Positions 1 through 60,592 of a stretch of 60,592 nucleotides of DNA are shown piece by piece. The number at the start of each line of letters is the position of its first letter. Position 1 is the first letter of the stretch. The translations under genes were made by a program, and so were the position numbers. The DNA comes from Thioalkalivibrio halophilus (GTDB taxonomy: Bacteria > Pseudomonadota > Gammaproteobacteria > Ectothiorhodospirales > Ectothiorhodospiraceae): NCBI RefSeq assembly GCF_001995255.1, contig NZ_MUZR01000006.1:14511-75102 (forward strand), given 5' to 3'. The notes under the pieces were generated by a model. That model was not told the origin of the DNA. It made no database searches and was given only the letters and a program-made list of their open reading frames with translations.

Positions 1-938
1 CCGACTTCGCGGTTCCCGCGCTGGAGGCCCTGATCGCGGCGGGTCATCCGCCGGTCGCGGTCTATACCCAGCCGGACCGTCCCGCCGGCCGCGGCCGCAA
101 GCTGCGTCCGGGGCCGGTGAAGCAGGCCGCGATGGCCGCCGGGATCCCGGTGGAGCAGCCGGAATCGCTGCGGGATCCGCAGGCGCGGGCGTGGATGGCC
201 GAATGGCAGCCGGACCTGCTGGTGGTCGCGGCCTACGGGCTGATCCTGCCGCGCGCGGTGCTGGAGATCCCGCCTCTGGGCGGGGTGAACATCCACGCCT
301 CGCTGTTGCCGCGCTGGCGCGGGGCGGCACCCATCCATCGCGCGATCCTCGCCGGCGACGACGAGACCGGCGTGTGCCTGATGCAGATGGCCCCGGGGCT
401 GGATACCGGCCCGGTGCACGCCTGCTGGCGCCTGCCGCTGGGGCCGCGTGTGACCACCGGCGAGGTCCACGACGCCCTCGCGCGGATGGGGGCGGAACTG
501 CTGGTGGAGCGCCTGCCGGCGATCGCGCGTGGCGAGTCGGTGCCCGAGCCGCAGGACGACGCCCGGGCGACCTATGCCGACAAGCTCGAGAAGGACGAGG
601 CGCGACTGGACTGGGATCAGCCGACCCGCGAGCTGGACCGCCGCGTGCGCGCCTTCGACCCCTGGCCGGTCGCCTGGACCCGCATGCCGGACGGCGAGGC
701 GGTCCTGCGCATCCATGCCGCCCGGCCCGTTGAGGCGGCGCAAGCGACGACCGTGACGCCCGCCGATGCCGCGCCGGGCACCATCGTCGCCGCGGGCGGC
801 GAGGGCGTGGACGTCATGACCGGCGACGGCCTGCTGCGGCTGGAGCGCGTGCAGCTGCCCGGCCGGCGACCGGTGAGTGCCGCCGACTGGGCCAATACCG
901 GTGATCTGACCGGTCAGCGACTCGGAGGTGATACCTGA
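1..938 (+). CDS. fmt: Methionyl-tRNA formyltransferase, 5' end cut by window
   Basis: Formylates the initiator Met-tRNA in the cytoplasm using 10-formyl-tetrahydrofolate. The reading frame is open from base 3 and begins [11 protein letters not shown], so the true start lies just before the window; a GTG at 117 is internal. The N-terminal formyltransferase fold shows the signature [20 protein letters not shown], including the catalytic Asn and His, and a C-terminal tRNA-binding domain follows. The stop overlaps the rsmB start (TGATG), so the two genes are translationally coupled; fmt-rsmB is a common pairing. The only oddity is the truncation by the window edge. Confidence 0.97.
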
Positions 939-2263
939 TGGCCCGCCAGCCTGCCCCCCGCCAGTGCGCCGTCGAAGCCACCGAACAGGTGGTGCTGCAC
1001 GGGGCTTCGCTCAACAGCGTGCTGGAACCCGCGGTGGCGGATCTCCCGGTGCGCGAGGCGGCCTGGACCCGCGCCCTGGTGTACACCACCCTGCGCTGGT
1101 ATCCGCAGCTGGAGGTGCTGGTGCGTGAAAGCCTGGACCGGCCACTGCGGCGCAAGGACGGCGTGATCGGCGTGCTGCTGGCCCAGGGGCTGGCGGAGAT
1201 CCTGCATTTCTCCACCCGCGATCACGCGGCGGTGCGCGAGACCGCCGAGACCGCGCGCCGCATCCACCGACCCGGAGCCGTGGGGCTGATCAACGCGATC
1301 CTGCGTCGCGCGTTGCGCGAGACCGACGCGCTGGAGGCCCGCATCGCCGAGGACCCGGTGTTGCGGCATGCCTGCCCGGCGTGGCTGATCGAGGCGATCG
1401 AGGCCGCGTGGCCCGAGCGCGCGGAGGCCGTGCTGGGCGAGTTGCTGCGCGAGGCCCCGCTGACCCTGCGGGTCAATACCCGTCGCTGGAGCCCGGCCGA
1501 TGCGCTGGCGGCGCTGCGCGAGGCGGGCTTCGGGGCGCGGCTGCACGACGTGCCCGAGGGTGCTCTGACGCTCGAGGCGGCCACCGACGTAACCGCGTTG
1601 CCGGGATTCAGTGACGGCCGGCTGTCGGTTCAGGATGTTTCCGCGCAGTGGGCCGCGCATCTGCTGGCGCCGCGCCCGGGCGAGCGGGTGCTGGATGCCT
1701 GCGCCGCTCCGGGCGGCAAGACCGGGCATCTGCTGGAGCGTGCCGGCGGCGAGCTGGATCTGGTGGCCCTGGACAACGACGCCACGCGCCTGGAACAGGT
1801 GCGCGAGAACCTGGACCGGCTGCAGCTGGACGCCACGCTGACCGTGGCGGATCTGGGTGACACCGACGCCTGGTGGGACGGACGGCCGTTCGATGCGATC
1901 CTGCTGGATGTGCCCTGTTCCGCCACCGGCGTGATCCGCCGGCATCCGGACATCAAGACCCTGCGCCGCGCGGACGACATCCCGCGTCTGGCCGCCGAAC
2001 AGGTCCGTCTGCTGCGCGCGGCCTGGGACCTGCTGCGTCCGGGCGGGCGGCTGCTGTATGCGACCTGTTCCCTGCTGGACGCGGAAAACCAGGAAGTCGT
2101 GACCCCGTTCGTCGAGGCGACCGGTGACGCGTGTGCCGTGGAGACGGGCGCGGAAGGCCCGATTCCCGGGGCGTTGTCCCGTTCCTCCGGGGTTTCCATC
2201 CCGCCGGGGCTGGCCGGAGGCGACGGCTTCTACTATGCCCTGCTGGAGAAGGTCGGCGACTGA
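938..2263 (+). CDS. rsmB: 16S rRNA (cytosine-967-C5)-methyltransferase
   Basis: SAM-dependent RNA methyltransferase of 441 aa, normal for RsmB/Sun. An N-terminal NusB-like helical domain (about 1-140) is followed by the Rossmann methyltransferase domain. Visible motifs are DACAAPGGKTGHLLE (SAM binding), LLDVPCSATGVIRRHPDIK (catalytic Cys in the PCS motif) and YATCSLLDAENQ (second catalytic Cys). The start overlaps the fmt stop by one base, with an SD-like ggaggtg at 923-929. The stop overlaps the next gene in the same way, so fmt, rsmB and the DUF4390 gene form one coupled operon. Confidence 0.97.
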   Translation: MARQPAPRQCAVEATEQVVLHGASLNSVLEPAVADLPVREAAWTRALVYTTLRWYPQLEVLVRESLDRPLRRKDGVIGVLLAQGLAEILHFSTRDHAAVRETAETARRIHRPGAVGLINAILRRALRETDALEARIAEDPVLRHACPAWLIEAIEAAWPERAEAVLGELLREAPLTLRVNTRRWSPADALAALREAGFGARLHDVPEGALTLEAATDVTALPGFSDGRLSVQDVSAQWAAHLLAPRPGERVLDACAAPGGKTGHLLERAGGELDLVALDNDATRLEQVRENLDRLQLDATLTVADLGDTDAWWDGRPFDAILLDVPCSATGVIRRHPDIKTLRRADDIPRLAAEQVRLLRAAWDLLRPGGRLLYATCSLLDAENQEVVTPFVEATGDACAVETGAEGPIPGALSRSSGVSIPPGLAGGDGFYYALLEKVGD

Positions 2264-2808
2264 TGCCGCGGATCCCGTGGCTGCTGGTGCTGCTGCTGGT
2301 GCCGGGGGTGGCCCCGGCACTCGAGATCCGCGACGCCAGCCACCTGTGGCTGGATGACACCACGCTGCTGGCGCGCCTGGATCTGCACATGAACCTGCCC
2401 GAAGTCCTGGTGGACGCGCTGGAGAACGGCGTGATCCTGGGGTTTCGGCTGGAGGCGCAGGCGGAGCCCGACCGCATGCTGCCGGGGAGACCGCTGGTAC
2501 GCGCGGAGAACCGCGTGCAGCTGCGCTACTACCCCCTCAACCGGCATTATCTGGTGACCTCGCGGGATGGCGAGCGCATGGAGCTGCGCCCCACCCTGGG
2601 GGATGCTCTGGAGCAGAGCGCCCGCCGTCTGGGGCGGATCCGGCTGGAGGACGTCCCCGAGGCGCTGCGCGAGGCCCCGGATGACTACCGCCTGAACGCC
2701 CGGCTGTCGCTGGACTACACCGCACTGCCGCTGCCGTTGCAGCTGGACGCCGGCCTGCGCGGCGAACTCACGGCCCGTCAGGAGTGGTACGGATGGTCGC
2801 TCGACTGA
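2263..2808 (+). CDS. DUF4390 family exported protein
   Basis: A 181-aa protein with an N-terminal hydrophobic signal segment (PWLLVLLLVPGVAPALE), so probably periplasmic. The mature part matches DUF4390 in its context and in its mix of beta-rich LWLDDTTLLARLDLHMNLPE and RYYPLNRHYLVTSRDG stretches. The biochemical function of the family is unknown. The ATG at 2263 overlaps the rsmB stop. The 3' end overlaps the following kinase gene by 16 bases, and DUF4390 genes are often found between rsmB and an ntrY-like kinase gene. A role tied to membrane or envelope sensing by that kinase is inference only. Confidence 0.85.
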   Translation: MPRIPWLLVLLLVPGVAPALEIRDASHLWLDDTTLLARLDLHMNLPEVLVDALENGVILGFRLEAQAEPDRMLPGRPLVRAENRVQLRYYPLNRHYLVTSRDGERMELRPTLGDALEQSARRLGRIRLEDVPEALREAPDDYRLNARLSLDYTALPLPLQLDAGLRGELTARQEWYGWSLD

Positions 2809-5021
2809 AGAGCCTGCCCTGGGGGCTGCTGGGGATGATCCTGCTGTTCGTCCTCCTGCTGGCCTCGCTGCTGGTGATGGGGGACGCGGCCCAGCACCAG
2901 GCGCGTTTCGAACAGCTGTTCATCTGGCTGCTGGTGTTCCACGCCGGGGTGCTGATCGTGCTGGCCGGCCTGATCATCTATCAGGTGGTGCGCATGTTCT
3001 GGCAGTACCGCCACGGGGTGCCGGGCAGCCGCCTGACCCTGCGCCTGGTCGGCGGGTTCATGCTGGTCGCGGTGCTGCCGGTCTCGGTGGTGTACTACTT
3101 CTCCTACGAATTCCTCAGCGAAGGCGTGGACTCGTGGTTCGACGTGCGCGTGGATTCGGCGCTGGAAGACGCGCTGGAGCTGTCGCGCTCCTCGCTGGAC
3201 CTGCGCGTGCGGCAGCTGGCCGAGGAGACCCAGGAGATCATGGAAGACCTGGAAGGTGTCTCCGAGGGCCTGATGGGGCTGACCCTCAACGATTACCGGC
3301 GCAGTCTGGGGGCCCAGGAGCTGACCCTGGTGGGCGCCAACAACCGCATCATCGCGTCGAGCACCGACAGCCCCATCCGCCAGCTGCCGTCACCGCCAAG
3401 CTCCGACATCCTGATGCGCGTGCGGCCGGGCCAGCCCTACTCGCGTCTGGAGCCGCGCCCCGATGACCAGCTGGTGATCCGTGTGGTGGCGACCACGGCC
3501 TCGCGCCGACCCGGCACCGACAACCGCATCCTGCAGGCCGTGTACCCCGTGGATCCGCGCATGAGCGCCCTGTCCCTGCGGGTGCAGGACGCGTTCGCCG
3601 ATTACCGCGAGTTCGCCTATCTGCGCGGGCCGATCACCCAGGGCTTCATCTTCACCATGTCGCTGGCGCTGGCGATTTCGCTGATGGCCGCGCTGTGGGC
3701 CGGGCTGGTGGTCGCGCGGCGGCTGGTGCAGCCGGTGTCCGATCTGGTGCAGGGCACGCGCATGGTCGCCGCCGGGGACTACAACACCCGGCTGGAGGTG
3801 CGGCGGGCGGACGAACTGGGTTTCCTGGTGCAGTCGTTCAACGCGATGACCCGCACCCTCAGTGAGGCGCGCAACGAGGCCGAGCGCAACCGCCGGCTGC
3901 TGGATGCCGAGCGGGCCTATCTCGAGAGCGTGCTCAAGCACCTGCGTTCGGGCGTGCTGGCGTTGGACGGCAGCCTGCGCCTGCGCACCGCCAACGACGC
4001 CGCCGGCCAGATCCTCGAATGCGACCTGCCGGGCGCGCGCACCCGCGATATCGCCGAGGTTGGCCGCGAGTGCCCGCTGGTGCACCAGTTCTTCGAGGCC
4101 ATCCGCGATCCGCTGGCCGGGCACGAGGCGGAATGGTCGCGCCAGGTGGTGGTGTTCACCCGCAGCGGGCGCAAGGTGCTGATGACGCGCGCGGTCTGGC
4201 TGCCGACCCCGGGATCCGGGCGCGGGCTGCACGCGATCGTGTTCGATGACATGACGGAGTTCCTGAAGGCCCAGCGCGATGCGGCCTGGGGCGAGGTGGC
4301 GCGGCGCCTGGCCCACGAGATCAAGAACCCGTTGACGCCCATCCAGCTGTCCGCCGAACGTCTCTCGCGCCGGCTGGGCCGGGTGCTGGAGGGGGCCGAC
4401 CACGAGGTACTGGAACGCGCCACTGGCACCATCATCCAGCAGGTGGAGGCGATGAAGACCCTGGTCAACGCCTTCCGCGACTACGCCCAGGCGCCCAAAC
4501 TGGAACTCGGCCACACCGACGTGAACCAGCTGGTGCGCGACGTCTCCGAGCTGTATCTGGGCGCGGACGGCAGCTCGCGGGTGCATCTGGATCTGGGCGA
4601 GGGAATGCCGCTGATCCGTGCCGACGGCGGTCGCCTGCGTCAGTTGCTGCACAACCTGGTTCGTAACGCCATGGAGGCGGCCGAGGAGCAGGAGCGCGGC
4701 GACGACCTGGAGGTGTACGTCTCCACCGACCATGTCGAAAGCGCCTCCGGAAACTGGATCGAACTGCGTGTCCGGGATAACGGTCCCGGGATCCGGCCGG
4801 AGCTGCTGGAGCGCATCTTCGAGCCCTACACGACGCACAAGCCGCGTGGAACCGGGCTTGGACTGGCGGTGGCGCAGAAGATCGTCGAGGAGCACGGGGG
4901 TATCATCGAGTGCCATAATGATGATTCCGGGGCGGGCGGCGCGGTCTTCGTGATCCGCATCCCGGTGGACGAGGGCGGCCCGTCCGGGGCGTCCGCTGCC
5001 GAGGAGGAACAGCCGCAATGA
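2793..5021 (+). CDS. NtrY-like membrane sensor histidine kinase
   Basis: A 742-aa integral membrane kinase. Hydrophobic helices lie near residues 8-30, 45-65 and 85-105, then a periplasmic sensor stretch, a further helix near 290 and a HAMP domain (RRLVQPVSDLVQGTRMVAAG). A PAS domain follows, then HisKA with the phospho-acceptor His508 in RRLAHEIKNPLTP and an HATPase domain with N (LVRNAMEA), G1 (RDNGPGI) and G2 (GTGLGLAVAQ) boxes. I chose ATG 2793 because aggag at 2780-2784 is well spaced; a GTG at 2784 would add three residues. It is coupled (ATGA) to the response regulator gene. NtrYX systems usually tie nitrogen, redox or envelope state to transcription; the signal here is unknown. Confidence 0.93.
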   Translation: MVARLKSLPWGLLGMILLFVLLLASLLVMGDAAQHQARFEQLFIWLLVFHAGVLIVLAGLIIYQVVRMFWQYRHGVPGSRLTLRLVGGFMLVAVLPVSVVYYFSYEFLSEGVDSWFDVRVDSALEDALELSRSSLDLRVRQLAEETQEIMEDLEGVSEGLMGLTLNDYRRSLGAQELTLVGANNRIIASSTDSPIRQLPSPPSSDILMRVRPGQPYSRLEPRPDDQLVIRVVATTASRRPGTDNRILQAVYPVDPRMSALSLRVQDAFADYREFAYLRGPITQGFIFTMSLALAISLMAALWAGLVVARRLVQPVSDLVQGTRMVAAGDYNTRLEVRRADELGFLVQSFNAMTRTLSEARNEAERNRRLLDAERAYLESVLKHLRSGVLALDGSLRLRTANDAAGQILECDLPGARTRDIAEVGRECPLVHQFFEAIRDPLAGHEAEWSRQVVVFTRSGRKVLMTRAVWLPTPGSGRGLHAIVFDDMTEFLKAQRDAAWGEVARRLAHEIKNPLTPIQLSAERLSRRLGRVLEGADHEVLERATGTIIQQVEAMKTLVNAFRDYAQAPKLELGHTDVNQLVRDVSELYLGADGSSRVHLDLGEGMPLIRADGGRLRQLLHNLVRNAMEAAEEQERGDDLEVYVSTDHVESASGNWIELRVRDNGPGIRPELLERIFEPYTTHKPRGTGLGLAVAQKIVEEHGGIIECHNDDSGAGGAVFVIRIPVDEGGPSGASAAEEEQPQ

Positions 5022-6400
5022 GCGACGCCTACATTCTCGTGGTCGACGACGAGCCCGACATCCGCATGCTGCTGCGCGACGTGCTGGAGGACGAGGGCTA
5101 CCAGGTGGCGCTCGCGGGCTCGGTGGCCGAGGCCAAGGCACAGCGGCGCAGTCGGCGGCCGGACGCCATCCTGCTGGACGTATGGATGCCCGACGGCGAC
5201 GGGGTCTCCCTGCTCAAGGAATGGCAGGAGGACGAGGGAGCGATGTGCCCGGTGGTGATGATCTCCGGCCACGGCAATGTCGAAAGCGCGGTGGATGCGA
5301 CCCGCCTGGGCGCCTACGACTTCATCGAAAAGCCGCTGACCATCGACAAGCTGCTGATCACCCTGAACAACGCGCTGGAGGCCGCGCGCCTGCAGCGGGA
5401 AAACACCGGCCTGCGGCGCCAGGTGGCCCCGGTGGCGGACCCGGTGGGCAGCAGCGCGGTGATGGTGAACCTGCGCGACCAGGTGCAGCGCATGGCACAG
5501 CACGATACCTGGGTGCTGATCACCGGCGAGCCCGGAGCCGGCAAGCAGACCTTCGCGCGCATGCTGCATGCGCGCAGCGCGCGGCGCGAAAGCCCGTTCA
5601 TCGTGGTATCGGTGGGCTCGATGTCGGGCGACGAGGCCGTCGCCGAGCTGTTCGGCAGCGAGCAGGGCGAGCGGGTGCGCTATGGCCTGCTGGAGCAGGC
5701 CTCCGGCGGGGTGCTGTACCTCGACGAGGTTGCGGAGATGGACCTGCAGACCCAGGCACGCCTGCTGCATGCCCTGGACACCGGTCGCATCACGCGCATC
5801 GGCGGGGACCAGCCGATCAGCGTGAACGTGCGCGTGGTGGCGGCCACCCAGCACGATCTGGGCGAGGCGGTGGAGCAGGGGCTGTTCCGCGAGGATCTCT
5901 ATTACCGCCTCAACGTCCTGCCGCTGAACGTGCCGCCGCTGCGCGAGCACGCCGTGGACATCCCCGAACTGCTGGACTACCATATGCGCCAGCTGCATCA
6001 GCAGGAGGGCCTGCCGCAGCGCACGTTCCAGCGCCCGGCCCTGGAGTGCCTGCAGCAGTACCCGTGGCCGGGGAACGTGCGCGAACTGCGCAACCTGGTC
6101 CAGCGCCTGATGATCCTGGGCTCCGGCGACGAGATCACCCGTGATGAGGTGGACCGCACCCTGTCGGGGCAGCCGCGGCGGGCGGAAGAGGAGAGCGCCG
6201 AGGGGGTGGTGACCATCCCCGACCTGCCCCTGCGCGAGGCGCGCGAACAGTTCGAACGGGAATACCTGATGCAGCAGCTGGAACGCTCCGAGGGCAACAT
6301 GACGCGTCTGGCCGAGCGGGTCGGGCTGGAGCGTACGCATCTCTACCGCAAGTTCAAGGCGCTGGGCATCGATCCGCGCCGCGTGAAATCCGACGGCTGA
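5018..6400 (+). CDS. NtrX-like response regulator lacking the GAFTGA loop
   Basis: A 460-aa regulator with a receiver domain (phospho-acceptor Asp54 in ILLDVWMPDG, Lys105), an AAA+ domain and a C-terminal Fis-type HTH (NMTRLAERVGLERTHLYRKF). Walker A is GEPGAGKQ (170-177) and Walker B is LYLDEV (233-238). The segment between ELFG (210-213) and the GLLEQASGG stretch is short and has no GAFTGA motif, which canonical sigma-54 activators need to contact sigma-54. It may therefore act without sigma-54, as known for some NtrC/NtrX homologues. The ATGA overlap with the kinase gene indicates a cognate pair. trkA follows 3 bases downstream, linking the pair with potassium uptake genes. Confidence 0.93.
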   Translation: MSDAYILVVDDEPDIRMLLRDVLEDEGYQVALAGSVAEAKAQRRSRRPDAILLDVWMPDGDGVSLLKEWQEDEGAMCPVVMISGHGNVESAVDATRLGAYDFIEKPLTIDKLLITLNNALEAARLQRENTGLRRQVAPVADPVGSSAVMVNLRDQVQRMAQHDTWVLITGEPGAGKQTFARMLHARSARRESPFIVVSVGSMSGDEAVAELFGSEQGERVRYGLLEQASGGVLYLDEVAEMDLQTQARLLHALDTGRITRIGGDQPISVNVRVVAATQHDLGEAVEQGLFREDLYYRLNVLPLNVPPLREHAVDIPELLDYHMRQLHQQEGLPQRTFQRPALECLQQYPWPGNVRELRNLVQRLMILGSGDEITRDEVDRTLSGQPRRAEEESAEGVVTIPDLPLREAREQFEREYLMQQLERSEGNMTRLAERVGLERTHLYRKFKALGIDPRRVKSDG

Positions 6401-6403
6401 CGC

Positions 6404-7783
6404 ATGAAACAGATCATCATCCTGGGGGCCGGTCAGGTCGGTCATTCCCTGGCCGAGGCCCTGAGTGCCGACGGGATCGACATCACCGTCGTCGACACCC
6501 GCGCCGAGCGCCTGGCCGAGCTGGAAGACCAGTTCGATATCAAGACGGTCCACGGATTCGGCGCCCATCCGTCGGTGCTGGATGCGGCCGGGGCGCGGGA
6601 TGCCTCCATGCTGGTGGCGGTGACCGACTCCGACGAGGTCAACATGCTGGCCTGTCAGGTCGGCTCCACGCTGTTCAACATCGAGACCAAGATCGCCCGG
6701 GTGCGGGCCCGCGATTATCACGAGACCCCGGAGCTGTTCGCCCAGGACGCGATGCCGGTGGACATGCTGATCTCGCCGGAGGCGATCGTCACCAGTCATA
6801 TCCAGCGCCTGATCGAGCACCCCGGCTCGCTGCAGGTGCTGGAGTTCGCCGAGGGGCGGGTCTCGCTGGTGGGGGTGCGCGCCTACTACGGCGGGCCGCT
6901 GGTGGGCCACGAGCTGAAGAACCTGCGCTACGACATGCCGGGGGTCCATACCCGGGTCGCAGCGATCTTCCGTCAGGACCGTTCCATCCAGCCGGACGGC
7001 AACACGGTGGTGGAAGCCGACGACGAGGTGTTCTTCGTCGCGGCGAAGAAGAACATCCGTGCCGTCACCTCCGAGCTGCGCAAGCTGGAGAAGCCCTACA
7101 AGCGGATCATGATCGCCGGCGGCGGCAACATCGGCCGGCGGCTGGCCGAAGCGCTGAGCAAGCGCTATCGGGTCAAGGTGATCGAGCGCGATGCGGAGCG
7201 GGCGGATCAGCTCGCCCGGGAACTGCCCGGCAACGTGCTGGTGCTGCAGGGCGACAGCGCCGACGACCGCTTCCTCGAGGCGATCAACGTCGAGCACAGC
7301 GACGTCTTCTGCGCGGTGACCAACGACGATCAGGCCAACATCTTCGCCGGGATGCTGGCCAAGCGCTCCGGCGTGCGCAAGGTGATGTCGCTGATCAACC
7401 GCCCGAGTTACGTGGATCTGCTGCAGAGCGGGACCATCGATGTCGCGCTGTCGCCGCAGCAGGCCACGGTGAGCGCCCTGCTGGCCCGGGTACGCGAGGG
7501 CGGGACCGCCACCGTGCATACCCTGCGCCGCGGCGCGGCCGAGGCGATTGAAACCGTAGTCAGCGGCGATTCGCGCACCTCGCAGGTGGTGGACCGCCGG
7601 ATCGACGAGATCAACCTGCCGGAGGGGGCCAGTGTCGGTGCCGTGGTGCGCGACGACGAGGTCATCATTCCGCACCACGACACGGTGATCCATTCGGGGG
7701 ATCACGTCATCCTGTTCCTCACCGACCGTGGCAAGGTGAAGCAGGTCCAGCGCCTGTTCCAGCCCAGCCCGCTGTTCTTCTGA
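6404..7783 (+). CDS. trkA: Trk potassium uptake regulatory NAD-binding subunit
   Basis: A 459-aa cytoplasmic regulator of the Trk K+ channel with two tandem RCK_N/RCK_C units. The first NAD-binding motif is IILGAGQVGHSLAEAL (residues 4-19) and the second is IMIAGGGNIGRRLAEAL (about 230), each followed by a TrkA-C domain. Length is normal for TrkA (about 458 aa). It lies 3 bases after the ntrX-like stop and 10 bases before trkH, so the regulator pair and both Trk subunits appear co-transcribed. That arrangement suggests, but does not prove, control of K+ homeostasis by the NtrYX-like pair. Confidence 0.97.
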   Translation: MKQIIILGAGQVGHSLAEALSADGIDITVVDTRAERLAELEDQFDIKTVHGFGAHPSVLDAAGARDASMLVAVTDSDEVNMLACQVGSTLFNIETKIARVRARDYHETPELFAQDAMPVDMLISPEAIVTSHIQRLIEHPGSLQVLEFAEGRVSLVGVRAYYGGPLVGHELKNLRYDMPGVHTRVAAIFRQDRSIQPDGNTVVEADDEVFFVAAKKNIRAVTSELRKLEKPYKRIMIAGGGNIGRRLAEALSKRYRVKVIERDAERADQLARELPGNVLVLQGDSADDRFLEAINVEHSDVFCAVTNDDQANIFAGMLAKRSGVRKVMSLINRPSYVDLLQSGTIDVALSPQQATVSALLARVREGGTATVHTLRRGAAEAIETVVSGDSRTSQVVDRRIDEINLPEGASVGAVVRDDEVIIPHHDTVIHSGDHVILFLTDRGKVKQVQRLFQPSPLFF

Positions 7784-7793
7784 GCCGTCCGCC

Positions 7794-9248
7794 GTGCTCC
7801 ATCTCGCCTCCACCGCGCGCCTGCTGGGGATCCTGCTCACGCTGTTCAGCCTGAGCATGCTGCCGCCCGCACTCGTCGGGTACATCTACGACGAGTCCAC
7901 CGCGTACGTGTTCATGCAGGCGTTCATGGTGCTGCTGCTGGTCGGCGGGATGCTCTGGGGGCCGCTGTATCGCGCGCATCGCGAACTGCAGCCGCGCGAC
8001 GGGTTCATCCTGGTGGTGATGTTCTGGCTGGGTCTGGGCCTGGCCGGGGCGACGCCGATGGTGCTCGACCCGCATCTGAACGTCAGTTTCACCGATGCGG
8101 CCTTCGAGTCGATGTCGGGGCTGACCACCACTGGCGCCACCGTGCTGACCGGGCTGGACGACATGCCGAAGGCGTTGCTGTGGTATCGCCAGCAGCTTCA
8201 ATGGATGGGCGGCATGGGCATCATCGTGCTGGCGGTGGCCATCCTGCCGCTGCTGGGCGTGGGCGGCATGCAGCTGTTCAAGGCCGAGACCCCGGGGCCG
8301 ATCCGCGACAACAAGCTGACCCCGCGCATCGCCGAGACCGCGCGCAACCTGTGGTACATCTACCTCGGCCTGACGGTGGCCTGTGCGGTGGCCTACTGGG
8401 TCGCCGGGATGGAGGTCTTCGACGCGATCGCGCATTCCTTCACCACCGTGGCGATCGGCGGGTTCTCCACCTACGACGCCAGCCTTGGCCACTTCGATTC
8501 CGCCGCCATCGAGGGCGTGGCGATCGTCTTCATGCTGATCGCCGGGATGAACTTCGCGGTGCATTTCCTCGCCCTGCATCGTGCGTCGGTCGCGCCCTAT
8601 CGGCGTGACGAGGAGCTGCGCACCTACCTGATCCTGATGGCCTCGGCGGTGGCCGTGGTGGTGGCCTACATGCTGGTGACCGGCTTTGCCGCGGACGGCG
8701 CGGACGCCTTCCGCCGGGCCGCGTTCCACGTGGTGTCCATCGGCACCACCACCGGTTACGCCACCGACGACTTCTACCTCTGGCCGGGGTTTCTGCCGGT
8801 GCTGCTGATCTTCCTGTCGTTCGTCGGTGGCTGCACCGGATCCACCGGTGGCGGCATCAAGGTGGTGCGCGTGCTGCTGCTGATGAAGCAGGGCATGCGA
8901 GAGGTGAAGCGCCTGATCCATCCGCATGCGCGCATCGCCGTGAAGGTCAACGGCAAGGAGGCCCCGGACCGCGTGGTGCAGGCGGTGTGGGGTTTTCTCG
9001 CGGCCTATGTGATGGTGTTCGTGGTGATGATGCTGGCGGTGATGGCCTCGGGCCTGGATCAGGTCACGGCGTTCTCGGCGGTGGCGGCCACCCTCAACAA
9101 CCTCGGCCCCGGCCTGGGCGAGGTGGGGCCGAACTTCCAGTCCATCAACGACTTCAGCAAATGGGTGCTGATCCTCGCCATGCTGATGGGGCGGCTGGAA
9201 ATCTTCACCGTGCTGGTGCTTCTGTCCCCGGCGTTCTGGCAGCGCTAG
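7794..9248 (+). CDS. trkH: Trk potassium channel subunit
   Basis: A 484-aa polytopic inner-membrane K+ channel of the TrkH/KtrB family. Four pore-loop repeats are recognisable from their glycine-containing filter segments: ESMSGLTTTGATVL, TVAIGGFSTY, SIGTTTGYAT and AATLNNLGPGLG. The segment GGCTGSTGGGIK matches the conserved region before the final membrane-pore repeat. The start is GTG at 7794, 10 bases after trkA. Partner of TrkA in the same operon. Confidence 0.96.
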   Translation: MLHLASTARLLGILLTLFSLSMLPPALVGYIYDESTAYVFMQAFMVLLLVGGMLWGPLYRAHRELQPRDGFILVVMFWLGLGLAGATPMVLDPHLNVSFTDAAFESMSGLTTTGATVLTGLDDMPKALLWYRQQLQWMGGMGIIVLAVAILPLLGVGGMQLFKAETPGPIRDNKLTPRIAETARNLWYIYLGLTVACAVAYWVAGMEVFDAIAHSFTTVAIGGFSTYDASLGHFDSAAIEGVAIVFMLIAGMNFAVHFLALHRASVAPYRRDEELRTYLILMASAVAVVVAYMLVTGFAADGADAFRRAAFHVVSIGTTTGYATDDFYLWPGFLPVLLIFLSFVGGCTGSTGGGIKVVRVLLLMKQGMREVKRLIHPHARIAVKVNGKEAPDRVVQAVWGFLAAYVMVFVVMMLAVMASGLDQVTAFSAVAATLNNLGPGLGEVGPNFQSINDFSKWVLILAMLMGRLEIFTVLVLLSPAFWQR

Positions 9249-9282
9249 TCTGGGCGGGTATTCACGAGACAGGAGGTCGTCC

Positions 9283-9627
9283 ATGTCGCAGATGGTCGAA
9301 CGTTTCCAGAACATGCTGGACGGAGGCGAGGACTCCGCGATGCTGCGCTTCTCGCTGGGCAACGCCCTGGTGACCGATGGCCAGCAGGAGGCGGCGGTTG
9401 AGCACCTGGAGCGCGCGCTGGAGCTGGACGAGGGCTACTCCGCGGCGTGGAAACTGCTGGCAAAGACCCTGGTGGCGCTGGAGCGCCCGCAGCGTGCGCT
9501 GGAGGTCTGCGAGCGGGGCATGGCCATCGCCGAGGAGAAGGGCGACCTGCAGGCGGTCAAGGAAATGGAGGTCTCCGCGAAGCGCGCCCGCCGCCTGCTG
9601 GAGGCCGGAGGTGATGCGGACACATGA
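9283..9627 (+). CDS. Tetratricopeptide repeat protein
   Basis: A 114-aa cytoplasmic protein made mostly of three TPR units: ALVTDGQQEAAVEHLERALE, then GYSAAWKLLAKTLVALERPQ, then ALEVCERGMAIAEEKGDLQA. TPRs mediate protein-protein contacts; no catalytic domain is present. An aggaggtcgtcc stretch precedes ATG 9283. The stop overlaps the acyltransferase start by 4 bases (ATGA), so it is translationally coupled to lipid A acylation. Its partner is unknown. Confidence 0.85.
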   Translation: MSQMVERFQNMLDGGEDSAMLRFSLGNALVTDGQQEAAVEHLERALELDEGYSAAWKLLAKTLVALERPQRALEVCERGMAIAEEKGDLQAVKEMEVSAKRARRLLEAGGDADT

Positions 9628-10583
9628 GCCGTGACGATGCCCCGGGGGAGGATGCGGACGTCGGTGCCTACCGGGCGCCGCTGACCGCGCGGCATTTCGC
9701 CCCCCGCTACTGGCTCACCTGGGTTGGCGTTGCGCTGGCCTGGGTGCTGCAGCAGATCCCGCGTTCGGCGGTGCAGGCGCTGGCCCGGGGCATCGGCCGC
9801 CTGCTGTACCGCCGCTCGGGGCGCAGCCGCCGGATCGCCGAACGCAACCTCGAGCTGTGCTTCCCGCAGCTGGATGCGGCCGAACGCGAGGCGCGGCTCG
9901 CCGCCTTCTACCGCTACCAGGCGCAGACCGTGCTGGACTATGGCCTGCTGTGGTTCGGCAAGCCCGGCGAGCATGCCTCGCGCATCCGGGTGGACGGGCT
10001 GGAGCACTACGAGCGCGCACGCTCCGACGGGACGCCGGTGATCATCCTCGCCCCGCACTCGCTGGGGCTGGATTACGGCGGGGTGCGCATGAGCCAGATG
10101 TACGACGGGGTCTCCTTCGCCAAGCCGATGAAGAACCCCGTGCTGGAGTGGATCAACCACCGCAGCCGCACCCGCTACTCCGGGGACATCTTCGCCCGCG
10201 AGCAGGGGCTGCGTCCGGCGATCCGCCAGCTGCGCCGCGGGCGGTTCTTCTATTACCTGCCGGACGAGGACCTGGGCGCCGACGGTGCGGTGTTCGTGGA
10301 TTTCTTCGGCGTACCCAAGGCCACGCTGACCGCTCTGGGACGGCTGACGCGCATGTCGCGGGCGGTGGTGCTGCCGAGTTTCGCCTGGTACGACCTCGCC
10401 CGTGACGAATACGTGATGCGCCTGTGGCCTCCAATGGAGGGCTTCCCCTCGGGCGACGACGCGGCCGACGCACGGGCCATGAATGCCGCTATCGAACGGG
10501 GCGTGGAACAGGCCCCGGCGCAGTATCTGTGGACCCTGCGCCTGTTCCGCACCCGCCCCGAGGGCGAGCCCCCGCTCTACTGA
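9624..10583 (+). CDS. Lipid A biosynthesis lauroyl/myristoyl acyltransferase (LpxL/LpxM family)
   Basis: A 319-aa HtrB/MsbB family acyltransferase that adds a secondary acyl chain to lipid A at the inner membrane. It has an N-terminal membrane anchor (WLTWVGVALAWVLQQIP) and the H-X4-D catalytic motif in IILAPHSLGLDYGGV. Further conserved blocks are FYYLPDEDLG and FVDFFGVPKATL. Whether it is the LpxL or the LpxM orthologue cannot be decided from one copy, so no symbol is given. It is coupled to the upstream TPR gene and followed 3 bases later by a small ORF. Confidence 0.93.
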   Translation: MSRDDAPGEDADVGAYRAPLTARHFAPRYWLTWVGVALAWVLQQIPRSAVQALARGIGRLLYRRSGRSRRIAERNLELCFPQLDAAEREARLAAFYRYQAQTVLDYGLLWFGKPGEHASRIRVDGLEHYERARSDGTPVIILAPHSLGLDYGGVRMSQMYDGVSFAKPMKNPVLEWINHRSRTRYSGDIFAREQGLRPAIRQLRRGRFFYYLPDEDLGADGAVFVDFFGVPKATLTALGRLTRMSRAVVLPSFAWYDLARDEYVMRLWPPMEGFPSGDDAADARAMNAAIERGVEQAPAQYLWTLRLFRTRPEGEPPLY

Positions 10584-10586
10584 TCC

Positions 10587-10778
10587 ATGCCCGAGGGCGA
10601 CACCAATTATCGACCCGAGCCTGACGATACGCCGTGGCTGCTGCGCACCCACCTCGGGATGTGGGGCACCTGGTACGAATACGCGCGCGGAGCCGTGAAC
10701 GGGGTACGGGCACACGCCGGAACCCGGAAGGCACGGTTCCGGACCAAAGAAGAAGGATTGACGGGAGGAGCATCATGA
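10587..10778 (+). CDS. Small hypothetical protein, 63 aa
   Basis: The product begins MPEGDTNYRPEPDDTPWLL and contains RTHLGMWGTWYEYARG, then a basic C-terminus. No family is recognised. Support is positional: it starts 3 bases after the acyltransferase stop, and its TGA overlaps the ATG at 10775 of the next gene (ATGA), exactly filling the gap. No good Shine-Dalgarno sequence precedes it, so expression would rely on coupling. It could also be chance open sequence. Confidence 0.45.
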   Translation: MPEGDTNYRPEPDDTPWLLRTHLGMWGTWYEYARGAVNGVRAHAGTRKARFRTKEEGLTGGAS

Positions 10779-11947
10779 TGAAACCGGTTCACGTTGTGCG
10801 TCGCAGTCTGGCCGCGCTGGCCGCCGGGAGTTTTCTCGTCGCGGGATGTTCCGGAGCCTCGGCGCCGTCGCCCGAGGCGGTGGAGGCGTCGGCCGACGGG
10901 CTGTCGGTGGAGATTCTGCACGAGGGGCTCAATCACCCATGGGCCATTGCCTTTCTGCCCGATGGCTCGGCGCTGATCAGCGAGCGCCCGGGCGCGCTGC
11001 GGCATTTCCCGGCCGGCGACCACGGCCCGGATTTTTCCGGCCGGGGTGAACTGGTGCCGGGGCTGCCGGATGACCTGCGGGCGCGCAACCAGGGCGGGTT
11101 GCTGGATCTGGCCCTGCATCCGGAATTCGCCGACAACCGCTGGCTGTACTTCACCTATGCGGCCAGCGTGGACGGCGGGCTGACCACGCGTCTGGCGCGC
11201 GGGCGTCTCGAGGACGGGGCCCTGAGCGACGTCGAGACCCTGTTCACCGCCGAGCCGGGCGTGCGGGGCGGGCGCCATTTCGGCAGCCGCATCGTGTTCG
11301 ACGACGACACTCACGTGTTCATCAGCGTCGGCGACCGCGGGGACCGCCACCAGGCGCAGGATCCGTCCAACCACATCGGTACCATCATCCGCCTGCACGA
11401 CGACGGCTCGGTCCCCGCGGACAACCCGTTCGTGGATGACGCCGACCGGCGTGACGAAATCTGGGCGTATGGCGTGCGCAACTCGCAGGGCATGGTGATG
11501 GACCCCGAGACCGACACCCTGTGGGAGAACCAGCACGGGCCGCAAGGGGGTGACGAGGTCAATATCATCGAGCCCGGCAACAACTACGGCTGGCCGGTCA
11601 TCACCTACGGCGAGGAATACGGCGGCGGTCAGATCGGCGAGGGGATCACCGAGAAGGAGGGGATGGTGTCCCCGCTGCATCACTGGACGCCGTCGATCGC
11701 GCCTTCGGGCATGGCGATCATCCGCGATCCGGCCTTCGCCGACCGGGACGGCGACTTGCTGGCCGGTGGCCTCGCCCACCGGACCCTGCGGCGCCTGACC
11801 TTCGAGGACCGGGAACTGGTCGACGAGGTCGAGGTCCTGCCGGATCTGGACCGCCGAGTGCGCGACGTGCGGGTGCACGACGGGGCCATCTGGGTGCTGA
11901 CCGACCACAATCCGGGCGAGCTGCTGAGGCTGACCCCGGCTGACTGA
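10775..11947 (+). CDS. PQQ-type sugar dehydrogenase-like lipoprotein
   Basis: A 390-aa six-bladed beta-propeller of the GSDH/YliI family (soluble aldose sugar dehydrogenase type). The N-terminus is a lipoprotein signal with lipobox LVAGC, so it is probably anchored in the envelope. Family features are [34 protein letters not shown], the loop [13 protein letters not shown] with the presumed catalytic His, and [20 protein letters not shown]. The gggaggag at 10763-10770 supports ATG 10775 or 10778; the open frame extends upstream to 10634 but without a signal peptide. The substrate is unknown, and PQQ use is inferred from the family. Confidence 0.88.
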
Positions 11948-11957
11948 GCAGGAGAAC

Positions 11958-12602
11958 ATGATGTTTCGAGACTGGATGCAGCCGCAGATGGTCGATCCTG
12001 AACGCGCCCTGCCGGGGCGGGCGGAGGCCAGGCCGGTCCCGGAGCGTCATGCGGTGCTGGGAACGCCCCTGGCCCCGCCGTACCCCGACGGGATGGAGGT
12101 CATCCATTTCGGTATGGGGTGTTTCTGGGGCGCCGAGCGACTGTTCTGGCAGCTCGACGGGGTGTATTCCTCCAGCGTGGGCTACGGGGCCGGCTACACG
12201 CCCAATCCAGCCTATCGCGAGGTCTGCAGCGAGCAGACCGGGCACGCGGAGCTGGTGCGGGTGGTGTTCGACCCGCGCCGGGTCTCGCTGGAGGGGCTTT
12301 TTCGGACCTTCTGGGAAGGCCACGATCCGACCCAGGGGATGCGTCAGGGCAATGACGTCGGGACCCAGTATCGTTCCGGTATCTACACCGTGGACCCGGC
12401 GCATTACGAGGCCGCGCTGGCCAGCCGCGAGCGTTTCAACGCCGCGCTGCAGGCGGCGGGGCTGGGTCCGGTCACCACCGAGATCCGCGAGCTGGAGGCG
12501 TATTACTTCGCCGAGGACTATCACCAGCAGTATCTGGCGAAGGTTCCGGACGGCTATTGCGGCCTGGGTGGCCTGCGCGTCGCCTATCCGTCCCCGGTCT
12601 GA
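11958..12602 (+). CDS. msrA: Peptide-methionine (S)-S-oxide reductase
   Basis: A 214-aa methionine sulfoxide reductase A that repairs oxidised protein methionine. The catalytic motif GCFWGAE places the nucleophilic Cys at residue 55. The signatures GYAGGYTPNP-like ([24 protein letters not shown]) and [18 protein letters not shown] are present, and a resolving Cys lies near the C-terminus (DGYCGLGG). An N-terminal extension of about 45 residues precedes the core, as in E. coli-type MsrA. RBS aggaga precedes ATG 11958. The 3' end overlaps the convergent CheB-CheR gene by 19 bases. Confidence 0.96.
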
Positions 12603-15460
12603 GCGCGCTCGCGCATGTCGCGCAGCACGATGCGCGCACCGGTGACGCGACCTTCGACCATCTCGGGTACCCCGCTGGCCTCGGCGGGGATTTCCGTGCC
12701 GTCCGGGATCCGCAGCCGGATGCGGCCTTCACTGAGGGGGGCCCCCTTCAGGAGTGACTCCAGGGCCTGGTGGCCGCCTTCATCGTCGGGCGGGGCCGGG
12801 ATCAGTTCGCGAAGGTCCGGTGATTCCAGGTCCTCAAGGGCGGATCCCAGCCGCTCGTGGGCTGTCCGGTTGAGTTCGCGGATTCGGCCCTGTGGGTCCA
12901 GCAGCAGGATGATGTGCGGGGCCTCGTCGAACAGCCGGCGGAAATGCAGCTGGGATGCCTCCAGCGCCCGTTGCGTGTCCTTCAGGTGGGTGACGTCCAC
13001 CAGGCTCATCACCACCGAGGAGGTGTACTCGGATCCGACCTGATAGGGGTGCATGGTCAGCAGATACCAGCGGCCCCGTCCCAGGTGTACTTCACGTTCC
13101 GCCGGCTGCCGCTCCCGCTGCACCTGGCATGCGAGTTCCGGCAGGTCCTGCGCTCCCAGCCGCCGACAGACCTCCGCCAGATGGCCCCCGATGTCGCCGT
13201 CGGTGATCTGGCAGACCTCCGTCAGGGCCGGGGTGTAGCGCCGGATTCGCAGCTGGCTGTCGAGGAACAGGGAGGCAATGCCATTGGCCGAAAGGAGGTT
13301 GTCGAGATCGTTGTTGAGCTCGTAGAGCTCGCTGATCTTGCTCTGGTATTCGGCGTTGACGGTGTGCAGTTCCTCGTTGACCGACTGCAGCTCCTCGTTG
13401 GTGCTCTGCAGCTCTTCGTTCGACGCCTGCAGTTCTTCATTGGACGCCTGGAGTTCTTCGTTGGCGGTTTCCAGCTCCTCCACCGTGGCCTGCAGGTTCT
13501 CCCGCGTGAACTGCAGCTCCGCTTCCAGGTCGGCGATGCGCTGCTGGGTCTCCTGGTCAAGGTCGTAGACGACGGCTTCGTCGCTGGAAGAGGCCTGCTG
13601 GTGCTGCGGCCGGATGACCACCGCAGCCAGCGGTGTCTGGCCCTTGTGTGTCGGCAGCGGGAGCATGCGCAGCTCCACGACCTGTTTCTCTTCGCGCAGG
13701 CGCAGATGAACGTTGCTGTAGCTGGTGCGTTCACCGGTTTTGAACACTTTCTGCAGCCCGGTGGCCAGCGGGGTGGCCAGGTCCGCGGTTGCCAGGCGGG
13801 TAATGTCGTGGTGCACGCGGCCCGTGGGCATGTGGAGATAACCCTCGGGGTTGCCGACCACATGGCGCAGTTCCAGATCCTGGCTGACGACCAGAATCAG
13901 GGGCAGGATCTCTTCGCCCAGGGTTTCTACCAGGCGTCCGAGCAGTCGTTCTTCCTCGTGTTCCTGGCGGGCGGCGCGACCGGACGGCCCGGAGGGGCTC
14001 GGCCCCGTGCGCATGCTGTGTTCGCGGGATTCCTGGTTGGCGGGCAGACGGCGCTTGCCCCGGGTCCGGAAGATCCGCAGTTTCTGGTCGACGGGTTCGT
14101 AGGTATCGGGCGCGTCACCCACGGTCTCGCTGTTGCCGAGGACGAGGACACCGTCCGCGCTCAGGGAGAAGTTGAACAGGTCCAGGACCTTTTTCTGCAG
14201 CACGGGCTGCAGATAGATCAGCAGATTGCGGCATGACACCAGCTGGATGTTGGTGAACGGGGGGTCCCGCAACAGGTCGTGCGGGGCGAACACCACCATC
14301 TCGCGGATCCGGCGGGCAATCTGGAACTGCTCGTCCTGGCGCTGGAAGTACTTGGCCAGCAGATCCGGGGGCAGATCGGCGACGATGCTCTCCGGATAGA
14401 TCCCGCTGCCGGCGTTCTGCACGGCATTGCGGTCCACGTCGGTCGCGAAGATCTTGACGTCCACGGTGAGGCCGAGGCGGTCCATGACCTCGCGGGTGAT
14501 GATGGCCAGGCTGTACGCCTCCTCGCCGGTGGAACAGCCGGCCACCCAGAAGCGCAGGCCGTTTTTGCCACTGTTCTCGATCAGCCCCGGCAGCACCGAT
14601 TGCTCCAGATACTCCCAGACCTCGCGGTCGCGGAAAAAGCTGGTGACACCGATCAGGAGTTCACGCCGCAGGGTGTTGACCTCATCGCGATGGCGCTCGA
14701 GATAGCGGGCATAGTCCCGCAGTTCGCCGATTTCGTTGACGGTCATCCGGCGCTCGATGCGGCGCACAACGGTGCTGGATTTGTAGAAGGTGAAGTCGAT
14801 GCTGGAATCCTCGCGCAGCAGCGCGAAGATCCGGGTGAGGGCATCCTCGTCGGTGACGATGACACCGGGGCCCTCGGCCTTGGCGGAATGCGGATGCTGC
14901 ACGAAAGACTGCAGCAGGCGTGGCATCTCCTCCGGTGGCAGCACGAAGTCCGGGAGGCCAGTGGCCGCGGCGCTGCGCGGCATGCCATCGAACTTGGCCG
15001 AATCGGCGGACTGCGCCATGATCATCCCGCCCTGTTCCTTGATGGCGCGGATGCCGCGGGTGCCGTCGGACCCGGTGCCGGACAGGATGACGGCGATCGC
15101 GCGTTCGCCCTGATCTTCCGCGAGGGAACGGAGGAAGACATCGATGGGAAGATTCACGCCACGGCTTGCATCCTGCTCGCTGAGGATCAGCTTGCCGTGG
15201 AACAGCGTCAGGTTCTTGCGCGGCGGGATCAGATACACCTGGTTGGCGGCCACGGTTTCGCCGTCTTCGGCACGCTGTACCGGCATCTCCGTGTGCCGCG
15301 ACAGCAGTTCGGCCATCAGGCTCTTGTAGTCGGGCGACAGGTGCTGAACCACGACGAAGCTCAGGCCGCTGTCGGGCGGCATCTGCTGGAAAAACGCATC
15401 CAGGGCTTCCAGCCCGCCTGCGGAGGCGCCGATCCCGACGATGTAATCGGGTGTGCTCAC
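12584..15460 (-). CDS. CheB-CheR-PAS hybrid signalling protein
   Basis: A 958-aa fusion. A CheB methylesterase domain (GIGASAGG with the catalytic Ser, [10 protein letters not shown] with His, [11 protein letters not shown] with Asp) lacks a receiver domain. A CheR methyltransferase domain follows ([25 protein letters not shown]), then a long coiled coil built of degenerate 7-residue NEELQ-type repeats, and PAS domains at the C-terminus. No histidine kinase or output domain follows. The GTG at 15460 has GGAG 7 bases upstream and overlaps the preceding gene's stop (GTGA). No chemoreceptor gene is nearby, so a chemotaxis role is not implied; methylation-linked sensing coupled to c-di-GMP is the plausible reading. 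Confidence 0.92.
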
Positions 15461-17721
15461 GTGGGATCTCCGCATTGCGAGGGTGAGGATGGCCCGTCCC
15501 GGTGGAATTCTTCGCACCAGCGGGCACAGTCGCTGGCAGGGAGCGGGGGAATGTAGACGTACCCCTGAATCAGGTCGCAGCCCTGATCCCGCAGAAGTCC
15601 CAGTTGTTCGCAGGTTTCCACGCCCTCGGCGAGGAAGTGCATGTCCAGATGCCGGGCCATGGTCATCACCGTGTTGACGATCGCCAGGTCACAGGTGTCC
15701 TCCGGCAGGCCGCGGACAAAGCTGCGGTCCAGCTTGATGATATCGATCGGCATGTGGCGCAGCCTCCCCAGCGACGAATGGCCGGTCCCGAAGTCGTCCA
15801 GGGCGACCCGCACCCCCAGGCTGCGCAGATCGTGGAGGGTGGAGATGACGGAGCTCGCATCGTCCCGGAAATGGTCCTCGGTCGCTTCCACGACTACCCG
15901 ACTCGGTTCTACCCCGGTCTTCGCGAAGGTGTCGTGGAGATCCCCCGCGGTCAGGCCGTGGAGCTGTCGGGGAGAGAAATTCACGGCCAGCCACAGCTCT
16001 TCGGCACCGGGGAATGTCCAGTCGCGCAGGGCATTGCAGGCCTGCTCCAGGGTCCAGCGGGCCACTTCCGCACCGAGGCCGAGGTTCTCGAGGATCGGGA
16101 TGAACTCCAGGGGCGAGATCGAGCCGTCGAAGCCGTCCCAGCGCATCAGGGCCTCCACACCCGCCACGCGTCCCTGCCGGGCATCCACCACCGGCTGGAA
16201 GGCGAGGCTCAGTTCGTTGCGCCCCAGGGCGTGTCGGAGCTGGTTCTCGAGCGATACCCGCCGTTCGAGCTGATGATTCATCTCGGGGGCGAAAAAGGCG
16301 TACTTCTGTCCGCCGTCCTCCTTGGCTTGATACATCGCGATATCGGCGTGCTTGGCGAGTTCGCTGCAGGTCGAGCCGTCGCGCGGGAACAGGGCGATGC
16401 CGATACTCCCGCCGGAGATGATCTCGTGACCGTGAATATGGAACGGACGCCGCAGGGCCCCGAGGATGTCGCCGGCCACCCGCCGCGCGGTCTGCATCGC
16501 CGTCTCCTCGTCCTCCAGTTCGCACAGCACCACGGTAAATTCGTCGCCGCCCAGCCGCGCGACCGTATCGGAGGGGCGGACGACCTGCTTCAGCCGTTCG
16601 GCTGCCTGCTGCAGCAGCAAATCCCCGGCCTGATGGCCCTTGGTGTCGTTGAGGGTCTTGAAGCCGTCCAGGTCCAGGTAGAAGACGCCCACCATCTTGC
16701 CGTCCCGTTTCGAACGCATCAGACCGTGCTTGAGGCGTTCGTGCAGCAGGGTCCGGTTGGGCAGGCCGGTAAGGGCATCGTAGAACGCAAAGCGCTCGAC
16801 GTCCTGTCCCGTCTGGCCGTGGTCGCCGATGTCGGAAAAGATCCCGAGGTAGTGCCGGACATTTCCGTCCCGGTCGGTGACCGCGTTGATCTTCAGCCAC
16901 TCCGGGTAGATCTCGCCGTTCTTGCGTCGGTTCCAGACTTCACCCATCCAGTGGCCTTCCTCCTGGAGGCGGTTCCACATGTGCTCGTAGAAGCTGCGGT
17001 CATGACGCCCCGAGGAGAGCAGCCCCGGAGTGCGGCCGACGACTTCGTCTTCCTGATATCCGGTCACGATGGTGAACGCACGGTTGACTCGCTGGATGCG
17101 GGCACGGGCATCGGTCACGATGATGCCTTCGTTGCTTTCCTCGAACACCGTGGCGGCCAGGCGCTGATGCTGTTCGGCACGCTTGCGGGCCGTGACATCC
17201 ACCATGGCCAGACGGAAGCGAAGCCCTTCCGGATCGTGGTCCGGCGACAGGCTGGCATGAACATGGAGCTCCGCTTGTTCGGGGGTGTTGAGCACCAGTT
17301 CGAAATCATCCGGCGGCGCGCCGTGTCCGGCGGCGGCCAGCAGTTGATGAAAGGGCTCCCGGCTGCCGGTGTCGAGGAATCGCCGCAGAGGCTGCTGAAG
17401 CAGATGGCTGCGCGGAAGACCCAGCATGCGGGTGGCCGTGCGATTGACTTCCAGCGTTTCTCCGCTGGCATCGAGAACAAAGAACGCCACGGGGGCGAAG
17501 TCAAACAGGTCCTGATAGCGCTGGCTGGCCTGGGCCAGGGCCTGCTGGGTCTGCCGCAGTTCCTCGTTCTGGGTGCGCAGCTCCTCCTGATGCAGTTGAA
17601 GTTCTTCCAGCGTTTGCCGGGCATCTTCGCGGGATGCCTCGAGTTCCCGGATGCGCTCCCGGGCCTGCTCCAGGGCTTCCCGAAGCGCCGGTTCCTCTTG
17701 CGGTTGTTGCTCTTGGGTCAT
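15457..17721 (-). CDS. PAS-GGDEF-EAL cyclic-di-GMP protein
   Basis: A 754-aa protein with an N-terminal coiled coil, two PAS domains (FDFAPVAFFVLDASGE and the region around IVTDARARIQRVNRAF), a diguanylate cyclase domain with intact RLGGDEF and an EAL phosphodiesterase domain. EAL signatures are intact: VEALMRWDG and DDFGTGHSSLGRL. Both activities are therefore possible. The start is uncertain: I chose ATG 17721 before the coiled coil, which has no clear RBS; the frame stays open to a TTG at 17892. It is coupled (GTGA) to the CheB-CheR-PAS gene. The 196 bases upstream to 17917 hold no recognisable gene. Confidence 0.9.
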   Translation of the reverse strand: MTQEQQPQEEPALREALEQARERIRELEASREDARQTLEELQLHQEELRTQNEELRQTQQALAQASQRYQDLFDFAPVAFFVLDASGETLEVNRTATRMLGLPRSHLLQQPLRRFLDTGSREPFHQLLAAAGHGAPPDDFELVLNTPEQAELHVHASLSPDHDPEGLRFRLAMVDVTARKRAEQHQRLAATVFEESNEGIIVTDARARIQRVNRAFTIVTGYQEDEVVGRTPGLLSSGRHDRSFYEHMWNRLQEEGHWMGEVWNRRKNGEIYPEWLKINAVTDRDGNVRHYLGIFSDIGDHGQTGQDVERFAFYDALTGLPNRTLLHERLKHGLMRSKRDGKMVGVFYLDLDGFKTLNDTKGHQAGDLLLQQAAERLKQVVRPSDTVARLGGDEFTVVLCELEDEETAMQTARRVAGDILGALRRPFHIHGHEIISGGSIGIALFPRDGSTCSELAKHADIAMYQAKEDGGQKYAFFAPEMNHQLERRVSLENQLRHALGRNELSLAFQPVVDARQGRVAGVEALMRWDGFDGSISPLEFIPILENLGLGAEVARWTLEQACNALRDWTFPGAEELWLAVNFSPRQLHGLTAGDLHDTFAKTGVEPSRVVVEATEDHFRDDASSVISTLHDLRSLGVRVALDDFGTGHSSLGRLRHMPIDIIKLDRSFVRGLPEDTCDLAIVNTVMTMARHLDMHFLAEGVETCEQLGLLRDQGCDLIQGYVYIPPLPASDCARWCEEFHRDGPSSPSQCGDPT

Positions 17722-17917
17722 CGGAGCGTACCCGGATCGCGGACCGTCCGCAGGACGCCAGGATCGTTCCCTGATCGCCACGGGTGGTCCGGGTGGTTGT
17801 GCGACGATCGTCGGTCGGATGGATGTTTCACCCGCGCCGGAAAGCCTCCTGAACAGTGCGGTCAAGCTAGATGTTTTCCCCAGAGTTCGCAAGTGATTGT
17901 CGGGAGCGGTGTCCCGG

Positions 17918-18727
17918 TCACTGCACCTCGTGGTGGTCGACGGCGGCGCGGACCACCGCCCGGAACAGGCGCTGGTGGCGGGTCTTCTGCGGCAGGTATT
18001 CGGGGTGCCACTGCACGCCGATGCAGAAATCGGGCCCGTCGGCCTCGATGGCCTGGACCACGCGTGAGGGCTCGCGCCCGGCGATGGTCAGGCCCCGTCC
18101 GAGGCGGTCGACGGCCTGGCTGTGCAGGGCATTCACGTGCAGTGCGGCATCTCCGAGGATGATGGACAGCCGCGAGTGCGGATCCAGCCGTACCCGCTTC
18201 ACGGGCAGCAGGCTGCGGGCGTTGGGGGTCTCCACGTAGAAGGCGGCGAGGTCGCGGTGCAGGCTGCCGCCGCGCACCACGTTGATCAGCTGCATCCCGC
18301 GGCAGATGCCGAGGATTGGCAGGTGTTCGTCCAGGGCGTGGTGAATCAGGGATTTCTCCAGCCGATCGCGCTCCGGATCCAGCGATGGTCTTTTCGACTG
18401 GAACAGCCGGCGCAGCAACCACAGCGCGGGATAGAAGGCGTAGCCGATCAGGCGCTGCGACAGGCGTTGCTCCGCCCGGCGGATGGCAGTGGTGTCAGGG
18501 CCCTCGGGCAGGGTTTCGCCATAAAGTTCGGGATCCACGTCGGCCCCGCCACCGACGATCAGGGCGTCGATGCGCCGGTTGCGGCGGGGGCGTCCGGGAC
18601 GGATGCGCAGGGGGCGGCCGCCGGCCCGCCACACCGCGAGGGCGGTGAACAGCCACGCGGGCGTGCCGCCACGGTCCGGGCCGGTGACGGCGATCACCGG
18701 GCGGTGCGGGCGTTCAGAACCAGGCAC
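17918..18727 (-). CDS. Class I glutamine amidotransferase, gamma-glutamyl hydrolase type (peptidase C26)
   Basis: A 269-aa GATase I-fold protein related to PuuD/gamma-glutamyl-GABA hydrolase. It shows the oxyanion-side motif LIVGGGADVDPELYGE, the nucleophile elbow ILGICRGMQLINV with the catalytic Cys, and the terminal QWHPEY containing the catalytic His with a downstream acidic residue. The start is GTG 18727, 14 bases inside the end of the upstream amidoligase gene, so translation is coupled. Pairing with an amidoligase indicates it cleaves or transfers from a gamma-glutamyl or similar amide made by that enzyme; the substrate is unknown. Confidence 0.88.
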   Translation of the reverse strand: MPGSERPHRPVIAVTGPDRGGTPAWLFTALAVWRAGGRPLRIRPGRPRRNRRIDALIVGGGADVDPELYGETLPEGPDTTAIRRAEQRLSQRLIGYAFYPALWLLRRLFQSKRPSLDPERDRLEKSLIHHALDEHLPILGICRGMQLINVVRGGSLHRDLAAFYVETPNARSLLPVKRVRLDPHSRLSIILGDAALHVNALHSQAVDRLGRGLTIAGREPSRVVQAIEADGPDFCIGVQWHPEYLPQKTRHQRLFRAVVRAAVDHHEVQ

Positions 18728-19709
18728 GCAGCCGCTGCATCCATTCGTCGGCCCAGCGGCCCACCGCCTGGCCCGGGCGTTCCAGGTACTCCTGCGCGAG
18801 CCGTTCCAGACGTTCGGGATGAGCGGCCAGCTGTTCCACTTCCACCCAGCCGTTCAGCGGGTGCGCCAGGCTCCAGTTCGGGTCGTCGATGCGGCAGTCC
18901 GGCAGGCGGTAGTGCAGGGCGGGACGCGCCTTGATCAGTTCGTGTTCCACCGGTGCCGCCGCAACGCGTTCGGGGTCCAGTTCCGCCAGCACCGGGAGCA
19001 GGTCCAGCGGACGGTTGCGCGTGGGGTTGTGCGCCAGATAGGTGTCGATCAGCGATGCACGGTCCGGGGTGAAATCGGGATCGAGGATGTAGCGCACGAA
19101 GGCGCCGGGGAACGGCCGGATGTAGGGCGACAGGCGGCGCGACAGGTCGATGGCCCCCGCCTGCGCCAGGATCTCGTACATGAGCACGAAGGCTCGCAGG
19201 ATGGCCAGCAGCCATTCGGGCTCGCGGCTGTGGATCTCGATGTTCAGCTGCAGCCCGAACGCGTACAGGAACGAGCGTTCGGTGCCCAGCGCGCCTTCCT
19301 GTTGCAGCGCGGCACGCACCCGGTCCAGCCGGGGCAGCTGCGCAGGTTCCAGGGGTGGCGCGACGATCTCGTGCGGGACCAGGCGCCCGGCGGCATCGGC
19401 CAGCCAGGCCTCCAGTGCTTCCTGGTCGCGGTCTTCCAGGTCGACCCCCAGGCGGGCTAGGTGCTCGCGATAGCCGCGGTCCTTGAGTACGCGGGCGTCC
19501 AGCTCCAGCTGGAAATCCCCCGCGTCACTGTCGCGGACATGCAGCACGAAGGCATGCTCGGCCTCGATGTGCCCGCCGAATTCGTCGATGATGGCGCGGG
19601 CCATCGTCTCCAGCGAGACCCCTGCCATCTCGATCTCCACGCCGACCCGGCGCCGGGCCCCCTCGGGGGTCCGGGTCCACGGCAGTGGCAGAAACGAAGT
19701 GGCGGACAT
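18714..19709 (-). CDS. Amidoligase (Amidoligase_2 family, COOH-NH2 ligase fold)
   Basis: A 331-aa protein with the N-terminal glutamine-synthetase-like signature RVGVEIEMAGVS and later conserved blocks LQLNIEIHSREPEWLLAIL and YIRPFPGAFVRYILDPDF. These match the putative amidoligase family, which is predicted to join a carboxylate to an amine using ATP. ATG 19709 has aggag 9 bases upstream. It overlaps the class I amidotransferase gene, matching the predicted ligase/hydrolase operons known for this superfamily. The reaction and product are not established; it could modify a peptide, protein C-terminus or polyamine. Confidence 0.8.
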   Translation of the reverse strand: MSATSFLPLPWTRTPEGARRRVGVEIEMAGVSLETMARAIIDEFGGHIEAEHAFVLHVRDSDAGDFQLELDARVLKDRGYREHLARLGVDLEDRDQEALEAWLADAAGRLVPHEIVAPPLEPAQLPRLDRVRAALQQEGALGTERSFLYAFGLQLNIEIHSREPEWLLAILRAFVLMYEILAQAGAIDLSRRLSPYIRPFPGAFVRYILDPDFTPDRASLIDTYLAHNPTRNRPLDLLPVLAELDPERVAAAPVEHELIKARPALHYRLPDCRIDDPNWSLAHPLNGWVEVEQLAAHPERLERLAQEYLERPGQAVGRWADEWMQRLRAWF

Positions 19710-19853
19710 GCGGCGGCTCTCCTGGCGGCGCTGATCGGCCGGGCTGTCCGGGCATGGTAGCGCGTTGCGCCACGAGCGCACGCCCCGGTGTACGCGGGCG
19801 GGGGCAGGCAGTACGATAAGCCCCTTCGCAACCCTGTGTCCCCGGTGTCCCGC

Positions 19854-20216
19854 ATGGACCGTATCTATTTGCGCGATCTCGAAATCCCCGCCGTGGTCGG
19901 CGTGTACGACTGGGAACAGCGCATGCAGCGCCCGCTGCGCTTCGATATCGAGCTGGCGGCGGATACTCGCGTGGCCGCCCACTCCGGCGAGATCGAAGAC
20001 ACGGTCGACTACGAGGCCGTGGCCAACGCGGTGCGGGCCATCGTGACCCGCGAACCCCACATCCTGCTCGAATCCCTCGCCGAGGAGATCGCCGAGACCC
20101 TGATGGCGCAGTTCGGTTCGCCGTGGCTGCGCATCACCCTGGGCAAACCGGGCGCGGTCGCCGGGGTGCGCGAGGTTGGCATCACCATCGAACGCGGGTC
20201 GCTCGCTACTGACTGA
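19854..20216 (+). CDS. folB: Dihydroneopterin aldolase
   Basis: A 120-aa FolB that converts 7,8-dihydroneopterin to 6-hydroxymethyl-dihydropterin plus glycolaldehyde in folate synthesis. It shows IYLRDLEIPAVVGVYDWEQ, DTVDYEAVANAV and the catalytic Lys in RITLGKPGAVAGVREVGI. Length is typical. ATG 19854 is divergent from the amidoligase gene across about 144 bases. No strong Shine-Dalgarno sequence is visible. Confidence 0.96.
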   Translation: MDRIYLRDLEIPAVVGVYDWEQRMQRPLRFDIELAADTRVAAHSGEIEDTVDYEAVANAVRAIVTREPHILLESLAEEIAETLMAQFGSPWLRITLGKPGAVAGVREVGITIERGSLATD

Positions 20217-20353
20217 CCCCGGCGAGCGGCGCCGGCCCGGTCGGCGGAACGTCTCCCCGCGTCCGGCTTCTCTGTCCCCGTACTCCTTTTTGTAACGCCT
20301 TTCCCTCGGGGCGCCCGTTCTGGTGGCATCCCCGGCTCTTCCTGCCCTCTTCT

Positions 20354-20395
20354 GGTGCGCCTGCACCTTGTGATTGCACCCGTTCGTGGCAATCA
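20354..20395 (+). promoter_or_regulatory. Candidate NtrC enhancer sites
   Basis: Two palindromic elements lie 60-100 bases upstream of a sigma-54 promoter. The first (20354-20367) is GGTGC-GCCT-GCACC. The second (20371-20395) has perfect 7-bp arms TGATTGC/GCAATCA and an inner TGCACC close to the NtrC half-site consensus. Their centres are about 22 bp apart, roughly two helical turns. Position and sequence fit NtrC control of the downstream gcw_chp-glnK-amtB genes. This is inference from consensus matching. Confidence 0.6.
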
Positions 20396-20454
20396 CCCGT
20401 GGTTTGCCCGCAACAGCGTTGCATAAAACCGGATTTTGCCCCGTTTCACGTTTC

Positions 20455-20470
20455 TGGCACGCCCCCTGCA
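20455..20470 (+). promoter_or_regulatory. Sigma-54 (-24/-12) promoter
   Basis: TGGCACGCCCCCTGCA matches the sigma-54 consensus, with GG at 20456-20457 and GC at 20468-20469 separated by exactly 10 bases. Transcription would start near 20480, giving a leader of about 45 bases before the Gcw_chp start at 20527. The 310-base gap 20217-20526 contains no gene and seems to serve as this control region. Confidence 0.8.
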
Positions 20471-20526
20471 AGGAACGGGTGTCGACAAGCAGCGACATCC
20501 AGAAAACACGCAGAGGGAGTCAATCA

Positions 20527-21240
20527 ATGAAGAAATTCGCTTATTCCGCCGTCGCCACCGCGATCCTGGCCGTCGGGTCCACCGGGGGTGTCGTCTTTAC
20601 TTCCAGCGCGGCCGCCGAGGTGTCAGTCAATATCGGCGTGGTTTCCAATTACTTTTTCCGCGGCTTCTCCGAGACCGATGATGGCGCTGCCATTCAGGGC
20701 GGCGTTGATTACGAGCACGCCTCCGGTTTTTACGCCGGAACCTGGACCTCCAATGTCGACTTCGGAGATTCGACCAGCTACGAGCTGGATCTGTACGCCG
20801 GGTACGCCGATGAGTTCGATAACGGTTTTGGCTATGACGTCGGTTATATCTATTACGCCTACCCCGATGCCCGTGATGAGGACGGATCGCTGAGTGCCGA
20901 TTTCGGTGAAGTGTACGGCGAGGTGAGCTTCGATACCGGACCGGTCGGTCTGTACGGCGGTCTGGCCTGGGTCGTCAACGACAGCGACGACTCGGCCCTG
21001 GAAGACGATGATCGTTATTACTACGCCGGGCTCGAGGTGCCCTTCGCCGAGGTCTACGCGATGGATTTTCTCGTCGGGCGTACTGACTTTGATGATTCCG
21101 ATGCTGACAACTACACCCATTACACCGCCAGTCTGACGCGGGATGCCGCCGAATTCGGCGAGTTCAGCTTCAATCTCGAGTACGAGGACGAGTTCGACAA
21201 GGACGTGAAGGCGTGGGTGGGCTGGTCCACCAGCTTCTGA
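20527..21240 (+). CDS. Gcw_chp (TIGR02001) family outer-membrane protein
   Basis: A 237-aa protein with a clear Sec signal peptide (MKKFAYSAVATAILAVGSTG, cleavage near SSAAAEV). The acidic, Tyr/Gly-rich beta-strand pattern ends in an aromatic terminus (WVGWSTSF), typical of a small outer-membrane beta-barrel. It opens with the family-like SVNIGVVSNYFFRGFSETDD. The function of the family is unknown. It lies behind a sigma-54 promoter and 65 bases before glnK, so it is probably induced by nitrogen limitation and may be a porin for ammonium or another nitrogen source (inference). Base use is less GC-rich than its neighbours. Confidence 0.85.
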   Translation: MKKFAYSAVATAILAVGSTGGVVFTSSAAAEVSVNIGVVSNYFFRGFSETDDGAAIQGGVDYEHASGFYAGTWTSNVDFGDSTSYELDLYAGYADEFDNGFGYDVGYIYYAYPDARDEDGSLSADFGEVYGEVSFDTGPVGLYGGLAWVVNDSDDSALEDDDRYYYAGLEVPFAEVYAMDFLVGRTDFDDSDADNYTHYTASLTRDAAEFGEFSFNLEYEDEFDKDVKAWVGWSTSF

Positions 21241-21263
21241 ATCGTTCATTCCTCCATTGCTGA

Positions 21264-21644
<381 letters not shown>

Positions 21645-21683
21645 GCGCCCATCTCGGTCATTATTAGATGAGGTAATCCGAAA

Positions 21684-22934
21684 ATGGATATCGAACAGCA
21701 AGTCGTCGAGGTGGCCTACGCCCTTGACACCTTTTATTTCCTGATGGCCGGCGCGCTGGTCATGTGGATGGCCGCGGGCTTTACCATGCTCGAGGCCGGC
21801 ATGGTGCGCACCAAGAGCGTGGCCGAGATCCTCACCAAGAACATCTCCCTTTATTCCATCGCCTCGGTCATGTACATGCTGATTGGCTACAACATCATGT
21901 ACAGCGACGGGCTCACCTCGTTGATCCCGGGCCTGGGCTTCTTTATCACCGGTGACAACGCCGTGTCCGAGGTGCTGGGCAGCGGTGGCGATATCTACTA
22001 CTCCGACCGCGCGGACTTCTTCTTCCAGGTGGTGTTCGTGGCGACCGCGATGTCGATTGTGTCCGGTGCGGTGGCCGAACGCATGAAGCTGTGGGCCTTC
22101 CTCGCCTTCGCCGTAGTCCTGACCGGCGTGATCTACCCGATCCAGGGCTTCTGGAGCTGGGGTGGCGGTATGCTGGACCAGATCGGCTATCTCGACTACG
22201 CCGGCTCGGGCATCGTCCACTTCACCGGTGCCGTCGCTGCGCTGGCCGGCGTCCTGCTGCTGGGGGCGCGCAAGGGCAAGTACGGCAAGGACGGCCGGAT
22301 CAACGCGATCCCGGGCTCCAGCATGCCGCTGGCGACCCTGGGTGTGCTGATCCTGTGGCTGGGCTGGTTCGGTTTCAACGGCGGCTCCGAGCTCAAGGTG
22401 TCCGACGTTGAATCTGCGAACGCCGTGGCGGCCGTGTTCACCAACACCAACCTGGCCGCAGCCGGGGGCGTGATTGCCGCGCTGATCACCACTCGCCTGA
22501 TGTTCGGCAAGGCCGATCTGACCATGGCCCTGAACGGTGCGATCGCCGGTCTGGTGTCGATCACGGCCGAGCCGATGATGCCCAGCCCGCTGCTGGCGAC
22601 CTTCATCGGTGCCGTGGGTGGTGTGATCGTGGTGTTCTCCATCGTCGCGCTGGACAAGGTCAAGATCGATGACCCGGTGGGTGCCATCTCGGCCCACGGC
22701 ACGGCCGGCATCTGGGGTGTCCTCGCGGTGCTGCTGTCCAACCCGGATGCGACCTTCGTGGCGCAGATCGCGGGTCTGGCGGCGATCTTCGTCTTCGTCT
22801 TCCTCGCCAGCCTGCTGGTGTGGTTCATCCTCAAGATGGCCATGGGCATCCGCCTGGGCGAAGAGGAAGAAGAGCTGGGCGCCGACGTGACCGAATGCGG
22901 CCTCGAGGCCTACCCCGAGTTCACGAACAAGTAA
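21684..22934 (+). CDS. amtB: Ammonium transporter
   Basis: A 416-aa Amt/Rh channel with about 11 membrane helices. The signatures MLEAGMVRTKSVAEILTKN, GSGIVHFTGAVAALAG (first pore His) and DDPVGAISAHGTAGIWG (second pore His) are present. It begins directly with the first core helix and lacks the E. coli-type signal peptide. It forms an ammonium uptake operon with glnK and the outer-membrane protein, controlled by nitrogen status. Two hairpin terminators follow. Confidence 0.95.
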   Translation: MDIEQQVVEVAYALDTFYFLMAGALVMWMAAGFTMLEAGMVRTKSVAEILTKNISLYSIASVMYMLIGYNIMYSDGLTSLIPGLGFFITGDNAVSEVLGSGGDIYYSDRADFFFQVVFVATAMSIVSGAVAERMKLWAFLAFAVVLTGVIYPIQGFWSWGGGMLDQIGYLDYAGSGIVHFTGAVAALAGVLLLGARKGKYGKDGRINAIPGSSMPLATLGVLILWLGWFGFNGGSELKVSDVESANAVAAVFTNTNLAAAGGVIAALITTRLMFGKADLTMALNGAIAGLVSITAEPMMPSPLLATFIGAVGGVIVVFSIVALDKVKIDDPVGAISAHGTAGIWGVLAVLLSNPDATFVAQIAGLAAIFVFVFLASLLVWFILKMAMGIRLGEEEEELGADVTECGLEAYPEFTNK

Positions 22935-22966
22935 CGCGAAACCCATAGCCTGTACGCAGGCTGGAC

Positions 22967-22986
22967 GGGGCCGGAAGGCCGGCCCC
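22967..22986 (+). terminator. Hairpin after amtB
   Basis: A perfect 8-bp stem GGGGCCGG/CCGGCCCC with loop AAGG lies 32 bases after the amtB stop. No T-run follows, so it may be an mRNA 3' stabiliser or a weak terminator ahead of the stronger one at 23048. Confidence 0.55.
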
Positions 22987-23047
22987 GCAACTTGTCTCCT
23001 CCGACGCCGACAGCACGGTCTCTCCCGGGACCCGGAAGTTGGCCTTC

Positions 23048-23075
23048 AGGGCGCCCTCGCGGCGCCCTCTTTTTT
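23048..23075 (+). terminator. Rho-independent terminator of the glnK-amtB operon
   Basis: Stem AGGGCGCC/GGCGCCCT with loop CTCGC, followed by CTTTTTT. This is a textbook intrinsic terminator. The rest of the gap to 23257 holds a TTGACA at 23127-23132 that could be a -35 box for the sensor kinase gene, but a -10 at standard spacing was not found. Confidence 0.85.
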
Positions 23076-23257
23076 GTGACCGGCAGCACCCGCCATCTGT
23101 CATGTCCTCCCGGTATTGCGGGTAAGTTGACATTTGTGAGTGCTATCTTTTCAGAAGTTGCCCTGTGGCAAAAAGGCGTCCATATTAAGGGGGTTTGGCG
23201 GGCAGGAAGCTCTCCCTCGATTCCCGAGGATTGCAGCCGCGGGAGGCGCAAAATGCC

Positions 23258-24922
23258 ATGAAACTCCAGCTTTCCACTTCGGGGCGCGCGGCTCCGGGCG
23301 CGTGGCTGATCCGGCCGGATCGGGACTGGCGTCACAAGACTGGCTGGCGGATCGCGCTTGTGATGCTTGTTCTGACCGCGGCTCTCGCGCTGCCGGTCGT
23401 GCTGGCTCTGGCCCTCAATCCATGGATCGTTCGGGACTCCCCTCCGGACGGGGGGACAGCCGTGGTGCAGCTCGCGGCCCTGATCCTCGCGTTGCTGGTG
23501 ATCCTGACCCTGCCGCTGCTTGCCTATCGTTACCTTGTCAGGCCGCTGTTCCACCTGCGGCACTGGGCGCAGCGGGTTCGAGGCGGCAACCTGGCTGCCC
23601 GTATCCCGACTCCGCAGCGTGGGGAGTTCGATGAGCTGGCGCGTGACGTGAATGGCCTGACAGAACGGCTCGAACGACTCACGCGCGACATGCGCGAGGA
23701 GGTTCGGACCCAGACCGAACGGCTGGAACAGAAGTCGCGCAGCCTCCAGATCCTTTACGAGGTCGCCAGCAGCATCAACACGTCCCGCGATCTGGACGAG
23801 CTGCTTGCCCGTTTTCTTGCCCGTACCCAGGAGACCCTGGGCGCGGCCGCAGCCACCGCGCGGCTGGTCACGCCGGACGGGCAGATGCGCCTGGTCGCGA
23901 ACATCGGATTCCGCCGCGACGAGCGGCAGTGCCGGCACCTGCTGCCGCTGGGCCGGTGCCTGTGCGGCCAGGTCGCCAGCGATGGAGGCATGGAGGTGCA
24001 GGAGGGCGTGCGCGACTGCGGCCGGATCGAAGGCGGTGAATATGACGATTCGCTGTCGATGATGGCCGTGTCCCTGCAGCACCAGGGACGCACCCTCGGG
24101 GTCTACAGCCTGTTTTTCGAGCAGCCCCCCGGAGAGCTTTCGGAGGACATGCGTGGCCTGTTGACCAGCATCGGGCAGCACCTGGGCATGGCGATCGAGA
24201 AGTCCCGTCTGGACGAGCAGGCACGGCGCGGCGAGGTCATGGAGGAACGCGCCCGCATGTCGCACGAACTGCATGATTCGCTGGCGCAGACCCTGGCCAG
24301 CCTGCGTTTCCGGGTCGGAGCGCTGAATGAATCGCTGCCCGCGGACAGTCCGGACCAGGTGCGGCGGGAAGCGGATTCGCTCTGGCGCAGCCTTGATCAG
24401 GCCAATCAGGAATTGCGCGAGTTGATCCGTCATTTCCGGGCCCCGCCTGTCAGCCATCACGGACTGGATGTGGACATCGATCCGCTTATCGCACGTTTTC
24501 GCGAGGAAACGGGTGTGAACACCTTCGTGCAGAAGGACTGGGACGGTCGGCGGATGCCCGAGTCGATGGAAACCGAGGTTCTGCGGATCGTGCAGGAGGC
24601 ACTGTGCAATGCCGGCAAGCATGCCGAGCCCCGGAACGTGCGGGTGCTCCTGCGCAGCGACTCCGCCCATCGCGTCGTGGTGATGATCGAGGACGACGGG
24701 CGGGGTGCCGACCTGGGTTCGTGCACCGCCGGAGAAGGCGAGCACATCGGCTTCAATGTGATGCAAAGGCGCGCGGAACGGATCGGCGCGGATCTGCGCA
24801 TCGAAAGCGAGCCGGGCGAGGGGACGCGGGTGAGTCTGAGCGTTCCCTATCCCGAGGATCGGGCCGTCTCATTCATTCCCCGGGGACAGGGCGATGACGA
24901 AACACGTATTGCTGATCGATGA
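23258..24922 (+). CDS. NarX/NarQ-type sensor histidine kinase
   Basis: A 554-aa membrane kinase with two hydrophobic segments (about 29-52 and 75-97) flanking a short periplasmic loop, then HAMP (VRPLFHLRHWAQRVRGGNL), a coiled coil, a GAF domain rich in Cys (RQCRHLLPLGRCLCGQVAS, DCGR) and a HisKA_3 domain with phospho-acceptor His in SHELHDSLAQTLA. An HATPase domain (ALCNAGKHAE, EDDGRG) ends it. The Cys-rich middle resembles the central module of NarX. The periplasmic loop is much shorter than in nitrate-sensing NarX, so the ligand is uncertain. ATG 23258 follows gggagg. The 3' end overlaps the regulator gene by 29 bases. Confidence 0.9.
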   Translation: MKLQLSTSGRAAPGAWLIRPDRDWRHKTGWRIALVMLVLTAALALPVVLALALNPWIVRDSPPDGGTAVVQLAALILALLVILTLPLLAYRYLVRPLFHLRHWAQRVRGGNLAARIPTPQRGEFDELARDVNGLTERLERLTRDMREEVRTQTERLEQKSRSLQILYEVASSINTSRDLDELLARFLARTQETLGAAAATARLVTPDGQMRLVANIGFRRDERQCRHLLPLGRCLCGQVASDGGMEVQEGVRDCGRIEGGEYDDSLSMMAVSLQHQGRTLGVYSLFFEQPPGELSEDMRGLLTSIGQHLGMAIEKSRLDEQARRGEVMEERARMSHELHDSLAQTLASLRFRVGALNESLPADSPDQVRREADSLWRSLDQANQELRELIRHFRAPPVSHHGLDVDIDPLIARFREETGVNTFVQKDWDGRRMPESMETEVLRIVQEALCNAGKHAEPRNVRVLLRSDSAHRVVVMIEDDGRGADLGSCTAGEGEHIGFNVMQRRAERIGADLRIESEPGEGTRVSLSVPYPEDRAVSFIPRGQGDDETRIADR

Positions 24923-25571
24923 CCATGCGCTGTTCCGCGAGGGACTGCAGGAACTGCTGACCCGTCGGGGGGTCGATACCGTGACCACCGCAGCCGATGG
25001 TGAGACTGGCATCGAACTGGCGGCACGCGAGCGGCCCGATATCGTTCTGCTGGACATCCGCATGTCGGGAATGCAGGGGCCGGATGTCCTGCGGCAGCTC
25101 CGGCGCGCGGGTCTGGCCATGCCGGTGGTGATGCTGACGACCAGTCACGAGGAAGGCGACCTGGTGGAATGCCTGCGCAACGGCGCTCAGGGTTACCTGC
25201 TGAAGGACATGGATCCGGACGATCTGACAGGGGCGCTGGAGGACATCCTCGGGGGGCAGACCGTGGTGGCTCCCCGCCTCGCGCAGCTGCTGGCCAGGGT
25301 GGTGCAGGGGCAGCCCGATCAGGAAGAAGACCTCGATCCCTTTGCGCGCCTGACTCCGCGCGAATTCGAGATCCTGGGCCTGCTGGCGGAAGGGCGCAGC
25401 AACAAGGTGATCGCGCAGAAACTGGGGATCTCCGACGGTACCGTGAAACTGCACGTCAAGGCGATCCTGCGCAAGCTGGGGCTGAACTCGCGGGTGGAGG
25501 CCGCGGTGCTGGCGGTTCAGCATGGTCTGCCCCGCAGGGAGCCAGCGGGCGAGGTCTCGCGGGGAGATTGA
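24894..25571 (+). CDS. NarL/FixJ-family response regulator
   Basis: A 225-aa regulator with a receiver domain (acidic pair DDH near residue 9, phospho-acceptor Asp in IVLLDIRMSGMQGP, Lys in YLLKDMDPDD) and a LuxR-type HTH (LTPREFEILGLLAEGRSNKVIAQKLGISDGTVKLHVKAIL). It overlaps the kinase gene, so the two are cognate. The pair may respond to nitrate/nitrite or a redox signal; the targets are unknown. Its 3' end converges on the S24-like gene 12 bases away. Confidence 0.93.
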   Translation: MTKHVLLIDDHALFREGLQELLTRRGVDTVTTAADGETGIELAARERPDIVLLDIRMSGMQGPDVLRQLRRAGLAMPVVMLTTSHEEGDLVECLRNGAQGYLLKDMDPDDLTGALEDILGGQTVVAPRLAQLLARVVQGQPDQEEDLDPFARLTPREFEILGLLAEGRSNKVIAQKLGISDGTVKLHVKAILRKLGLNSRVEAAVLAVQHGLPRREPAGEVSRGD

Positions 25572-25583
25572 GCGAAGGGTGGA

Positions 25584-25940
25584 TCAGGCGTAGTGCTTGT
25601 TCCCAGAACGCCGACGTCCGGCGCGCTGGACCACCACCCCGATCACCGCCTGACGATCCGCCAGTTCCAGTCGGCGCTGATCCTCCTGCAGCGCCTGCAG
25701 GTACCAGGCGTCGTCCTCCATGATCAGCTGGCGCAGCAGATATTCGTCGTCGTGCCGGGCAACCACGAAACTGCCGTTCTCGATTGCGCCCGACGGATCC
25801 ACGATCACGATCACCCCGTGCTCGAATTCCGGTGCCATGCTGTTGCCCAGCACGCGCAGGGCGAAGGGCTCCGCACTGGAGCAGCCGCTTCCCATGCCCG
25901 CCGGGTCCATCGCCGGGTTCGGCCTCGACTGTTGCGGCAT
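25584..25940 (-). CDS. S24-like (LexA/UmuD peptidase fold) protein, catalytic Lys replaced
   Basis: A 118-aa single-domain protein without a DNA-binding domain. The Ser motif is present (LRVLGNSMAPEF, Ser34). The usual Lys of the Ser/Lys dyad falls at Arg70 in the aligned segment HDDEYLLRQL. It is therefore probably a sensory or binding module rather than a self-cleaving protease, or uses an altered dyad. ATG 25940 has an agaggaga RBS. It lies 41 bases downstream of cysG and is probably co-transcribed with it. Confidence 0.78.
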   Translation of the reverse strand: MPQQSRPNPAMDPAGMGSGCSSAEPFALRVLGNSMAPEFEHGVIVIVDPSGAIENGSFVVARHDDEYLLRQLIMEDDAWYLQALQEDQRRLELADRQAVIGVVVQRAGRRRSGNKHYA

Positions 25941-25981
25941 ACGGGGTCTCCTCTGGTGGTGGCGGGGAGAGTGGGCGGGGT

Positions 25982-27454
25982 TCAGCCGGCCTGCTCGGCC
26001 GTTCCGGTCGCGCCGCGGGTCTCCGGGGTGGTGCACGAGGCGAACAGGCTCCCCCGGGTGGGCGGCGCATCCGGCCGGAACCACTGCAGCCGCTGCTGCA
26101 GGGCCACCACGCTGCCCACGATGATGAGAGTGGGCGGCTGGACCTCTTCCCCTTTAACGATGTCCGGGAGGGTCTCCAGGGTACCCACCAGCACGCGCTG
26201 ATTCTGGGTGGTGCCCTGTTCCACCAGCGCGGCGGGGGTGGAGGCAGGCAGGCCGTGGGCGGCCATTTCCCGGCAGATGATGGGCAGCCCCGATAGCCCC
26301 ATGTAGAACACCACGGTCTGGTGCGGCTGGGCCAGCATGTCCCAGTTGAGGTCGATGGTCCCGTCCTGCAGATGTCCGGTCGCAAAGACCAGCGCCTGGG
26401 CGTGATCGCGGTGGGTGAGGGGGATCCCGGCGAACGAGGCGCAGCCGGCCGCGGCGGTGATCCCGGGCACCAGCTGGAACGGGATCCCGTGCTGCATCAG
26501 GCGGTCCACTTCTTCGCCCCCGCGGCCGAAGATGAACGGGTCGCCGCCCTTGAGTCGCAATACCCGCTTGCCTTCCTGTGCCAGCCGGATCAGCAGGTCG
26601 TTGATGTCCCCCTGTGGCAGCGTGTGGTGGTTGCGTTTCTTGCCGGCGTAGATCCGTTCGGCGTCACGGCGCACCAGTTCCAGGATCGCCGGGGAGACCA
26701 GGTTGTCGTATACCACCACGTCGGCCCGCTGCATCAGACGCAGCGCGCGGAAGGTCAGCAGGTCCGGGTCGCCGGGGCCGGCGCCGACCAGGAAGACCTC
26801 GCCACCGGTGTCGCGGGCGTCCACGCCCGCGTCCAGGGCTTTGTCCAGGGTCTCGCCGGCGGCCCGCTCACGCCCGGAAAGAAAGAGTTCCATCACCGGG
26901 CCCTCCAGAACCCGTTCCCAGAAGCGCCGGCGCAGCTCGGTATTCGGGATGCAGCGCTTTGCGCGTTCGCGAAACCCCTCGACCAGGGTCGCCAGGCGGC
27001 CGTAGGAGGCCGGAACCAGGCTTTCGATGCGCGCGCGCAACAGCCGCGCGAGTACCGGTGAGGTCCCGCCGGTGGAGATGGCGATCTGCAGGGGCGAGCG
27101 GTCGACCATGGCGGGCGTGATGAAGCTGCACAGGTCCGGCTGGTCGACCACGTTCACCGCGATGCCGTGCTGCTGGCCGCATTGCGAGACCCGACGGTTG
27201 ACTTCCTGGTCATCGGTGGCGGCCACCACCAGCACCCGCCCATGAATATCGTCTTCGCGGAAGCCGCGCTCGACATGCTCGATCTCTCCGCGGGACTGCA
27301 GTGCGGTCAGTTCCAGACACAGCTCCGGCGAGACCACCGTGACCCGGCCGCCGGCCTTGCGCAGCAGATCGATTTTGCGGGCCGCCACTACCCCGCCCCC
27401 GACCACCAGACAGGAGCGGTCACGGATGCGCATGAAAATCGGAAAAAAGTCCAT
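25982..27454 (-). CDS. cysG: Siroheme synthase (trifunctional)
   Basis: A 490-aa multifunctional enzyme. The N-terminal precorrin-2 dehydrogenase/ferrochelatase part (NAD motif LVVGGGVVAARKIDLLRKAG) is followed by uroporphyrinogen-III C-methyltransferase (VGAGPGDPDLLTFRALRLMQ, LRLKGGDPFIFGRGGEEV, VPGITAAAGCASFAGIPLTH). It makes siroheme, the cofactor of DsrAB encoded 6 kb away, which gives a functional link. A C-terminal tail of about 30 residues past the core is variable. ATG 27454 gives MDFFPIFM; the frame stays open upstream but lacks homology. Confidence 0.96.
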   Translation of the reverse strand: MDFFPIFMRIRDRSCLVVGGGVVAARKIDLLRKAGGRVTVVSPELCLELTALQSRGEIEHVERGFREDDIHGRVLVVAATDDQEVNRRVSQCGQQHGIAVNVVDQPDLCSFITPAMVDRSPLQIAISTGGTSPVLARLLRARIESLVPASYGRLATLVEGFRERAKRCIPNTELRRRFWERVLEGPVMELFLSGRERAAGETLDKALDAGVDARDTGGEVFLVGAGPGDPDLLTFRALRLMQRADVVVYDNLVSPAILELVRRDAERIYAGKKRNHHTLPQGDINDLLIRLAQEGKRVLRLKGGDPFIFGRGGEEVDRLMQHGIPFQLVPGITAAAGCASFAGIPLTHRDHAQALVFATGHLQDGTIDLNWDMLAQPHQTVVFYMGLSGLPIICREMAAHGLPASTPAALVEQGTTQNQRVLVGTLETLPDIVKGEEVQPPTLIIVGSVVALQQRLQWFRPDAPPTRGSLFASCTTPETRGATGTAEQAG

Positions 27455-27474
27455 TGGTGCGGTCCCCGCTCGTG

Positions 27475-27750
27475 TCAGCCGTTGCCGGCCTGCGGCAGCC
27501 GGTCCTCGAGTTCGCCATCCATGTCCAGTTCCACCAGTTCTTCGAAGCCCCCGACGTGGTCTTCGCCGAAATAGATCTGCGGAACCTCGGTCTGCCCGGT
27601 GATCCGTTCCAGTTTCGCGAGCGATTCGGGCGTGTCCGCGATCTCGATCTTTTCCAGTTGCTCCGTCAGTCCGCGCCGTTCCAGCAGGCGTTCGGCACGC
27701 TCGCAATAGGGGCAGTCGCTGCGGTAATACATCCGTATGGCGGTCATCAT
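27475..27750 (-). CDS. Glutaredoxin
   Basis: A 91-aa thioredoxin-fold dithiol glutaredoxin with CPYC active site (YRSDCPYCERAERLL), the cis-Pro motif EVPQIYFG and the glutathione-binding GGFEEL. ATG codons at 27750 and 27747 are both possible; GAGG lies 4-7 bases upstream. It sits 20 bases upstream of cysG in the same direction. A thiol role near sulfur-oxidation genes is plausible but not specific. Confidence 0.92.
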   Translation of the reverse strand: MMTAIRMYYRSDCPYCERAERLLERRGLTEQLEKIEIADTPESLAKLERITGQTEVPQIYFGEDHVGGFEELVELDMDGELEDRLPQAGNG

Positions 27751-27793
27751 CGAACCTCGTGCGCGTGGGAGGGCTGGACGGCGCCATCGGGCC

Positions 27794-28258
27794 TCAGCCG
27801 TCGAGCAGCTCCAGTTCGTCGGGGTCGAAGCCGGCCTGCGCGTACCAGTAGCGGGCTGCTTCCGGGTCGGGGTCCACGCCTTCCCCCCGGGCATACAGCA
27901 TCGCGAGGGTGGTCCGGGAGCCGGCCAGGCCCTGGCGGGCGGCCCGTTCGAGCCAGAGCACGGCCTGCTGTGGGTCCTGTTTCACGCATTCCCCGGAAAG
28001 AAACATGAAGCCCAGGCCGTGCTGGGCGAGCGGATCGCCCTGTTCGGCGGCTGCCCGCATCCAGTGGAAGGCCGCGTCCGGTCGGGCCACGCCGGCCAGG
28101 CCGGTCTGGTGCATGATTGCGACGCGATACTGGGCTTCCGGGTGGCCGGACTCCGCCAGCGGCAGGAGCAGGCCCATCGCGCGCGAGAACTCTCGGGCTT
28201 CAAACGCCGCGATACCGCTGCGCAGCGCCATCGCGGTGTCGTCATCGCTGTGGGTCAT
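27794..28258 (-). CDS. Sel1-repeat (TPR-like) protein
   Basis: A 154-aa cytoplasmic protein with three to four Sel1-like repeats: ESGHPEAQYRVAIMHQTG, EQGDPLAQHGLGFMFLSGE, and ARQGLAGSRTTLAMLYARGE. These are protein-interaction solenoids. It starts at ATG 28258 and lies 43 bases upstream of the glutaredoxin gene, so it probably heads a sel1-grx-cysG-S24 operon. Function is unknown. Confidence 0.83.
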   Translation of the reverse strand: MTHSDDDTAMALRSGIAAFEAREFSRAMGLLLPLAESGHPEAQYRVAIMHQTGLAGVARPDAAFHWMRAAAEQGDPLAQHGLGFMFLSGECVKQDPQQAVLWLERAARQGLAGSRTTLAMLYARGEGVDPDPEAARYWYAQAGFDPDELELLDG

Positions 28259-28359
28259 GGGTGCGCGCACTCGCCTGGACGGGTGGGTGGCCGGGCCCTC
28301 GACACGGGCAGGCCCGTTCAAGTGTTCGCCTCGAATGATCGCGCAAAGCCGCGGGGCCG

Positions 28360-28381
28360 TAACCCTCTCAATAGGGGTATA
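28360..28381. promoter_or_regulatory. Imperfect palindrome between divergent genes
   Basis: ACCCT and AGGGGT arms separated by a short AT-containing spacer (28362-28379), flanked by TA on both sides. It resembles the C-tract/G-tract palindromes upstream of the 67-aa and TauD-like genes. It lies 86 bases before the TrpD-like start and 102 before the Sel1 start, and could serve either gene. Confidence 0.4.
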
Positions 28382-28464
28382 TGCTGCCTGCCCGGGCATG
28401 GATATTCTCGCGTTTGCGGGGTGCGCCCCGACAACCCGATCTCAGGCTCCACGACAGGTTGCCC

Positions 28465-29586
28465 ATGCGCGAAGCCGCGAACGTCTCCCCCGATCCCGCA
28501 GCCGTGATGCGCGGCTGCATCCAGAAAGTTGCCACCGGTCCCGAACTGAGCAAGGACCTCTCGCGTGACGAAGCCCGGGCCGCCATGCAGGCGATCCTGG
28601 AGGGTCACGTGGACCCGGTGCAGGCGGCGGTCTTCCTGATCGGCCTGCGGATGAAGCGTGAGACCCTGGAGGAGAGCGAAGGGGTGCTGCAGGCGTTGCG
28701 CGACCACGCCACCACGGCCGTGGCCGACGTGGACCACCTGATCGATATCGCCGACCCATACGACGGCCATGTCCGCGGCCTGCCCGCGACGGCCTTTCTG
28801 CCCGCGGTGCTGGCGGCCTGTGGTCAGCCGGCTGTGTGTCACGGTATCGAATCCATTGGCCCCAAGTTCGGTGCTACTCCGCGGATGGTCCTGCGCGCGG
28901 CCGGTGTCGACACCGATCTTTCGCCGCAGGCGGCCGCCGCGCGCATTGCCCGGGAGGACATCGGCTGGGCCTACGTCGACATGCATGCGTTCTGCCCCGG
29001 ACTGCATGCGCTCACCGATCTGCGCAACCTGATCATCAAGCGCAACACCCTGACCACGGTCGAGAATCTGGTCGGCCCCGTACGTGCCCGCGGGCGCACC
29101 CACATCATGGTCGGCTACGTGCACAAGGCCTATCCCCCTGTCTATGCGCATCTTGCGCGTTACTCCGGCTTCGCTTCGGGGCTGGTGGTGCGCGGGGGCG
29201 AAGGGGGGGTGATTCCATCGTTGCAGCAGCCGGGGCGTGCATTTCTGTATCGCGACGGTGGTCCGGAGCGGGAGCTGGCGCTGGACCCGGCCGCGCTCGG
29301 CATCCGGGCCGAAAGTCGGGCCGTGCCCCTCCCGTCCGGGATCGTCTCCACCGAGGCGGGCAACGGCGCCCAGCCACAGGCCGACGGCCGGGAGGTCGCG
29401 CCGGAGGCAGCCCGGGCGGGGCTGGCGGCGTTGCGCGGCGAATCCGGGCCGATGCGTGACAGTCTCATCTACGCCGGCGCGCTTGCGCTGCACCACCTCG
29501 GGGCCGAGGACGACATGAATTCGGCCGCGGAGCGCGTGCGGCAGGTGCTGGACGACGGATCGGCCCTGGTCCGATTCGCGGGGTGA
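28465..29586 (+). CDS. TrpD-like glycosyl/phosphoribosyltransferase-fold protein
   Basis: A 373-aa protein with the two-domain fold of anthranilate phosphoribosyltransferase: an N-terminal helical part (MQAILEGHVDPVQAAVFLIG) and a nucleoside phosphorylase-like domain (LVVRGGEGGVIPSL). The PRPP-binding GTGGD loop of true TrpD is replaced by DPYDGHVRG, and the region GIESIGPKFGATPRMVL is also divergent. It is thus a TrpD paralogue of unknown substrate, not a tryptophan enzyme. ATG 28465 was chosen because homology starts there; the frame opens 84 bases earlier. Similar proteins occur in other sulfur oxidisers as I recall them. Confidence 0.8.
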   Translation: MREAANVSPDPAAVMRGCIQKVATGPELSKDLSRDEARAAMQAILEGHVDPVQAAVFLIGLRMKRETLEESEGVLQALRDHATTAVADVDHLIDIADPYDGHVRGLPATAFLPAVLAACGQPAVCHGIESIGPKFGATPRMVLRAAGVDTDLSPQAAAARIAREDIGWAYVDMHAFCPGLHALTDLRNLIIKRNTLTTVENLVGPVRARGRTHIMVGYVHKAYPPVYAHLARYSGFASGLVVRGGEGGVIPSLQQPGRAFLYRDGGPERELALDPAALGIRAESRAVPLPSGIVSTEAGNGAQPQADGREVAPEAARAGLAALRGESGPMRDSLIYAGALALHHLGAEDDMNSAAERVRQVLDDGSALVRFAG

Positions 29587-29595
29587 GCCGCACAT

Positions 29596-29610
29596 CCGGG
29601 GTTGCCCCGG
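29596..29610 (+). repeat. Short hairpin after the TrpD-like gene
   Basis: Perfect 6-bp stem CCGGGG/CCCCGG with a TTG loop, 9 bases after the TrpD-like stop and before the 66-aa gene. No T-run follows; it may attenuate or only mark the gene boundary. Confidence 0.35.
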
Positions 29611-29649
29611 CATGCGGACCCAGTATTCAACGGGAGAAAAGGAGAGATC

Positions 29650-29850
29650 ATGGACAAGCAGACCTATCACGAGGCGAGCAAGCGCATGGAGAGTCTTGGT
29701 GTGGACCCGGACTACATCATCGGCTGGCAGACCGGCTTCCTGCGCAGCCCCAGGCTGGAAGAGCAGCGGGTAACGCCGCCCTACGACGCGGGATACCAGG
29801 ATGGCCTGGAGGGCAAGACCGACGGCCACGGGAGCTGGGTCAAGCAGTAA
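29650..29850 (+). CDS. Small conserved-looking protein, 66 aa
   Basis: A 66-aa soluble protein (MDKQTYHEASKRMESLG...) with two similar turns, YIIGWQTGFL and YDAGYQDGLEGK. The G-x2-D/T-G pattern slightly recalls ribosome modulation factor, but I would not assign it. An excellent RBS (aaaaggagag) precedes ATG 29650. It is followed by a strong terminator hairpin, so it is likely a real, well translated gene. Function is unknown. Confidence 0.7.
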   Translation: MDKQTYHEASKRMESLGVDPDYIIGWQTGFLRSPRLEEQRVTPPYDAGYQDGLEGKTDGHGSWVKQ

Positions 29851-29855
29851 TGCCC

Positions 29856-29895
29856 GTGCCCGGGGCGGCGTGATGCCGCCGCCCCGGAGGGGCAC
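29856..29895. terminator. Strong bidirectional hairpin
   Basis: Inner stem GGGGCGGCG/CGCCGCCCC (9 bp) and outer stem GTGCCC/GGGCAC, with a small bulge and a 6-base loop. It lies between the convergent 66-aa and 201-aa genes and probably ends both transcripts. No T-run is present. Confidence 0.65.
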
Positions 29896-29910
29896 GGTGA
29901 AGGGGCCACC

Positions 29911-30516
29911 CTACGGATCGGCGCCGGCCCCGGCTGCCGAGGGCAGCAGGGACTCCAGCGCCGGTACGAAGGCCTCAACCGCTTCCGGGCCTTCGGTGGC
30001 CATGACCTGGTCGATGGCCCATTGTCGATTGTGCGGGCCCAGGGCCTCGCTGACATGCACGGCAAAGGCCCGCCACAGGCTGAAGCCCGGGCCTTCGTCG
30101 ATATCGTAGCGGCACTCGGCATATTCATCGCTGCGCCGGTTGATCCGGTTAACAAAGGCCTCGCGCACACCGTCCACCGGGCCCGGAATGCGGTCCGGCC
30201 CGGCCCGTAGCTCCGCCACGTTTTCCTCGAGGATTGCCGCCAGGCGCAGCGCCATCGCGGTGATCAGCCGGCCGCGTTCTTCCTGCGACAGGCGTTCTCC
30301 GAGACGACGGTCGGTCAGGTGCAGCAGAAAGATGGCGAACTCCTGGATCAGCTGCAGGCGCTGCTCCTGGGTGCGGGTCTCGAAGTCCGCGTTTTCCAGG
30401 TTGAGCACGCCGTTGCAGGCGGTCCTCCACGCGTTGGATGCGGCTGCGCTGGCGATGTCTTCCGTGGTTCGCGGCCGTTCGTCCTGTTTCCAGCGCTTGC
30501 GCAGGCGCAGGCTCAT
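29911..30516 (-). CDS. Hypothetical protein, 201 aa
   Basis: A soluble, helix-rich protein with a basic N-terminus (MSLRLRKRWKQDERPRTTED) and helical blocks such as NAWRTACNGVLNLENADFET and QEFAIFLLHLTDRRLGERLS. No known domain is recognised. Its ATG overlaps the stop of the DUF3050 gene (ATGA), so the two are translationally coupled and may act together. It is the last gene of the minus-strand block next to dsr. Confidence 0.8.
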   Translation of the reverse strand: MSLRLRKRWKQDERPRTTEDIASAAASNAWRTACNGVLNLENADFETRTQEQRLQLIQEFAIFLLHLTDRRLGERLSQEERGRLITAMALRLAAILEENVAELRAGPDRIPGPVDGVREAFVNRINRRSDEYAECRYDIDEGPGFSLWRAFAVHVSEALGPHNRQWAIDQVMATEGPEAVEAFVPALESLLPSAAGAGADP

Positions 30517-31319
30517 GCCGGCAGCCCCAGCCGTTGGCGCACTCCCTCCCACAGATCCAGCCGGTCCTGAATGGCGGCTCGGGCGGCATCGCGCGCCTGT
30601 GCCAGTCGCTCGAGCGAGTCACCGCACAGCGCCTCGACCAGGCGCAGCGACAGCGGGCCGTGGAAATCCTCGTCCAGGTGGATGTGGCGCTGCAGGTAGA
30701 GGTGAAACATGGGTGCGTTTTGTTCGTCGATCTGCATGCGGGCGAGAAACTGCCGGAACATGCCGGGGATGACGTGTTCGCGGCCCAGTGCCAGCGCCGC
30801 GGCAACCTCGTGCGATCGGCCTCTTTCGATGCGCGCGAAGGTGCGGCGGACGAACTCGGCGGAGGGGGCGGGTGCGATCCCGGCATTCAGTGCCGCATCA
30901 ATGCCCTGTTCGGCTGCCAGGGCCACGAACCGGCGGGCGGGGTCGGGGTCGGCCCCGACCTCTTCCATGGCGGCGCAATACAGCTCGAAGTGGCTCAGAT
31001 GGAGGTCCTGCCCGTCGGGGGCGGGGATCCGGTCGGACTCTTCTTCCAGGACCAGTTCGTTGATGAAGCGGCATACCGAGGCATCCGCCCCGGGGGTCCA
31101 GGGATAGCGAATCGGCGCGACCTGCTGCTGGAGGAATTTGATCAGGGACATGAAGTCCCAGACCGGGTAGACGTGGCATTCCATGAATCCGCGCAGATCA
31201 CGCAGATCACGCAGGGCGTAGACCGGGTGTTCTTCCAGCTCGCGTTGCAGCGGGGCCAGGCTGTCCAGGCCCAGCTCCGGGGGCGATGCGGGGTTGAAAG
31301 ATTGCGCGTTGGCCGTCAT
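30513..31319 (-). CDS. DUF3050 family, haem-oxygenase-like fold protein
   Basis: A 268-aa protein matching DUF3050: FMECHVYPVWDFMSLIKFLQ at about 46-65 and a closing HIHLDEDFHGPLS at 212-224. The fold belongs to the haem-oxygenase-like group, many of whose members are diiron oxidases or oxygenases. Candidate metal ligands are Glu48/His49, Glu92-94, His170/Glu171, His182 and His206-220, but they are not proven. ATG 31319 follows the 67-aa gene by 67 bases. It shares a block with a TauD-type oxygenase, suggesting joint oxidation chemistry (inference). The substrate is unknown. Confidence 0.82.
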   Translation of the reverse strand: MTANAQSFNPASPPELGLDSLAPLQRELEEHPVYALRDLRDLRGFMECHVYPVWDFMSLIKFLQQQVAPIRYPWTPGADASVCRFINELVLEEESDRIPAPDGQDLHLSHFELYCAAMEEVGADPDPARRFVALAAEQGIDAALNAGIAPAPSAEFVRRTFARIERGRSHEVAAALALGREHVIPGMFRQFLARMQIDEQNAPMFHLYLQRHIHLDEDFHGPLSLRLVEALCGDSLERLAQARDAARAAIQDRLDLWEGVRQRLGLPA

Positions 31320-31386
31320 GGGTGTCTCGCCGCCCCGGGGCATGCACGGGTGCATGACCCGGGCTGCCATCCGTGCGGGTGACGGG

Positions 31387-31590
31387 TCAGCGGTGCGAGC
31401 CCTTTTCTTCGTGGGCCATCTCGACCAGATCCATGGCGACGTCGCGGAACCGCTGGCGGTAGTTGTGCAGCGGGTGGCCTTCCTCGGCGAGATAATACTC
31501 CTCCGGGGTGACGCCATGGGCGTGCTCGTATTCGATGAACTTTTTCTGCATGTCCAGCAGTTTCTGGATCTGTTCCTGCTTTTTGCTCAT
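31387..31590 (-). CDS. Small hypothetical protein, 67 aa
   Basis: A 67-aa charged, helical protein (MSKKQEQIQKLLDMQKKFIE...), with YEHAHGVTPEEYYLAEEGHP and a His/Glu-rich tail. There is no known domain. GGAG lies 8 bases before ATG 31590. Upstream is a good extended -10 promoter with a TACCCC/GGGGGTA palindrome. It heads the 67-aa, DUF3050, 201-aa transcript. Its small size and charge suggest an accessory or regulatory partner. Confidence 0.75.
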   Translation of the reverse strand: MSKKQEQIQKLLDMQKKFIEYEHAHGVTPEEYYLAEEGHPLHNYRQRFRDVAMDLVEMAHEEKGSHR

Positions 31591-31631
31591 GGGGTGGTCT
31601 CCATCCGGGGGGTGGGTGAGGATCCGCCGGC

Positions 31632-31676
31632 AATATAGCACCGCCATTCGGTCGCTCTTACCCCTCTTTGGGGGTA
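31632..31676 (-). promoter_or_regulatory. Promoter with TACCCC/GGGGGTA palindrome
   Basis: On the minus strand, TACCCCCAAAGAGGGGTA (31676-31659) is followed by an extended -10 TGCTATATT (-10 at 31637-31632). The palindrome covers the -35 region. The first 12 bases, TACCCCCAAAGA, recur exactly upstream of the TauD-like gene at 38 rather than 39 bases from the -10. A dedicated regulator binding here is likely. Confidence 0.65.
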
Positions 31677-31711
31677 GTCCGGCAGGGTCGGCCGGCGGTT
31701 CCGAAAACACC

Positions 31712-32389
31712 TCAGTGCATGGCCGGCGACGAATGCACCGGGGCCACGTCCTTGTGGCCGTCGAACAGGCCGCAGCCCATCAGCCGCTCGGGACCCAGGC
31801 CCTCGCGCTGCAGGCGCAGGGAGGCGAGCGGGTCGAGATCGGCCACCAGGAGCCGCCGCGTGAACAGCGCCCCATACGGGGTCTGCAGCTGATGACTGCG
31901 ACCGCACAGCAGCTTGGAGATCGGCACGCCCATGGCGCTCAGCGATGCCGCGACCTCCGCGAGGAAGGCATCTTCGTCCTGATCCGGGCGGGCGATGACA
32001 TGCCGGGCCATCAGGGCCGGTTGTGCCCGTAACGGCACGATCGTGAACTCCCCGATCTTCAGGGGCGCCGATCCCAGATCCAGTCGGGTCCCCCGGATCT
32101 CCCGGGCTTGCTCCACCCGGGTGCGCGGCAGGCGCAGGCGCAGGCGGGTGCGTCGCGACAGCGGAATGGTCGCCTCCGGTCGTTGCCAGCCGTTGCCGGA
32201 TTCGGCCCCGTGGATCAAATGAATGCCGGCCCGGGGTTCGTCCTGCAGCCAGGGCAGGAGTGCGCAGATCTGCTGCGACAGCGCATGCGCGTGGTCCAGC
32301 GGCAGTGCCGGGCAGTGCACGCGGAACGCGAGATCCACCGTGTCTTCGGCCTGCTCCGGTGTGGTGGCGGGGGTGTCGTCCCAGAACAT
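31712..32389 (-). CDS. Orphan Cas6-like RAMP protein (Cmx6-like)
   Basis: A 225-aa protein resembling the Cas6/Cmx6 group of RAMP-fold CRISPR RNA endonucleases. The C-terminal glycine-rich loop GLGPERLMGCG (197-207) fits the G-h-G-x5-G-h-G RAMP pattern and is followed by LFDGHKD. N-terminal His33/His35 and His57/His60 are candidate catalytic residues. No CRISPR array and no other cas gene exist in the window. GGAGG precedes ATG 32389, 26 bases after the TauD-like gene, so the two form a transcript. It may process a cellular RNA or only bind RNA; a CRISPR role is unlikely. Family assignment is from pattern recall. Confidence 0.7.
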   Translation of the reverse strand: MFWDDTPATTPEQAEDTVDLAFRVHCPALPLDHAHALSQQICALLPWLQDEPRAGIHLIHGAESGNGWQRPEATIPLSRRTRLRLRLPRTRVEQAREIRGTRLDLGSAPLKIGEFTIVPLRAQPALMARHVIARPDQDEDAFLAEVAASLSAMGVPISKLLCGRSHQLQTPYGALFTRRLLVADLDPLASLRLQREGLGPERLMGCGLFDGHKDVAPVHSSPAMH

Positions 32390-32415
32390 GTTCGGTGTGC
32401 CTCCGGGGAACGGGT

Positions 32416-33333
32416 TCAGGTGCCGGGCACGCGGCGGGCAAACCGCGCCCGCAGGAGCAGGCGCTGCCGGCTCCCGGCGAACGAGTCGTAGGTGAAACCG
32501 GTGCGTGCATGCAGCACGTTATTGCAGACCACACCCTCGCCGGGAGCCAGTCGGTGACGCAGCACCCCGGGCCCCTCGGCCTCCAGGATCTCGCGGATGC
32601 GTCCGGCCGCGGCGCGGGTCGTCGGGTCGTCACGCCACTCGATGCTGCGGGTACGGGCGGTGTAGCGCATGTGCAGCCGGCCGGATGCGGGATCCACGCT
32701 GAAGACGGGACCGGTGGCGGCCGGTCGCAGGGTCCGCCCGTCCTGCACGTTGGCGGGGATGGTCAGGGCCCGGGGATGGCAGAGGGCGGTGATCCATTCC
32801 GGATTCTCGTCGCGCAGGCGGATGTACAGCAGCTCCGGATCCAGAAACAGGTTCTCGCCACCGCTGGGGGCATCGGACACGCAATGCAGGAGCATCGCCC
32901 GAATGCGCCGATCCGGCGGATTGTAATAGCCATCGCAATGCCAGCTGAGGGGCCGGTTGCTGTACGGGATATATCCGGCCCGACGCCCATCGTCGCAGAC
33001 CTGAAGGGCACTGATCCCGTCCCCGTCCGCGCATTCGTGGGGATCCGGCCGGGTGAATCCCAGGGCGCCGCAGAGGGCGGCGAATCTTTCGCGGTCCAGT
33101 GCCGCCGCCCCGGAGGGGCAGCGATAGAACGCCAGGTTGTGTTGCCGAATCCGCTCGCACAGGGCCTCCAGCTCCGCGGCCGTGGGGCGCGCCGGATCGT
33201 TCAGTTCCACGGTCAGGTCGGCGGGACCGGGGGTCCCGCAGGCAAGGCGCCGCGCGCGCCATGCCCGCCAGGATTCGTCGGCCTGCAGGTCGAATGGCGA
33301 GGCGCAGGTGGATGCACGGACAGGGGCGTTCAT
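32416..33333 (-). CDS. TauD/TfdA-type Fe(II)/2-oxoglutarate-dependent dioxygenase
   Basis: A 305-aa non-haem iron oxygenase with metal triad His132-x-Asp134 (SWHCDGYYN) and distal His275 (NVLHARTGF), and Arg277 as likely 2-oxoglutarate contact. GGENLFLDPELLY and MLLHCVSDAPSGG are typical core segments; it is closer to the gamma-butyrobetaine hydroxylase-like side of the family. The substrate is unknown. A CGGAGG RBS precedes ATG 33333. It is divergent from dsrA and heads the minus-strand block with the Cas6-like gene, behind a promoter overlapped by an inverted repeat. Confidence 0.85.
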   Translation of the reverse strand: MNAPVRASTCASPFDLQADESWRAWRARRLACGTPGPADLTVELNDPARPTAAELEALCERIRQHNLAFYRCPSGAAALDRERFAALCGALGFTRPDPHECADGDGISALQVCDDGRRAGYIPYSNRPLSWHCDGYYNPPDRRIRAMLLHCVSDAPSGGENLFLDPELLYIRLRDENPEWITALCHPRALTIPANVQDGRTLRPAATGPVFSVDPASGRLHMRYTARTRSIEWRDDPTTRAAAGRIREILEAEGPGVLRHRLAPGEGVVCNNVLHARTGFTYDSFAGSRQRLLLRARFARRVPGT

Positions 33334-33400
33334 GGATGGACGGCCTCCGGGGTTCCGGGCCCGCCGTGCCGGTCAATGCGGGGCGGGCCATACGGCTTCC

Positions 33401-33451
33401 AGTGTAGGGGTGCCCGGTATACCCACAACCATTCTTTGGGGGTATCCCGGG
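33401..33451 (-). promoter_or_regulatory. Promoter and operator of the TauD-like gene
   Basis: On the minus strand the -10 is TACACT (33406-33401) and a -35-like TTGTGG lies 16 bases upstream. Two 12-bp arms, GGGTATCCCGGG (33440-33451) and CCCGGTATACCC (33413-33424), form an 11/12 inverted repeat spanning the -35 box. The upstream arm includes the TACCCCCAAAGA motif shared with the promoter at 31632-31676. This layout suits repression, but activation cannot be excluded. Confidence 0.6.
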
Positions 33452-33563
33452 AGCCTGTGGCCACACCGCGACGGAATGCGGTTTCCGCGACCCGAGCATC
33501 AATTTCGCGCGGATGGGGCCGGGCTTCTGACCCTGCCACAGGGGATAGTCGCGGGCTTGCGCG

Positions 33564-33610
33564 TACCCCCCAACAGCAGGATGTCCAGCGCCGCGGTGCC
33601 GGCCTAGAGT
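33564..33610 (+). promoter_or_regulatory. Possible dsrA promoter region
   Basis: In the 441-base gap upstream of dsrA, TACCCCCCAACA at 33564 lies 41 bases before a -10-like TAGAGT (33605-33610). This resembles the motif-to--10 spacing of the two divergent promoters. No convincing -35 box is present. Transcription would start about 155 bases before dsrA, leaving a long leader that contains no gene I can see. Confidence 0.35.
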
Positions 33611-33774
33611 TTGCGGCGAAGGACGGGGTCGCCGCCCGCCAGAGGGCGCCGGCCCATCGCAAAAACAACCTCGGGCAGGGGAGCGGCGCCGGCTCCGTCA
33701 GGGATCACGTGATCGTGGCGGCGTTACCGGCGCACGAGCCCCGCGCAAGCGGCACCCCGGCAAGGAGTATTGTC

Positions 33775-35046
33775 ATGGCCAAGAATCACCATCCCACTCC
33801 CATGCTCGATGAGCTCGAGAACGGTCCGTGGCCGAGCTTCATCTCCGGCATCAAGAACCTGCGCGACCGGCATCCCGACGACCGCATCCAGGGCATGAGC
33901 AATGACCTGCTGGGGCAGCTCGAGCATTCCTACGAGACCCGGAAGGGTTACTGGAAGGGCGGCACGGTCTCGGTGTTCGGGTATGGCTCCGGGATCATCC
34001 CGCGGTTCTCCGAAGTCGGTCATGCGTTTCCGAGCTCGAAGGAGTTCCACACCGTGCGCGTGCAGCCGCCGGCGGGCAACTTCTACACCACCGATATCCT
34101 GCGCCAGCTCGCGGACTCCTGGGAAAAGTACGGTTCCGGCCTGGTGACCTTCCATGGCCAGACCGGCAACGCGATGTTCATCGGCGTGGACACCGACAAC
34201 ACCCAGGCCTTCTTCGACGAGATCAACGAATACGGGTTTGACCTCGGCGGTGCCGGGCCTTGCGTGCGCACCGGCATGTCCTGCGTGGGGGCCGCGCGCT
34301 GCGAGCAGTCCTGCGCCAACGAACAGCGCATCCACCGCACCCTGCTGAACCGGTTTACCGACGACGTGCACCGTCCGTCGCTGCCGTACAAGTTCAAGTT
34401 CAAGGTCTCCGGCTGCCCGAACGACTGTGTCAACGCCATCGAACGTTCCGATTTCGCGGTCATCGGCACCTGGCGTGACGAGATGAAGATCGACCAGGAC
34501 AAGGTCCGCGAATTCATCCAGGAGAAGGGACGTGCCGAGGTCATCGACAACGTCACCACCCGTTGCCCGACTGGCTGCATGACCCTGCATGACGACGACA
34601 CCCTGGAGGTCGAGGACAAGGACTGCGTGCGCTGCATGCACTGCCTGAACGTGATGCACACCGCCCTTTCGCCGGGTGACGAGCGCGGGGTCACCATCCT
34701 CCTGGGGGGCAAGCGCACGCTCAAGATCGGCGACCTGATGGGCACGGTGATCGTGCCCTTCATGAAGCTCGATACCGACGAGGACTACGCGCAGCTCACC
34801 GAACTGGCCGAAAACATCATCGATTTCTGGGCCGAGAACGGTCTGGAGCACGAGCGTTGCGGCGAGATGATCGAGCGCATTGGCCTGATGAACTTCCTCA
34901 AGGAGCTCGGCATTCCCGCCGACCCGAACATGGTCAATCACCCGCGCCAGAGTTCCTACGTGCGCCTCGACGGCTTTGACGAGGCGGCCGAGGAGCAGCT
35001 GCGTCGCAGGATGGAACAGCGGGAACAGGCGGCGGCCGGCCAGTAG
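33775..35046 (+). CDS. dsrA: Reverse dissimilatory sulfite reductase alpha subunit
   Basis: A 423-aa DsrA; with DsrB it forms the cytoplasmic siroheme enzyme that oxidises DsrC-bound sulfur to sulfite. Cys clusters for the siroheme-linked [4Fe-4S] centre are seen in GPCVRTGMSCVGAARCEQSC, and a ferredoxin-like insert has CPTGCM and CVRCMHCLNVM. ATG 33775 has aaggag 9 bases upstream. The frame is open far upstream but homology begins here. First gene of the operon. Oxidative type is inferred from the accompanying dsrEFH and dsrL. Confidence 0.97.
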   Translation: MAKNHHPTPMLDELENGPWPSFISGIKNLRDRHPDDRIQGMSNDLLGQLEHSYETRKGYWKGGTVSVFGYGSGIIPRFSEVGHAFPSSKEFHTVRVQPPAGNFYTTDILRQLADSWEKYGSGLVTFHGQTGNAMFIGVDTDNTQAFFDEINEYGFDLGGAGPCVRTGMSCVGAARCEQSCANEQRIHRTLLNRFTDDVHRPSLPYKFKFKVSGCPNDCVNAIERSDFAVIGTWRDEMKIDQDKVREFIQEKGRAEVIDNVTTRCPTGCMTLHDDDTLEVEDKDCVRCMHCLNVMHTALSPGDERGVTILLGGKRTLKIGDLMGTVIVPFMKLDTDEDYAQLTELAENIIDFWAENGLEHERCGEMIERIGLMNFLKELGIPADPNMVNHPRQSSYVRLDGFDEAAEEQLRRRMEQREQAAAGQ

Positions 35047-35100
35047 GTCGACGGTCTCCCGAGACTCCCCCCGAAATCGCTAGCAAGGCTGGAGCAGAAC

Positions 35101-36180
35101 ATGGCACAGGCACAGGAAATGCGTTCCCCCATCGAGTCCGGGTGCCCGGACGGATTCCAGTACATGCATCCGGTGATGCGCCGGAACTTCGGCATGTGGG
35201 ATCACCACGACCATCCCGCGCCGGGCGTGCTGTATCACGAGTCCGAGACCGGCGAGGGTATCTGGACCGTCCGCGCCGGTACCCAGCGCATCCTCGACGT
35301 GTTCACCCTGCGCACGCTCTGTGACATCGGTGACCAGTACGGCGACGGCTACGTGCGTTTCACCACGCGTTCCAACATCGAATACATGGTGGATTCCGAG
35401 GCCAAGGTCGAGCCGCTGGTGAAGGCCCTGGAGGACGCCGGTTTCGTGGTCGGCGGCACCCAGAACTCGGTCACGATGATCTCGCATACTCAGGGATGGC
35501 TGCACTGCGACATCCCGGGGACCGACGCCTCCGGCGTGGTCAAGGCGATGATGGACGAACTGATCGACGAGTTCCGCAACACGAATATGCCCAATCGGGT
35601 GCACATGACCACCTCCTGCTGCCAGATCAACTGCGGCGGCCAGGGCGACATCGCGATCAACGTGCAGCACACCAAGCCGCCGAAGATCAACCACGACCTG
35701 GTCGCCAATGTCTGCGAACGCCCCTCGGTAGTCGCGCGCTGCCCGGTGGCGGCGATCCGCCCGGCGGTCGTCAACGGCAAGCCGTCGCTGGAAGTCGACG
35801 AGCAGAAATGCATGTGCTGCGGCGCCTGCTTCCCGCCGTGCCCGCCGATGCAGATCAACGACGCCGAACACACCAAGCTGTCGATCTGGGTGGGCGGCAA
35901 TCACTCGAATGCGCGCGGCAAGCCGACCTTCCAGAAGCTGGTGGCCTCCGGCATCCCGAACAACCCGCCGCGCTGGCCCGAGGCCACCGCGATCGTCAAG
36001 CGCATCCTCCGGACCTATCAGGAAGACGGCCGCGACTGGGAGCGCATCAACGACTGGATCGAGCGTATCGGCTGGCCGGAGTTCTTCAACAAGACGGGGC
36101 TGCCGTTCACCCGCTATCACGTGGACAACTGGCGCGGTTCGCGCAACAGCCTCAACGCGTCCGCCCATATCCGCCAGTAG
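35101..36180 (+). CDS. dsrB: Reverse dissimilatory sulfite reductase beta subunit
   Basis: A 359-aa DsrB, partner of DsrA. Siroheme/[4Fe-4S] cysteines are in TTSCCQINCGGQGDIAIN and ARCPVAAI, and the ferredoxin domain has CMCCGACFPPCPP. The region MRRNFGMWDHHDHPAPGVL is typical of the N-terminus. ggag precedes ATG 35101, 54 bases after dsrA. DsrE follows after 45 bases. Confidence 0.97.
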   Translation: MAQAQEMRSPIESGCPDGFQYMHPVMRRNFGMWDHHDHPAPGVLYHESETGEGIWTVRAGTQRILDVFTLRTLCDIGDQYGDGYVRFTTRSNIEYMVDSEAKVEPLVKALEDAGFVVGGTQNSVTMISHTQGWLHCDIPGTDASGVVKAMMDELIDEFRNTNMPNRVHMTTSCCQINCGGQGDIAINVQHTKPPKINHDLVANVCERPSVVARCPVAAIRPAVVNGKPSLEVDEQKCMCCGACFPPCPPMQINDAEHTKLSIWVGGNHSNARGKPTFQKLVASGIPNNPPRWPEATAIVKRILRTYQEDGRDWERINDWIERIGWPEFFNKTGLPFTRYHVDNWRGSRNSLNASAHIRQ

Positions 36181-36225
36181 CCCGCACGGGCTCCACCTTC
36201 GGCCTGACAACATAAAGGGCAGAGC

Positions 36226-36618
36226 ATGAAATACGCGATCCTGGTCAACGAAGGCCCGTATCAGCATCAGGCGTCCGATACGGCCTATCAGTTCTGCAAG
36301 GCCGCGATTGAACGCGGGCACGAGGTCTTTCGCGCCTTCTTCTATCACGACGGCGTGCACAACGGCTCCCGTTTCCCGGTGCCGCCGCAGGACGATCGCA
36401 ACATCCCGGTGCAGTGGTCCGAGCTCGCCGCGGCCCACGACATCGACCTGGTGGTCTGCATCGCCGCTGCGCAGCGCCGCGGCATCCTCGACGAGGGCGA
36501 GGCGCAGCGTCAGGGCAAGGATGGCGACAACATCGCGCCCGGATTCCGCATCTCCGGTCTCGGCCAGTTGATCGAGGCCGGGATCCAGTGCGACCGGCTC
36601 CTGGTGTTCGGGGACTGA
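36226..36618 (+). CDS. dsrE: Sulfur-relay protein DsrE
   Basis: A 130-aa subunit of the DsrE2F2H2 hexamer, which passes persulfide sulfur to DsrC. The active-site Cys is at position 78 (DLVVCIAAAQRRG), the same position as the sulfur-carrying Cys of the Allochromatium protein. Presence of dsrEFH marks the oxidative Dsr pathway. It lies between dsrB and dsrF. Confidence 0.96.
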   Translation: MKYAILVNEGPYQHQASDTAYQFCKAAIERGHEVFRAFFYHDGVHNGSRFPVPPQDDRNIPVQWSELAAAHDIDLVVCIAAAQRRGILDEGEAQRQGKDGDNIAPGFRISGLGQLIEAGIQCDRLLVFGD

Positions 36619-36686
36619 GAGTCGTCCGCAGCGCGTGCGGCCGGCAGGGCCGCGCCCAACCAATCGTCTGACAAAGGTGGGAAACG

Positions 36687-37079
36687 ATGTCCGAACCCTG
36701 GGAAGAAGAAGGCCCCGGTGAAATCAGGAAGTTCATGTACGTCAATCGCAAGGCGCCGTACGGAACCATCTATGCGCTGGAATCCCTGGAGGTGGTGCTG
36801 ATCGCCGCCGCGTTCGAGCAGGACGTCAGCATGGTGTTCATGGATGACGGCGTCTTTCAGATCAAGAAGGGGCAGGACACCGGGCAGATCGGCATGAAGA
36901 ACTTTTCGCCGACCTACCGCGCGCTGGAGGGCTATGACGTGGAAAAGCTCTATGTCGAAGCCGAGTCGCTCTCCGAGCGAGGCCTGTCCGAAGACGATCT
37001 GCTGGTGCCGGTCGAGGTGATGTCGCGGGACGCGATCGCCCGATTGATGGACGAGCAGGACGTGATCCTGAGCTTCTAG
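36687..37079 (+). CDS. dsrF: Sulfur-relay protein DsrF
   Basis: A 130-aa DsrE/F-like fold protein (KFMYVNRKAPYGTIYALESL, VSMVFMDDGVFQIKKGQ). It has no Cys in the usual position, consistent with a structural role in the DsrEFH hexamer. RBS aaggtggg. The 68-base gap after dsrE contains only a small hairpin (CCGCA/TGCGG). Confidence 0.95.
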   Translation: MSEPWEEEGPGEIRKFMYVNRKAPYGTIYALESLEVVLIAAAFEQDVSMVFMDDGVFQIKKGQDTGQIGMKNFSPTYRALEGYDVEKLYVEAESLSERGLSEDDLLVPVEVMSRDAIARLMDEQDVILSF

Positions 37080-37092
37080 GAGACCCCTGAAG

Positions 37093-37395
37093 ATGCTGCA
37101 TACCGTGAACAAGTCGCCCTTCGAACGGAACACGCTCAACGCCTGCCTGGGTCACGCGCTGCCGGATTCGGCGGTCCTGCTGATCGAGGACGGGGTGCTG
37201 GCGGCCGTACAGGGAACCGCCCACGAGACCGAGATGCGCAAGGCACTCGAACAACATTCGGTGTCCGTGCTCGGCCCCGACCTGAGCGCCCGGGGGCTGT
37301 CCCCGGAGCAGGTCATTCCCGGCATCAATGTGGTTGATTACGCCGGGTTCGTCGAGCTGACCGAAAACCACGACAAGGTTCAGGCCTGGCTCTGA
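37093..37395 (+). CDS. dsrH: Sulfur-relay protein DsrH
   Basis: A 100-aa DsrH/TusB-like subunit completing the DsrEFH hexamer. A conserved N-terminal Cys (Cys18 in NTLNACLGHAL) is present, and the segment AVLLIEDGVLAAVQGT is typical. It lies 13 bases after dsrF and 49 before dsrC. A small GCCCG/CGGGC hairpin at 37400-37415 separates it from dsrC. Confidence 0.94.
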   Translation: MLHTVNKSPFERNTLNACLGHALPDSAVLLIEDGVLAAVQGTAHETEMRKALEQHSVSVLGPDLSARGLSPEQVIPGINVVDYAGFVELTENHDKVQAWL

Positions 37396-37399
37396 TAAC

Positions 37400-37415
37400 G
37401 CCCGGCCGTACGGGC
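37400..37415 (+). repeat. Small hairpin between dsrH and dsrC
   Basis: Stem GCCCG/CGGGC with a 6-base loop just after the dsrH stop. It is too short and lacks a T-run to be a firm terminator, but it could set the 5' end of a separate dsrC mRNA, which is known to be made independently in other sulfur oxidisers. Confidence 0.35.
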
Positions 37416-37444
37416 CTGTCACCGCGCAACGACTGGAGGAATCC

Positions 37445-37777
37445 ATGCCCATTGAAGTCAACGGCAAGACGTACGAAACCGACGAGGAAGGCTACCTGGC
37501 CAACCTGAGTGACTGGAGTGAAGAAGTGGCCAGCGCCATGGCCGAGGTTGACGGCACCTCGCTGGACGAGAATCACTGGGAAGTCATCAACTTCCTGCGT
37601 GAATACTACGAGGAATACCAGATCGCTCCGGCAGTGCGTGTGCTGACCAAGGCGATCGGCAAGAAGCTCGGACCCGACAAGGGCAACAGCAAGTACCTCT
37701 ATGAGCTGTTCCCCTACGGCCCGGCCAAGCAGGCCTGCAAGTACGCCGGTCTGCCCAAGCCGACCGGCTGCGTCTGA
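37445..37777 (+). CDS. dsrC: DsrC sulfur carrier protein
   Basis: A 110-aa DsrC/TusE family protein that binds sulfur as a persulfide or trisulfide and is the physiological substrate of DsrAB and DsrMKJOP. The flexible C-terminal arm has both redox cysteines, Cys98 (QACKYAG) and penultimate Cys109 (PTGCV), so this is a true DsrC rather than TusE. RBS ctggagga. It is flanked by hairpins on both sides. Confidence 0.97.
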   Translation: MPIEVNGKTYETDEEGYLANLSDWSEEVASAMAEVDGTSLDENHWEVINFLREYYEEYQIAPAVRVLTKAIGKKLGPDKGNSKYLYELFPYGPAKQACKYAGLPKPTGCV

Positions 37778-37779
37778 AT

Positions 37780-37847
37780 CCCGCCTCGCGGCGGGTAGCT
37801 CCACTCCGCGGGGGCGGCGGCCTGCCTCCGACGCGCCCTCGCGGAGT
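37780..37847 (+). terminator. Double hairpin between dsrC and dsrM
   Basis: A CCCGCC/GGCGGG hairpin (37780-37795) starts 2 bases after the dsrC stop. A long 14-bp stem, ACTCCGCGGGGGCG/CGCCCTCGCGGAGT (37803-37847, one wobble), follows. No T-run exists. They probably act as a partial terminator or 3' stabiliser that raises dsrC mRNA relative to dsrM and later genes. The rest of the gap to 37986 has no visible gene. Confidence 0.6.
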
Positions 37848-37986
37848 CCTGATTCGCTTCGTCCCGTTCACCGGACGGGACCATGTGCCATGCCGGCTCC
37901 CGGTCGCCGTATGGGTGACCCGGGGAGGACGCGCCGGCCGGACCACGGGACGATCGGGCCCCGGTGGCTGACAGGAGGACAGGTCA

Positions 37987-38772
37987 TTGACCCTCGCATC
38001 CATCGTCTTTGCCGTGCTGTTCTACGCAGCAACCGCGATCCTGCTGATCGGGGTCGGGCTGCGGATCGCCCGCTATGCGCGCGCGCCGGCACCGCTGAAG
38101 ATTCCGACCACGCCCGCTCCCACCACGCGCACCGGCGTGGTGGGCCGAATGCTGTCCGAAGTGGTGTTCTTCTACAGCCTGTTCAAGTCCAACAAGTGGA
38201 TCTGGATCCTCGCCTGGGTCTTCCACCTGGCGTTGCTGCTGGTGCTGTTGCGCCACCTGCGATATTTCATCGAGCCGGTCTGGGGCTGGGTCGTGCTGGT
38301 CCAGCCATTCGGGGTGTATGCCGGTTTTGCCCTGCTGGCCGGCCTGGTCGCCCTGTGGATACGGCGCCTGTTCGTGGAGCGCATCCGCTACATCTCGGCG
38401 CCCTCCGATCATCTGATGCTGGGACTGCTGGTTGCGATCACGGCCAGCGGGCTGGCGATGAAGTTCCTGTGGCACACGGACGTGACCGCGGTGAAGGTGT
38501 TCTTCCTCGGGCTGCTGCGTTTCGAGGTGCATCCGCTCCCGACCGATCCGCTGCTGTTGCTGCACCTGCTGCTGGTCGTGGCGCTGATGGTCGTGTTCCC
38601 GTTCAGCAAGCTGCTGCATGCCCCGGGGATCTTCTTCAGCCCCACCCGCAACCAGGCGGACAACCCGCGCGAACGGCGCCACACCAGCTGGGTCGCGCGC
38701 GTCGAGCCCACCGGCGCGGCGGCTTCCTCCGAAGCGGCCGGAGCCGCGCCCAACGCCCGTAGCGAGGATTGA
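37987..38772 (+). CDS. dsrM: DsrM membrane cytochrome b subunit
   Basis: A 261-aa NarI-like di-haem b protein with about five membrane helices; with DsrK it exchanges electrons between quinone and DsrC. Histidines in candidate haem ligand positions lie in WVFHLALLLVLLRHLRYF, DHLMLGLL and LLHLLLVVALM. The start is TTG 37987 with a strong aggagg upstream. It is 4 bases from dsrK. Confidence 0.95.
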   Translation: MTLASIVFAVLFYAATAILLIGVGLRIARYARAPAPLKIPTTPAPTTRTGVVGRMLSEVVFFYSLFKSNKWIWILAWVFHLALLLVLLRHLRYFIEPVWGWVVLVQPFGVYAGFALLAGLVALWIRRLFVERIRYISAPSDHLMLGLLVAITASGLAMKFLWHTDVTAVKVFFLGLLRFEVHPLPTDPLLLLHLLLVVALMVVFPFSKLLHAPGIFFSPTRNQADNPRERRHTSWVARVEPTGAAASSEAAGAAPNARSED

Positions 38773-38776
38773 CGCG

Positions 38777-40267
38777 ATGGCCGATTTCGAGACCCCGGAG
38801 GTCAAGGAGTACCTCGACATGCCCGGGCTGAAGCCCGATGCCATGTCGCACAGCCAGCCCTTTGTCTCGCGTGACGAATTCCAGGAACCGCTGGGCTTCC
38901 CCGGCGAGCTGGTGGACGACTGGCAGAATGTCGCGATCGCGAAGCTGGGCGAGTTGCTCGACAAGAACCGCGGCCTGCAGGTGTTCATGGATGCCTGCGT
39001 TAAGTGCGGGGCGTGTACCGACAAGTGCCACTATTTCCACGGCACCTCGGACCCGCGCAACATGCCGGTGGCGCGTCAGGATCTCCTGCGCAGCGTCTAT
39101 CGTCGCTATTTTACCTGGCCCGGCCGGCTGTTCCCGAAACTTGTCGGTGCGCAGGATCTCACCGAGGAGGTCCTTGATCAGTGGTACAGCTATTTTCACC
39201 AGTGCTCGGAGTGCCGCCGCTGTTCGGTGTACTGCCCGTACGGGATCGATACCGCCGAGGTCACCATGGCCACCCGCGAGATCATGAACGCGGTGGGCAA
39301 GGGCCAGAAATACAGCAACGAGATCATCGGCAAGGTCTTCAAGATCGGCAACAACCTGGGGCTGCCGCAGCCCGCTCTGCAGGACACCCTTGAAGGCCTG
39401 GAGGAGGAGGTCAAGGAAGACACCGGCGTGGACGTGCGTTATCCGCTGGACGAGAAGGGGGCGGAGGTCCTGCTGGTGACCCCCTCGGCGGATTTCTTCG
39501 CCGAACCCCACGTGGACGGCCTGATTGGCTACGGCAAGGTTTTCCATCAGGCCGGGATCTCCTGGACGCTGTCCTCGCACGCCTCCGAAGCCGCCAACTT
39601 CGGCCTGTTCATCGGTTCGCCGGAGAACATGCGCAAGATCGCCCTGCGGGTACGCGAGGCCGCCGAGGAACTGGGGGTCAAGCGGATCGTGTTCGGCGAA
39701 TGCGGCCATGCCTGGCGGGTGGCCTACAGCTTTCTGAACACGCTTGCCGGGCCGTTCGATTTCCTCGATCCGCGTTATCCCGTGCCGCAGCACATCTGCG
39801 AAGTGACCCACGACCTGATCCAGCGCGGCGCGCTCACCCTGGACAAGAGCGCCAACGACCATCGGCGGGTCACCTTCCACGATTCCTGCAATGTGGCACG
39901 GGCATCGCGCATGGGGGATACCCCCGGCGGGCAGTTCACCATCCCCCGCGAGATCCTCCGTGCGGTTTGCAACCACTATTACGACATGCCGCCGGACACC
40001 ATCGGAGAGGCGACCTTTTGTTGTGGTGGCGGCGGCGGGCTGCTCACGGACGACCTGATGGAGCTGCGCGTGAAGGGTGCGCTGCCCCGCATGCAGGCAT
40101 TGCGGCAGGTCGCCGACGAGGAGGGCGTGACCCATCTGGCCGCGATCTGCGCGATCTGCAAGAGCCAGTTCGCCAAGGTCCTGCCCTACTACGGCTTCGA
40201 AATGGACCAGATCGTGAGCGTGCATCAGCTGGTGAGTGACGCGATCGTGCTGGATCCGGCCAGATAA
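38777..40267 (+). CDS. dsrK: DsrK iron-sulfur catalytic subunit
   Basis: A 496-aa HdrD-like cytoplasmic protein of the DsrMKJOP complex. It has two [4Fe-4S] motifs (CVKCGACTDKCHYF, CSECRRCSVYCPYG) and Cys-rich CCG-type domains (GECGHAWRV, FCCGGGGG) that bind the catalytic [4Fe-4S] centre for DsrC disulfide chemistry. ATG 38777 overlaps no gene; the open frame extends upstream through dsrM as a shadow. Confidence 0.97.
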   Translation: MADFETPEVKEYLDMPGLKPDAMSHSQPFVSRDEFQEPLGFPGELVDDWQNVAIAKLGELLDKNRGLQVFMDACVKCGACTDKCHYFHGTSDPRNMPVARQDLLRSVYRRYFTWPGRLFPKLVGAQDLTEEVLDQWYSYFHQCSECRRCSVYCPYGIDTAEVTMATREIMNAVGKGQKYSNEIIGKVFKIGNNLGLPQPALQDTLEGLEEEVKEDTGVDVRYPLDEKGAEVLLVTPSADFFAEPHVDGLIGYGKVFHQAGISWTLSSHASEAANFGLFIGSPENMRKIALRVREAAEELGVKRIVFGECGHAWRVAYSFLNTLAGPFDFLDPRYPVPQHICEVTHDLIQRGALTLDKSANDHRRVTFHDSCNVARASRMGDTPGGQFTIPREILRAVCNHYYDMPPDTIGEATFCCGGGGGLLTDDLMELRVKGALPRMQALRQVADEEGVTHLAAICAICKSQFAKVLPYYGFEMDQIVSVHQLVSDAIVLDPAR

Positions 40268-40316
40268 ACCACCCAGGGCGCCCGGCCCCGGGCCCGCGCA
40301 GACCAGGAGAACAGTA

Positions 40317-42263
40317 ATGTCCACCACCGATGAAGACATGAACCTGACCTTCCGCAAGTTCAAGGATGGCGAAAGCCGGCGGCGGGACTGGAAGAATGCG
40401 ATCTTCAAGGCCGACACGTCCCACAAGTGCCCGGTCTATGTGCACCGGACTCCGCCGTGCCAGGGTTCCTGCCCGGCGGGCGAGGACATCCGCGGCTGGT
40501 TGCAGATCGTGCGCGGGGTCGAGAAGCCGCCGCAGGACATGAGCTGGCAGGAATACGCGTTCCGCCGCTCCACCGATGCCAACCCGTTCCCCTCGGTAAT
40601 GGGCCGGGTGTGCCCTGCGCCGTGCGAATCCGGGTGCAACCGCAACGAGGTCGAGGAGTTCGTCGGTATCAATTCGGTGGAGCAGTACATCGGGGATACC
40701 GCCTTCCACGAGCAGTTCACCTTCGACGCCCCGCCGCCGCTGTCGGGCAAGCACGTTGCGATCGTGGGAGGCGGGCCCGGGGGCATGTCGGCCGCCTATC
40801 ACCTGCGCCGCCTCGGGCACGCCGCGACGATCTTCGACGATCACGAGGAGCTCGGCGGGATGATGATGTACGGGATCCCCGAGTATCGCGTTCCGCGCGA
40901 GATCCTGCGCCACGAGATGGACCGGATCCTGGGGCTGGGTGATATCCACCTGCGGCTGAAGACGCGGGTTGGACGCGACGTCAGCATGGAGGAGGTCGAA
41001 AACGAGTTCGACGCCGTGGTCTGGGCCGTGGGCTGCCAGACCGGCCGCAAGCTCCCGGTTCCGGGCGGCGATGCGCCCAACTGCATCACCGGGGTCGATT
41101 TCCTGGAGGCCTTCAACACTGGTCGCATGGGTGCCCTGACTACCGAGCGCATCATCTGCGTGGGCGGCGGGGACACCTCCATCGACGTGGTTTCGGTGGC
41201 GCGGCGGCTCGGCCGGATCGATACCGAAAATGTCACCGATCACCCCGAAGATCGCATCCACGGCTATGTGGCCCATGACAGCGCGATGAGTGCGGTTCGC
41301 ACCGGCGCGGACGTCACGTTGACCTCCCTGTTCCCGAAGGAAGAGATGACCGCGGCCGAGCATGAGGTGCATGACGCCCTGAACGAGGGCGTGACCATCA
41401 TGGACGGGGTGATGCCGGTGGAGGTGATTCAGGATGACAGTGGACGCGCCACCGCGCTGAAGATGGCCCGCTGCGAGTTCGTGGACAACGCCCCCACGCC
41501 GGTGGAAGGCACCGAGTTCGTGCTCGAGGCCGACCTGATCGTGTCCGCGATCGGACAGGGCGGGGATCTTGAGGGCCTGGAGGCCCTGGACAACGGGCGG
41601 GGCTTCATCGACAAGGACCCGTTCTACCATGTGCCGGGCCGCGAAGGTCATTTCGTGGTGGGCGACATCATCCGGCCGCACCTGCTGACCACCGCGATCG
41701 GCCACGGGGCCATGGCGGCCGACAGCATCGACCATTTCCTGCGCCACCAGCAGCCGATCAAGCGTCCGCGGGTGGACGTGCATCACTTCGATCTTTTGCA
41801 CAAGCTGCAGGAGACCGGCCTGGAACCGGAACCCTACGGCGGCGAGCAGACCCGCGGGACTTCCGCCGCCGGTTTCGCCGTGCACAACTACGAGGATCGT
41901 TCCTCGCAGGAGATCATCTCCCACGAGCGGTTGTTCAAGGGGCATTTCGCGTATACCCCGCGGATCCGCCGGCGGGAGCATGGTCCGGGGGCCGACGAGG
42001 TCATCGGCCACTTCGCCGAACGCATGGAGGGCCTGAGCGAGGAACAGGCCCGTGCCGAAGCCAATCGCTGCATGAGCTGCGGTCTGTGCTTCGAGTGCGA
42101 CAACTGCGTGATCTACTGCCCGCAGACCGCCGTCTATCGTGTCCCGAAGAGCGAAAAGGCAACCGGGCGCTACGTGGCGACCGACTATTCTCGCTGCGTC
42201 GGCTGCCATGTGTGTGCCGATGTCTGCCCCACCGGCTACATCGACATGGCCATGGGTGAGTGA
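40317..42263 (+). CDS. dsrL: DsrL NAD(P)H:acceptor iron-sulfur flavoprotein
   Basis: A 648-aa GltD-like oxidoreductase essential for sulfur oxidation in Allochromatium; it works with DsrAB. It has an N-terminal Cys-rich motif (PPCQGSCPAGEDIRGWL), an FAD site (VAIVGGGPGGMSAAYHL), an NAD(P)H site (CVGGGDTSIDVVSVARRLG) and two C-terminal [4Fe-4S] clusters (CMSCGLCFECDNCVIYCP and CVGCHVCADVCPTG). ATG 40317 follows aggaga. Confidence 0.97.
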   Translation: MSTTDEDMNLTFRKFKDGESRRRDWKNAIFKADTSHKCPVYVHRTPPCQGSCPAGEDIRGWLQIVRGVEKPPQDMSWQEYAFRRSTDANPFPSVMGRVCPAPCESGCNRNEVEEFVGINSVEQYIGDTAFHEQFTFDAPPPLSGKHVAIVGGGPGGMSAAYHLRRLGHAATIFDDHEELGGMMMYGIPEYRVPREILRHEMDRILGLGDIHLRLKTRVGRDVSMEEVENEFDAVVWAVGCQTGRKLPVPGGDAPNCITGVDFLEAFNTGRMGALTTERIICVGGGDTSIDVVSVARRLGRIDTENVTDHPEDRIHGYVAHDSAMSAVRTGADVTLTSLFPKEEMTAAEHEVHDALNEGVTIMDGVMPVEVIQDDSGRATALKMARCEFVDNAPTPVEGTEFVLEADLIVSAIGQGGDLEGLEALDNGRGFIDKDPFYHVPGREGHFVVGDIIRPHLLTTAIGHGAMAADSIDHFLRHQQPIKRPRVDVHHFDLLHKLQETGLEPEPYGGEQTRGTSAAGFAVHNYEDRSSQEIISHERLFKGHFAYTPRIRRREHGPGADEVIGHFAERMEGLSEEQARAEANRCMSCGLCFECDNCVIYCPQTAVYRVPKSEKATGRYVATDYSRCVGCHVCADVCPTGYIDMAMGE

Positions 42264-42265
42264 TC

Positions 42266-42775
42266 ATGGATCCGGTCAAGTCCCTGGGCCGGGGTGTGCT
42301 GCGCTGGCTGGGGTTCGGGGTGCTGCCCCTGTCGCTGCTGCTGGGCTGCGGCGGGAGTGTCGAGCCGCCGGACATGACGGAGGAGGCTCGCGGTGACCAG
42401 TGCGTGGAGCCCGTGGACGTGATCCGCAAGGATCACGGCAAGATACTGACGCACGAGCGCGATCACGCCGTCCGTGACGGGGTCCGCAATCCCGATCACG
42501 GCTTTGTCAGCTGCATCGACTGTCACGTCGCATCGGATGCCCGTCATAGCGAGCCGGAGACGCACTTCTGCGCCAGCTGCCATACCTTCAACGCGGTCAG
42601 TGTCGACTGCTTCGAATGCCATCGCGACCGGCCTTCGGCGTCCGCGCATCTGCATTCCCTGAACCCGCATGCACCCGCCCCGGAATTCGCCTGGGAGGCC
42701 GATCAGCAGGATGTGACGGCGACCCTCGCGGAGACCGGCCTGCTGCTCCCGCCATCGGAGGATGCCACGCAATGA
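42266..42775 (+). CDS. dsrJ: DsrJ triheme cytochrome c
   Basis: A 169-aa periplasmic subunit of DsrMKJOP. Three CxxCH haem motifs are present (CIDCH 83-87, CASCH 102-106, CFECH 115-119). Cys46, the unusual haem ligand known for DsrJ, is conserved. The hydrophobic N-terminus ends in SLLLGC (Cys28), which could be a lipobox, or an uncleaved anchor as reported for DsrJ. GTG 42260 is an alternative start. The stop overlaps dsrO by 4 bases. Confidence 0.95.
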   Translation: MDPVKSLGRGVLRWLGFGVLPLSLLLGCGGSVEPPDMTEEARGDQCVEPVDVIRKDHGKILTHERDHAVRDGVRNPDHGFVSCIDCHVASDARHSEPETHFCASCHTFNAVSVDCFECHRDRPSASAHLHSLNPHAPAPEFAWEADQQDVTATLAETGLLLPPSEDATQ

Positions 42776-43500
42776 GCCGGAAGAACGCTAGCCTGTCACG
42801 CCGCCAGTTCATCACCGGGGCGGCCGCCGCGGTCGCCGGTGTCACCGTTGCCCCGGGGGTATTCCTGATGCGTTCGGCTGAGGAAAAGACGGCCGAAGGG
42901 GTCCGCTGGGGGCTGTTGATCGACAGCAACCGCTGCGGTGACTGCAATGCCTGTGTCACGGCCTGCCACGCGGAGAACGGGGTGCATGGAATGGATCGGC
43001 CGCGCACCGATGCCCAGTGGATCCGCAAGGTGGATCTGCGGGACCCGGGGACCGGACATACCCGTTCCCTGCCGGTGATGTGTCAGCACTGCGAAAACCC
43101 GCCGTGTGCGGACGTTTGCCCGACCGGGGCTTCTTTCCGCCGGGAGGACGGCATCGTCCTGGTCGACAAGCACACCTGCATCGGCTGTCGCTACTGCATG
43201 ATGGCCTGTCCCTACAAGGCGCGTTCGTTCATCCATGAACCCCTGGCCGGGCAGGCCGCGCATGCGCCCCGAGGCAAGGGCACGGTGGAGAGCTGCACCC
43301 TTTGCGTGCATCGCATCGATCGCGGTGAAGGCACCACCGCCTGTGTCGAGGCGTGCCACGAGCTGGGCAACGGCGCGATGACCTTTGGCGATCTGAACGA
43401 TCCCGATTCCGCGATTTCGCGCGAGCTGGCCGAGCACGGTGGCAGTGCCATCCGGGCCGATCTGGGGTTGAACCCCGGCGTGCGCTACCAGGGCATCTGA
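42772..43500 (+). CDS. dsrO: DsrO periplasmic iron-sulfur subunit
   Basis: A 242-aa ferredoxin-type protein with a twin-arginine signal (SRRQFITGAAAAVAG), so exported folded. Four [4Fe-4S]-type clusters of Cys are seen: CGDCNACVTACH, CQHCENPPCADVCP, CIGCRYCMMACPYK and CTLCVHRI with a later ACVEACH. It couples DsrJ and DsrP. ATG overlaps the dsrJ stop. Confidence 0.96.
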   Translation: MSRKNASLSRRQFITGAAAAVAGVTVAPGVFLMRSAEEKTAEGVRWGLLIDSNRCGDCNACVTACHAENGVHGMDRPRTDAQWIRKVDLRDPGTGHTRSLPVMCQHCENPPCADVCPTGASFRREDGIVLVDKHTCIGCRYCMMACPYKARSFIHEPLAGQAAHAPRGKGTVESCTLCVHRIDRGEGTTACVEACHELGNGAMTFGDLNDPDSAISRELAEHGGSAIRADLGLNPGVRYQGI

Positions 43501-43518
43501 CATCCGAGGCAAGGACTT

Positions 43519-44763
43519 ATGACGGCGAAACCTCAGTTGCGGGCACTCGACGGGCAAAGCCGCGGTTATTACGCGTTGCTGGGCGTCCTGCTGGCGGCCA
43601 TCGGATTCGGGTTGCTGGCCGCCGCGCTGAAATCCGCGCACGGCCATCACATCACCGGCATGGACAACCAGATCGTCTGGGGGCTGCCGCATGTGTTCGC
43701 GATCTTTCTGATTGTGGCGGCCTCGGGGGCCCTGAACGTGGCCTCCATCGCCTCGGTCTTCGGGCGCCGGATCTACAAGCCACTGGCACCCCTGTCCGGG
43801 CTGCTGGCGGTTGCGCTGCTGGCCGGCGGGCTGGCCATCCTGGTGCTCGATCTGGGCCGTCCGGATCGTCTGGTGGTGGCCATGACTCACTACAACTTCA
43901 AGTCGATCTTTGCCTGGAACATCTTCCTCTACACCGGCTTCATGGTGATCGTTCTGGTGTACCTGTGGTTCCTGATGGAGCGGCGCATGAACGCTCATGC
44001 CCCCGCCGTGGGCATGGTGGCGTTTGTCTGGCGTCTGGTGCTGACCACCGGTACCGGTGCGATCTTCGGCTTCCTGATCGCGCGCGAGGCCTATGATGCC
44101 GCCATCCTTGCGCCGCTGTTCATCGCGATGTCCTTCGCCCTGGGGCTGGCGGTGTTCCTGCTGGTCATGCTGACGGCGTATCACTGGACCGGGCGCCCGC
44201 TGGGGGATCTGATCCTGCGCCGCCTCAAGAACCTGCTGGCGGTGTTCGTCGCCGCGGTGCTGTATTTCGTGGTCGTCTATCACCTGACCAACCTGTACGC
44301 CACCCGGCTGCACGGGGTGGAGGCCTTCCTGCTCGTAAGCGGCGGTATCTATCCGCTGCTGTTCTGGGGCGTGCAGATCCTGCTGGGCAGCCTGGTGCCC
44401 CTGGTGATGCTGTTCCACCCTGTATGGAGCCGCTCGCGCCGGGTGATCGCGGCGGCCAGCGGCCTGGTGATCCTGGGGGGGCTGGCCCAGCTCTACGTGA
44501 TCATCATCGGTGGCCAGGCCTATCCGATGGACATGTTCCCGGGCTACGAGGTCAGCAGCAGCTTCCATGACGGGGTGGTCGCCCCGTACACGCCGACGCT
44601 GGTCGAGTTCCTGCTGGGGATCGGCGGGGTGGGGCTGGCACTGTTCCTGGTGGCCGTGGCCGTGAGGTTCCTGCACTTCCTGCCGGTCAGCCTGGCCGAC
44701 CACAAGGTCGATCCGCACCATTCCGCCGGCAGCGCGACCGAGACCGCGCCGGCGGGGGGCTGA
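43519..44763 (+). CDS. dsrP: DsrP NrfD-type membrane subunit
   Basis: A 414-aa integral membrane quinone-interacting protein of the NrfD family, about 10 helices. It has typical stretches YYALLGVLLAAIGFGLLAA, MDNQIVWGLPHVFAIF and YNFKSIFAWNIFLYTG. It acts with DsrO in the periplasm-facing half of the complex. 18 bases after dsrO. Confidence 0.95.
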   Translation: MTAKPQLRALDGQSRGYYALLGVLLAAIGFGLLAAALKSAHGHHITGMDNQIVWGLPHVFAIFLIVAASGALNVASIASVFGRRIYKPLAPLSGLLAVALLAGGLAILVLDLGRPDRLVVAMTHYNFKSIFAWNIFLYTGFMVIVLVYLWFLMERRMNAHAPAVGMVAFVWRLVLTTGTGAIFGFLIAREAYDAAILAPLFIAMSFALGLAVFLLVMLTAYHWTGRPLGDLILRRLKNLLAVFVAAVLYFVVVYHLTNLYATRLHGVEAFLLVSGGIYPLLFWGVQILLGSLVPLVMLFHPVWSRSRRVIAAASGLVILGGLAQLYVIIIGGQAYPMDMFPGYEVSSSFHDGVVAPYTPTLVEFLLGIGGVGLALFLVAVAVRFLHFLPVSLADHKVDPHHSAGSATETAPAGG

Positions 44764-44781
44764 TCCGCGGGATTGCGGGAG

Positions 44782-46215
44782 ATGCCCCATCTGCTGCTGG
44801 CGGCCGCGCACAAGTCTTCCGGCAAGACCACGCTGGCCACCGCCCTGTGCGCGGCACTGAGGGCCCGCGGGCTGGAGATCCAGCCCTTCAAGAAGGGCCC
44901 CGACTATATCGACCCCCTGTGGCTGGGGCGTGCCGCCGGCCGGCCCTGCGTGAACCTGGACTTCCATACCCAGGAGTCCGACGAGATCGTCGAATTGGCG
45001 GCTCGCTACGATCAAGGTGCCGATCTGGGGCTCGTCGAGGCGAACAAGGGCCTGTTCGACGGGGTCGATCCCGAGGGGCATGACTGCAACGCAGCCCTCG
45101 CCCGGCTGCTGGATGTCCCGGTGGTGCTGGTCATCGACTGCCGGGGCATGACCCGCGGGATCGCGCCGTTGCTGCTCGGCTATCGGTCATTCGACCCGCA
45201 GGTCCGCATCGCGGGGGTGATCCTGAACCGGGTGGGCGGGGCCCGCCACGAGTCCAAGCTGCGCGCAGCGGTAGAGCGCTACACCGACCTGCCGGTGCTG
45301 GGGGCGGTGCACGAGGATCCTTCGCTGGAGATTGCCGAACGCTATCTGGGACTGATCCCCAGCAACGAGGTAGATGGCGCGGATGCGAAGATCCGGGGTC
45401 TGGCAACCGCAGTGGCCTCGCAGGTCGATCTGGATGGCCTGCTCCGGGTGGCCCGCACGGACCCTTCCGGGGGAGGCCCGGTCTGCGTTCCGGATTCCCC
45501 CCGGGGGGCAGAACATACCGGGGGACCTCCGGTGCGGATCGCGGTCGCGCGCGACGCCGCTTTCGGCTTCTATTACCCCACCGATCTGGATGCCCTGGAG
45601 GCCGCCGGTGCCGAGTTGTGCTTCTTCGACACCCTGCATGACCGCGACCTGCCACCGGCGGATGCCCTCCTGATCGGCGGCGGATTTCCGGAGAGCCGGC
45701 TTGCGGCGCTGGCCGCGAATCGATCCCTGCGCGAGGCGATCCGCACGGCCATCGAAGCGGGGACGCCGGCCTACGCGGAATGCGGAGGGCTGATGTATCT
45801 GAGCCGCTCGATCCGCTGGGGGGATCAGGAACATGCGATGGTCGGGGCGATCCCGGCGACCAGCGTGATGCACGATCGGCCGCAGGGGCGTGGCTATGTG
45901 CGCCTGCGCGAAATCCGCGCCCACCCCTGGCCGCCCGTCGCTGACGGGGCGGCGGACGACGCGCCCGTGCCGGCCCACGAGTTCCATTACTCCGCGCTGG
46001 AGGCCGTGGATCCGGGGCTGGCCTTTGCCTGGGAGATGCAGCGGGGCTGCGGGGTGGACGGACGCCACGACGGGGTCGTCTACCACAACCTGCTGGCCAG
46101 CTACAGCCATCAGCGCCATACCCGTCGGAACCCCTGGGCGCGGCGCTTCGTGGCATTCGTCCGCCAGTGCCGGCAGAAAGGCGCGCAGGAACCGGAAACC
46201 GTTATTGCGACCTGA
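44782..46215 (+). CDS. dsrN: DsrN siroheme amidase (cobyrinic acid a,c-diamide synthase-like)
   Basis: A 477-aa CobB/CbiA-like enzyme that amidates siroheme for DsrAB using glutamine and ATP. The P-loop is AAAHKSSGKTTLATAL, with FKKGPDYIDPLWL following. The GATase domain has the nucleophile in PAYAECGGLMYLSR and a late HEFHYSALE. A TTG at 44773 is a possible earlier start; ATG 44782 was chosen. cysG at 25982-27454 supplies its substrate. Confidence 0.94.
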   Translation: MPHLLLAAAHKSSGKTTLATALCAALRARGLEIQPFKKGPDYIDPLWLGRAAGRPCVNLDFHTQESDEIVELAARYDQGADLGLVEANKGLFDGVDPEGHDCNAALARLLDVPVVLVIDCRGMTRGIAPLLLGYRSFDPQVRIAGVILNRVGGARHESKLRAAVERYTDLPVLGAVHEDPSLEIAERYLGLIPSNEVDGADAKIRGLATAVASQVDLDGLLRVARTDPSGGGPVCVPDSPRGAEHTGGPPVRIAVARDAAFGFYYPTDLDALEAAGAELCFFDTLHDRDLPPADALLIGGGFPESRLAALAANRSLREAIRTAIEAGTPAYAECGGLMYLSRSIRWGDQEHAMVGAIPATSVMHDRPQGRGYVRLREIRAHPWPPVADGAADDAPVPAHEFHYSALEAVDPGLAFAWEMQRGCGVDGRHDGVVYHNLLASYSHQRHTRRNPWARRFVAFVRQCRQKGAQEPETVIAT

Positions 46216-46230
46216 ACGAGGAGGCCGAAC

Positions 46231-46560
46231 ATGCTCAGCCTGACCCCGGCCGCGGCCGATCAGATCCTGAACTCCGCCCGCGAGAGCGGCATGGAACACA
46301 CCGCCCTGCGGATTGTTGCGCAGCGCAAGTCCGACGGAGCGATCGAATACGGCATGGGTTTCGACGATACCGGGCGCGAGGACGACCTGGCCTTCAAGAG
46401 CGAGGGCGTTCAGCTGGTGGTCGACCCCCTTTGCGTGGATTTGATGAAGAACGCGGTGCTGGATTACGTGGAGTTCGAGCCCGGCGAGTTCCGGTTCATC
46501 TTCCTCAACCCCAACGATCCGCACTATCGGCCCCCGGAGGACTCCGGTCCGTCTTCGTGA
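46231..46560 (+). CDS. dsrR: DsrR, IscA-like protein lacking Fe-S cysteines
   Basis: A 109-aa A-type carrier fold protein (MLSLTPAAADQILNSARES). The three cysteines of IscA (CxnCxC) are missing: the C-terminus reads LNPNDPHYRPPED and only one Cys (DPLCVDL) exists, as in Allochromatium DsrR. It cannot hold a cluster in the usual way and is thought to act after transcription. RBS cgaggagg. The 3' end overlaps the convergent gene by 56 bases. Confidence 0.9.
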   Translation: MLSLTPAAADQILNSARESGMEHTALRIVAQRKSDGAIEYGMGFDDTGREDDLAFKSEGVQLVVDPLCVDLMKNAVLDYVEFEPGEFRFIFLNPNDPHYRPPEDSGPSS

Positions 46561-47653
46561 CCGGGCTCCGGGGCAGGACCGGCTGCAACGCGGGCAGCTG
46601 ATGGTCGGCCGCGGGCCAGTGTTCCGGCGCTTGCTCCAGGAGTTCCCGGGCAGTAGCCAGCCAGTGTTCGCGTGCGGGCACGACCAGGCGCCGGATGGCC
46701 TCCGGCGATTCCTCGCGTATCGCCTGCTCGTAGGCGTCGTGCAGCTGCGGGAACAGTGCGGCCCGCAACCCGCCCAGACGGGCGAAATACAGGTGGAGTG
46801 AACCGTCCCCCGTGCCCGACAGCAGGGCGGGGAGGGTCACCAGCATGTCGGCCAGGTGGTCACGTACCGCGCGCAGGACGCGTTCCTCGCGGGTGCCCAG
46901 CACCTCGGAGAGGCATTCCTGCCAGGCCGGCCCCAGGAAGTTGCCGGCCAGGACCTCTCCTACCTCGTGCCAGACCGCGGCCTCGAGCTCGCCGTCGACC
47001 ATCCGTTCGAGCGGTGGGGCGTGGTCCGGGTCGTGACCGTAAGCGCGCAGCGCGCGCCCCATGCCGTCGTCCGGTCGGCCGCGCGCCTGCCAGGCCTCGA
47101 CTGCCTCCACCACCATGCGACGTACCGATTCGCGGCGCACGAAGATCCGCCCCTCGCGTGACATCGCGGGCGGGGCGGCCAGATCGCGGGCCAGCTCTTC
47201 GCCAACGATGTGGATACGGTACCCGTCGAACGCCTCGAGGTGATCGAGCCGCCCGAGAAAGAACACCGGCCGTCCCCCCTGTCCGTAGCCGGCACCGTAG
47301 GCCAGACCACGGGCGGCGAGCTTACGGTTGATGGCCTCCTCGTCGAAGGGGTCGTGAGCGATGCCGTCCAGTATCAGGGGCTCCAGCTCCGCGTCCTCGA
47401 GTGCTTCCCAGTGCTGTTCCCGCGCGATGACCCAGTCCCCCACCGCCTGACGGTCGAGCTCCGCCTGCAGGTCCTGGCCCTGTTCCCAGCGATAGAATTC
47501 GCGCATCTCCAGGAGGTAGATGCACAGCGTGGCGTTGCCGGCGAAACGTGCGTCCGCGATGTCGCAGTTGCGCTGGACCCGGGCGATCAGCTGTGCGAGC
47601 TCGGGGCATGAATCGGCGGTCGGGGACGGGACTGGGGCCGGGGTCCGGGTCAT
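46505..47653 (-). CDS. Conserved protein (Sfum_1244-like), possible DsrS counterpart
   Basis: A 382-aa soluble protein with VQRNCDIADARFAGNATLCI, RREFYRW-like MREFYRWEQGQ, a FFLGRL block and EAAVWHEVGEVLAGNFLG. The HEVGE pattern and acidic residues could bind metal. It fits the annotated Sfum_1244 family as I recall it. Its size (about 42 kDa) and place next to dsrR also fit DsrS, the last gene of the Allochromatium dsr cluster, but here it is convergent. Sequence comparison is needed to decide. ATG 47653 follows GAGG. Confidence 0.75.
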   Translation of the reverse strand: MTRTPAPVPSPTADSCPELAQLIARVQRNCDIADARFAGNATLCIYLLEMREFYRWEQGQDLQAELDRQAVGDWVIAREQHWEALEDAELEPLILDGIAHDPFDEEAINRKLAARGLAYGAGYGQGGRPVFFLGRLDHLEAFDGYRIHIVGEELARDLAAPPAMSREGRIFVRRESVRRMVVEAVEAWQARGRPDDGMGRALRAYGHDPDHAPPLERMVDGELEAAVWHEVGEVLAGNFLGPAWQECLSEVLGTREERVLRAVRDHLADMLVTLPALLSGTGDGSLHLYFARLGGLRAALFPQLHDAYEQAIREESPEAIRRLVVPAREHWLATARELLEQAPEHWPAADHQLPALQPVLPRSPVTKTDRSPPGADSADRWG

Positions 47654-47855
47654 GGGTGCCTCGTCTGTGCCAGGGCGGTGTAACAACGGGCGGCCCGGTA
47701 CGTCCGTTGCGCCGGGCGGCGACTTGCTGTTTCCCTTTCGCGAGCATAGTCGGCCCGGATGCGGACCGCCATGAGGCAGGCGTCGATTACCCGGCGAACG
47801 TGTACATTTCGCAGTGTTTCCCTAACATGTGGGGTCGGCCCCCACGAGCGACGCC

Positions 47856-48476
47856 ATGCAGCCCCTGCTGGAAATTCGTCAATTGCGAACCGACCGCCTC
47901 GGGCCGGTGGACCTGCGCGTCCAGCCCGGCGAGCTGGTGCAGATCACTGGCGCCTCCGGCGCGGGGAAGTCGTTGCTGCTGCGGGCGATCGCCGATCTGG
48001 ATCCGAACAGCGGCGAGGTGTGGCTGGACGGGCAGGCGCGCGATGCGCTGACGCCCCCGGAGTGGCGCCGACAAGTGGCTTACGTCCCGGCGGAGACCGC
48101 CTGGTGGGGCGATCGCGTGGACGAGCATCTGCCTGCGGACTGGGCGCGCGACGATGCCGAGTCCTTCCTCGAGCGTCTGGGGCTGGAACACGGGGCCCTG
48201 GACTGGGAGGTCGAACGACTGTCCAGCGGCGAGAAGCAGCGTCTGGGGCTGCTGCGGGCCCTGCTGACCGGGCCGCGCGTGCTGTTGCTGGACGAACCCA
48301 CCGCCAACCTCGACCTGGAGAATACCCGCCGCTTCGAGCGGCTGGTGCGGGCCTGGATGGCCGAACGCGAAGCCGCGGCCCTGTGGGTCACCCACGACAC
48401 CCAGCAGCGCGACCGTCTGGGCGGGCGCATCCTGACGCTGAGTGACGGCCGGCCGGAGGGCACATCATGGACCTGA
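47856..48476 (+). CDS. ABC transporter ATPase (FetA/YbbL-like)
   Basis: A 206-aa ABC ATPase with Walker A GASGAGKSLLLRAI, signature LSSGEKQRLGLLRALL, Walker B VLLLDEPTANLD and H-loop VTHDTQQRD. It overlaps the UPF0014 permease gene by 10 bases, the fetA-fetB arrangement of E. coli, where the system affects iron homeostasis. ATG 47856 was chosen; a GTG at 47829 would add 9 residues and lacks support. Confidence 0.88.
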   Translation: MQPLLEIRQLRTDRLGPVDLRVQPGELVQITGASGAGKSLLLRAIADLDPNSGEVWLDGQARDALTPPEWRRQVAYVPAETAWWGDRVDEHLPADWARDDAESFLERLGLEHGALDWEVERLSSGEKQRLGLLRALLTGPRVLLLDEPTANLDLENTRRFERLVRAWMAEREAAALWVTHDTQQRDRLGGRILTLSDGRPEGTSWT

Positions 48477-49273
48477 TCCGGCTCAGCCCGTTCGACCTCG
48501 CGCTGGCAGCGGTGCTGGTGGTGCTGCTCGCCGGCGTGACCATGTGGGCCCGCATGGGCGTGGGCCGCACCCTGCTGATCGCCGCCGTGCGCACCGTGAT
48601 CCAGCTGTTGCTGGTGGGCCTGGTGCTGCAGACCCTGTTCGATCATGCGCATCTCGGCTGGGTCGCGCTGATGGCGATGGTGATGCTGGCGGTGGCCGGC
48701 TACGAGGTGATGGCTCGCCAGCAGCGCCGTTTTGCCGGAATGTGGGGCTACGGGATCGGCGCGGTCACCATGTTCGTTTCCTCGTTCGCGATCACCGTGC
48801 TGGCGCTGACCACCATGGTGGGGCCCAGCCCGTGGTGGGAGCCGCAGTACTCCATCCCCCTGCTGGGGATGCTGCTGGGTAACACCATGACCGGCATCGC
48901 CCTGGGGCTGGATCGGCTCACGCAGAACGTCTGGCGCGAGCGGCGCACCATCGAGGGCCGCCTGGCCCTTGGAGCATCGTGGAGCGAGGCCGTCACCACC
49001 ATGCGCCGTGAGGCCGCGCGTTCCGGGCTGATGCCCACCATAAATGCCATGGCCGCGGCCGGCATCGTCAGCCTGCCGGGCATGATGACCGGGCAGATCC
49101 TCGCCGGCGCGCCGCCGGTGGAAGCGGTCAAGTACCAGATCCTGATCATGTTCCTGATCTCCGCCGGCACCGGCTTCGGGGCGATCGGCGCGGTCTGGTT
49201 CGCCTCCAGCCGCCTGTTCGACCACCGCCAGCGCCTGCGCCTGGATCGCCTGAAGCCCGGCCGGCATACCTGA
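48467..49273 (+). CDS. UPF0014/FetB-like permease
   Basis: A 268-aa membrane protein with about seven helices, partner of the upstream ATPase. Family blocks are AAVRTVIQLLLVGLVLQTLF, LGMLLGNTMTGIALGLDRL and SLPGMMTGQILAGAPPVEAV. In E. coli the homologous pair is linked to iron export and peroxide tolerance; the substrate here is unproven. Confidence 0.9.
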   Translation: MDLIRLSPFDLALAAVLVVLLAGVTMWARMGVGRTLLIAAVRTVIQLLLVGLVLQTLFDHAHLGWVALMAMVMLAVAGYEVMARQQRRFAGMWGYGIGAVTMFVSSFAITVLALTTMVGPSPWWEPQYSIPLLGMLLGNTMTGIALGLDRLTQNVWRERRTIEGRLALGASWSEAVTTMRREAARSGLMPTINAMAAAGIVSLPGMMTGQILAGAPPVEAVKYQILIMFLISAGTGFGAIGAVWFASSRLFDHRQRLRLDRLKPGRHT

Positions 49274-49348
49274 CGACACCCGGAGGTATCTATCCCCCCG
49301 GGGCTATGTCGTCCCCCTCCTTCTGCTCGCTCGGCCTACCCTGTTGCG

Positions 49349-49379
49349 ACTAGCGACAAAGCCCTGTCGGGACACTAGT
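49349..49379. promoter_or_regulatory. Nested inverted repeat upstream of globin
   Basis: Outer arms ACTAG/CTAGT (49349-49353, 49375-49379) enclose inner arms CGACA/TGTCG (49354-49358, 49365-49369). It lies 67-97 bases before the globin start, inside a 172-base gap without genes, and may be an operator. The regulator is not identified. Confidence 0.35.
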
Positions 49380-49445
49380 TTCGAAGGTGCTGCGGTCGGT
49401 TTCGATGCGCAAGACAGGCCACTCGCAAGTCAGGAGGATCCCGAC

Positions 49446-49862
49446 ATGAATACCCAGCTCATCGAGCAAAGCTGGCAGAGCGTCGCCCCGTATCACCACG
49501 AGATTGCCGAAACGTTCTATGCGCGGTTGTTCGAGAAGCATCCGGAGTACAAGAAAATGTTCTCGTCCGAGAACATGCCGGAACAGATGGACCGCATGGT
49601 CCGAACTCTGGCGCTGGTTTCTTCCCATGCCGACAGCCCCACGGCCATTCGCCCGCATCTGCATCGTCTCGGCGAGGCCCACACCCGATTCGGCATCGGT
49701 CCGGACGATTTCGAGGCATTTTCCGCGGTGATGATCCAGGTGCTGGGCGAGTACTGCCGTTCGGTCAACGGCTACTGGAGCGATACCTGCGAGCAGGCCT
49801 GGCGTGACGCCTTCTCCAGCATCGTGGAACCCATGATGCTGGAAGGCATGCAGACACACTGA
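49446..49862 (+). CDS. Single-domain globin
   Basis: A 138-aa haemoglobin-fold protein like the N-terminal domain of flavohaemoglobin or Vgb. It has LIEQSWQSVAPYHHEIAETF, FEKHPEYKKMFS and the proximal-His helix LHRLGEAHTRFGI. No reductase domain follows, so it may handle O2 or NO with an external reductase. Strong RBS aggagg before ATG 49446. Confidence 0.9.
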   Translation: MNTQLIEQSWQSVAPYHHEIAETFYARLFEKHPEYKKMFSSENMPEQMDRMVRTLALVSSHADSPTAIRPHLHRLGEAHTRFGIGPDDFEAFSAVMIQVLGEYCRSVNGYWSDTCEQAWRDAFSSIVEPMMLEGMQTH

Positions 49863-49892
49863 TCCTGGCTCGAATCCGCTACCCCTCGCCGG

Positions 49893-49910
49893 TCCGGCGC
49901 CGCGGCCGGA
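49893..49910. terminator. Hairpin between convergent globin and speE
   Basis: Perfect 6-bp stem TCCGGC/GCCGGA with a 6-base loop, ending directly at the speE stop codon. It probably serves both genes. No T-run. Confidence 0.5.
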
Positions 49911-50762
49911 TCAGGCGAACAGTTTGCGGCGGAAGAACTCCGGGGTGGCGCCGGCGGCGCGGTGGATGGCCGCGTTGTAGTAGTGCGTGACGAACGGGAT
50001 CTCCTCCGCGGCTTCTTCACGCAGGAAGGAGACCGGGGCGTCCCTGGAGGCGATGGTGCAGGTCCACCAGCCGGAGGGGTAGGTGGGCTGAGGGAAGTGC
50101 ATGGTCAGGGCGTCGATGAAGCCGGTCATGCGCATGCTGTCGTGCATCGGCCGCAGGATGCTGTCGGTATGCAGCAGCGGCGATTCGCTCTGTTGCACCA
50201 GCAGGCCATCGGAGCCCAGGGCCTTCACGCAGTCGCGGTAGAAATCCGCGGAGAACAGGCCCTCGGCCGGACCCACCGGGTCGGTGGAGTCGACGATGAT
50301 CACGTCGATGGAGCCCGGTTCCGCGTCCTTGATGTACTGGATGCCGTCGTCGAACAGGAGTTCGGCGCGCGGGTCGTCGTTGGCGTCGCACAGTTCGGGG
50401 AAATACTGCTCGGACAGGCGGGTGACGCGTTCGTCGATGTCCACCTGCGTGGCCTTTTCCACCTCGTCGTGCTTGAGCACCTCGCGCAGGGTGCCGCAGT
50501 CGCCGCCGCCGATGATCACCACGTTCTTCGGCGCGTTGTGCGAATACAGCACCGGGTGCGACATCATCTCGTGGTAGATGAAATTGTCGCGGCCGGTGAG
50601 CATCACGAAGCCGTCAATCACCATCAGGTTGCCGAAGCCCGTGGTCTCGAAGATCTCGATCTTCTGATAGGGCGTCTGCTCCTCGTGGAGCTTTTTCGTG
50701 ATGCGCAGGGACATCGCGATGTCGCGGTCGGGCTCGGTGAACCAGTTGTCGTCGAGTGCCAT
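49911..50762 (-). CDS. speE: Spermidine synthase (polyamine aminopropyltransferase)
   Basis: A 283-aa enzyme that transfers aminopropyl from decarboxylated SAM to putrescine. It shows VVIIGGGDCGTLREVLKH, the catalytic Asp region IIVDSTDPVGPAEGLFS and YPSGWWTCTIAS. GGGGAG precedes ATG 50762. Divergent from speA, so both polyamine genes share a 103-base control gap. Confidence 0.96.
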   Translation of the reverse strand: MALDDNWFTEPDRDIAMSLRITKKLHEEQTPYQKIEIFETTGFGNLMVIDGFVMLTGRDNFIYHEMMSHPVLYSHNAPKNVVIIGGGDCGTLREVLKHDEVEKATQVDIDERVTRLSEQYFPELCDANDDPRAELLFDDGIQYIKDAEPGSIDVIIVDSTDPVGPAEGLFSADFYRDCVKALGSDGLLVQQSESPLLHTDSILRPMHDSMRMTGFIDALTMHFPQPTYPSGWWTCTIASRDAPVSFLREEAAEEIPFVTHYYNAAIHRAAGATPEFFRRKLFA

Positions 50763-50865
50763 CGGGCGGGCTCCCCTTGTGCATGGGTGAACGGTAGGAT
50801 GCGCCGCCATGATAGTGCCCTGTATCCTGCGGGCAACTCCGACCCTCCCCAACCGCGGAACCGCC

Positions 50866-52770
50866 ATGTCAGCCACGTCCTGGACCCTGGATGATGCGCG
50901 CCGTACCTACGGCATCGATCACTGGAACGGGGACTTCTTCGAGATCAATGCGTCCGGGCATGTCTGCATGCGCCGGCCGGACTGGCCGGAACACCCCGGC
51001 GTGGATCTGCACGCGCTGGCCTGCCGCCTGCGCGAAGAGCATGTGGGCCCGCCGGTGCTGGTGCGCTTTCAGGACGTGCTCGACGGTCGCGTGCGGCGCC
51101 TGTCGCGCGCTTTCGCGCGGGCGGCCGAGGAGCTGGATTACCATGGCGACTTCACCGCGATCTATCCGGTCAAGGTCAACCAGCAGCGCTCGGTGGTCGA
51201 GCGCATCCTCGCCGCCGGCGACCACGCGGATGCCGAAGGCCACCGGCCGCAGGTGGGGCTGGAGGCCGGCTCCAAGCCGGAGCTAATCGCGGTGCTGGCG
51301 CAGTCGCGCCCCGGTTCGGTCATCATCTGCAACGGCTACAAGGACCGCGAATACGTGCGCCTGGCCCTGATCGGGCGGCAGCTCGGCCACCGGGTGTACA
51401 TCGTGATCGAGAAGCCCTCGGAGCTGGAGGAGGTGATCCGCCAGGCCGAAGCCATGGACATATCGCCGCTGCTGGGGCTGCGGGTGCGCCTGGCGTCCAT
51501 CGGCAAGGGCAAGTGGCAGAACACCGGTGGCGAGAAGGCCAAGTTCGGCCTGTCCGCGGCGGACGTGCTGGCGATCCTCGAGCGCCTGCGCGGGCTCGAC
51601 TGGCTCGACCGCCTGCAGCTGCTGCATTTCCACATGGGGTCGCAGATCGCCAATATCCGCGACATCCAGAACGGCATGGGCGAGGCGGCCAGTTACTTCG
51701 CCGCGCTGCGCGAGGCCGGGGCCGGGATCCGCGTGGTGGACGTGGGCGGCGGCCTCGGCATCGACTACGAGGGCTCGCGGTCGCGCAACGAATGCTCCAT
51801 CAACTACTCGGTGGAGGAATACGCCCTCAATATCCTGCGCCCGCTCAGCCGTATCTGCCACGAGCACGACCTGCCCATGCCCGAGGTGTTCAGCGAGTCC
51901 GGGCGCGCGCTGACCGCGCATCACGCGGTGCTGATCACCAACGTGATCGACTGCGAACCGGCCCCCGGGGACGGCCCCGTGCCGCCGCCGGCCGTCGACG
52001 AGCCGCCCGAGATCGCGACCCTGCGGGCACTCCTGGAGGACAGCGCGCGTCCGCCGTCCGAGGTCTTCCACGACGGCGCCTGGCATCTGGCCGAGGTGCA
52101 GGCCCAGTTCGCCCGCGGCCTGCTGTCGCTGGCCCACCGCGCCCGCGCCGAGGCGCTGTACTTCGCCCTGTGCCAGCGACTGCTGGCGGACCCGGATACC
52201 CTGCCGGCCGAGATCCATGCCGAGCTGACCGACAAGCTGGCGGACAAGGTCTTCTGCAACTTCTCCGTGTTCCAGTCCATCCCCGACACCTGGGCGATCG
52301 ACCAGATCTTCCCCATCATGCCGCTGCACCGGCTGGATCAGGCGCCCACGCGCCGGGCGGTGCTGCAGGACCTGACCTGCGACTCCGACGGCCACGTGGA
52401 GTACTACGTGGAGCGCGAAGGCACCCACACCACGCTGGCCCTGCACGAGTGGGAGCCCGCCCGGCCGTATTATCTGGGCATCTTCCTGGTGGGGGCCTAT
52501 CAGGAGATCCTGGGCGATCTGCACAACCTGTTCGGCGACACCGACACGGTGAACGTCGAGCTTACCCCCGACGGCGGCTACCGCCTGGTCGACCCCGAGC
52601 GCGGCGACACCGTGGACGAACTGCTGTCCTACGTGCACTTCGCCCCCGACGACCTGCGCCGCGCGTTCCGCGCCCGCATCGACGCCGCCGGCCTGCGCGG
52701 CGAGGCGGCCGGGCGGCTGCTGGCGGAACTGGAGCACGGCCTGACTGGCTACACCTATCTGGAGGACTGA
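50866..52770 (+). CDS. speA: Biosynthetic arginine decarboxylase
   Basis: A 634-aa PLP enzyme producing agmatine for putrescine/spermidine synthesis. The PLP-binding Lys is in AIYPVKVNQQRSVVE, with GLEAGSKPELIAVL, LHFHMGSQIANIRDIQ and VDVGGGLGIDYEGS following. The active-site Cys region is near the C-terminus (LTCDSDGHVEYY). ATG 50866; the frame opens 57 bases earlier. Confidence 0.96.
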   Translation: MSATSWTLDDARRTYGIDHWNGDFFEINASGHVCMRRPDWPEHPGVDLHALACRLREEHVGPPVLVRFQDVLDGRVRRLSRAFARAAEELDYHGDFTAIYPVKVNQQRSVVERILAAGDHADAEGHRPQVGLEAGSKPELIAVLAQSRPGSVIICNGYKDREYVRLALIGRQLGHRVYIVIEKPSELEEVIRQAEAMDISPLLGLRVRLASIGKGKWQNTGGEKAKFGLSAADVLAILERLRGLDWLDRLQLLHFHMGSQIANIRDIQNGMGEAASYFAALREAGAGIRVVDVGGGLGIDYEGSRSRNECSINYSVEEYALNILRPLSRICHEHDLPMPEVFSESGRALTAHHAVLITNVIDCEPAPGDGPVPPPAVDEPPEIATLRALLEDSARPPSEVFHDGAWHLAEVQAQFARGLLSLAHRARAEALYFALCQRLLADPDTLPAEIHAELTDKLADKVFCNFSVFQSIPDTWAIDQIFPIMPLHRLDQAPTRRAVLQDLTCDSDGHVEYYVEREGTHTTLALHEWEPARPYYLGIFLVGAYQEILGDLHNLFGDTDTVNVELTPDGGYRLVDPERGDTVDELLSYVHFAPDDLRRAFRARIDAAGLRGEAAGRLLAELEHGLTGYTYLED

Positions 52771-52771
52771 A

Positions 52772-53041
52772 ATGCAGTGCTACGTCTATCGCGCCACGCG
52801 GCGCGCCGACACCTATGTCTATCTGCCGGAGAAGGACGACTTCTCCGATCTGCCCGACACCCTGATGAAGGCCCTCGGCAGCCTCGAATTCGCGCTGGAG
52901 TTCGAGCTGACCCCCGACCGTACCCTGGCGCAGGAAGACCCGCAGAAGGTCCTCGCCAACCTGCAGGACCAGGGCTTCCACCTGCAGGTCCCGCCGCGGG
53001 AAGACAAGCTCGACCCGTGGCAGGGCGGGGCGCCGGGCTGA
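52772..53041 (+). CDS. YcgL domain protein
   Basis: An 89-aa small protein of the YcgL family (MQCYVYRATRRADTYVYLPE, FELTPDRTLAQEDP, LANLQDQGFHLQVPP). Function unknown. It starts 1 base after speA and is coupled to it; ggagga overlaps the end of speA. Confidence 0.9.
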   Translation: MQCYVYRATRRADTYVYLPEKDDFSDLPDTLMKALGSLEFALEFELTPDRTLAQEDPQKVLANLQDQGFHLQVPPREDKLDPWQGGAPG

Positions 53042-53050
53042 TCGGACCAT

Positions 53051-53473
53051 TCAATGCAGGAAGGGGTTTTCCACCCGGATGCCCTCGATGATCTGGGAAT
53101 GGTTCAGGTCTTCCGACAGCAGGACCGTCGCACCGCCCTGGCAAGCGGTCGCCACAATCATCGAATCCCAGAAGGACAGGCGGTTCCGCTCCTGGATTTC
53201 GGAGGCCCGCAGCACGGCCTTTGTATCCGGGCACTCCACCTGCCAGGCTCGGTAGGCCTCGATCAGGCGGCGTGCCTCCGCTGGCGGGAGAGGATCCGCG
53301 ACCTTGCGGGTCACGTTGACGTAGAACTCCTGCAGCACCTGGATGCTGATGATCGCCCCGCCCGTATCCCAGAGCTGACGAACGACTTGCTCGGCGCGCT
53401 GGTGTCGATCGCCCGCATCCAGGTCATGCGCGTAGAGCAGGATGTTGGTATCGACGAAGACCTTATCGCTCAT
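53051..53473 (-). CDS. PIN-domain ribonuclease toxin
   Basis: A 140-aa VapC-type toxin. Acidic metal-binding residues are in VFVDTNILLYAHD, LSFWDSMIVATA and LLSEDLNHSQ. It overlaps the upstream antitoxin gene by 11 bases. Likely cleaves RNA when free of its antitoxin. Confidence 0.88.
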   Translation of the reverse strand: MSDKVFVDTNILLYAHDLDAGDRHQRAEQVVRQLWDTGGAIISIQVLQEFYVNVTRKVADPLPPAEARRLIEAYRAWQVECPDTKAVLRASEIQERNRLSFWDSMIVATACQGGATVLLSEDLNHSQIIEGIRVENPFLH

Positions 53474-53693
53474 GCAGGGCGTCCCGATCCGGGCGACCGC
53501 CACCGAAGCGGTACCCCCTGTCGAGAGCGGCCAGGGCCTCGCGCCTGGAGCGCTCATAACGGTCGGACCGTTCCACGATGTGTTCCAGTTCCTCGGTCAG
53601 CAGCCGGCTGACCGAAGTCGAACGACGAGCGGCGATAACCTTCAGTTCGGTCAATACCTGCTTGTCGAGAGACAGGGTGATGTTCTGCTTCAT
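53463..53693 (-). CDS. Ribbon-helix-helix antitoxin
   Basis: A 76-aa protein with an N-terminal RHH DNA-binding part (MKQNITLSLDKQVLTELKVI, SVSRLLTEELEHIVE) and a charged tail that binds the toxin. Perfect RBS AAGGAGG. It pairs with the PIN gene and probably represses its own promoter. Confidence 0.85.
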   Translation of the reverse strand: MKQNITLSLDKQVLTELKVIAARRSTSVSRLLTEELEHIVERSDRYERSRREALAALDRGYRFGGGRPDRDALHER

Positions 53694-53719
53694 GCTGAAG
53701 CCTCCTTGGGTCACGCAAA

Positions 53720-53750
53720 TACGTGTAGCACCAAATCTACGTGTCTTCAA
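53720..53750 (-). promoter_or_regulatory. Toxin-antitoxin promoter with direct repeats
   Basis: On the minus strand TTGAAG (53750-53745) and TACACG (53727-53722) are separated by 17 bases. TACGTGT is repeated on the plus strand at 53720-53726 and 53738-53744, overlapping the promoter, as expected for autoregulation by the RHH protein. Confidence 0.5.
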
Positions 53751-53928
53751 CGGAGCCCAACGTGTTGTCGGCGATCGGCTCGGTGCGCCGGGCTGGCTGG
53801 CCTTGGACGGGGAACGGCGGTTCGGGGCTGCGGGGCAGGGATGCTCTCCCGGGAGTTAAGGGTGGACGGGGAGAGAAGGAGCCTGCGTGCAAAACGCGGG
53901 AGTGGCAGCGCGGGCGCGAATAAATCTG

Positions 53929-53934
53929 TATAGT
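53929..53934 (+). promoter_or_regulatory. -10 box for typA
   Basis: TATAGT preceded by TG and followed 36 bases later by the typA ATG. No good -35 at 17 bases. The gap 53751-53970 has no gene. Confidence 0.45.
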
Positions 53935-53970
53935 GACGGCCCTTTTGCCAGTACCCAGAGTTCGTATTCC

Positions 53971-55797
<1,827 letters not shown>

Positions 55798-55804
55798 CGC
55801 CCGT

Positions 55805-55832
55805 CTCCGCCCCGGCGCCCGCCGGGGCGGAG
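55805..55832 (+). terminator. Hairpin after typA
   Basis: Perfect 12-bp stem CTCCGCCCCGGC/GCCGGGGCGGAG with loop GCCC, 7 bases after the typA stop. No T-run, but the stability makes a terminator likely. Confidence 0.65.
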
Positions 55833-55881
55833 TGCTACCCTGATCCTTGACGTGTACGCTATATTGGCACGGAGGTGTGGG

Positions 55882-56091
55882 ATGTATGCGATTGAGTTCG
55901 AGACTGATATTCGGGATGGGGTCGTCAGGATTCCGGGTGAGTATGCGCGTCTGAACAATACGCATGCCAGGGTGGTCGTGCTGGTTGACGACGGTGACGC
56001 GAAGGATGCCGACGTACAGGCTTTCTCCGAGCACTCCGCCAGTACGATCGATGAATGGCGCGAGCCCGCCGAGGACGACGTGTGGACTTGA
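55882..56091 (+). CDS. Putative antitoxin of a PemK-type module
   Basis: A 69-aa acidic protein (MYAIEFETDIRDGVVRIPGE, ending EPAEDDVWT) of the kind found before PemK/MazF toxins. ggaggtg precedes ATG 55882. It overlaps the toxin start by 10 bases. Lower GC than neighbours suggests recent transfer. Confidence 0.75.
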   Translation: MYAIEFETDIRDGVVRIPGEYARLNNTHARVVVLVDDGDAKDADVQAFSEHSASTIDEWREPAEDDVWT

Positions 56092-56438
56092 AGGTTGGCG
56101 ATGTCGTCCTCTGCGAGTTCTATTTCTCGGATCTTGGCGCGCGCAAACACAGGCCCGTGATCGTCTTCAGGGACAACTTGCCATTCGAGGATTTTGTCGG
56201 CGTTCCCGTCAGCAGTCAGACCGCCACGCTGCATGACGATGAGTTCATCCTCGAGCCGACTGAACTCGCCGAGGGAACGCTTCCCAAGCGTTCGAAAATC
56301 ATGGTCCGAAAGACATTCGTGATCGCCCGCAAGGTGGTGGTCAAGCGCTACGGGCGCTTGTCGGAGGAGCGCCTGCAGCAGCTGCACGTCGACTTTTGCC
56401 GTTTCTTCGACTGCCACTCGTCGCGAGGCGCGACCTGA
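56082..56438 (+). CDS. PemK/MazF-like endoribonuclease toxin
   Basis: A 118-aa SH3-like barrel protein (KVGDVVLCEFYFSDLGARKH, RPVIVFRDN, VPVSSQTATL). GTG 56082 is the chosen start, 9 codons into the open frame; TTG 56088 is possible. It pairs with the acidic upstream antitoxin. Confidence 0.82.
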   Translation: MDLKVGDVVLCEFYFSDLGARKHRPVIVFRDNLPFEDFVGVPVSSQTATLHDDEFILEPTELAEGTLPKRSKIMVRKTFVIARKVVVKRYGRLSEERLQQLHVDFCRFFDCHSSRGAT

Positions 56439-56482
56439 CTCTGCCTGACAGTTAGCCCAATCGGTGGCTGTCGACTGAAACC

Positions 56483-56505
56483 GCCTGATCCTGGGATCAT
56501 CAGGC
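56483..56505. terminator. Hairpin between convergent genes
   Basis: Perfect 7-bp stem GCCTGAT/ATCAGGC with a 9-base loop, overlapping the stop of the minus-strand gene. Probably ends the pemK transcript and the converging one. Confidence 0.45.
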
Positions 56506-56886
56506 TTGCGGTTCGGGCTGGTCTTCGGCGTCCATGCGGGCGAGCATGCGCATGCCGCCGGCCATGCAGGTCAGTGCCGAGCGGGCCGCGTCGTCGAACA
56601 TGGCCGGGGCGTCCTGCAGCACGTCGGCCGGAGGAAGGTGCCAGTATTTCGGACGGCAGCCGGGCGGGCGACCGGCCGGCATGGCCTCCGCGGCCTCGGC
56701 GTCCACCGCCACCAGCAGGTCCGCCCACTCCAGGTCCTCGCGCGTGAGTTCGCCCATGGCCGGGCGCGGGCGCACCTCCAGCCATTCGGCCACGTCCCTG
56801 TCCTGCGCGGCCAGTTCGGCCACGCGATCGGCGCGGCCGTCATCCCCGGCGGCGGCCACCAGAAGACGCGCGCGGCGCTTAAACAT
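56500..56886 (-). CDS. Small protein with low-molecular-weight phosphatase-like traits
   Basis: A 128-aa protein. The stretch LTREDLEWADLLVAVDAEAA and PKYWHLPPADVLQ resemble the second half of low-molecular-weight phosphotyrosine phosphatases, but the catalytic C-x5-R loop is absent, so phosphatase activity is doubtful. ATG 56886. Function unknown. Confidence 0.6.
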   Translation of the reverse strand: MFKRRARLLVAAAGDDGRADRVAELAAQDRDVAEWLEVRPRPAMGELTREDLEWADLLVAVDAEAAEAMPAGRPPGCRPKYWHLPPADVLQDAPAMFDDAARSALTCMAGGMRMLARMDAEDQPEPQA

Positions 56887-56971
56887 CTCCGCGCCCCTGC
56901 GGGTTCATTTGGCGGTGGCCCGCGCGGGGCCGCAGGATGCCGGGATCATCATTCATCGCGGAGAACCTCTC

Positions 56972-57178
56972 ATGGCCGAATTCGACTGGTCGCAGTATGC
57001 CCTGGGCGAGCTGAAGCTGGTGTACACCACGCTGCACGCCCAGCTGACCCTGCAGCCGGAGCTGATGGACTCGCAACTGATGGAAGACCTGCAGGCCCAC
57101 CTGCAGCAGGCAGCGAAAGCCGACGGCGTGGACGCCTCCACCCACTCCCAGTGGGCCGCCTGGCTCAACGATCGCTGA
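56972..57178 (+). CDS. Small hypothetical protein, 68 aa
   Basis: A 68-aa helical acidic protein (MAEFDWSQYALGELKLVYTT, LMDSQLMEDLQAHLQQAAKA). gcggag lies 9 bases before ATG 56972. No family assigned. It stands alone between two minus-strand genes. Confidence 0.65.
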   Translation: MAEFDWSQYALGELKLVYTTLHAQLTLQPELMDSQLMEDLQAHLQQAAKADGVDASTHSQWAAWLNDR

Positions 57179-57231
57179 CGGGGAATTGCTCAAGCCCAAT
57201 CACGGGATGCCATGCCCGAGAGGGTGACGAT

Positions 57232-57582
57232 TCAGACATGAATGGCCTCGCGTTCCACATACGGCCGTAGTTCGGGGCGCAAGGCTCGTACGGTTACCAG
57301 GTCTACGGGGCGTCCGAGCAGGTCCTCGAGGTAGAACTGCAGCCCGAAATACTGTTGTGCCGACGCTGGATCGGGGAAATCGACGAGGATGTCGATGTCG
57401 CTTTCATGGTCGGCTTCGTTTCGGGCGAGCGAGCCAAACAGCGCGAGCTCTCGTACGCCAAACTCGCGGATCAGTATGGCGCGATGCGCCCGGAGTGTCG
57501 CCAGGACACGGTGACGTTCGAGCGGCGATGATGCGGGGGGCTGTCCCGCAAGCGTTGTACCGGTCGCATGAGGCGGCATCAT
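57232..57582 (-). CDS. MNT-family nucleotidyltransferase, orphan
   Basis: A 116-aa minimal nucleotidyltransferase with GS-x10-D-x-D motif in ALFGSLARNEADHESDIDIL. Such proteins usually pair with a HEPN toxin and adenylylate it, but no HEPN gene is adjacent. ATG 57582 (or 57579) has GGGGAG upstream. It lies 14 bases after nadA and is likely co-transcribed. Confidence 0.85.
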   Translation of the reverse strand: MMPPHATGTTLAGQPPASSPLERHRVLATLRAHRAILIREFGVRELALFGSLARNEADHESDIDILVDFPDPASAQQYFGLQFYLEDLLGRPVDLVTVRALRPELRPYVEREAIHV

Positions 57583-57596
57583 CCCGCTCCCCGTGT

Positions 57597-58679
57597 TCAG
57601 GCGTCGCCGGCGGTGGCCTTGCGGTGCTCGGCGGCGAAGTCGAGCATGCGCTGCGTCGCGGTCAGGGCCTTCAGACGGGCGTCCTCGTCGATGAAAATCT
57701 TGTTGGTGGCCGGCTCGGCGGTGTCTTCCAGTGTATTGGCCAGCGAGACCAGATCGTTCATCGCCATCCACGGACAGTGGGCGCAGCTGGTGCAGGTCGC
57801 GCTTTCGCCGCCGGTGGGGGCCTCGATCAGGGTCTTGTCCGGGGCCGCCTCGCGCATCTTGTAGAAGATGCCCTTGTCGGTCGCCACGATGAATTCCGGC
57901 TCGTCGCGGTCCTTCACCGCGGCGATCAGCTGGCTGGTGGAGCCCACCACGTCGGCCTGATGGATCACCTCGCGCGGCGACTCCGGATGCACCAGCACGG
58001 CGGCGTCCGGATGACGGCTGCGCAGATCCTCCAGCGCCCAGGAGCGGAACTCGTCGTGCACCACGCAGGAGCCATCCCACAGCACCATGTCGGCGCCGGT
58101 GGTGCGGCGGATGTAGTCGCCCAGGTGCTTGTCGGGCGCCCACAGGATCTTCTTCCCCTGGTCGCGCAGGTGCTCCACCAGCGGCACCGCGATGCTGGAG
58201 GTGACCACGTAGTCCGCCTGCGCCTTCACGTCCACCGAGGTGTTCGAGTACACCACCACGGTGTGGTCCGGGTGCTGCGCGCGGAATTTCGCGAACTCGT
58301 CCGCCGGGCAGCCCAGGTCCAGCGAGCACTCGGCCTCCAGCGTGGGCATCAGCACGCGCTTCTCCGGGCTGAGGATCTTGGCCGTCTCGCCCATGAAACG
58401 CACCCCGGCCACCACCAGCGTGCTCGCCGGATGGTCCTTGCCGAAGCGCGCCATCTCCAGCGAATCCGCCACGCAGCCGCCGGTCTCGTCCGCCAGGCGC
58501 TGCAGCGAGTCGTCCACGTAATAGTGCGCCACCAGCACCGCGTCGCGCTCGCGCAGCAGGCGCTTGATGCGTTCCACCAGCTCCGCGCGCTCGGCCTCGC
58601 CGAGGTGGTGCAGCCCGGCGGTCACGTGCGCCGTGGACGGCACGTGGAACAGCGGTTTTTCGGCCACCGGTGCGGTCAT
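57597..58679 (-). CDS. nadA: Quinolinate synthase
   Basis: A 360-aa [4Fe-4S] enzyme that condenses iminoaspartate with dihydroxyacetone phosphate in NAD synthesis. Cluster cysteines are visible in [11 protein letters not shown] and [30 protein letters not shown] is typical. GAGGA precedes ATG 58679. Confidence 0.96.
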
Positions 58680-58708
58680 GGGAATCCTCGCCGTTATTAC
58701 AGTCTGCT

Positions 58709-58714
58709 TATAAT
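58709..58714 (+). promoter_or_regulatory. TATAAT box between divergent genes
   Basis: Perfect TATAAT 37 bases before the LRV-like gene at 58751, in the 71-base gap shared with nadA. No matching -35 was found. Confidence 0.4.
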
Positions 58715-58750
58715 ACGACAGCCCCCTTTCCGGTGTCGTTCGGCCCTGCC

Positions 58751-59182
58751 ATGACCGAGCTTGAGCAACAGTACCGACAATTGTCCTTCGACCAGCGCAT
58801 GGAGATGGCGCTGGCCGCCGACCTGGAGCCGTGCTGGCGCCCGTTCCTGGTGCGCGACCAGCATGCCCAGGTCAAGGCGTATTTCTCCCGCCGTCTCGAT
58901 CTGCAGCCCGACGAAGTCGCCCTGCTGCTGGCGGACCCCAACCAGACCGTGCGCCTGAACTGCGCCAAGCGGCCCGACCTCACGCCGGAGCAGGTGGCCG
59001 CCTGCGTGAACGACCGCGACCCCAACCTGCGCTACTTCGTGGCCCGCAACCCGCTGCTGAGCGAAGACCAGCGGGAACAACTGATGGACGACGAGGACGA
59101 ACTGGTACGCATTGCCGTGCGCAAGGGCCCCAAACAGCGCGGCACCCGCGCCCGACCCGGCCAGGCCGAGATGATCCGTTGA
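58751..59182 (+). CDS. Leucine-rich-repeat-variant-like protein
   Basis: A 143-aa protein with three LRV/HEAT-like repeats of about 24 residues: [40 protein letters not shown] and [20 protein letters not shown]. Probably a protein-interaction module. Its stop overlaps the TTG start of the next gene (TTGA). Confidence 0.75.
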
Positions 59183-59721
59183 CCGATACCCAGCCCGAAA
59201 AACCCGAACGCCCGAAACCCACCGCGCGCCGCCGTGCGCTCGGCTGGGGCATCCAGATCGCCATCGCGCTGGCCATCTTCCTGCTGGTGCGCGCCTGGAT
59301 GGCCCGCGACATGGTGGAAGGCCCGGCCCCCGAGTTCGAGGCCGAACTGCTCGACGGCTCGCCCGTGGCCCTGTCCGACTACGTGGGCGACGAACCCGTG
59401 CTGCTGCATTTCTGGGCCACGTGGTGTCCCATCTGCCGGCTGGAGGAAGGCGAGATCGTGCGGCTGTCGGACAGCCATCCGGTGCTGACCGTCGCCATGC
59501 AGTCCGGCGAGCCGCAGGAGGTCATCGACCACCTGAACGAGAACGAGCGCGAACTGGCCACCATCAACGACCCGCAGGGCCAGCTCGCCGCCCGCTACGG
59601 TGTCCAGGGCGTCCCCGCCAGCTTCATCATCAACACCGACGGCGACGTCGTCTTTCGCAAGCAGGGCTACGCCCCGCCGCTGGAACTGCGTTTCCGCCTC
59701 TGGCTCGCCCGCTGGCTCTGA
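59179..59721 (+). CDS. Membrane-anchored thioredoxin-fold protein (TlpA/ResA-like)
   Basis: A 180-aa protein with one N-terminal membrane helix (WGIQIAIALAIFLLVRAWMA) and a periplasmic thioredoxin domain with CPIC active site (FWATWCPICRLEEGE) and cis-Pro (VQGVPASFIINTDG). Start TTG 59179, coupled to the LRV-like gene. Likely a periplasmic thiol-disulfide reductant or oxidant. Confidence 0.85.
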   Translation: MTDTQPEKPERPKPTARRRALGWGIQIAIALAIFLLVRAWMARDMVEGPAPEFEAELLDGSPVALSDYVGDEPVLLHFWATWCPICRLEEGEIVRLSDSHPVLTVAMQSGEPQEVIDHLNENERELATINDPQGQLAARYGVQGVPASFIINTDGDVVFRKQGYAPPLELRFRLWLARWL

Positions 59722-59779
59722 TGGTGCAGCCCCGGGTCGCCTGCACCAACGGCAGCTCATGGGGCGCGGGCAATGGGGT

Positions 59780-59820
59780 TTGGGCAGTACAGGCCCAAGG
59801 GTTACACTGAAAAGTGTAAC
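59780..59820 (+). promoter_or_regulatory. Promoter and palindromic operator of Phd/VapC module
   Basis: TTGGGC (59780-59785) and TACACT (59803-59808) at 17-base spacing. The -10 lies inside a perfect 8-bp inverted repeat GTTACACT-GAAA-AGTGTAAC (59801-59820). Ideal for antitoxin autorepression. Confidence 0.75.
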
Positions 59821-59834
59821 TCCGGGAGGCAAAG

Positions 59835-60080
59835 ATGGAAGCCACCACCAAGGACATGCGGCTCCACAGCCGCGAACTCCTCGCCGCGATCGATCGTGGA
59901 GAGGAGATCGTGATCACCTATCATGGCCGGAAGCGGGCCCGTCTTGTGCCCTTCACCCTCCGCGAGGAAAACGGGCGAGAAGAGGGGACTCGCAATCCGT
60001 TGTTCGGACTCTGGAGTGACCGGACCGGATCGGTAGACGACCAGGTTCGGCGGATGCGCCAACCGAGGGCGTTCGACTGA
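59835..60080 (+). CDS. Phd/YefM-family antitoxin
   Basis: An 81-aa protein with the Phd pattern (KDMRLHSRELLAAIDRGEEI, VITYHGRKRARLVPF) and a C-terminal toxin-binding tail. RBS gggagg before ATG 59835. It overlaps the toxin start (TGATG). Confidence 0.88.
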   Translation: MEATTKDMRLHSRELLAAIDRGEEIVITYHGRKRARLVPFTLREENGREEGTRNPLFGLWSDRTGSVDDQVRRMRQPRAFD

Positions 60081-60460
60081 TGCTGGTGGACACGGACGTC
60101 CTGATCTGGAACCTGCGCGGGAACCGGAAAGCGGGGGACTGGCTCGACAGTTCGCCCGGATTCACGGTGTCTGCCGTTACCTACATGGAGCTGGTTCAGG
60201 GCCTGCGGAGCCAGGCCGAATTCCGGATGCTTCGGCAGGCCATGAGCTACTGGGATGCCACAATTCATCCCGTCAGCGAAGCGATTTCGACTCGTGCCAC
60301 CTTCCTGGTCGAGATGTATTCGCTCAGCCACAACATGCAAATGGCCGATGCCCTGGTTGCCGCAACGGCCACCCAGCTTGGCCTGCCTCTGGTCACGGCC
60401 AACGATCGCCACTACCGCCACATCGAAGGCCTCGAAATCCACCTGTTCCGACCGGAATAA
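60080..60460 (+). CDS. VapC-type PIN-domain toxin
   Basis: A 126-aa PIN RNase with acidic residues in MLVDTDVLIWNLRG, AVTYMELVQGL, MADALVAATA and LVTANDRHYRHI. Partner of the Phd-like antitoxin. Confidence 0.9.
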   Translation: MLVDTDVLIWNLRGNRKAGDWLDSSPGFTVSAVTYMELVQGLRSQAEFRMLRQAMSYWDATIHPVSEAISTRATFLVEMYSLSHNMQMADALVAATATQLGLPLVTANDRHYRHIEGLEIHLFRPE

Positions 60461-60592
60461 GGTCTCACTCATGCCGTCTTCGGCCAGAGGACGGGCCCCG
60501 CGGCCCGGGGGCGCCTTGTGGGGGCGCAGCCCCCTGCGCGATGCGGTGCGGGGATGGCCCCGATCGGCCAGAGGGCTGGCCTCCTTGTGTGT
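60461..60592. other. Terminal stretch without a recognised gene
   Basis: After the vapC stop the sequence is very GC-rich, with GGGGGC/GCCCCC hairpin potential and an 11-base direct repeat TCGGCCAGAGG at 60480-60490 and 60564-60574. No gene can be called before the window ends. Confidence 0.4.

Follow-up and report, generated by a model that had tools for sequence, protein, structure and literature searches.

A dsrA-linked gene block of Thioalkalivibrio halophilus as a probable accessory module of reverse Dsr sulfur oxidation

The reverse Dsr pathway is a main bacterial route for the oxidation of stored and reduced sulfur, and a module without assigned function that is consistently tied to dsrA in Gammaproteobacteria marks a visible gap in this pathway. 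The five-gene block next to dsrA in Thioalkalivibrio halophilus is almost certainly a slimmed copy of such a module, conserved as an accessory to oxidative (reverse) Dsr sulfur oxidation. The module is conserved, is linked to dsrA, has a promoter element in common with it and includes a Cas6-like protein (Cas6L) that lacks a CRISPR context. It suggests that sulfur oxidation has a further level of control or chemistry, so far unrecognised, and opens the way to concrete experimental tests of function. No published description of the module was found in the open literature searched, and the accessible parts of that literature do not assign these divergently oriented genes to the Dsr system. The gene from which the module diverges is the one with which the dsrABEFHCMKLJOPNRS cluster of Allochromatium vinosum begins.

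The features of the window (the whole stretch of DNA analysed, 60.6 kb) that concern the block are the following:

29650 to 29850, plus strand: globule sulfur oxidation protein of the Alvin_2107 family (NF049856, 96.2 bits against a cut-off of 60), convergent flank of the block
29911 to 30516, minus strand: all-helical 201-aa protein (P201), no family or fold match
30513 to 31319, minus strand: DUF3050 haem-oxygenase-like diiron-type protein, 268 aa (PF11251), lineage-specific member
31387 to 31590, minus strand: 67-aa protein (P67), outside known families
31591 to 31711: Cas6L-P67 junction; RspA-like gene (Cys-less DsrC paralogue) missing here by comparison with the loci of relatives
31659 to 31676: operator-like palindrome TACCCC-TCTTTG-GGGGTA upstream of P67, containing one copy of a 12-bp motif
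31712 to 32389, minus strand: Cas6L, 225 aa (PF09559, TIGR02807)
32390 to 32415: TauD-Cas6L junction; gene for a 63-aa protein (P63) missing here by comparison with the loci of relatives
32416 to 33333, minus strand: TauD/TfdA-type Fe(II)/2-oxoglutarate oxygenase, 305 aa, opening the block and running divergently from dsrA
33433 to 33444, plus strand: second copy of the 12-bp motif TCTTTGGGGGTA, upstream of tauD, located by motif scan
33578 to 33611, plus strand: possible dsrA promoter, AGGATGTCC - 16 nt - CCTAGAGTT, read from the window sequence
33775 to 35046, plus strand: dsrA (TIGR02064, 609.7 bits), divergent partner

All five reading frames are present and packed on the minus strand between 29911 and 33333, with a 4-nt overlap between those of DUF3050 and P201. 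The block is divergent from dsrA, whose plus-strand reading frame begins at 33775, and the arrangement proposed in the initial annotation of this DNA is thus confirmed. Approximate dN/dS values against a close relative (locus L085) are about 0.1 to 0.27 for each of the five, as would be expected of real genes subject to purifying selection.

The initial annotation had treated the five families as one unit, and this does not hold. DUF3050 occurs in only 10 of 80 named loci, all of them Thioalkalivibrio records, and is a lineage-specific member; the widespread module holds P63 and the RspA-like gene instead. The recurrent order in relatives is TauD-P63-Cas6L-RspA-P67...P201, with P63 between TauD and Cas6L in all 16 relatives' loci that span this junction, and the RspA-like gene between Cas6L and P67 in 13 of 16, being found neither in L079, L085 and L086 nor in the window. 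A search of the T. halophilus genome with an RspA/DsrC alignment matched only the true DsrC, and a search for P63, which had no positive control of its own, gave no match. Judged from these comparisons, the block as drawn is incomplete with respect to two further genes, and P63 and the RspA-like gene appear to have been lost from this copy of the module.

The tie to sulfur oxidation that had been proposed for the block is strongly supported by co-occurrence of Cas6L and dsrA. In a sample of 369 Gammaproteobacteria genomes, with labels that run to about 180 families, Cas6L was found in 118 and dsrA in 119; both were present in 111, Cas6L only in 7, dsrA only in 8 and neither in 243. The start of Cas6L lies 1.46 to 5.1 kb from dsrA for 82 of the 118 Cas6L matches, and each of these 82 close pairs is divergent. 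A conserved neighbourhood in other dsr genomes, the lack of which would have spoken against the earlier proposal, is therefore present, and the genomic evidence strongly supports a module that is tied to dsr. In Parabeggiatoa/Thiomargarita/Marithrix-type loci, P63-Cas6L does not adjoin dsrA. Cas6L was found in none of 48 dsrA-bearing genomes from other classes of the phylum; thus, it is not required wherever dsrA occurs.

The intergenic region between dsrA and tauD carries a palindrome, TATCCC-N4-GGGATA, in 31 of 50 loci, as compared to 0.1 expected from resampled sequences, and its conservation suggests common control of the block and dsr. The palindrome upstream of P67 is the only match of a relaxed form of this pattern in the window. 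The 12-bp motif that had been described as shared by two promoters was indeed located in two copies, one upstream of P67 (31665-31676) and one upstream of tauD; at no more than one mismatch, these are the only matches of TCTTTGGGGGTA in the window, where 0.07 would be expected. The AGGATGTCC / CCTAGAGTT pair is the window version of a promoter-like pair in relatives (consensus of 50 intergenic regions), and CCTAGACTT has 16 matches in the 80 named loci, 15 of which lie between dsrA and tauD. A scan for sigma-70-type promoters and terminators found none, nor does the window contain a match to the sigma-70 consensus. The block may be transcribed as two units.

As to mechanism, our best guess is that sulfur oxidation is tuned by a Cas6-type protein, recruited as an RNA-binding protein or RNase, which acts together with an oxygenase and a DsrC-like partner. 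The module, divergent from dsrA, has an operator region in common with it. Cas6L would be a former CRISPR-type hairpin-binding endoribonuclease that now is recruited to a cellular RNA and, with RspA where this is present, it might adjust the expression of the Dsr pathway or sulfur delivery post-transcriptionally. TauD, coupled to P63, would catalyse a hydroxylation that depends on O2 and 2-oxoglutarate and either serves the Dsr pathway or senses it, and DUF3050 may be a second iron oxygenase, added in the Thioalkalivibrio lineage. We give the combination of accessory module and proposed mechanism somewhat less than an even chance, and action at the RNA level is put forward tentatively. It is also rather doubtful, though it can be envisaged, that a Cas6 endoribonuclease left CRISPR immunity, became fixed in gammaproteobacterial chemolithotrophic sulfur oxidation and, with a Cys-less DsrC paralogue and an O2-dependent oxygenase, senses or processes cellular RNA and in this way controls reverse Dsr. 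Should Cas6L indeed act on RNA, energy metabolism would clearly have taken over a piece of CRISPR machinery.

The oxygenases offer a different, somewhat less probable explanation, namely that the module is metabolic: TauD and P63, here with DUF3050, would hydroxylate an organosulfur or sulfonate carrier to yield sulfite or a recycled Dsr carrier, with Cas6L and the small proteins as assembly or regulatory helpers. Oxidative Dsr yields sulfite, which is also released by taurine dioxygenase, and TauD-P63 is the part of the module that reaches furthest, being divergent from dsrA without Cas6L in four of seven examined loci from other classes. TauD scores 88.2 bits with PF02668 (cut-off 27), and its HxD motif (H132, D134), H275 and several Arg residues are invariant in 13 aligned sequences. 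It has the facial-triad residues and fold family in common with TauD/TfdA oxygenases, TmpA and gamma-butyrobetaine/trimethyllysine dioxygenases. However, a single solved relative was found at E <= 0.001, TmpA (E 1.2e-8), which acts on a trimethylammonium phosphonate rather than a sulfonate, and no NCBIfam substrate equivalog scores above cut-off (best 42.2 bits against 400). A known substrate class (GBB, TML or the TmpA substrate) was considered for TauD and rejected, since the equivalog scores are far below cut-off. The block TauD differs from the enzymes matched in NCBIfam also by its operon, which in relatives includes P63 and Cas6L, and a metabolic role gives no reason for the fixed presence of a Cas6-type RNA protein in this operon. 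The dsr-linked gene may be read as taurine metabolism during annotation. Two TauD homologues were interpreted in this way in the accessible text of PMC4287430, which does not imply that either is the dsr-linked gene.

DUF3050 scores 276.7 bits with PF11251 (cut-off 22.2), and its solved relative is 9vwb (E 2e-71). Residues E94, H110, E181, H212, D216 and H220 are invariant in 15 aligned sequences and match the diiron ligand pattern proposed for DUF3050 (PMC4520260, accessible text). The family and proposed ligands are the same as in DUF3050 haem-oxygenase-like proteins such as MgoB of the mgo operon and 9vwb, but the five genes of the block include no mgo partner (NRPS, AurF-type oxygenase), and within the dsr module DUF3050 is found only in Thioalkalivibrio-type loci.

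No family of Pfam or NCBIfam reaches its cut-off with P67 or P201 of the window, and the P67 copy of locus L073 has no family in Pfam, NCBIfam or PADLOC; P67 is 63-88% identical in nine relatives. P201 is present in 32 of the 80 named loci (31 full-length), and its predicted model (pLDDT 89.7) has six helices and no PDB match at E <= 0.001. The RspA-like gene of relatives, for which we use the name of Cys-less DsrC homologues, is a clear member of the DsrC/TusE/DsvC sulfur-relay family (L073 copy: TIGR03342, 99.3 bits, cut-off 53.5; PF04358, 113.5 bits). It differs from this family in that the sulfur-carrying C-terminal Cys is missing: all 12 aligned copies end in RRKGGY, whereas two true DsrC rows end in TGCV. 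This has led us to consider that RspA, as a TusE/DsrC look-alike, and Cas6L compete with TusE at tRNA thiolation and steer sulfur to energy metabolism, in agreement with the resemblance of DsrEFH and DsrC to TusBCD and TusE (PMC3397948, accessible text). Such crosstalk is unlikely, as Cas6L stays where RspA is absent, in the T. halophilus genome and the blocks of sister loci, and nothing tested links Cas6L to tRNA.

It is still less probable that the genes are fast-evolving passengers that came with the dsr island and contribute nothing to sulfur oxidation. In favour of this, inheritance as an island is possible for dsr clusters, the module proteins evolve faster than DsrA, with 71-87% identity as compared to 94%, and some lineages have lost members, as with P63 and RspA in the window. 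Against this, linkage and divergent orientation hold over the family-rich sample, active-site residues are invariant in the DUF3050 and TauD alignments, dN/dS is well below 1, the operator common to dsrA and tauD is conserved, and TauD-P63 is retained beside dsrA in another class.

Cas6L belongs to the same sequence family as Cas6 of type I-B / I-MYXAN CRISPR systems (Cas6/Cmx6; 8fcj/8fcu). It exceeds the cut-offs of Pfam (PF09559, 198.2 bits against 26.7) and NCBIfam (TIGR02807, 120.5 against 98.85) and scores strongly in PADLOC, so that NCBIfam and PADLOC models label it 'type I-MYXAN Cas6' and CRISPR Cas6. Its predicted model (pLDDT 89.7) has the Cas6 RAMP fold (Foldseek 8fcu_B, E 3.1e-16, TM 0.76/0.80). 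The likeness extends to the conserved His in LPxDH and the C-terminal GxGxxRxxGCGxF loop. This residue, H33, presumably the catalytic His, and the Gly-rich loop occur in all of the best 30 of 118 HMM-found copies in the class sample; H33 is also present in six of six cyanobacterial plasmid Cas6 sequences and three of four divergent copies (L205-L208). A count of 81 of 81 for H33 and the loop is subject to bias, since LPLDHA and AESGNGWxR were among the patterns used to retrieve the loci. An SGNGWxRP insertion is found in 24 of the 30 HMM-found copies and is absent from the cyanobacterial plasmid Cas6 and L205-L208.

Unlike CRISPR Cas6/Cmx6, Cas6L is linked to dsrA and has no adjoining cas operon or array in the scanned loci, except for L130. 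A simple exact-repeat scan found no CRISPR array beside Cas6L in the window, L205-L214 or L070-L089, and the sole exception, by the same type of scan, is a weak array of four repeats in L130, one of the 80 named loci, at a distance of about 3 kb from Cas6L. That Cas6L is an ordinary Cas6, adjacent to dsr by accident, which processes the crRNA of a distant CRISPR system in trans, agrees with its family scores and with Cas1 on other contigs (C8, C32) of the T. halophilus genome, but is very improbable, as Cas1 has no match in 10 of the family's 17 genomes with Cas6L (five of these are rated 99% complete), both Cas6L and a dsrA above cut-off are missing from 15 of the 22 genomes with Cas1, Cas6L tracks dsrA over the 369 genomes, and a FastTree local support of 0.997 separates it from the six Cas6 sequences of cyanobacterial plasmids.

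Against action at the RNA level, folding and Rfam revealed no RNA substrate of a recruited Cas6L, and no metabolite was identified for the module either. The four longer junctions (three in the module and dsrA-dsrB) have mean z values of -0.36 to -1.18, two short junctions gave z near 0, and Rfam found nothing on the window stretch. Among 6-bp hairpin words, TATCCC of the promoter palindrome is shared most widely; it occurs in 14 of 68 loci against 0.0 expected and looks more like a DNA operator than an RNA substrate. The next hairpin word, AGGGGG, is present in 8 of 68 loci, as compared to 0.3 expected.

The five minus-strand genes divergent from dsrA that the initial annotation had drawn are present in that arrangement, and they belong to a module tied to dsr, which has a promoter element in common with it and includes a Cas6-type protein without a CRISPR setting. 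The features concerned are the following.

29650-29850, plus strand: globule-sulfur gene of the Alvin_2107 family, the next plus-strand gene to the block
29911-33333, minus strand: the block, with tauD, cas6L (Cas6-like) and the genes for P67 (67 aa), DUF3050 and P201 (201 aa)
33775: dsrA, divergent from the block

Families recognised in the window are TauD/TfdA, Cas6 (PF09559, 198 bits; TIGR02807, above cut-off) and DUF3050 (277 bits), and neither P67, P201 nor P63, a 63-aa protein located between TauD and Cas6L in relatives, gave a Pfam or NCBIfam score above cut-off or a PADLOC family. TauD keeps its metal-binding residues, and TmpA is the one solved structure related to it at E ≤ 0.001; DUF3050, with 9vwb as solved relative, keeps the six proposed diiron ligands. 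The model of P201 is confident and consists of six helices, with no fold match at E ≤ 0.001 and no PDB sequence match below E 0.03. Approximate dN/dS values against the sister locus L085 are 0.1-0.27 in all five genes.

Of the 47 genomes from the organism's own family, 17 have Cas6L, 16 have DUF3050 and 15 have dsrA above cut-off. The Cas6L genomes beyond those with such a dsrA (G028 and G033) hold dsrA fragments in broken assemblies, and in G034, the one genome with DUF3050 but no Cas6L, a contig end truncates the block. Comparison by tblastn of twenty stretches fetched from family relatives revealed an identical gene order in those holding the block, divergent from dsrA wherever the stretch includes that gene. 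Second dsrA copies (about 570-579 bits) exist elsewhere in three family genomes, G012, G041 and G042, besides the module-linked one.

The association extends through the class. In an evenly drawn sample of 369 Gammaproteobacteria, with co-occurrence counted per genome and dsrA accepted at E below 1e-30, Cas6L was found in 118 genomes and dsrA in 119: both in 111, only Cas6L in 7, only dsrA in 8 and neither in 243 (Fisher p = 7e-75, a value that ignores shared ancestry). Measured between the low coordinates of the matches, 82 of the 118 Cas6L matches start 1.46-5.1 kb from dsrA, and all 82 pairs are divergent, so that the conserved neighbourhood next to dsr that had been proposed as a check does exist in other genomes. 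The other 36 comprise 27 with the two genes on different contigs, 2 with them far apart on one contig, and the 7 without dsrA. Three of the 8 dsrA-only loci (L228-L230) and three of the 7 Cas6L-only loci (L209, L212, L214) were inspected. On the partner's side the contig breaks off in all three of the former and in two of the latter; L214 offers about 2.3 kb on that side, without dsrA. Locus L209 (10984-11589, genome G172) carries the module in a genome rated 100% complete that gave no dsrA match; since its contig ends inside TauD, dsrA may be absent from the assembly only.

Among 398 genomes drawn evenly from the whole phylum, dsrA occurs in 53 and Cas6L in 5, the latter being all 5 dsrA genomes of the same class and none of the 48 dsrA genomes of other classes. 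Four new same-class loci have Cas6L, RspA (a Cys-less DsrC paralogue), P201 and TauD beside dsrA, in a different order and with no P63 match. Seven dsrA loci of other classes were examined: in four, TauD-P63 stands divergent from dsrA and Cas6L is missing, and the remaining three show no part of the module. Because TauD-P63 is kept at dsrA without Cas6L in these four, it may be the older piece, to which Cas6L, RspA and P201 would have been added within the Gammaproteobacteria.

Searching named genomes with the alignment of Cas6L yielded 200 relatives, the best 80 of which include Thioalkalivibrio, Sedimenticola selenatireducens, Ca. Thiomargarita nelsonii, Ca. Marithrix, Thioploca, Ca. Thiothrix singaporensis and a sponge symbiont. 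In these best 80 of 200, many on short contigs, P63 lies near Cas6L in 75, TauD in 60, an RspA-like gene (recognised by a tail ending in GGY) in 59, dsrA in 51, P67 in 48 and P201 in 32; where at least 5.5 kb is available on the dsrA side, dsrA is near in 39 of 52. Loci of the Parabeggiatoa/Thiomargarita/Marithrix type have P63-Cas6L without dsrA or TauD nearby. The block and its conserved neighbourhood hold, but DUF3050 is rejected as a core member, being found in only 10 of these 80 loci. In relative L072 the DUF3050 of the block is covered only partly by tblastn and its frame looks broken. Second DUF3050 copies, 46-47% identical to that of the window, occur outside the block in L080 (4930-5730) and L088 (8428-9228), with no other block gene there.

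P63 occupies the TauD-Cas6L junction in all 16 relatives' loci that span it, and 13 of these 16 have an RspA-like gene (DsrC family, tail RRKGGY, no C-terminal cysteines) at the Cas6L-P67 junction, where none was found in L079, L085, L086 or the window. In the window's genome (99.96% complete), P63 was not found in a search run without positive control, and a search for RspA/DsrC returned true DsrC only. With both genes missing, the window holds a reduced version of the module. In Allochromatium vinosum, Alvin_1508 (TusE/DsrC family), a candidate for the RspA-like gene, falls together with dsrAB in one transcriptome, with a log2FC of -2.92 versus -4.72 for dsrA (PMC11267869). Other lineages share an uncharacterised protein of about 105-111 aa, encoded downstream of P67 (L127:12315-12647, L156:11919-12254, L171:12361-12681, L197:13454-13771); its copy in L127 belongs to no family of Pfam or NCBIfam. 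Downstream of the dsr region, at 46505-47650 on the minus strand of the window, lies a DUF6866 (Sfum_1244-type) gene. It may be part of a wider neighbourhood of dsr, as L171 has a member of this family between P67 and P201, and L139 a gene of similar look.

The shared motif also stood up to closer inspection. There are exactly two copies of the 12-bp motif TCTTTGGGGGTA in the window (0.07 expected), one upstream of tauD and one upstream of P67. In the dsrA-tauD intergenic regions of relatives, TA[T/C]CC-N6-GG[G/A]TA is present in 31 of 50 loci, versus 0.1 in resampled sequences, at 157-278 bp upstream of dsrA; the 50 remain from 63 intergenic regions after removal of 13 that duplicated named loci or were closely related to them. 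In the alignment, the consensus is TATCCC-N4-GGGATA, followed by CACCCCAT..GTAGGGT.TTC, CCTAGA.TTC, AAGGAGA and the start codon, and looks like an upstream activator site with a promoter. A DNA operator fits better than an RNA hairpin, since the outer pair changes to C/A in 7 and to T/G in 2 of the 31 sites, and since the palindrome is placed upstream of the promoter-like pair of dsrA. A relaxed form precedes RspA in 5 of 63 cases (0.14 expected), P67 in 2 of 48 (0.18) and sel1 in 2 of 19 (0.24). Its single match in the window (31659-31676, upstream of P67) overlaps the 12-bp motif, which is therefore probably a local variant of the conserved putative operator. On the dsrA-coding strand, GTAGAATACG occurs just upstream of tauD in L153 (8823), L156 (8794) and L166 (8830), possibly as a further promoter element.

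Going by its sequence, Cas6L could well be a working RNA-binding protein or RNase that stands outside CRISPR. Its model (pLDDT 89.7) matches 8fcu_B best among solved structures (E 3e-16, TM 0.76/0.80). His33 is present in 81 of 81 copies at named loci, a figure biased by retrieval, as these loci were fetched by patterns including the conserved stretches LPLDHA and AESGNGWxR; the check was repeated on the best-scoring 30 of the 118 HMM-found copies from the class sample, all of which have His33 and the C-terminal Gly-rich loop, with an SGNGWxRP insertion present in 24 of the 30. Divergent copies (L205-L208) keep the His in 3 of 4 and the insertion in none.

It can be envisaged that Cas6L with RspA would act in RNA-level tuning, and that TauD-P63 would perform an O2-dependent step. 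Against this proposal stand the partial loss of the module in the window, the absence of Cas6L from the sampled dsrA genomes of other classes, and the lack of an RNA substrate: no signal was consistent across the six junctions that were folded, window 27000-38500 has no Rfam match, and a shared-hairpin scan of 68 of the 80 named loci ranked the promoter palindrome first (14 loci versus 0.0 expected), followed by AGGGGG (8 versus 0.3) and GCCCGC (6 versus 0.3). Almost as likely is a metabolic explanation in which TauD-P63 chemistry forms the core of the module. The RspA-P67 intergenic regions of three relatives (L123, L124, L125) contain very long inverted repeats of AGTGGCAAGT-like units, with fold energies below -100 kcal/mol.

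A CRISPR Cas6 working beside its array is rejected, as Cas6L tracks dsrA and not Cas1 or arrays: 10 of the 17 Cas6L-bearing family genomes, five of them rated 99% complete, gave no Cas1 match, and a simple exact-repeat scan detected no array in the window or the relatives' loci L070-L089 and L205-L214, and one weak array, about 3 kb from Cas6L, among the 80 named loci. Spread by phages or plasmids is likewise rejected, with no phage-record match and no viral-contig relative of Cas6L or P63 confirmed.

No description of a Cas6-dsr link was found in the open literature searched; in the papers checked that name Cas6, dsrA and sulfur-oxidizing, Cas6 figures only in ordinary CRISPR systems or as a gene-list entry. 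Any novelty would lie in the module as a whole; the members that can be recognised (TauD, Cas6L, DUF3050 and the RspA-like protein) come from known families.

The plasmid matches of Cas6L are six cyanobacterial genes annotated as Cas6/Cmx6, which have His33, lack the SGNGWxRP insertion and split from 91 other copies in the tree (FastTree local support 0.997). Five of them lie beside cas3. The sixth, on plasmid pGMOR1 of Gloeobacter morelensis (L217:2971-3762), has no cas3 but PAPS-reductase-family and cupin genes nearby, and is possibly another Cas6 outside CRISPR.
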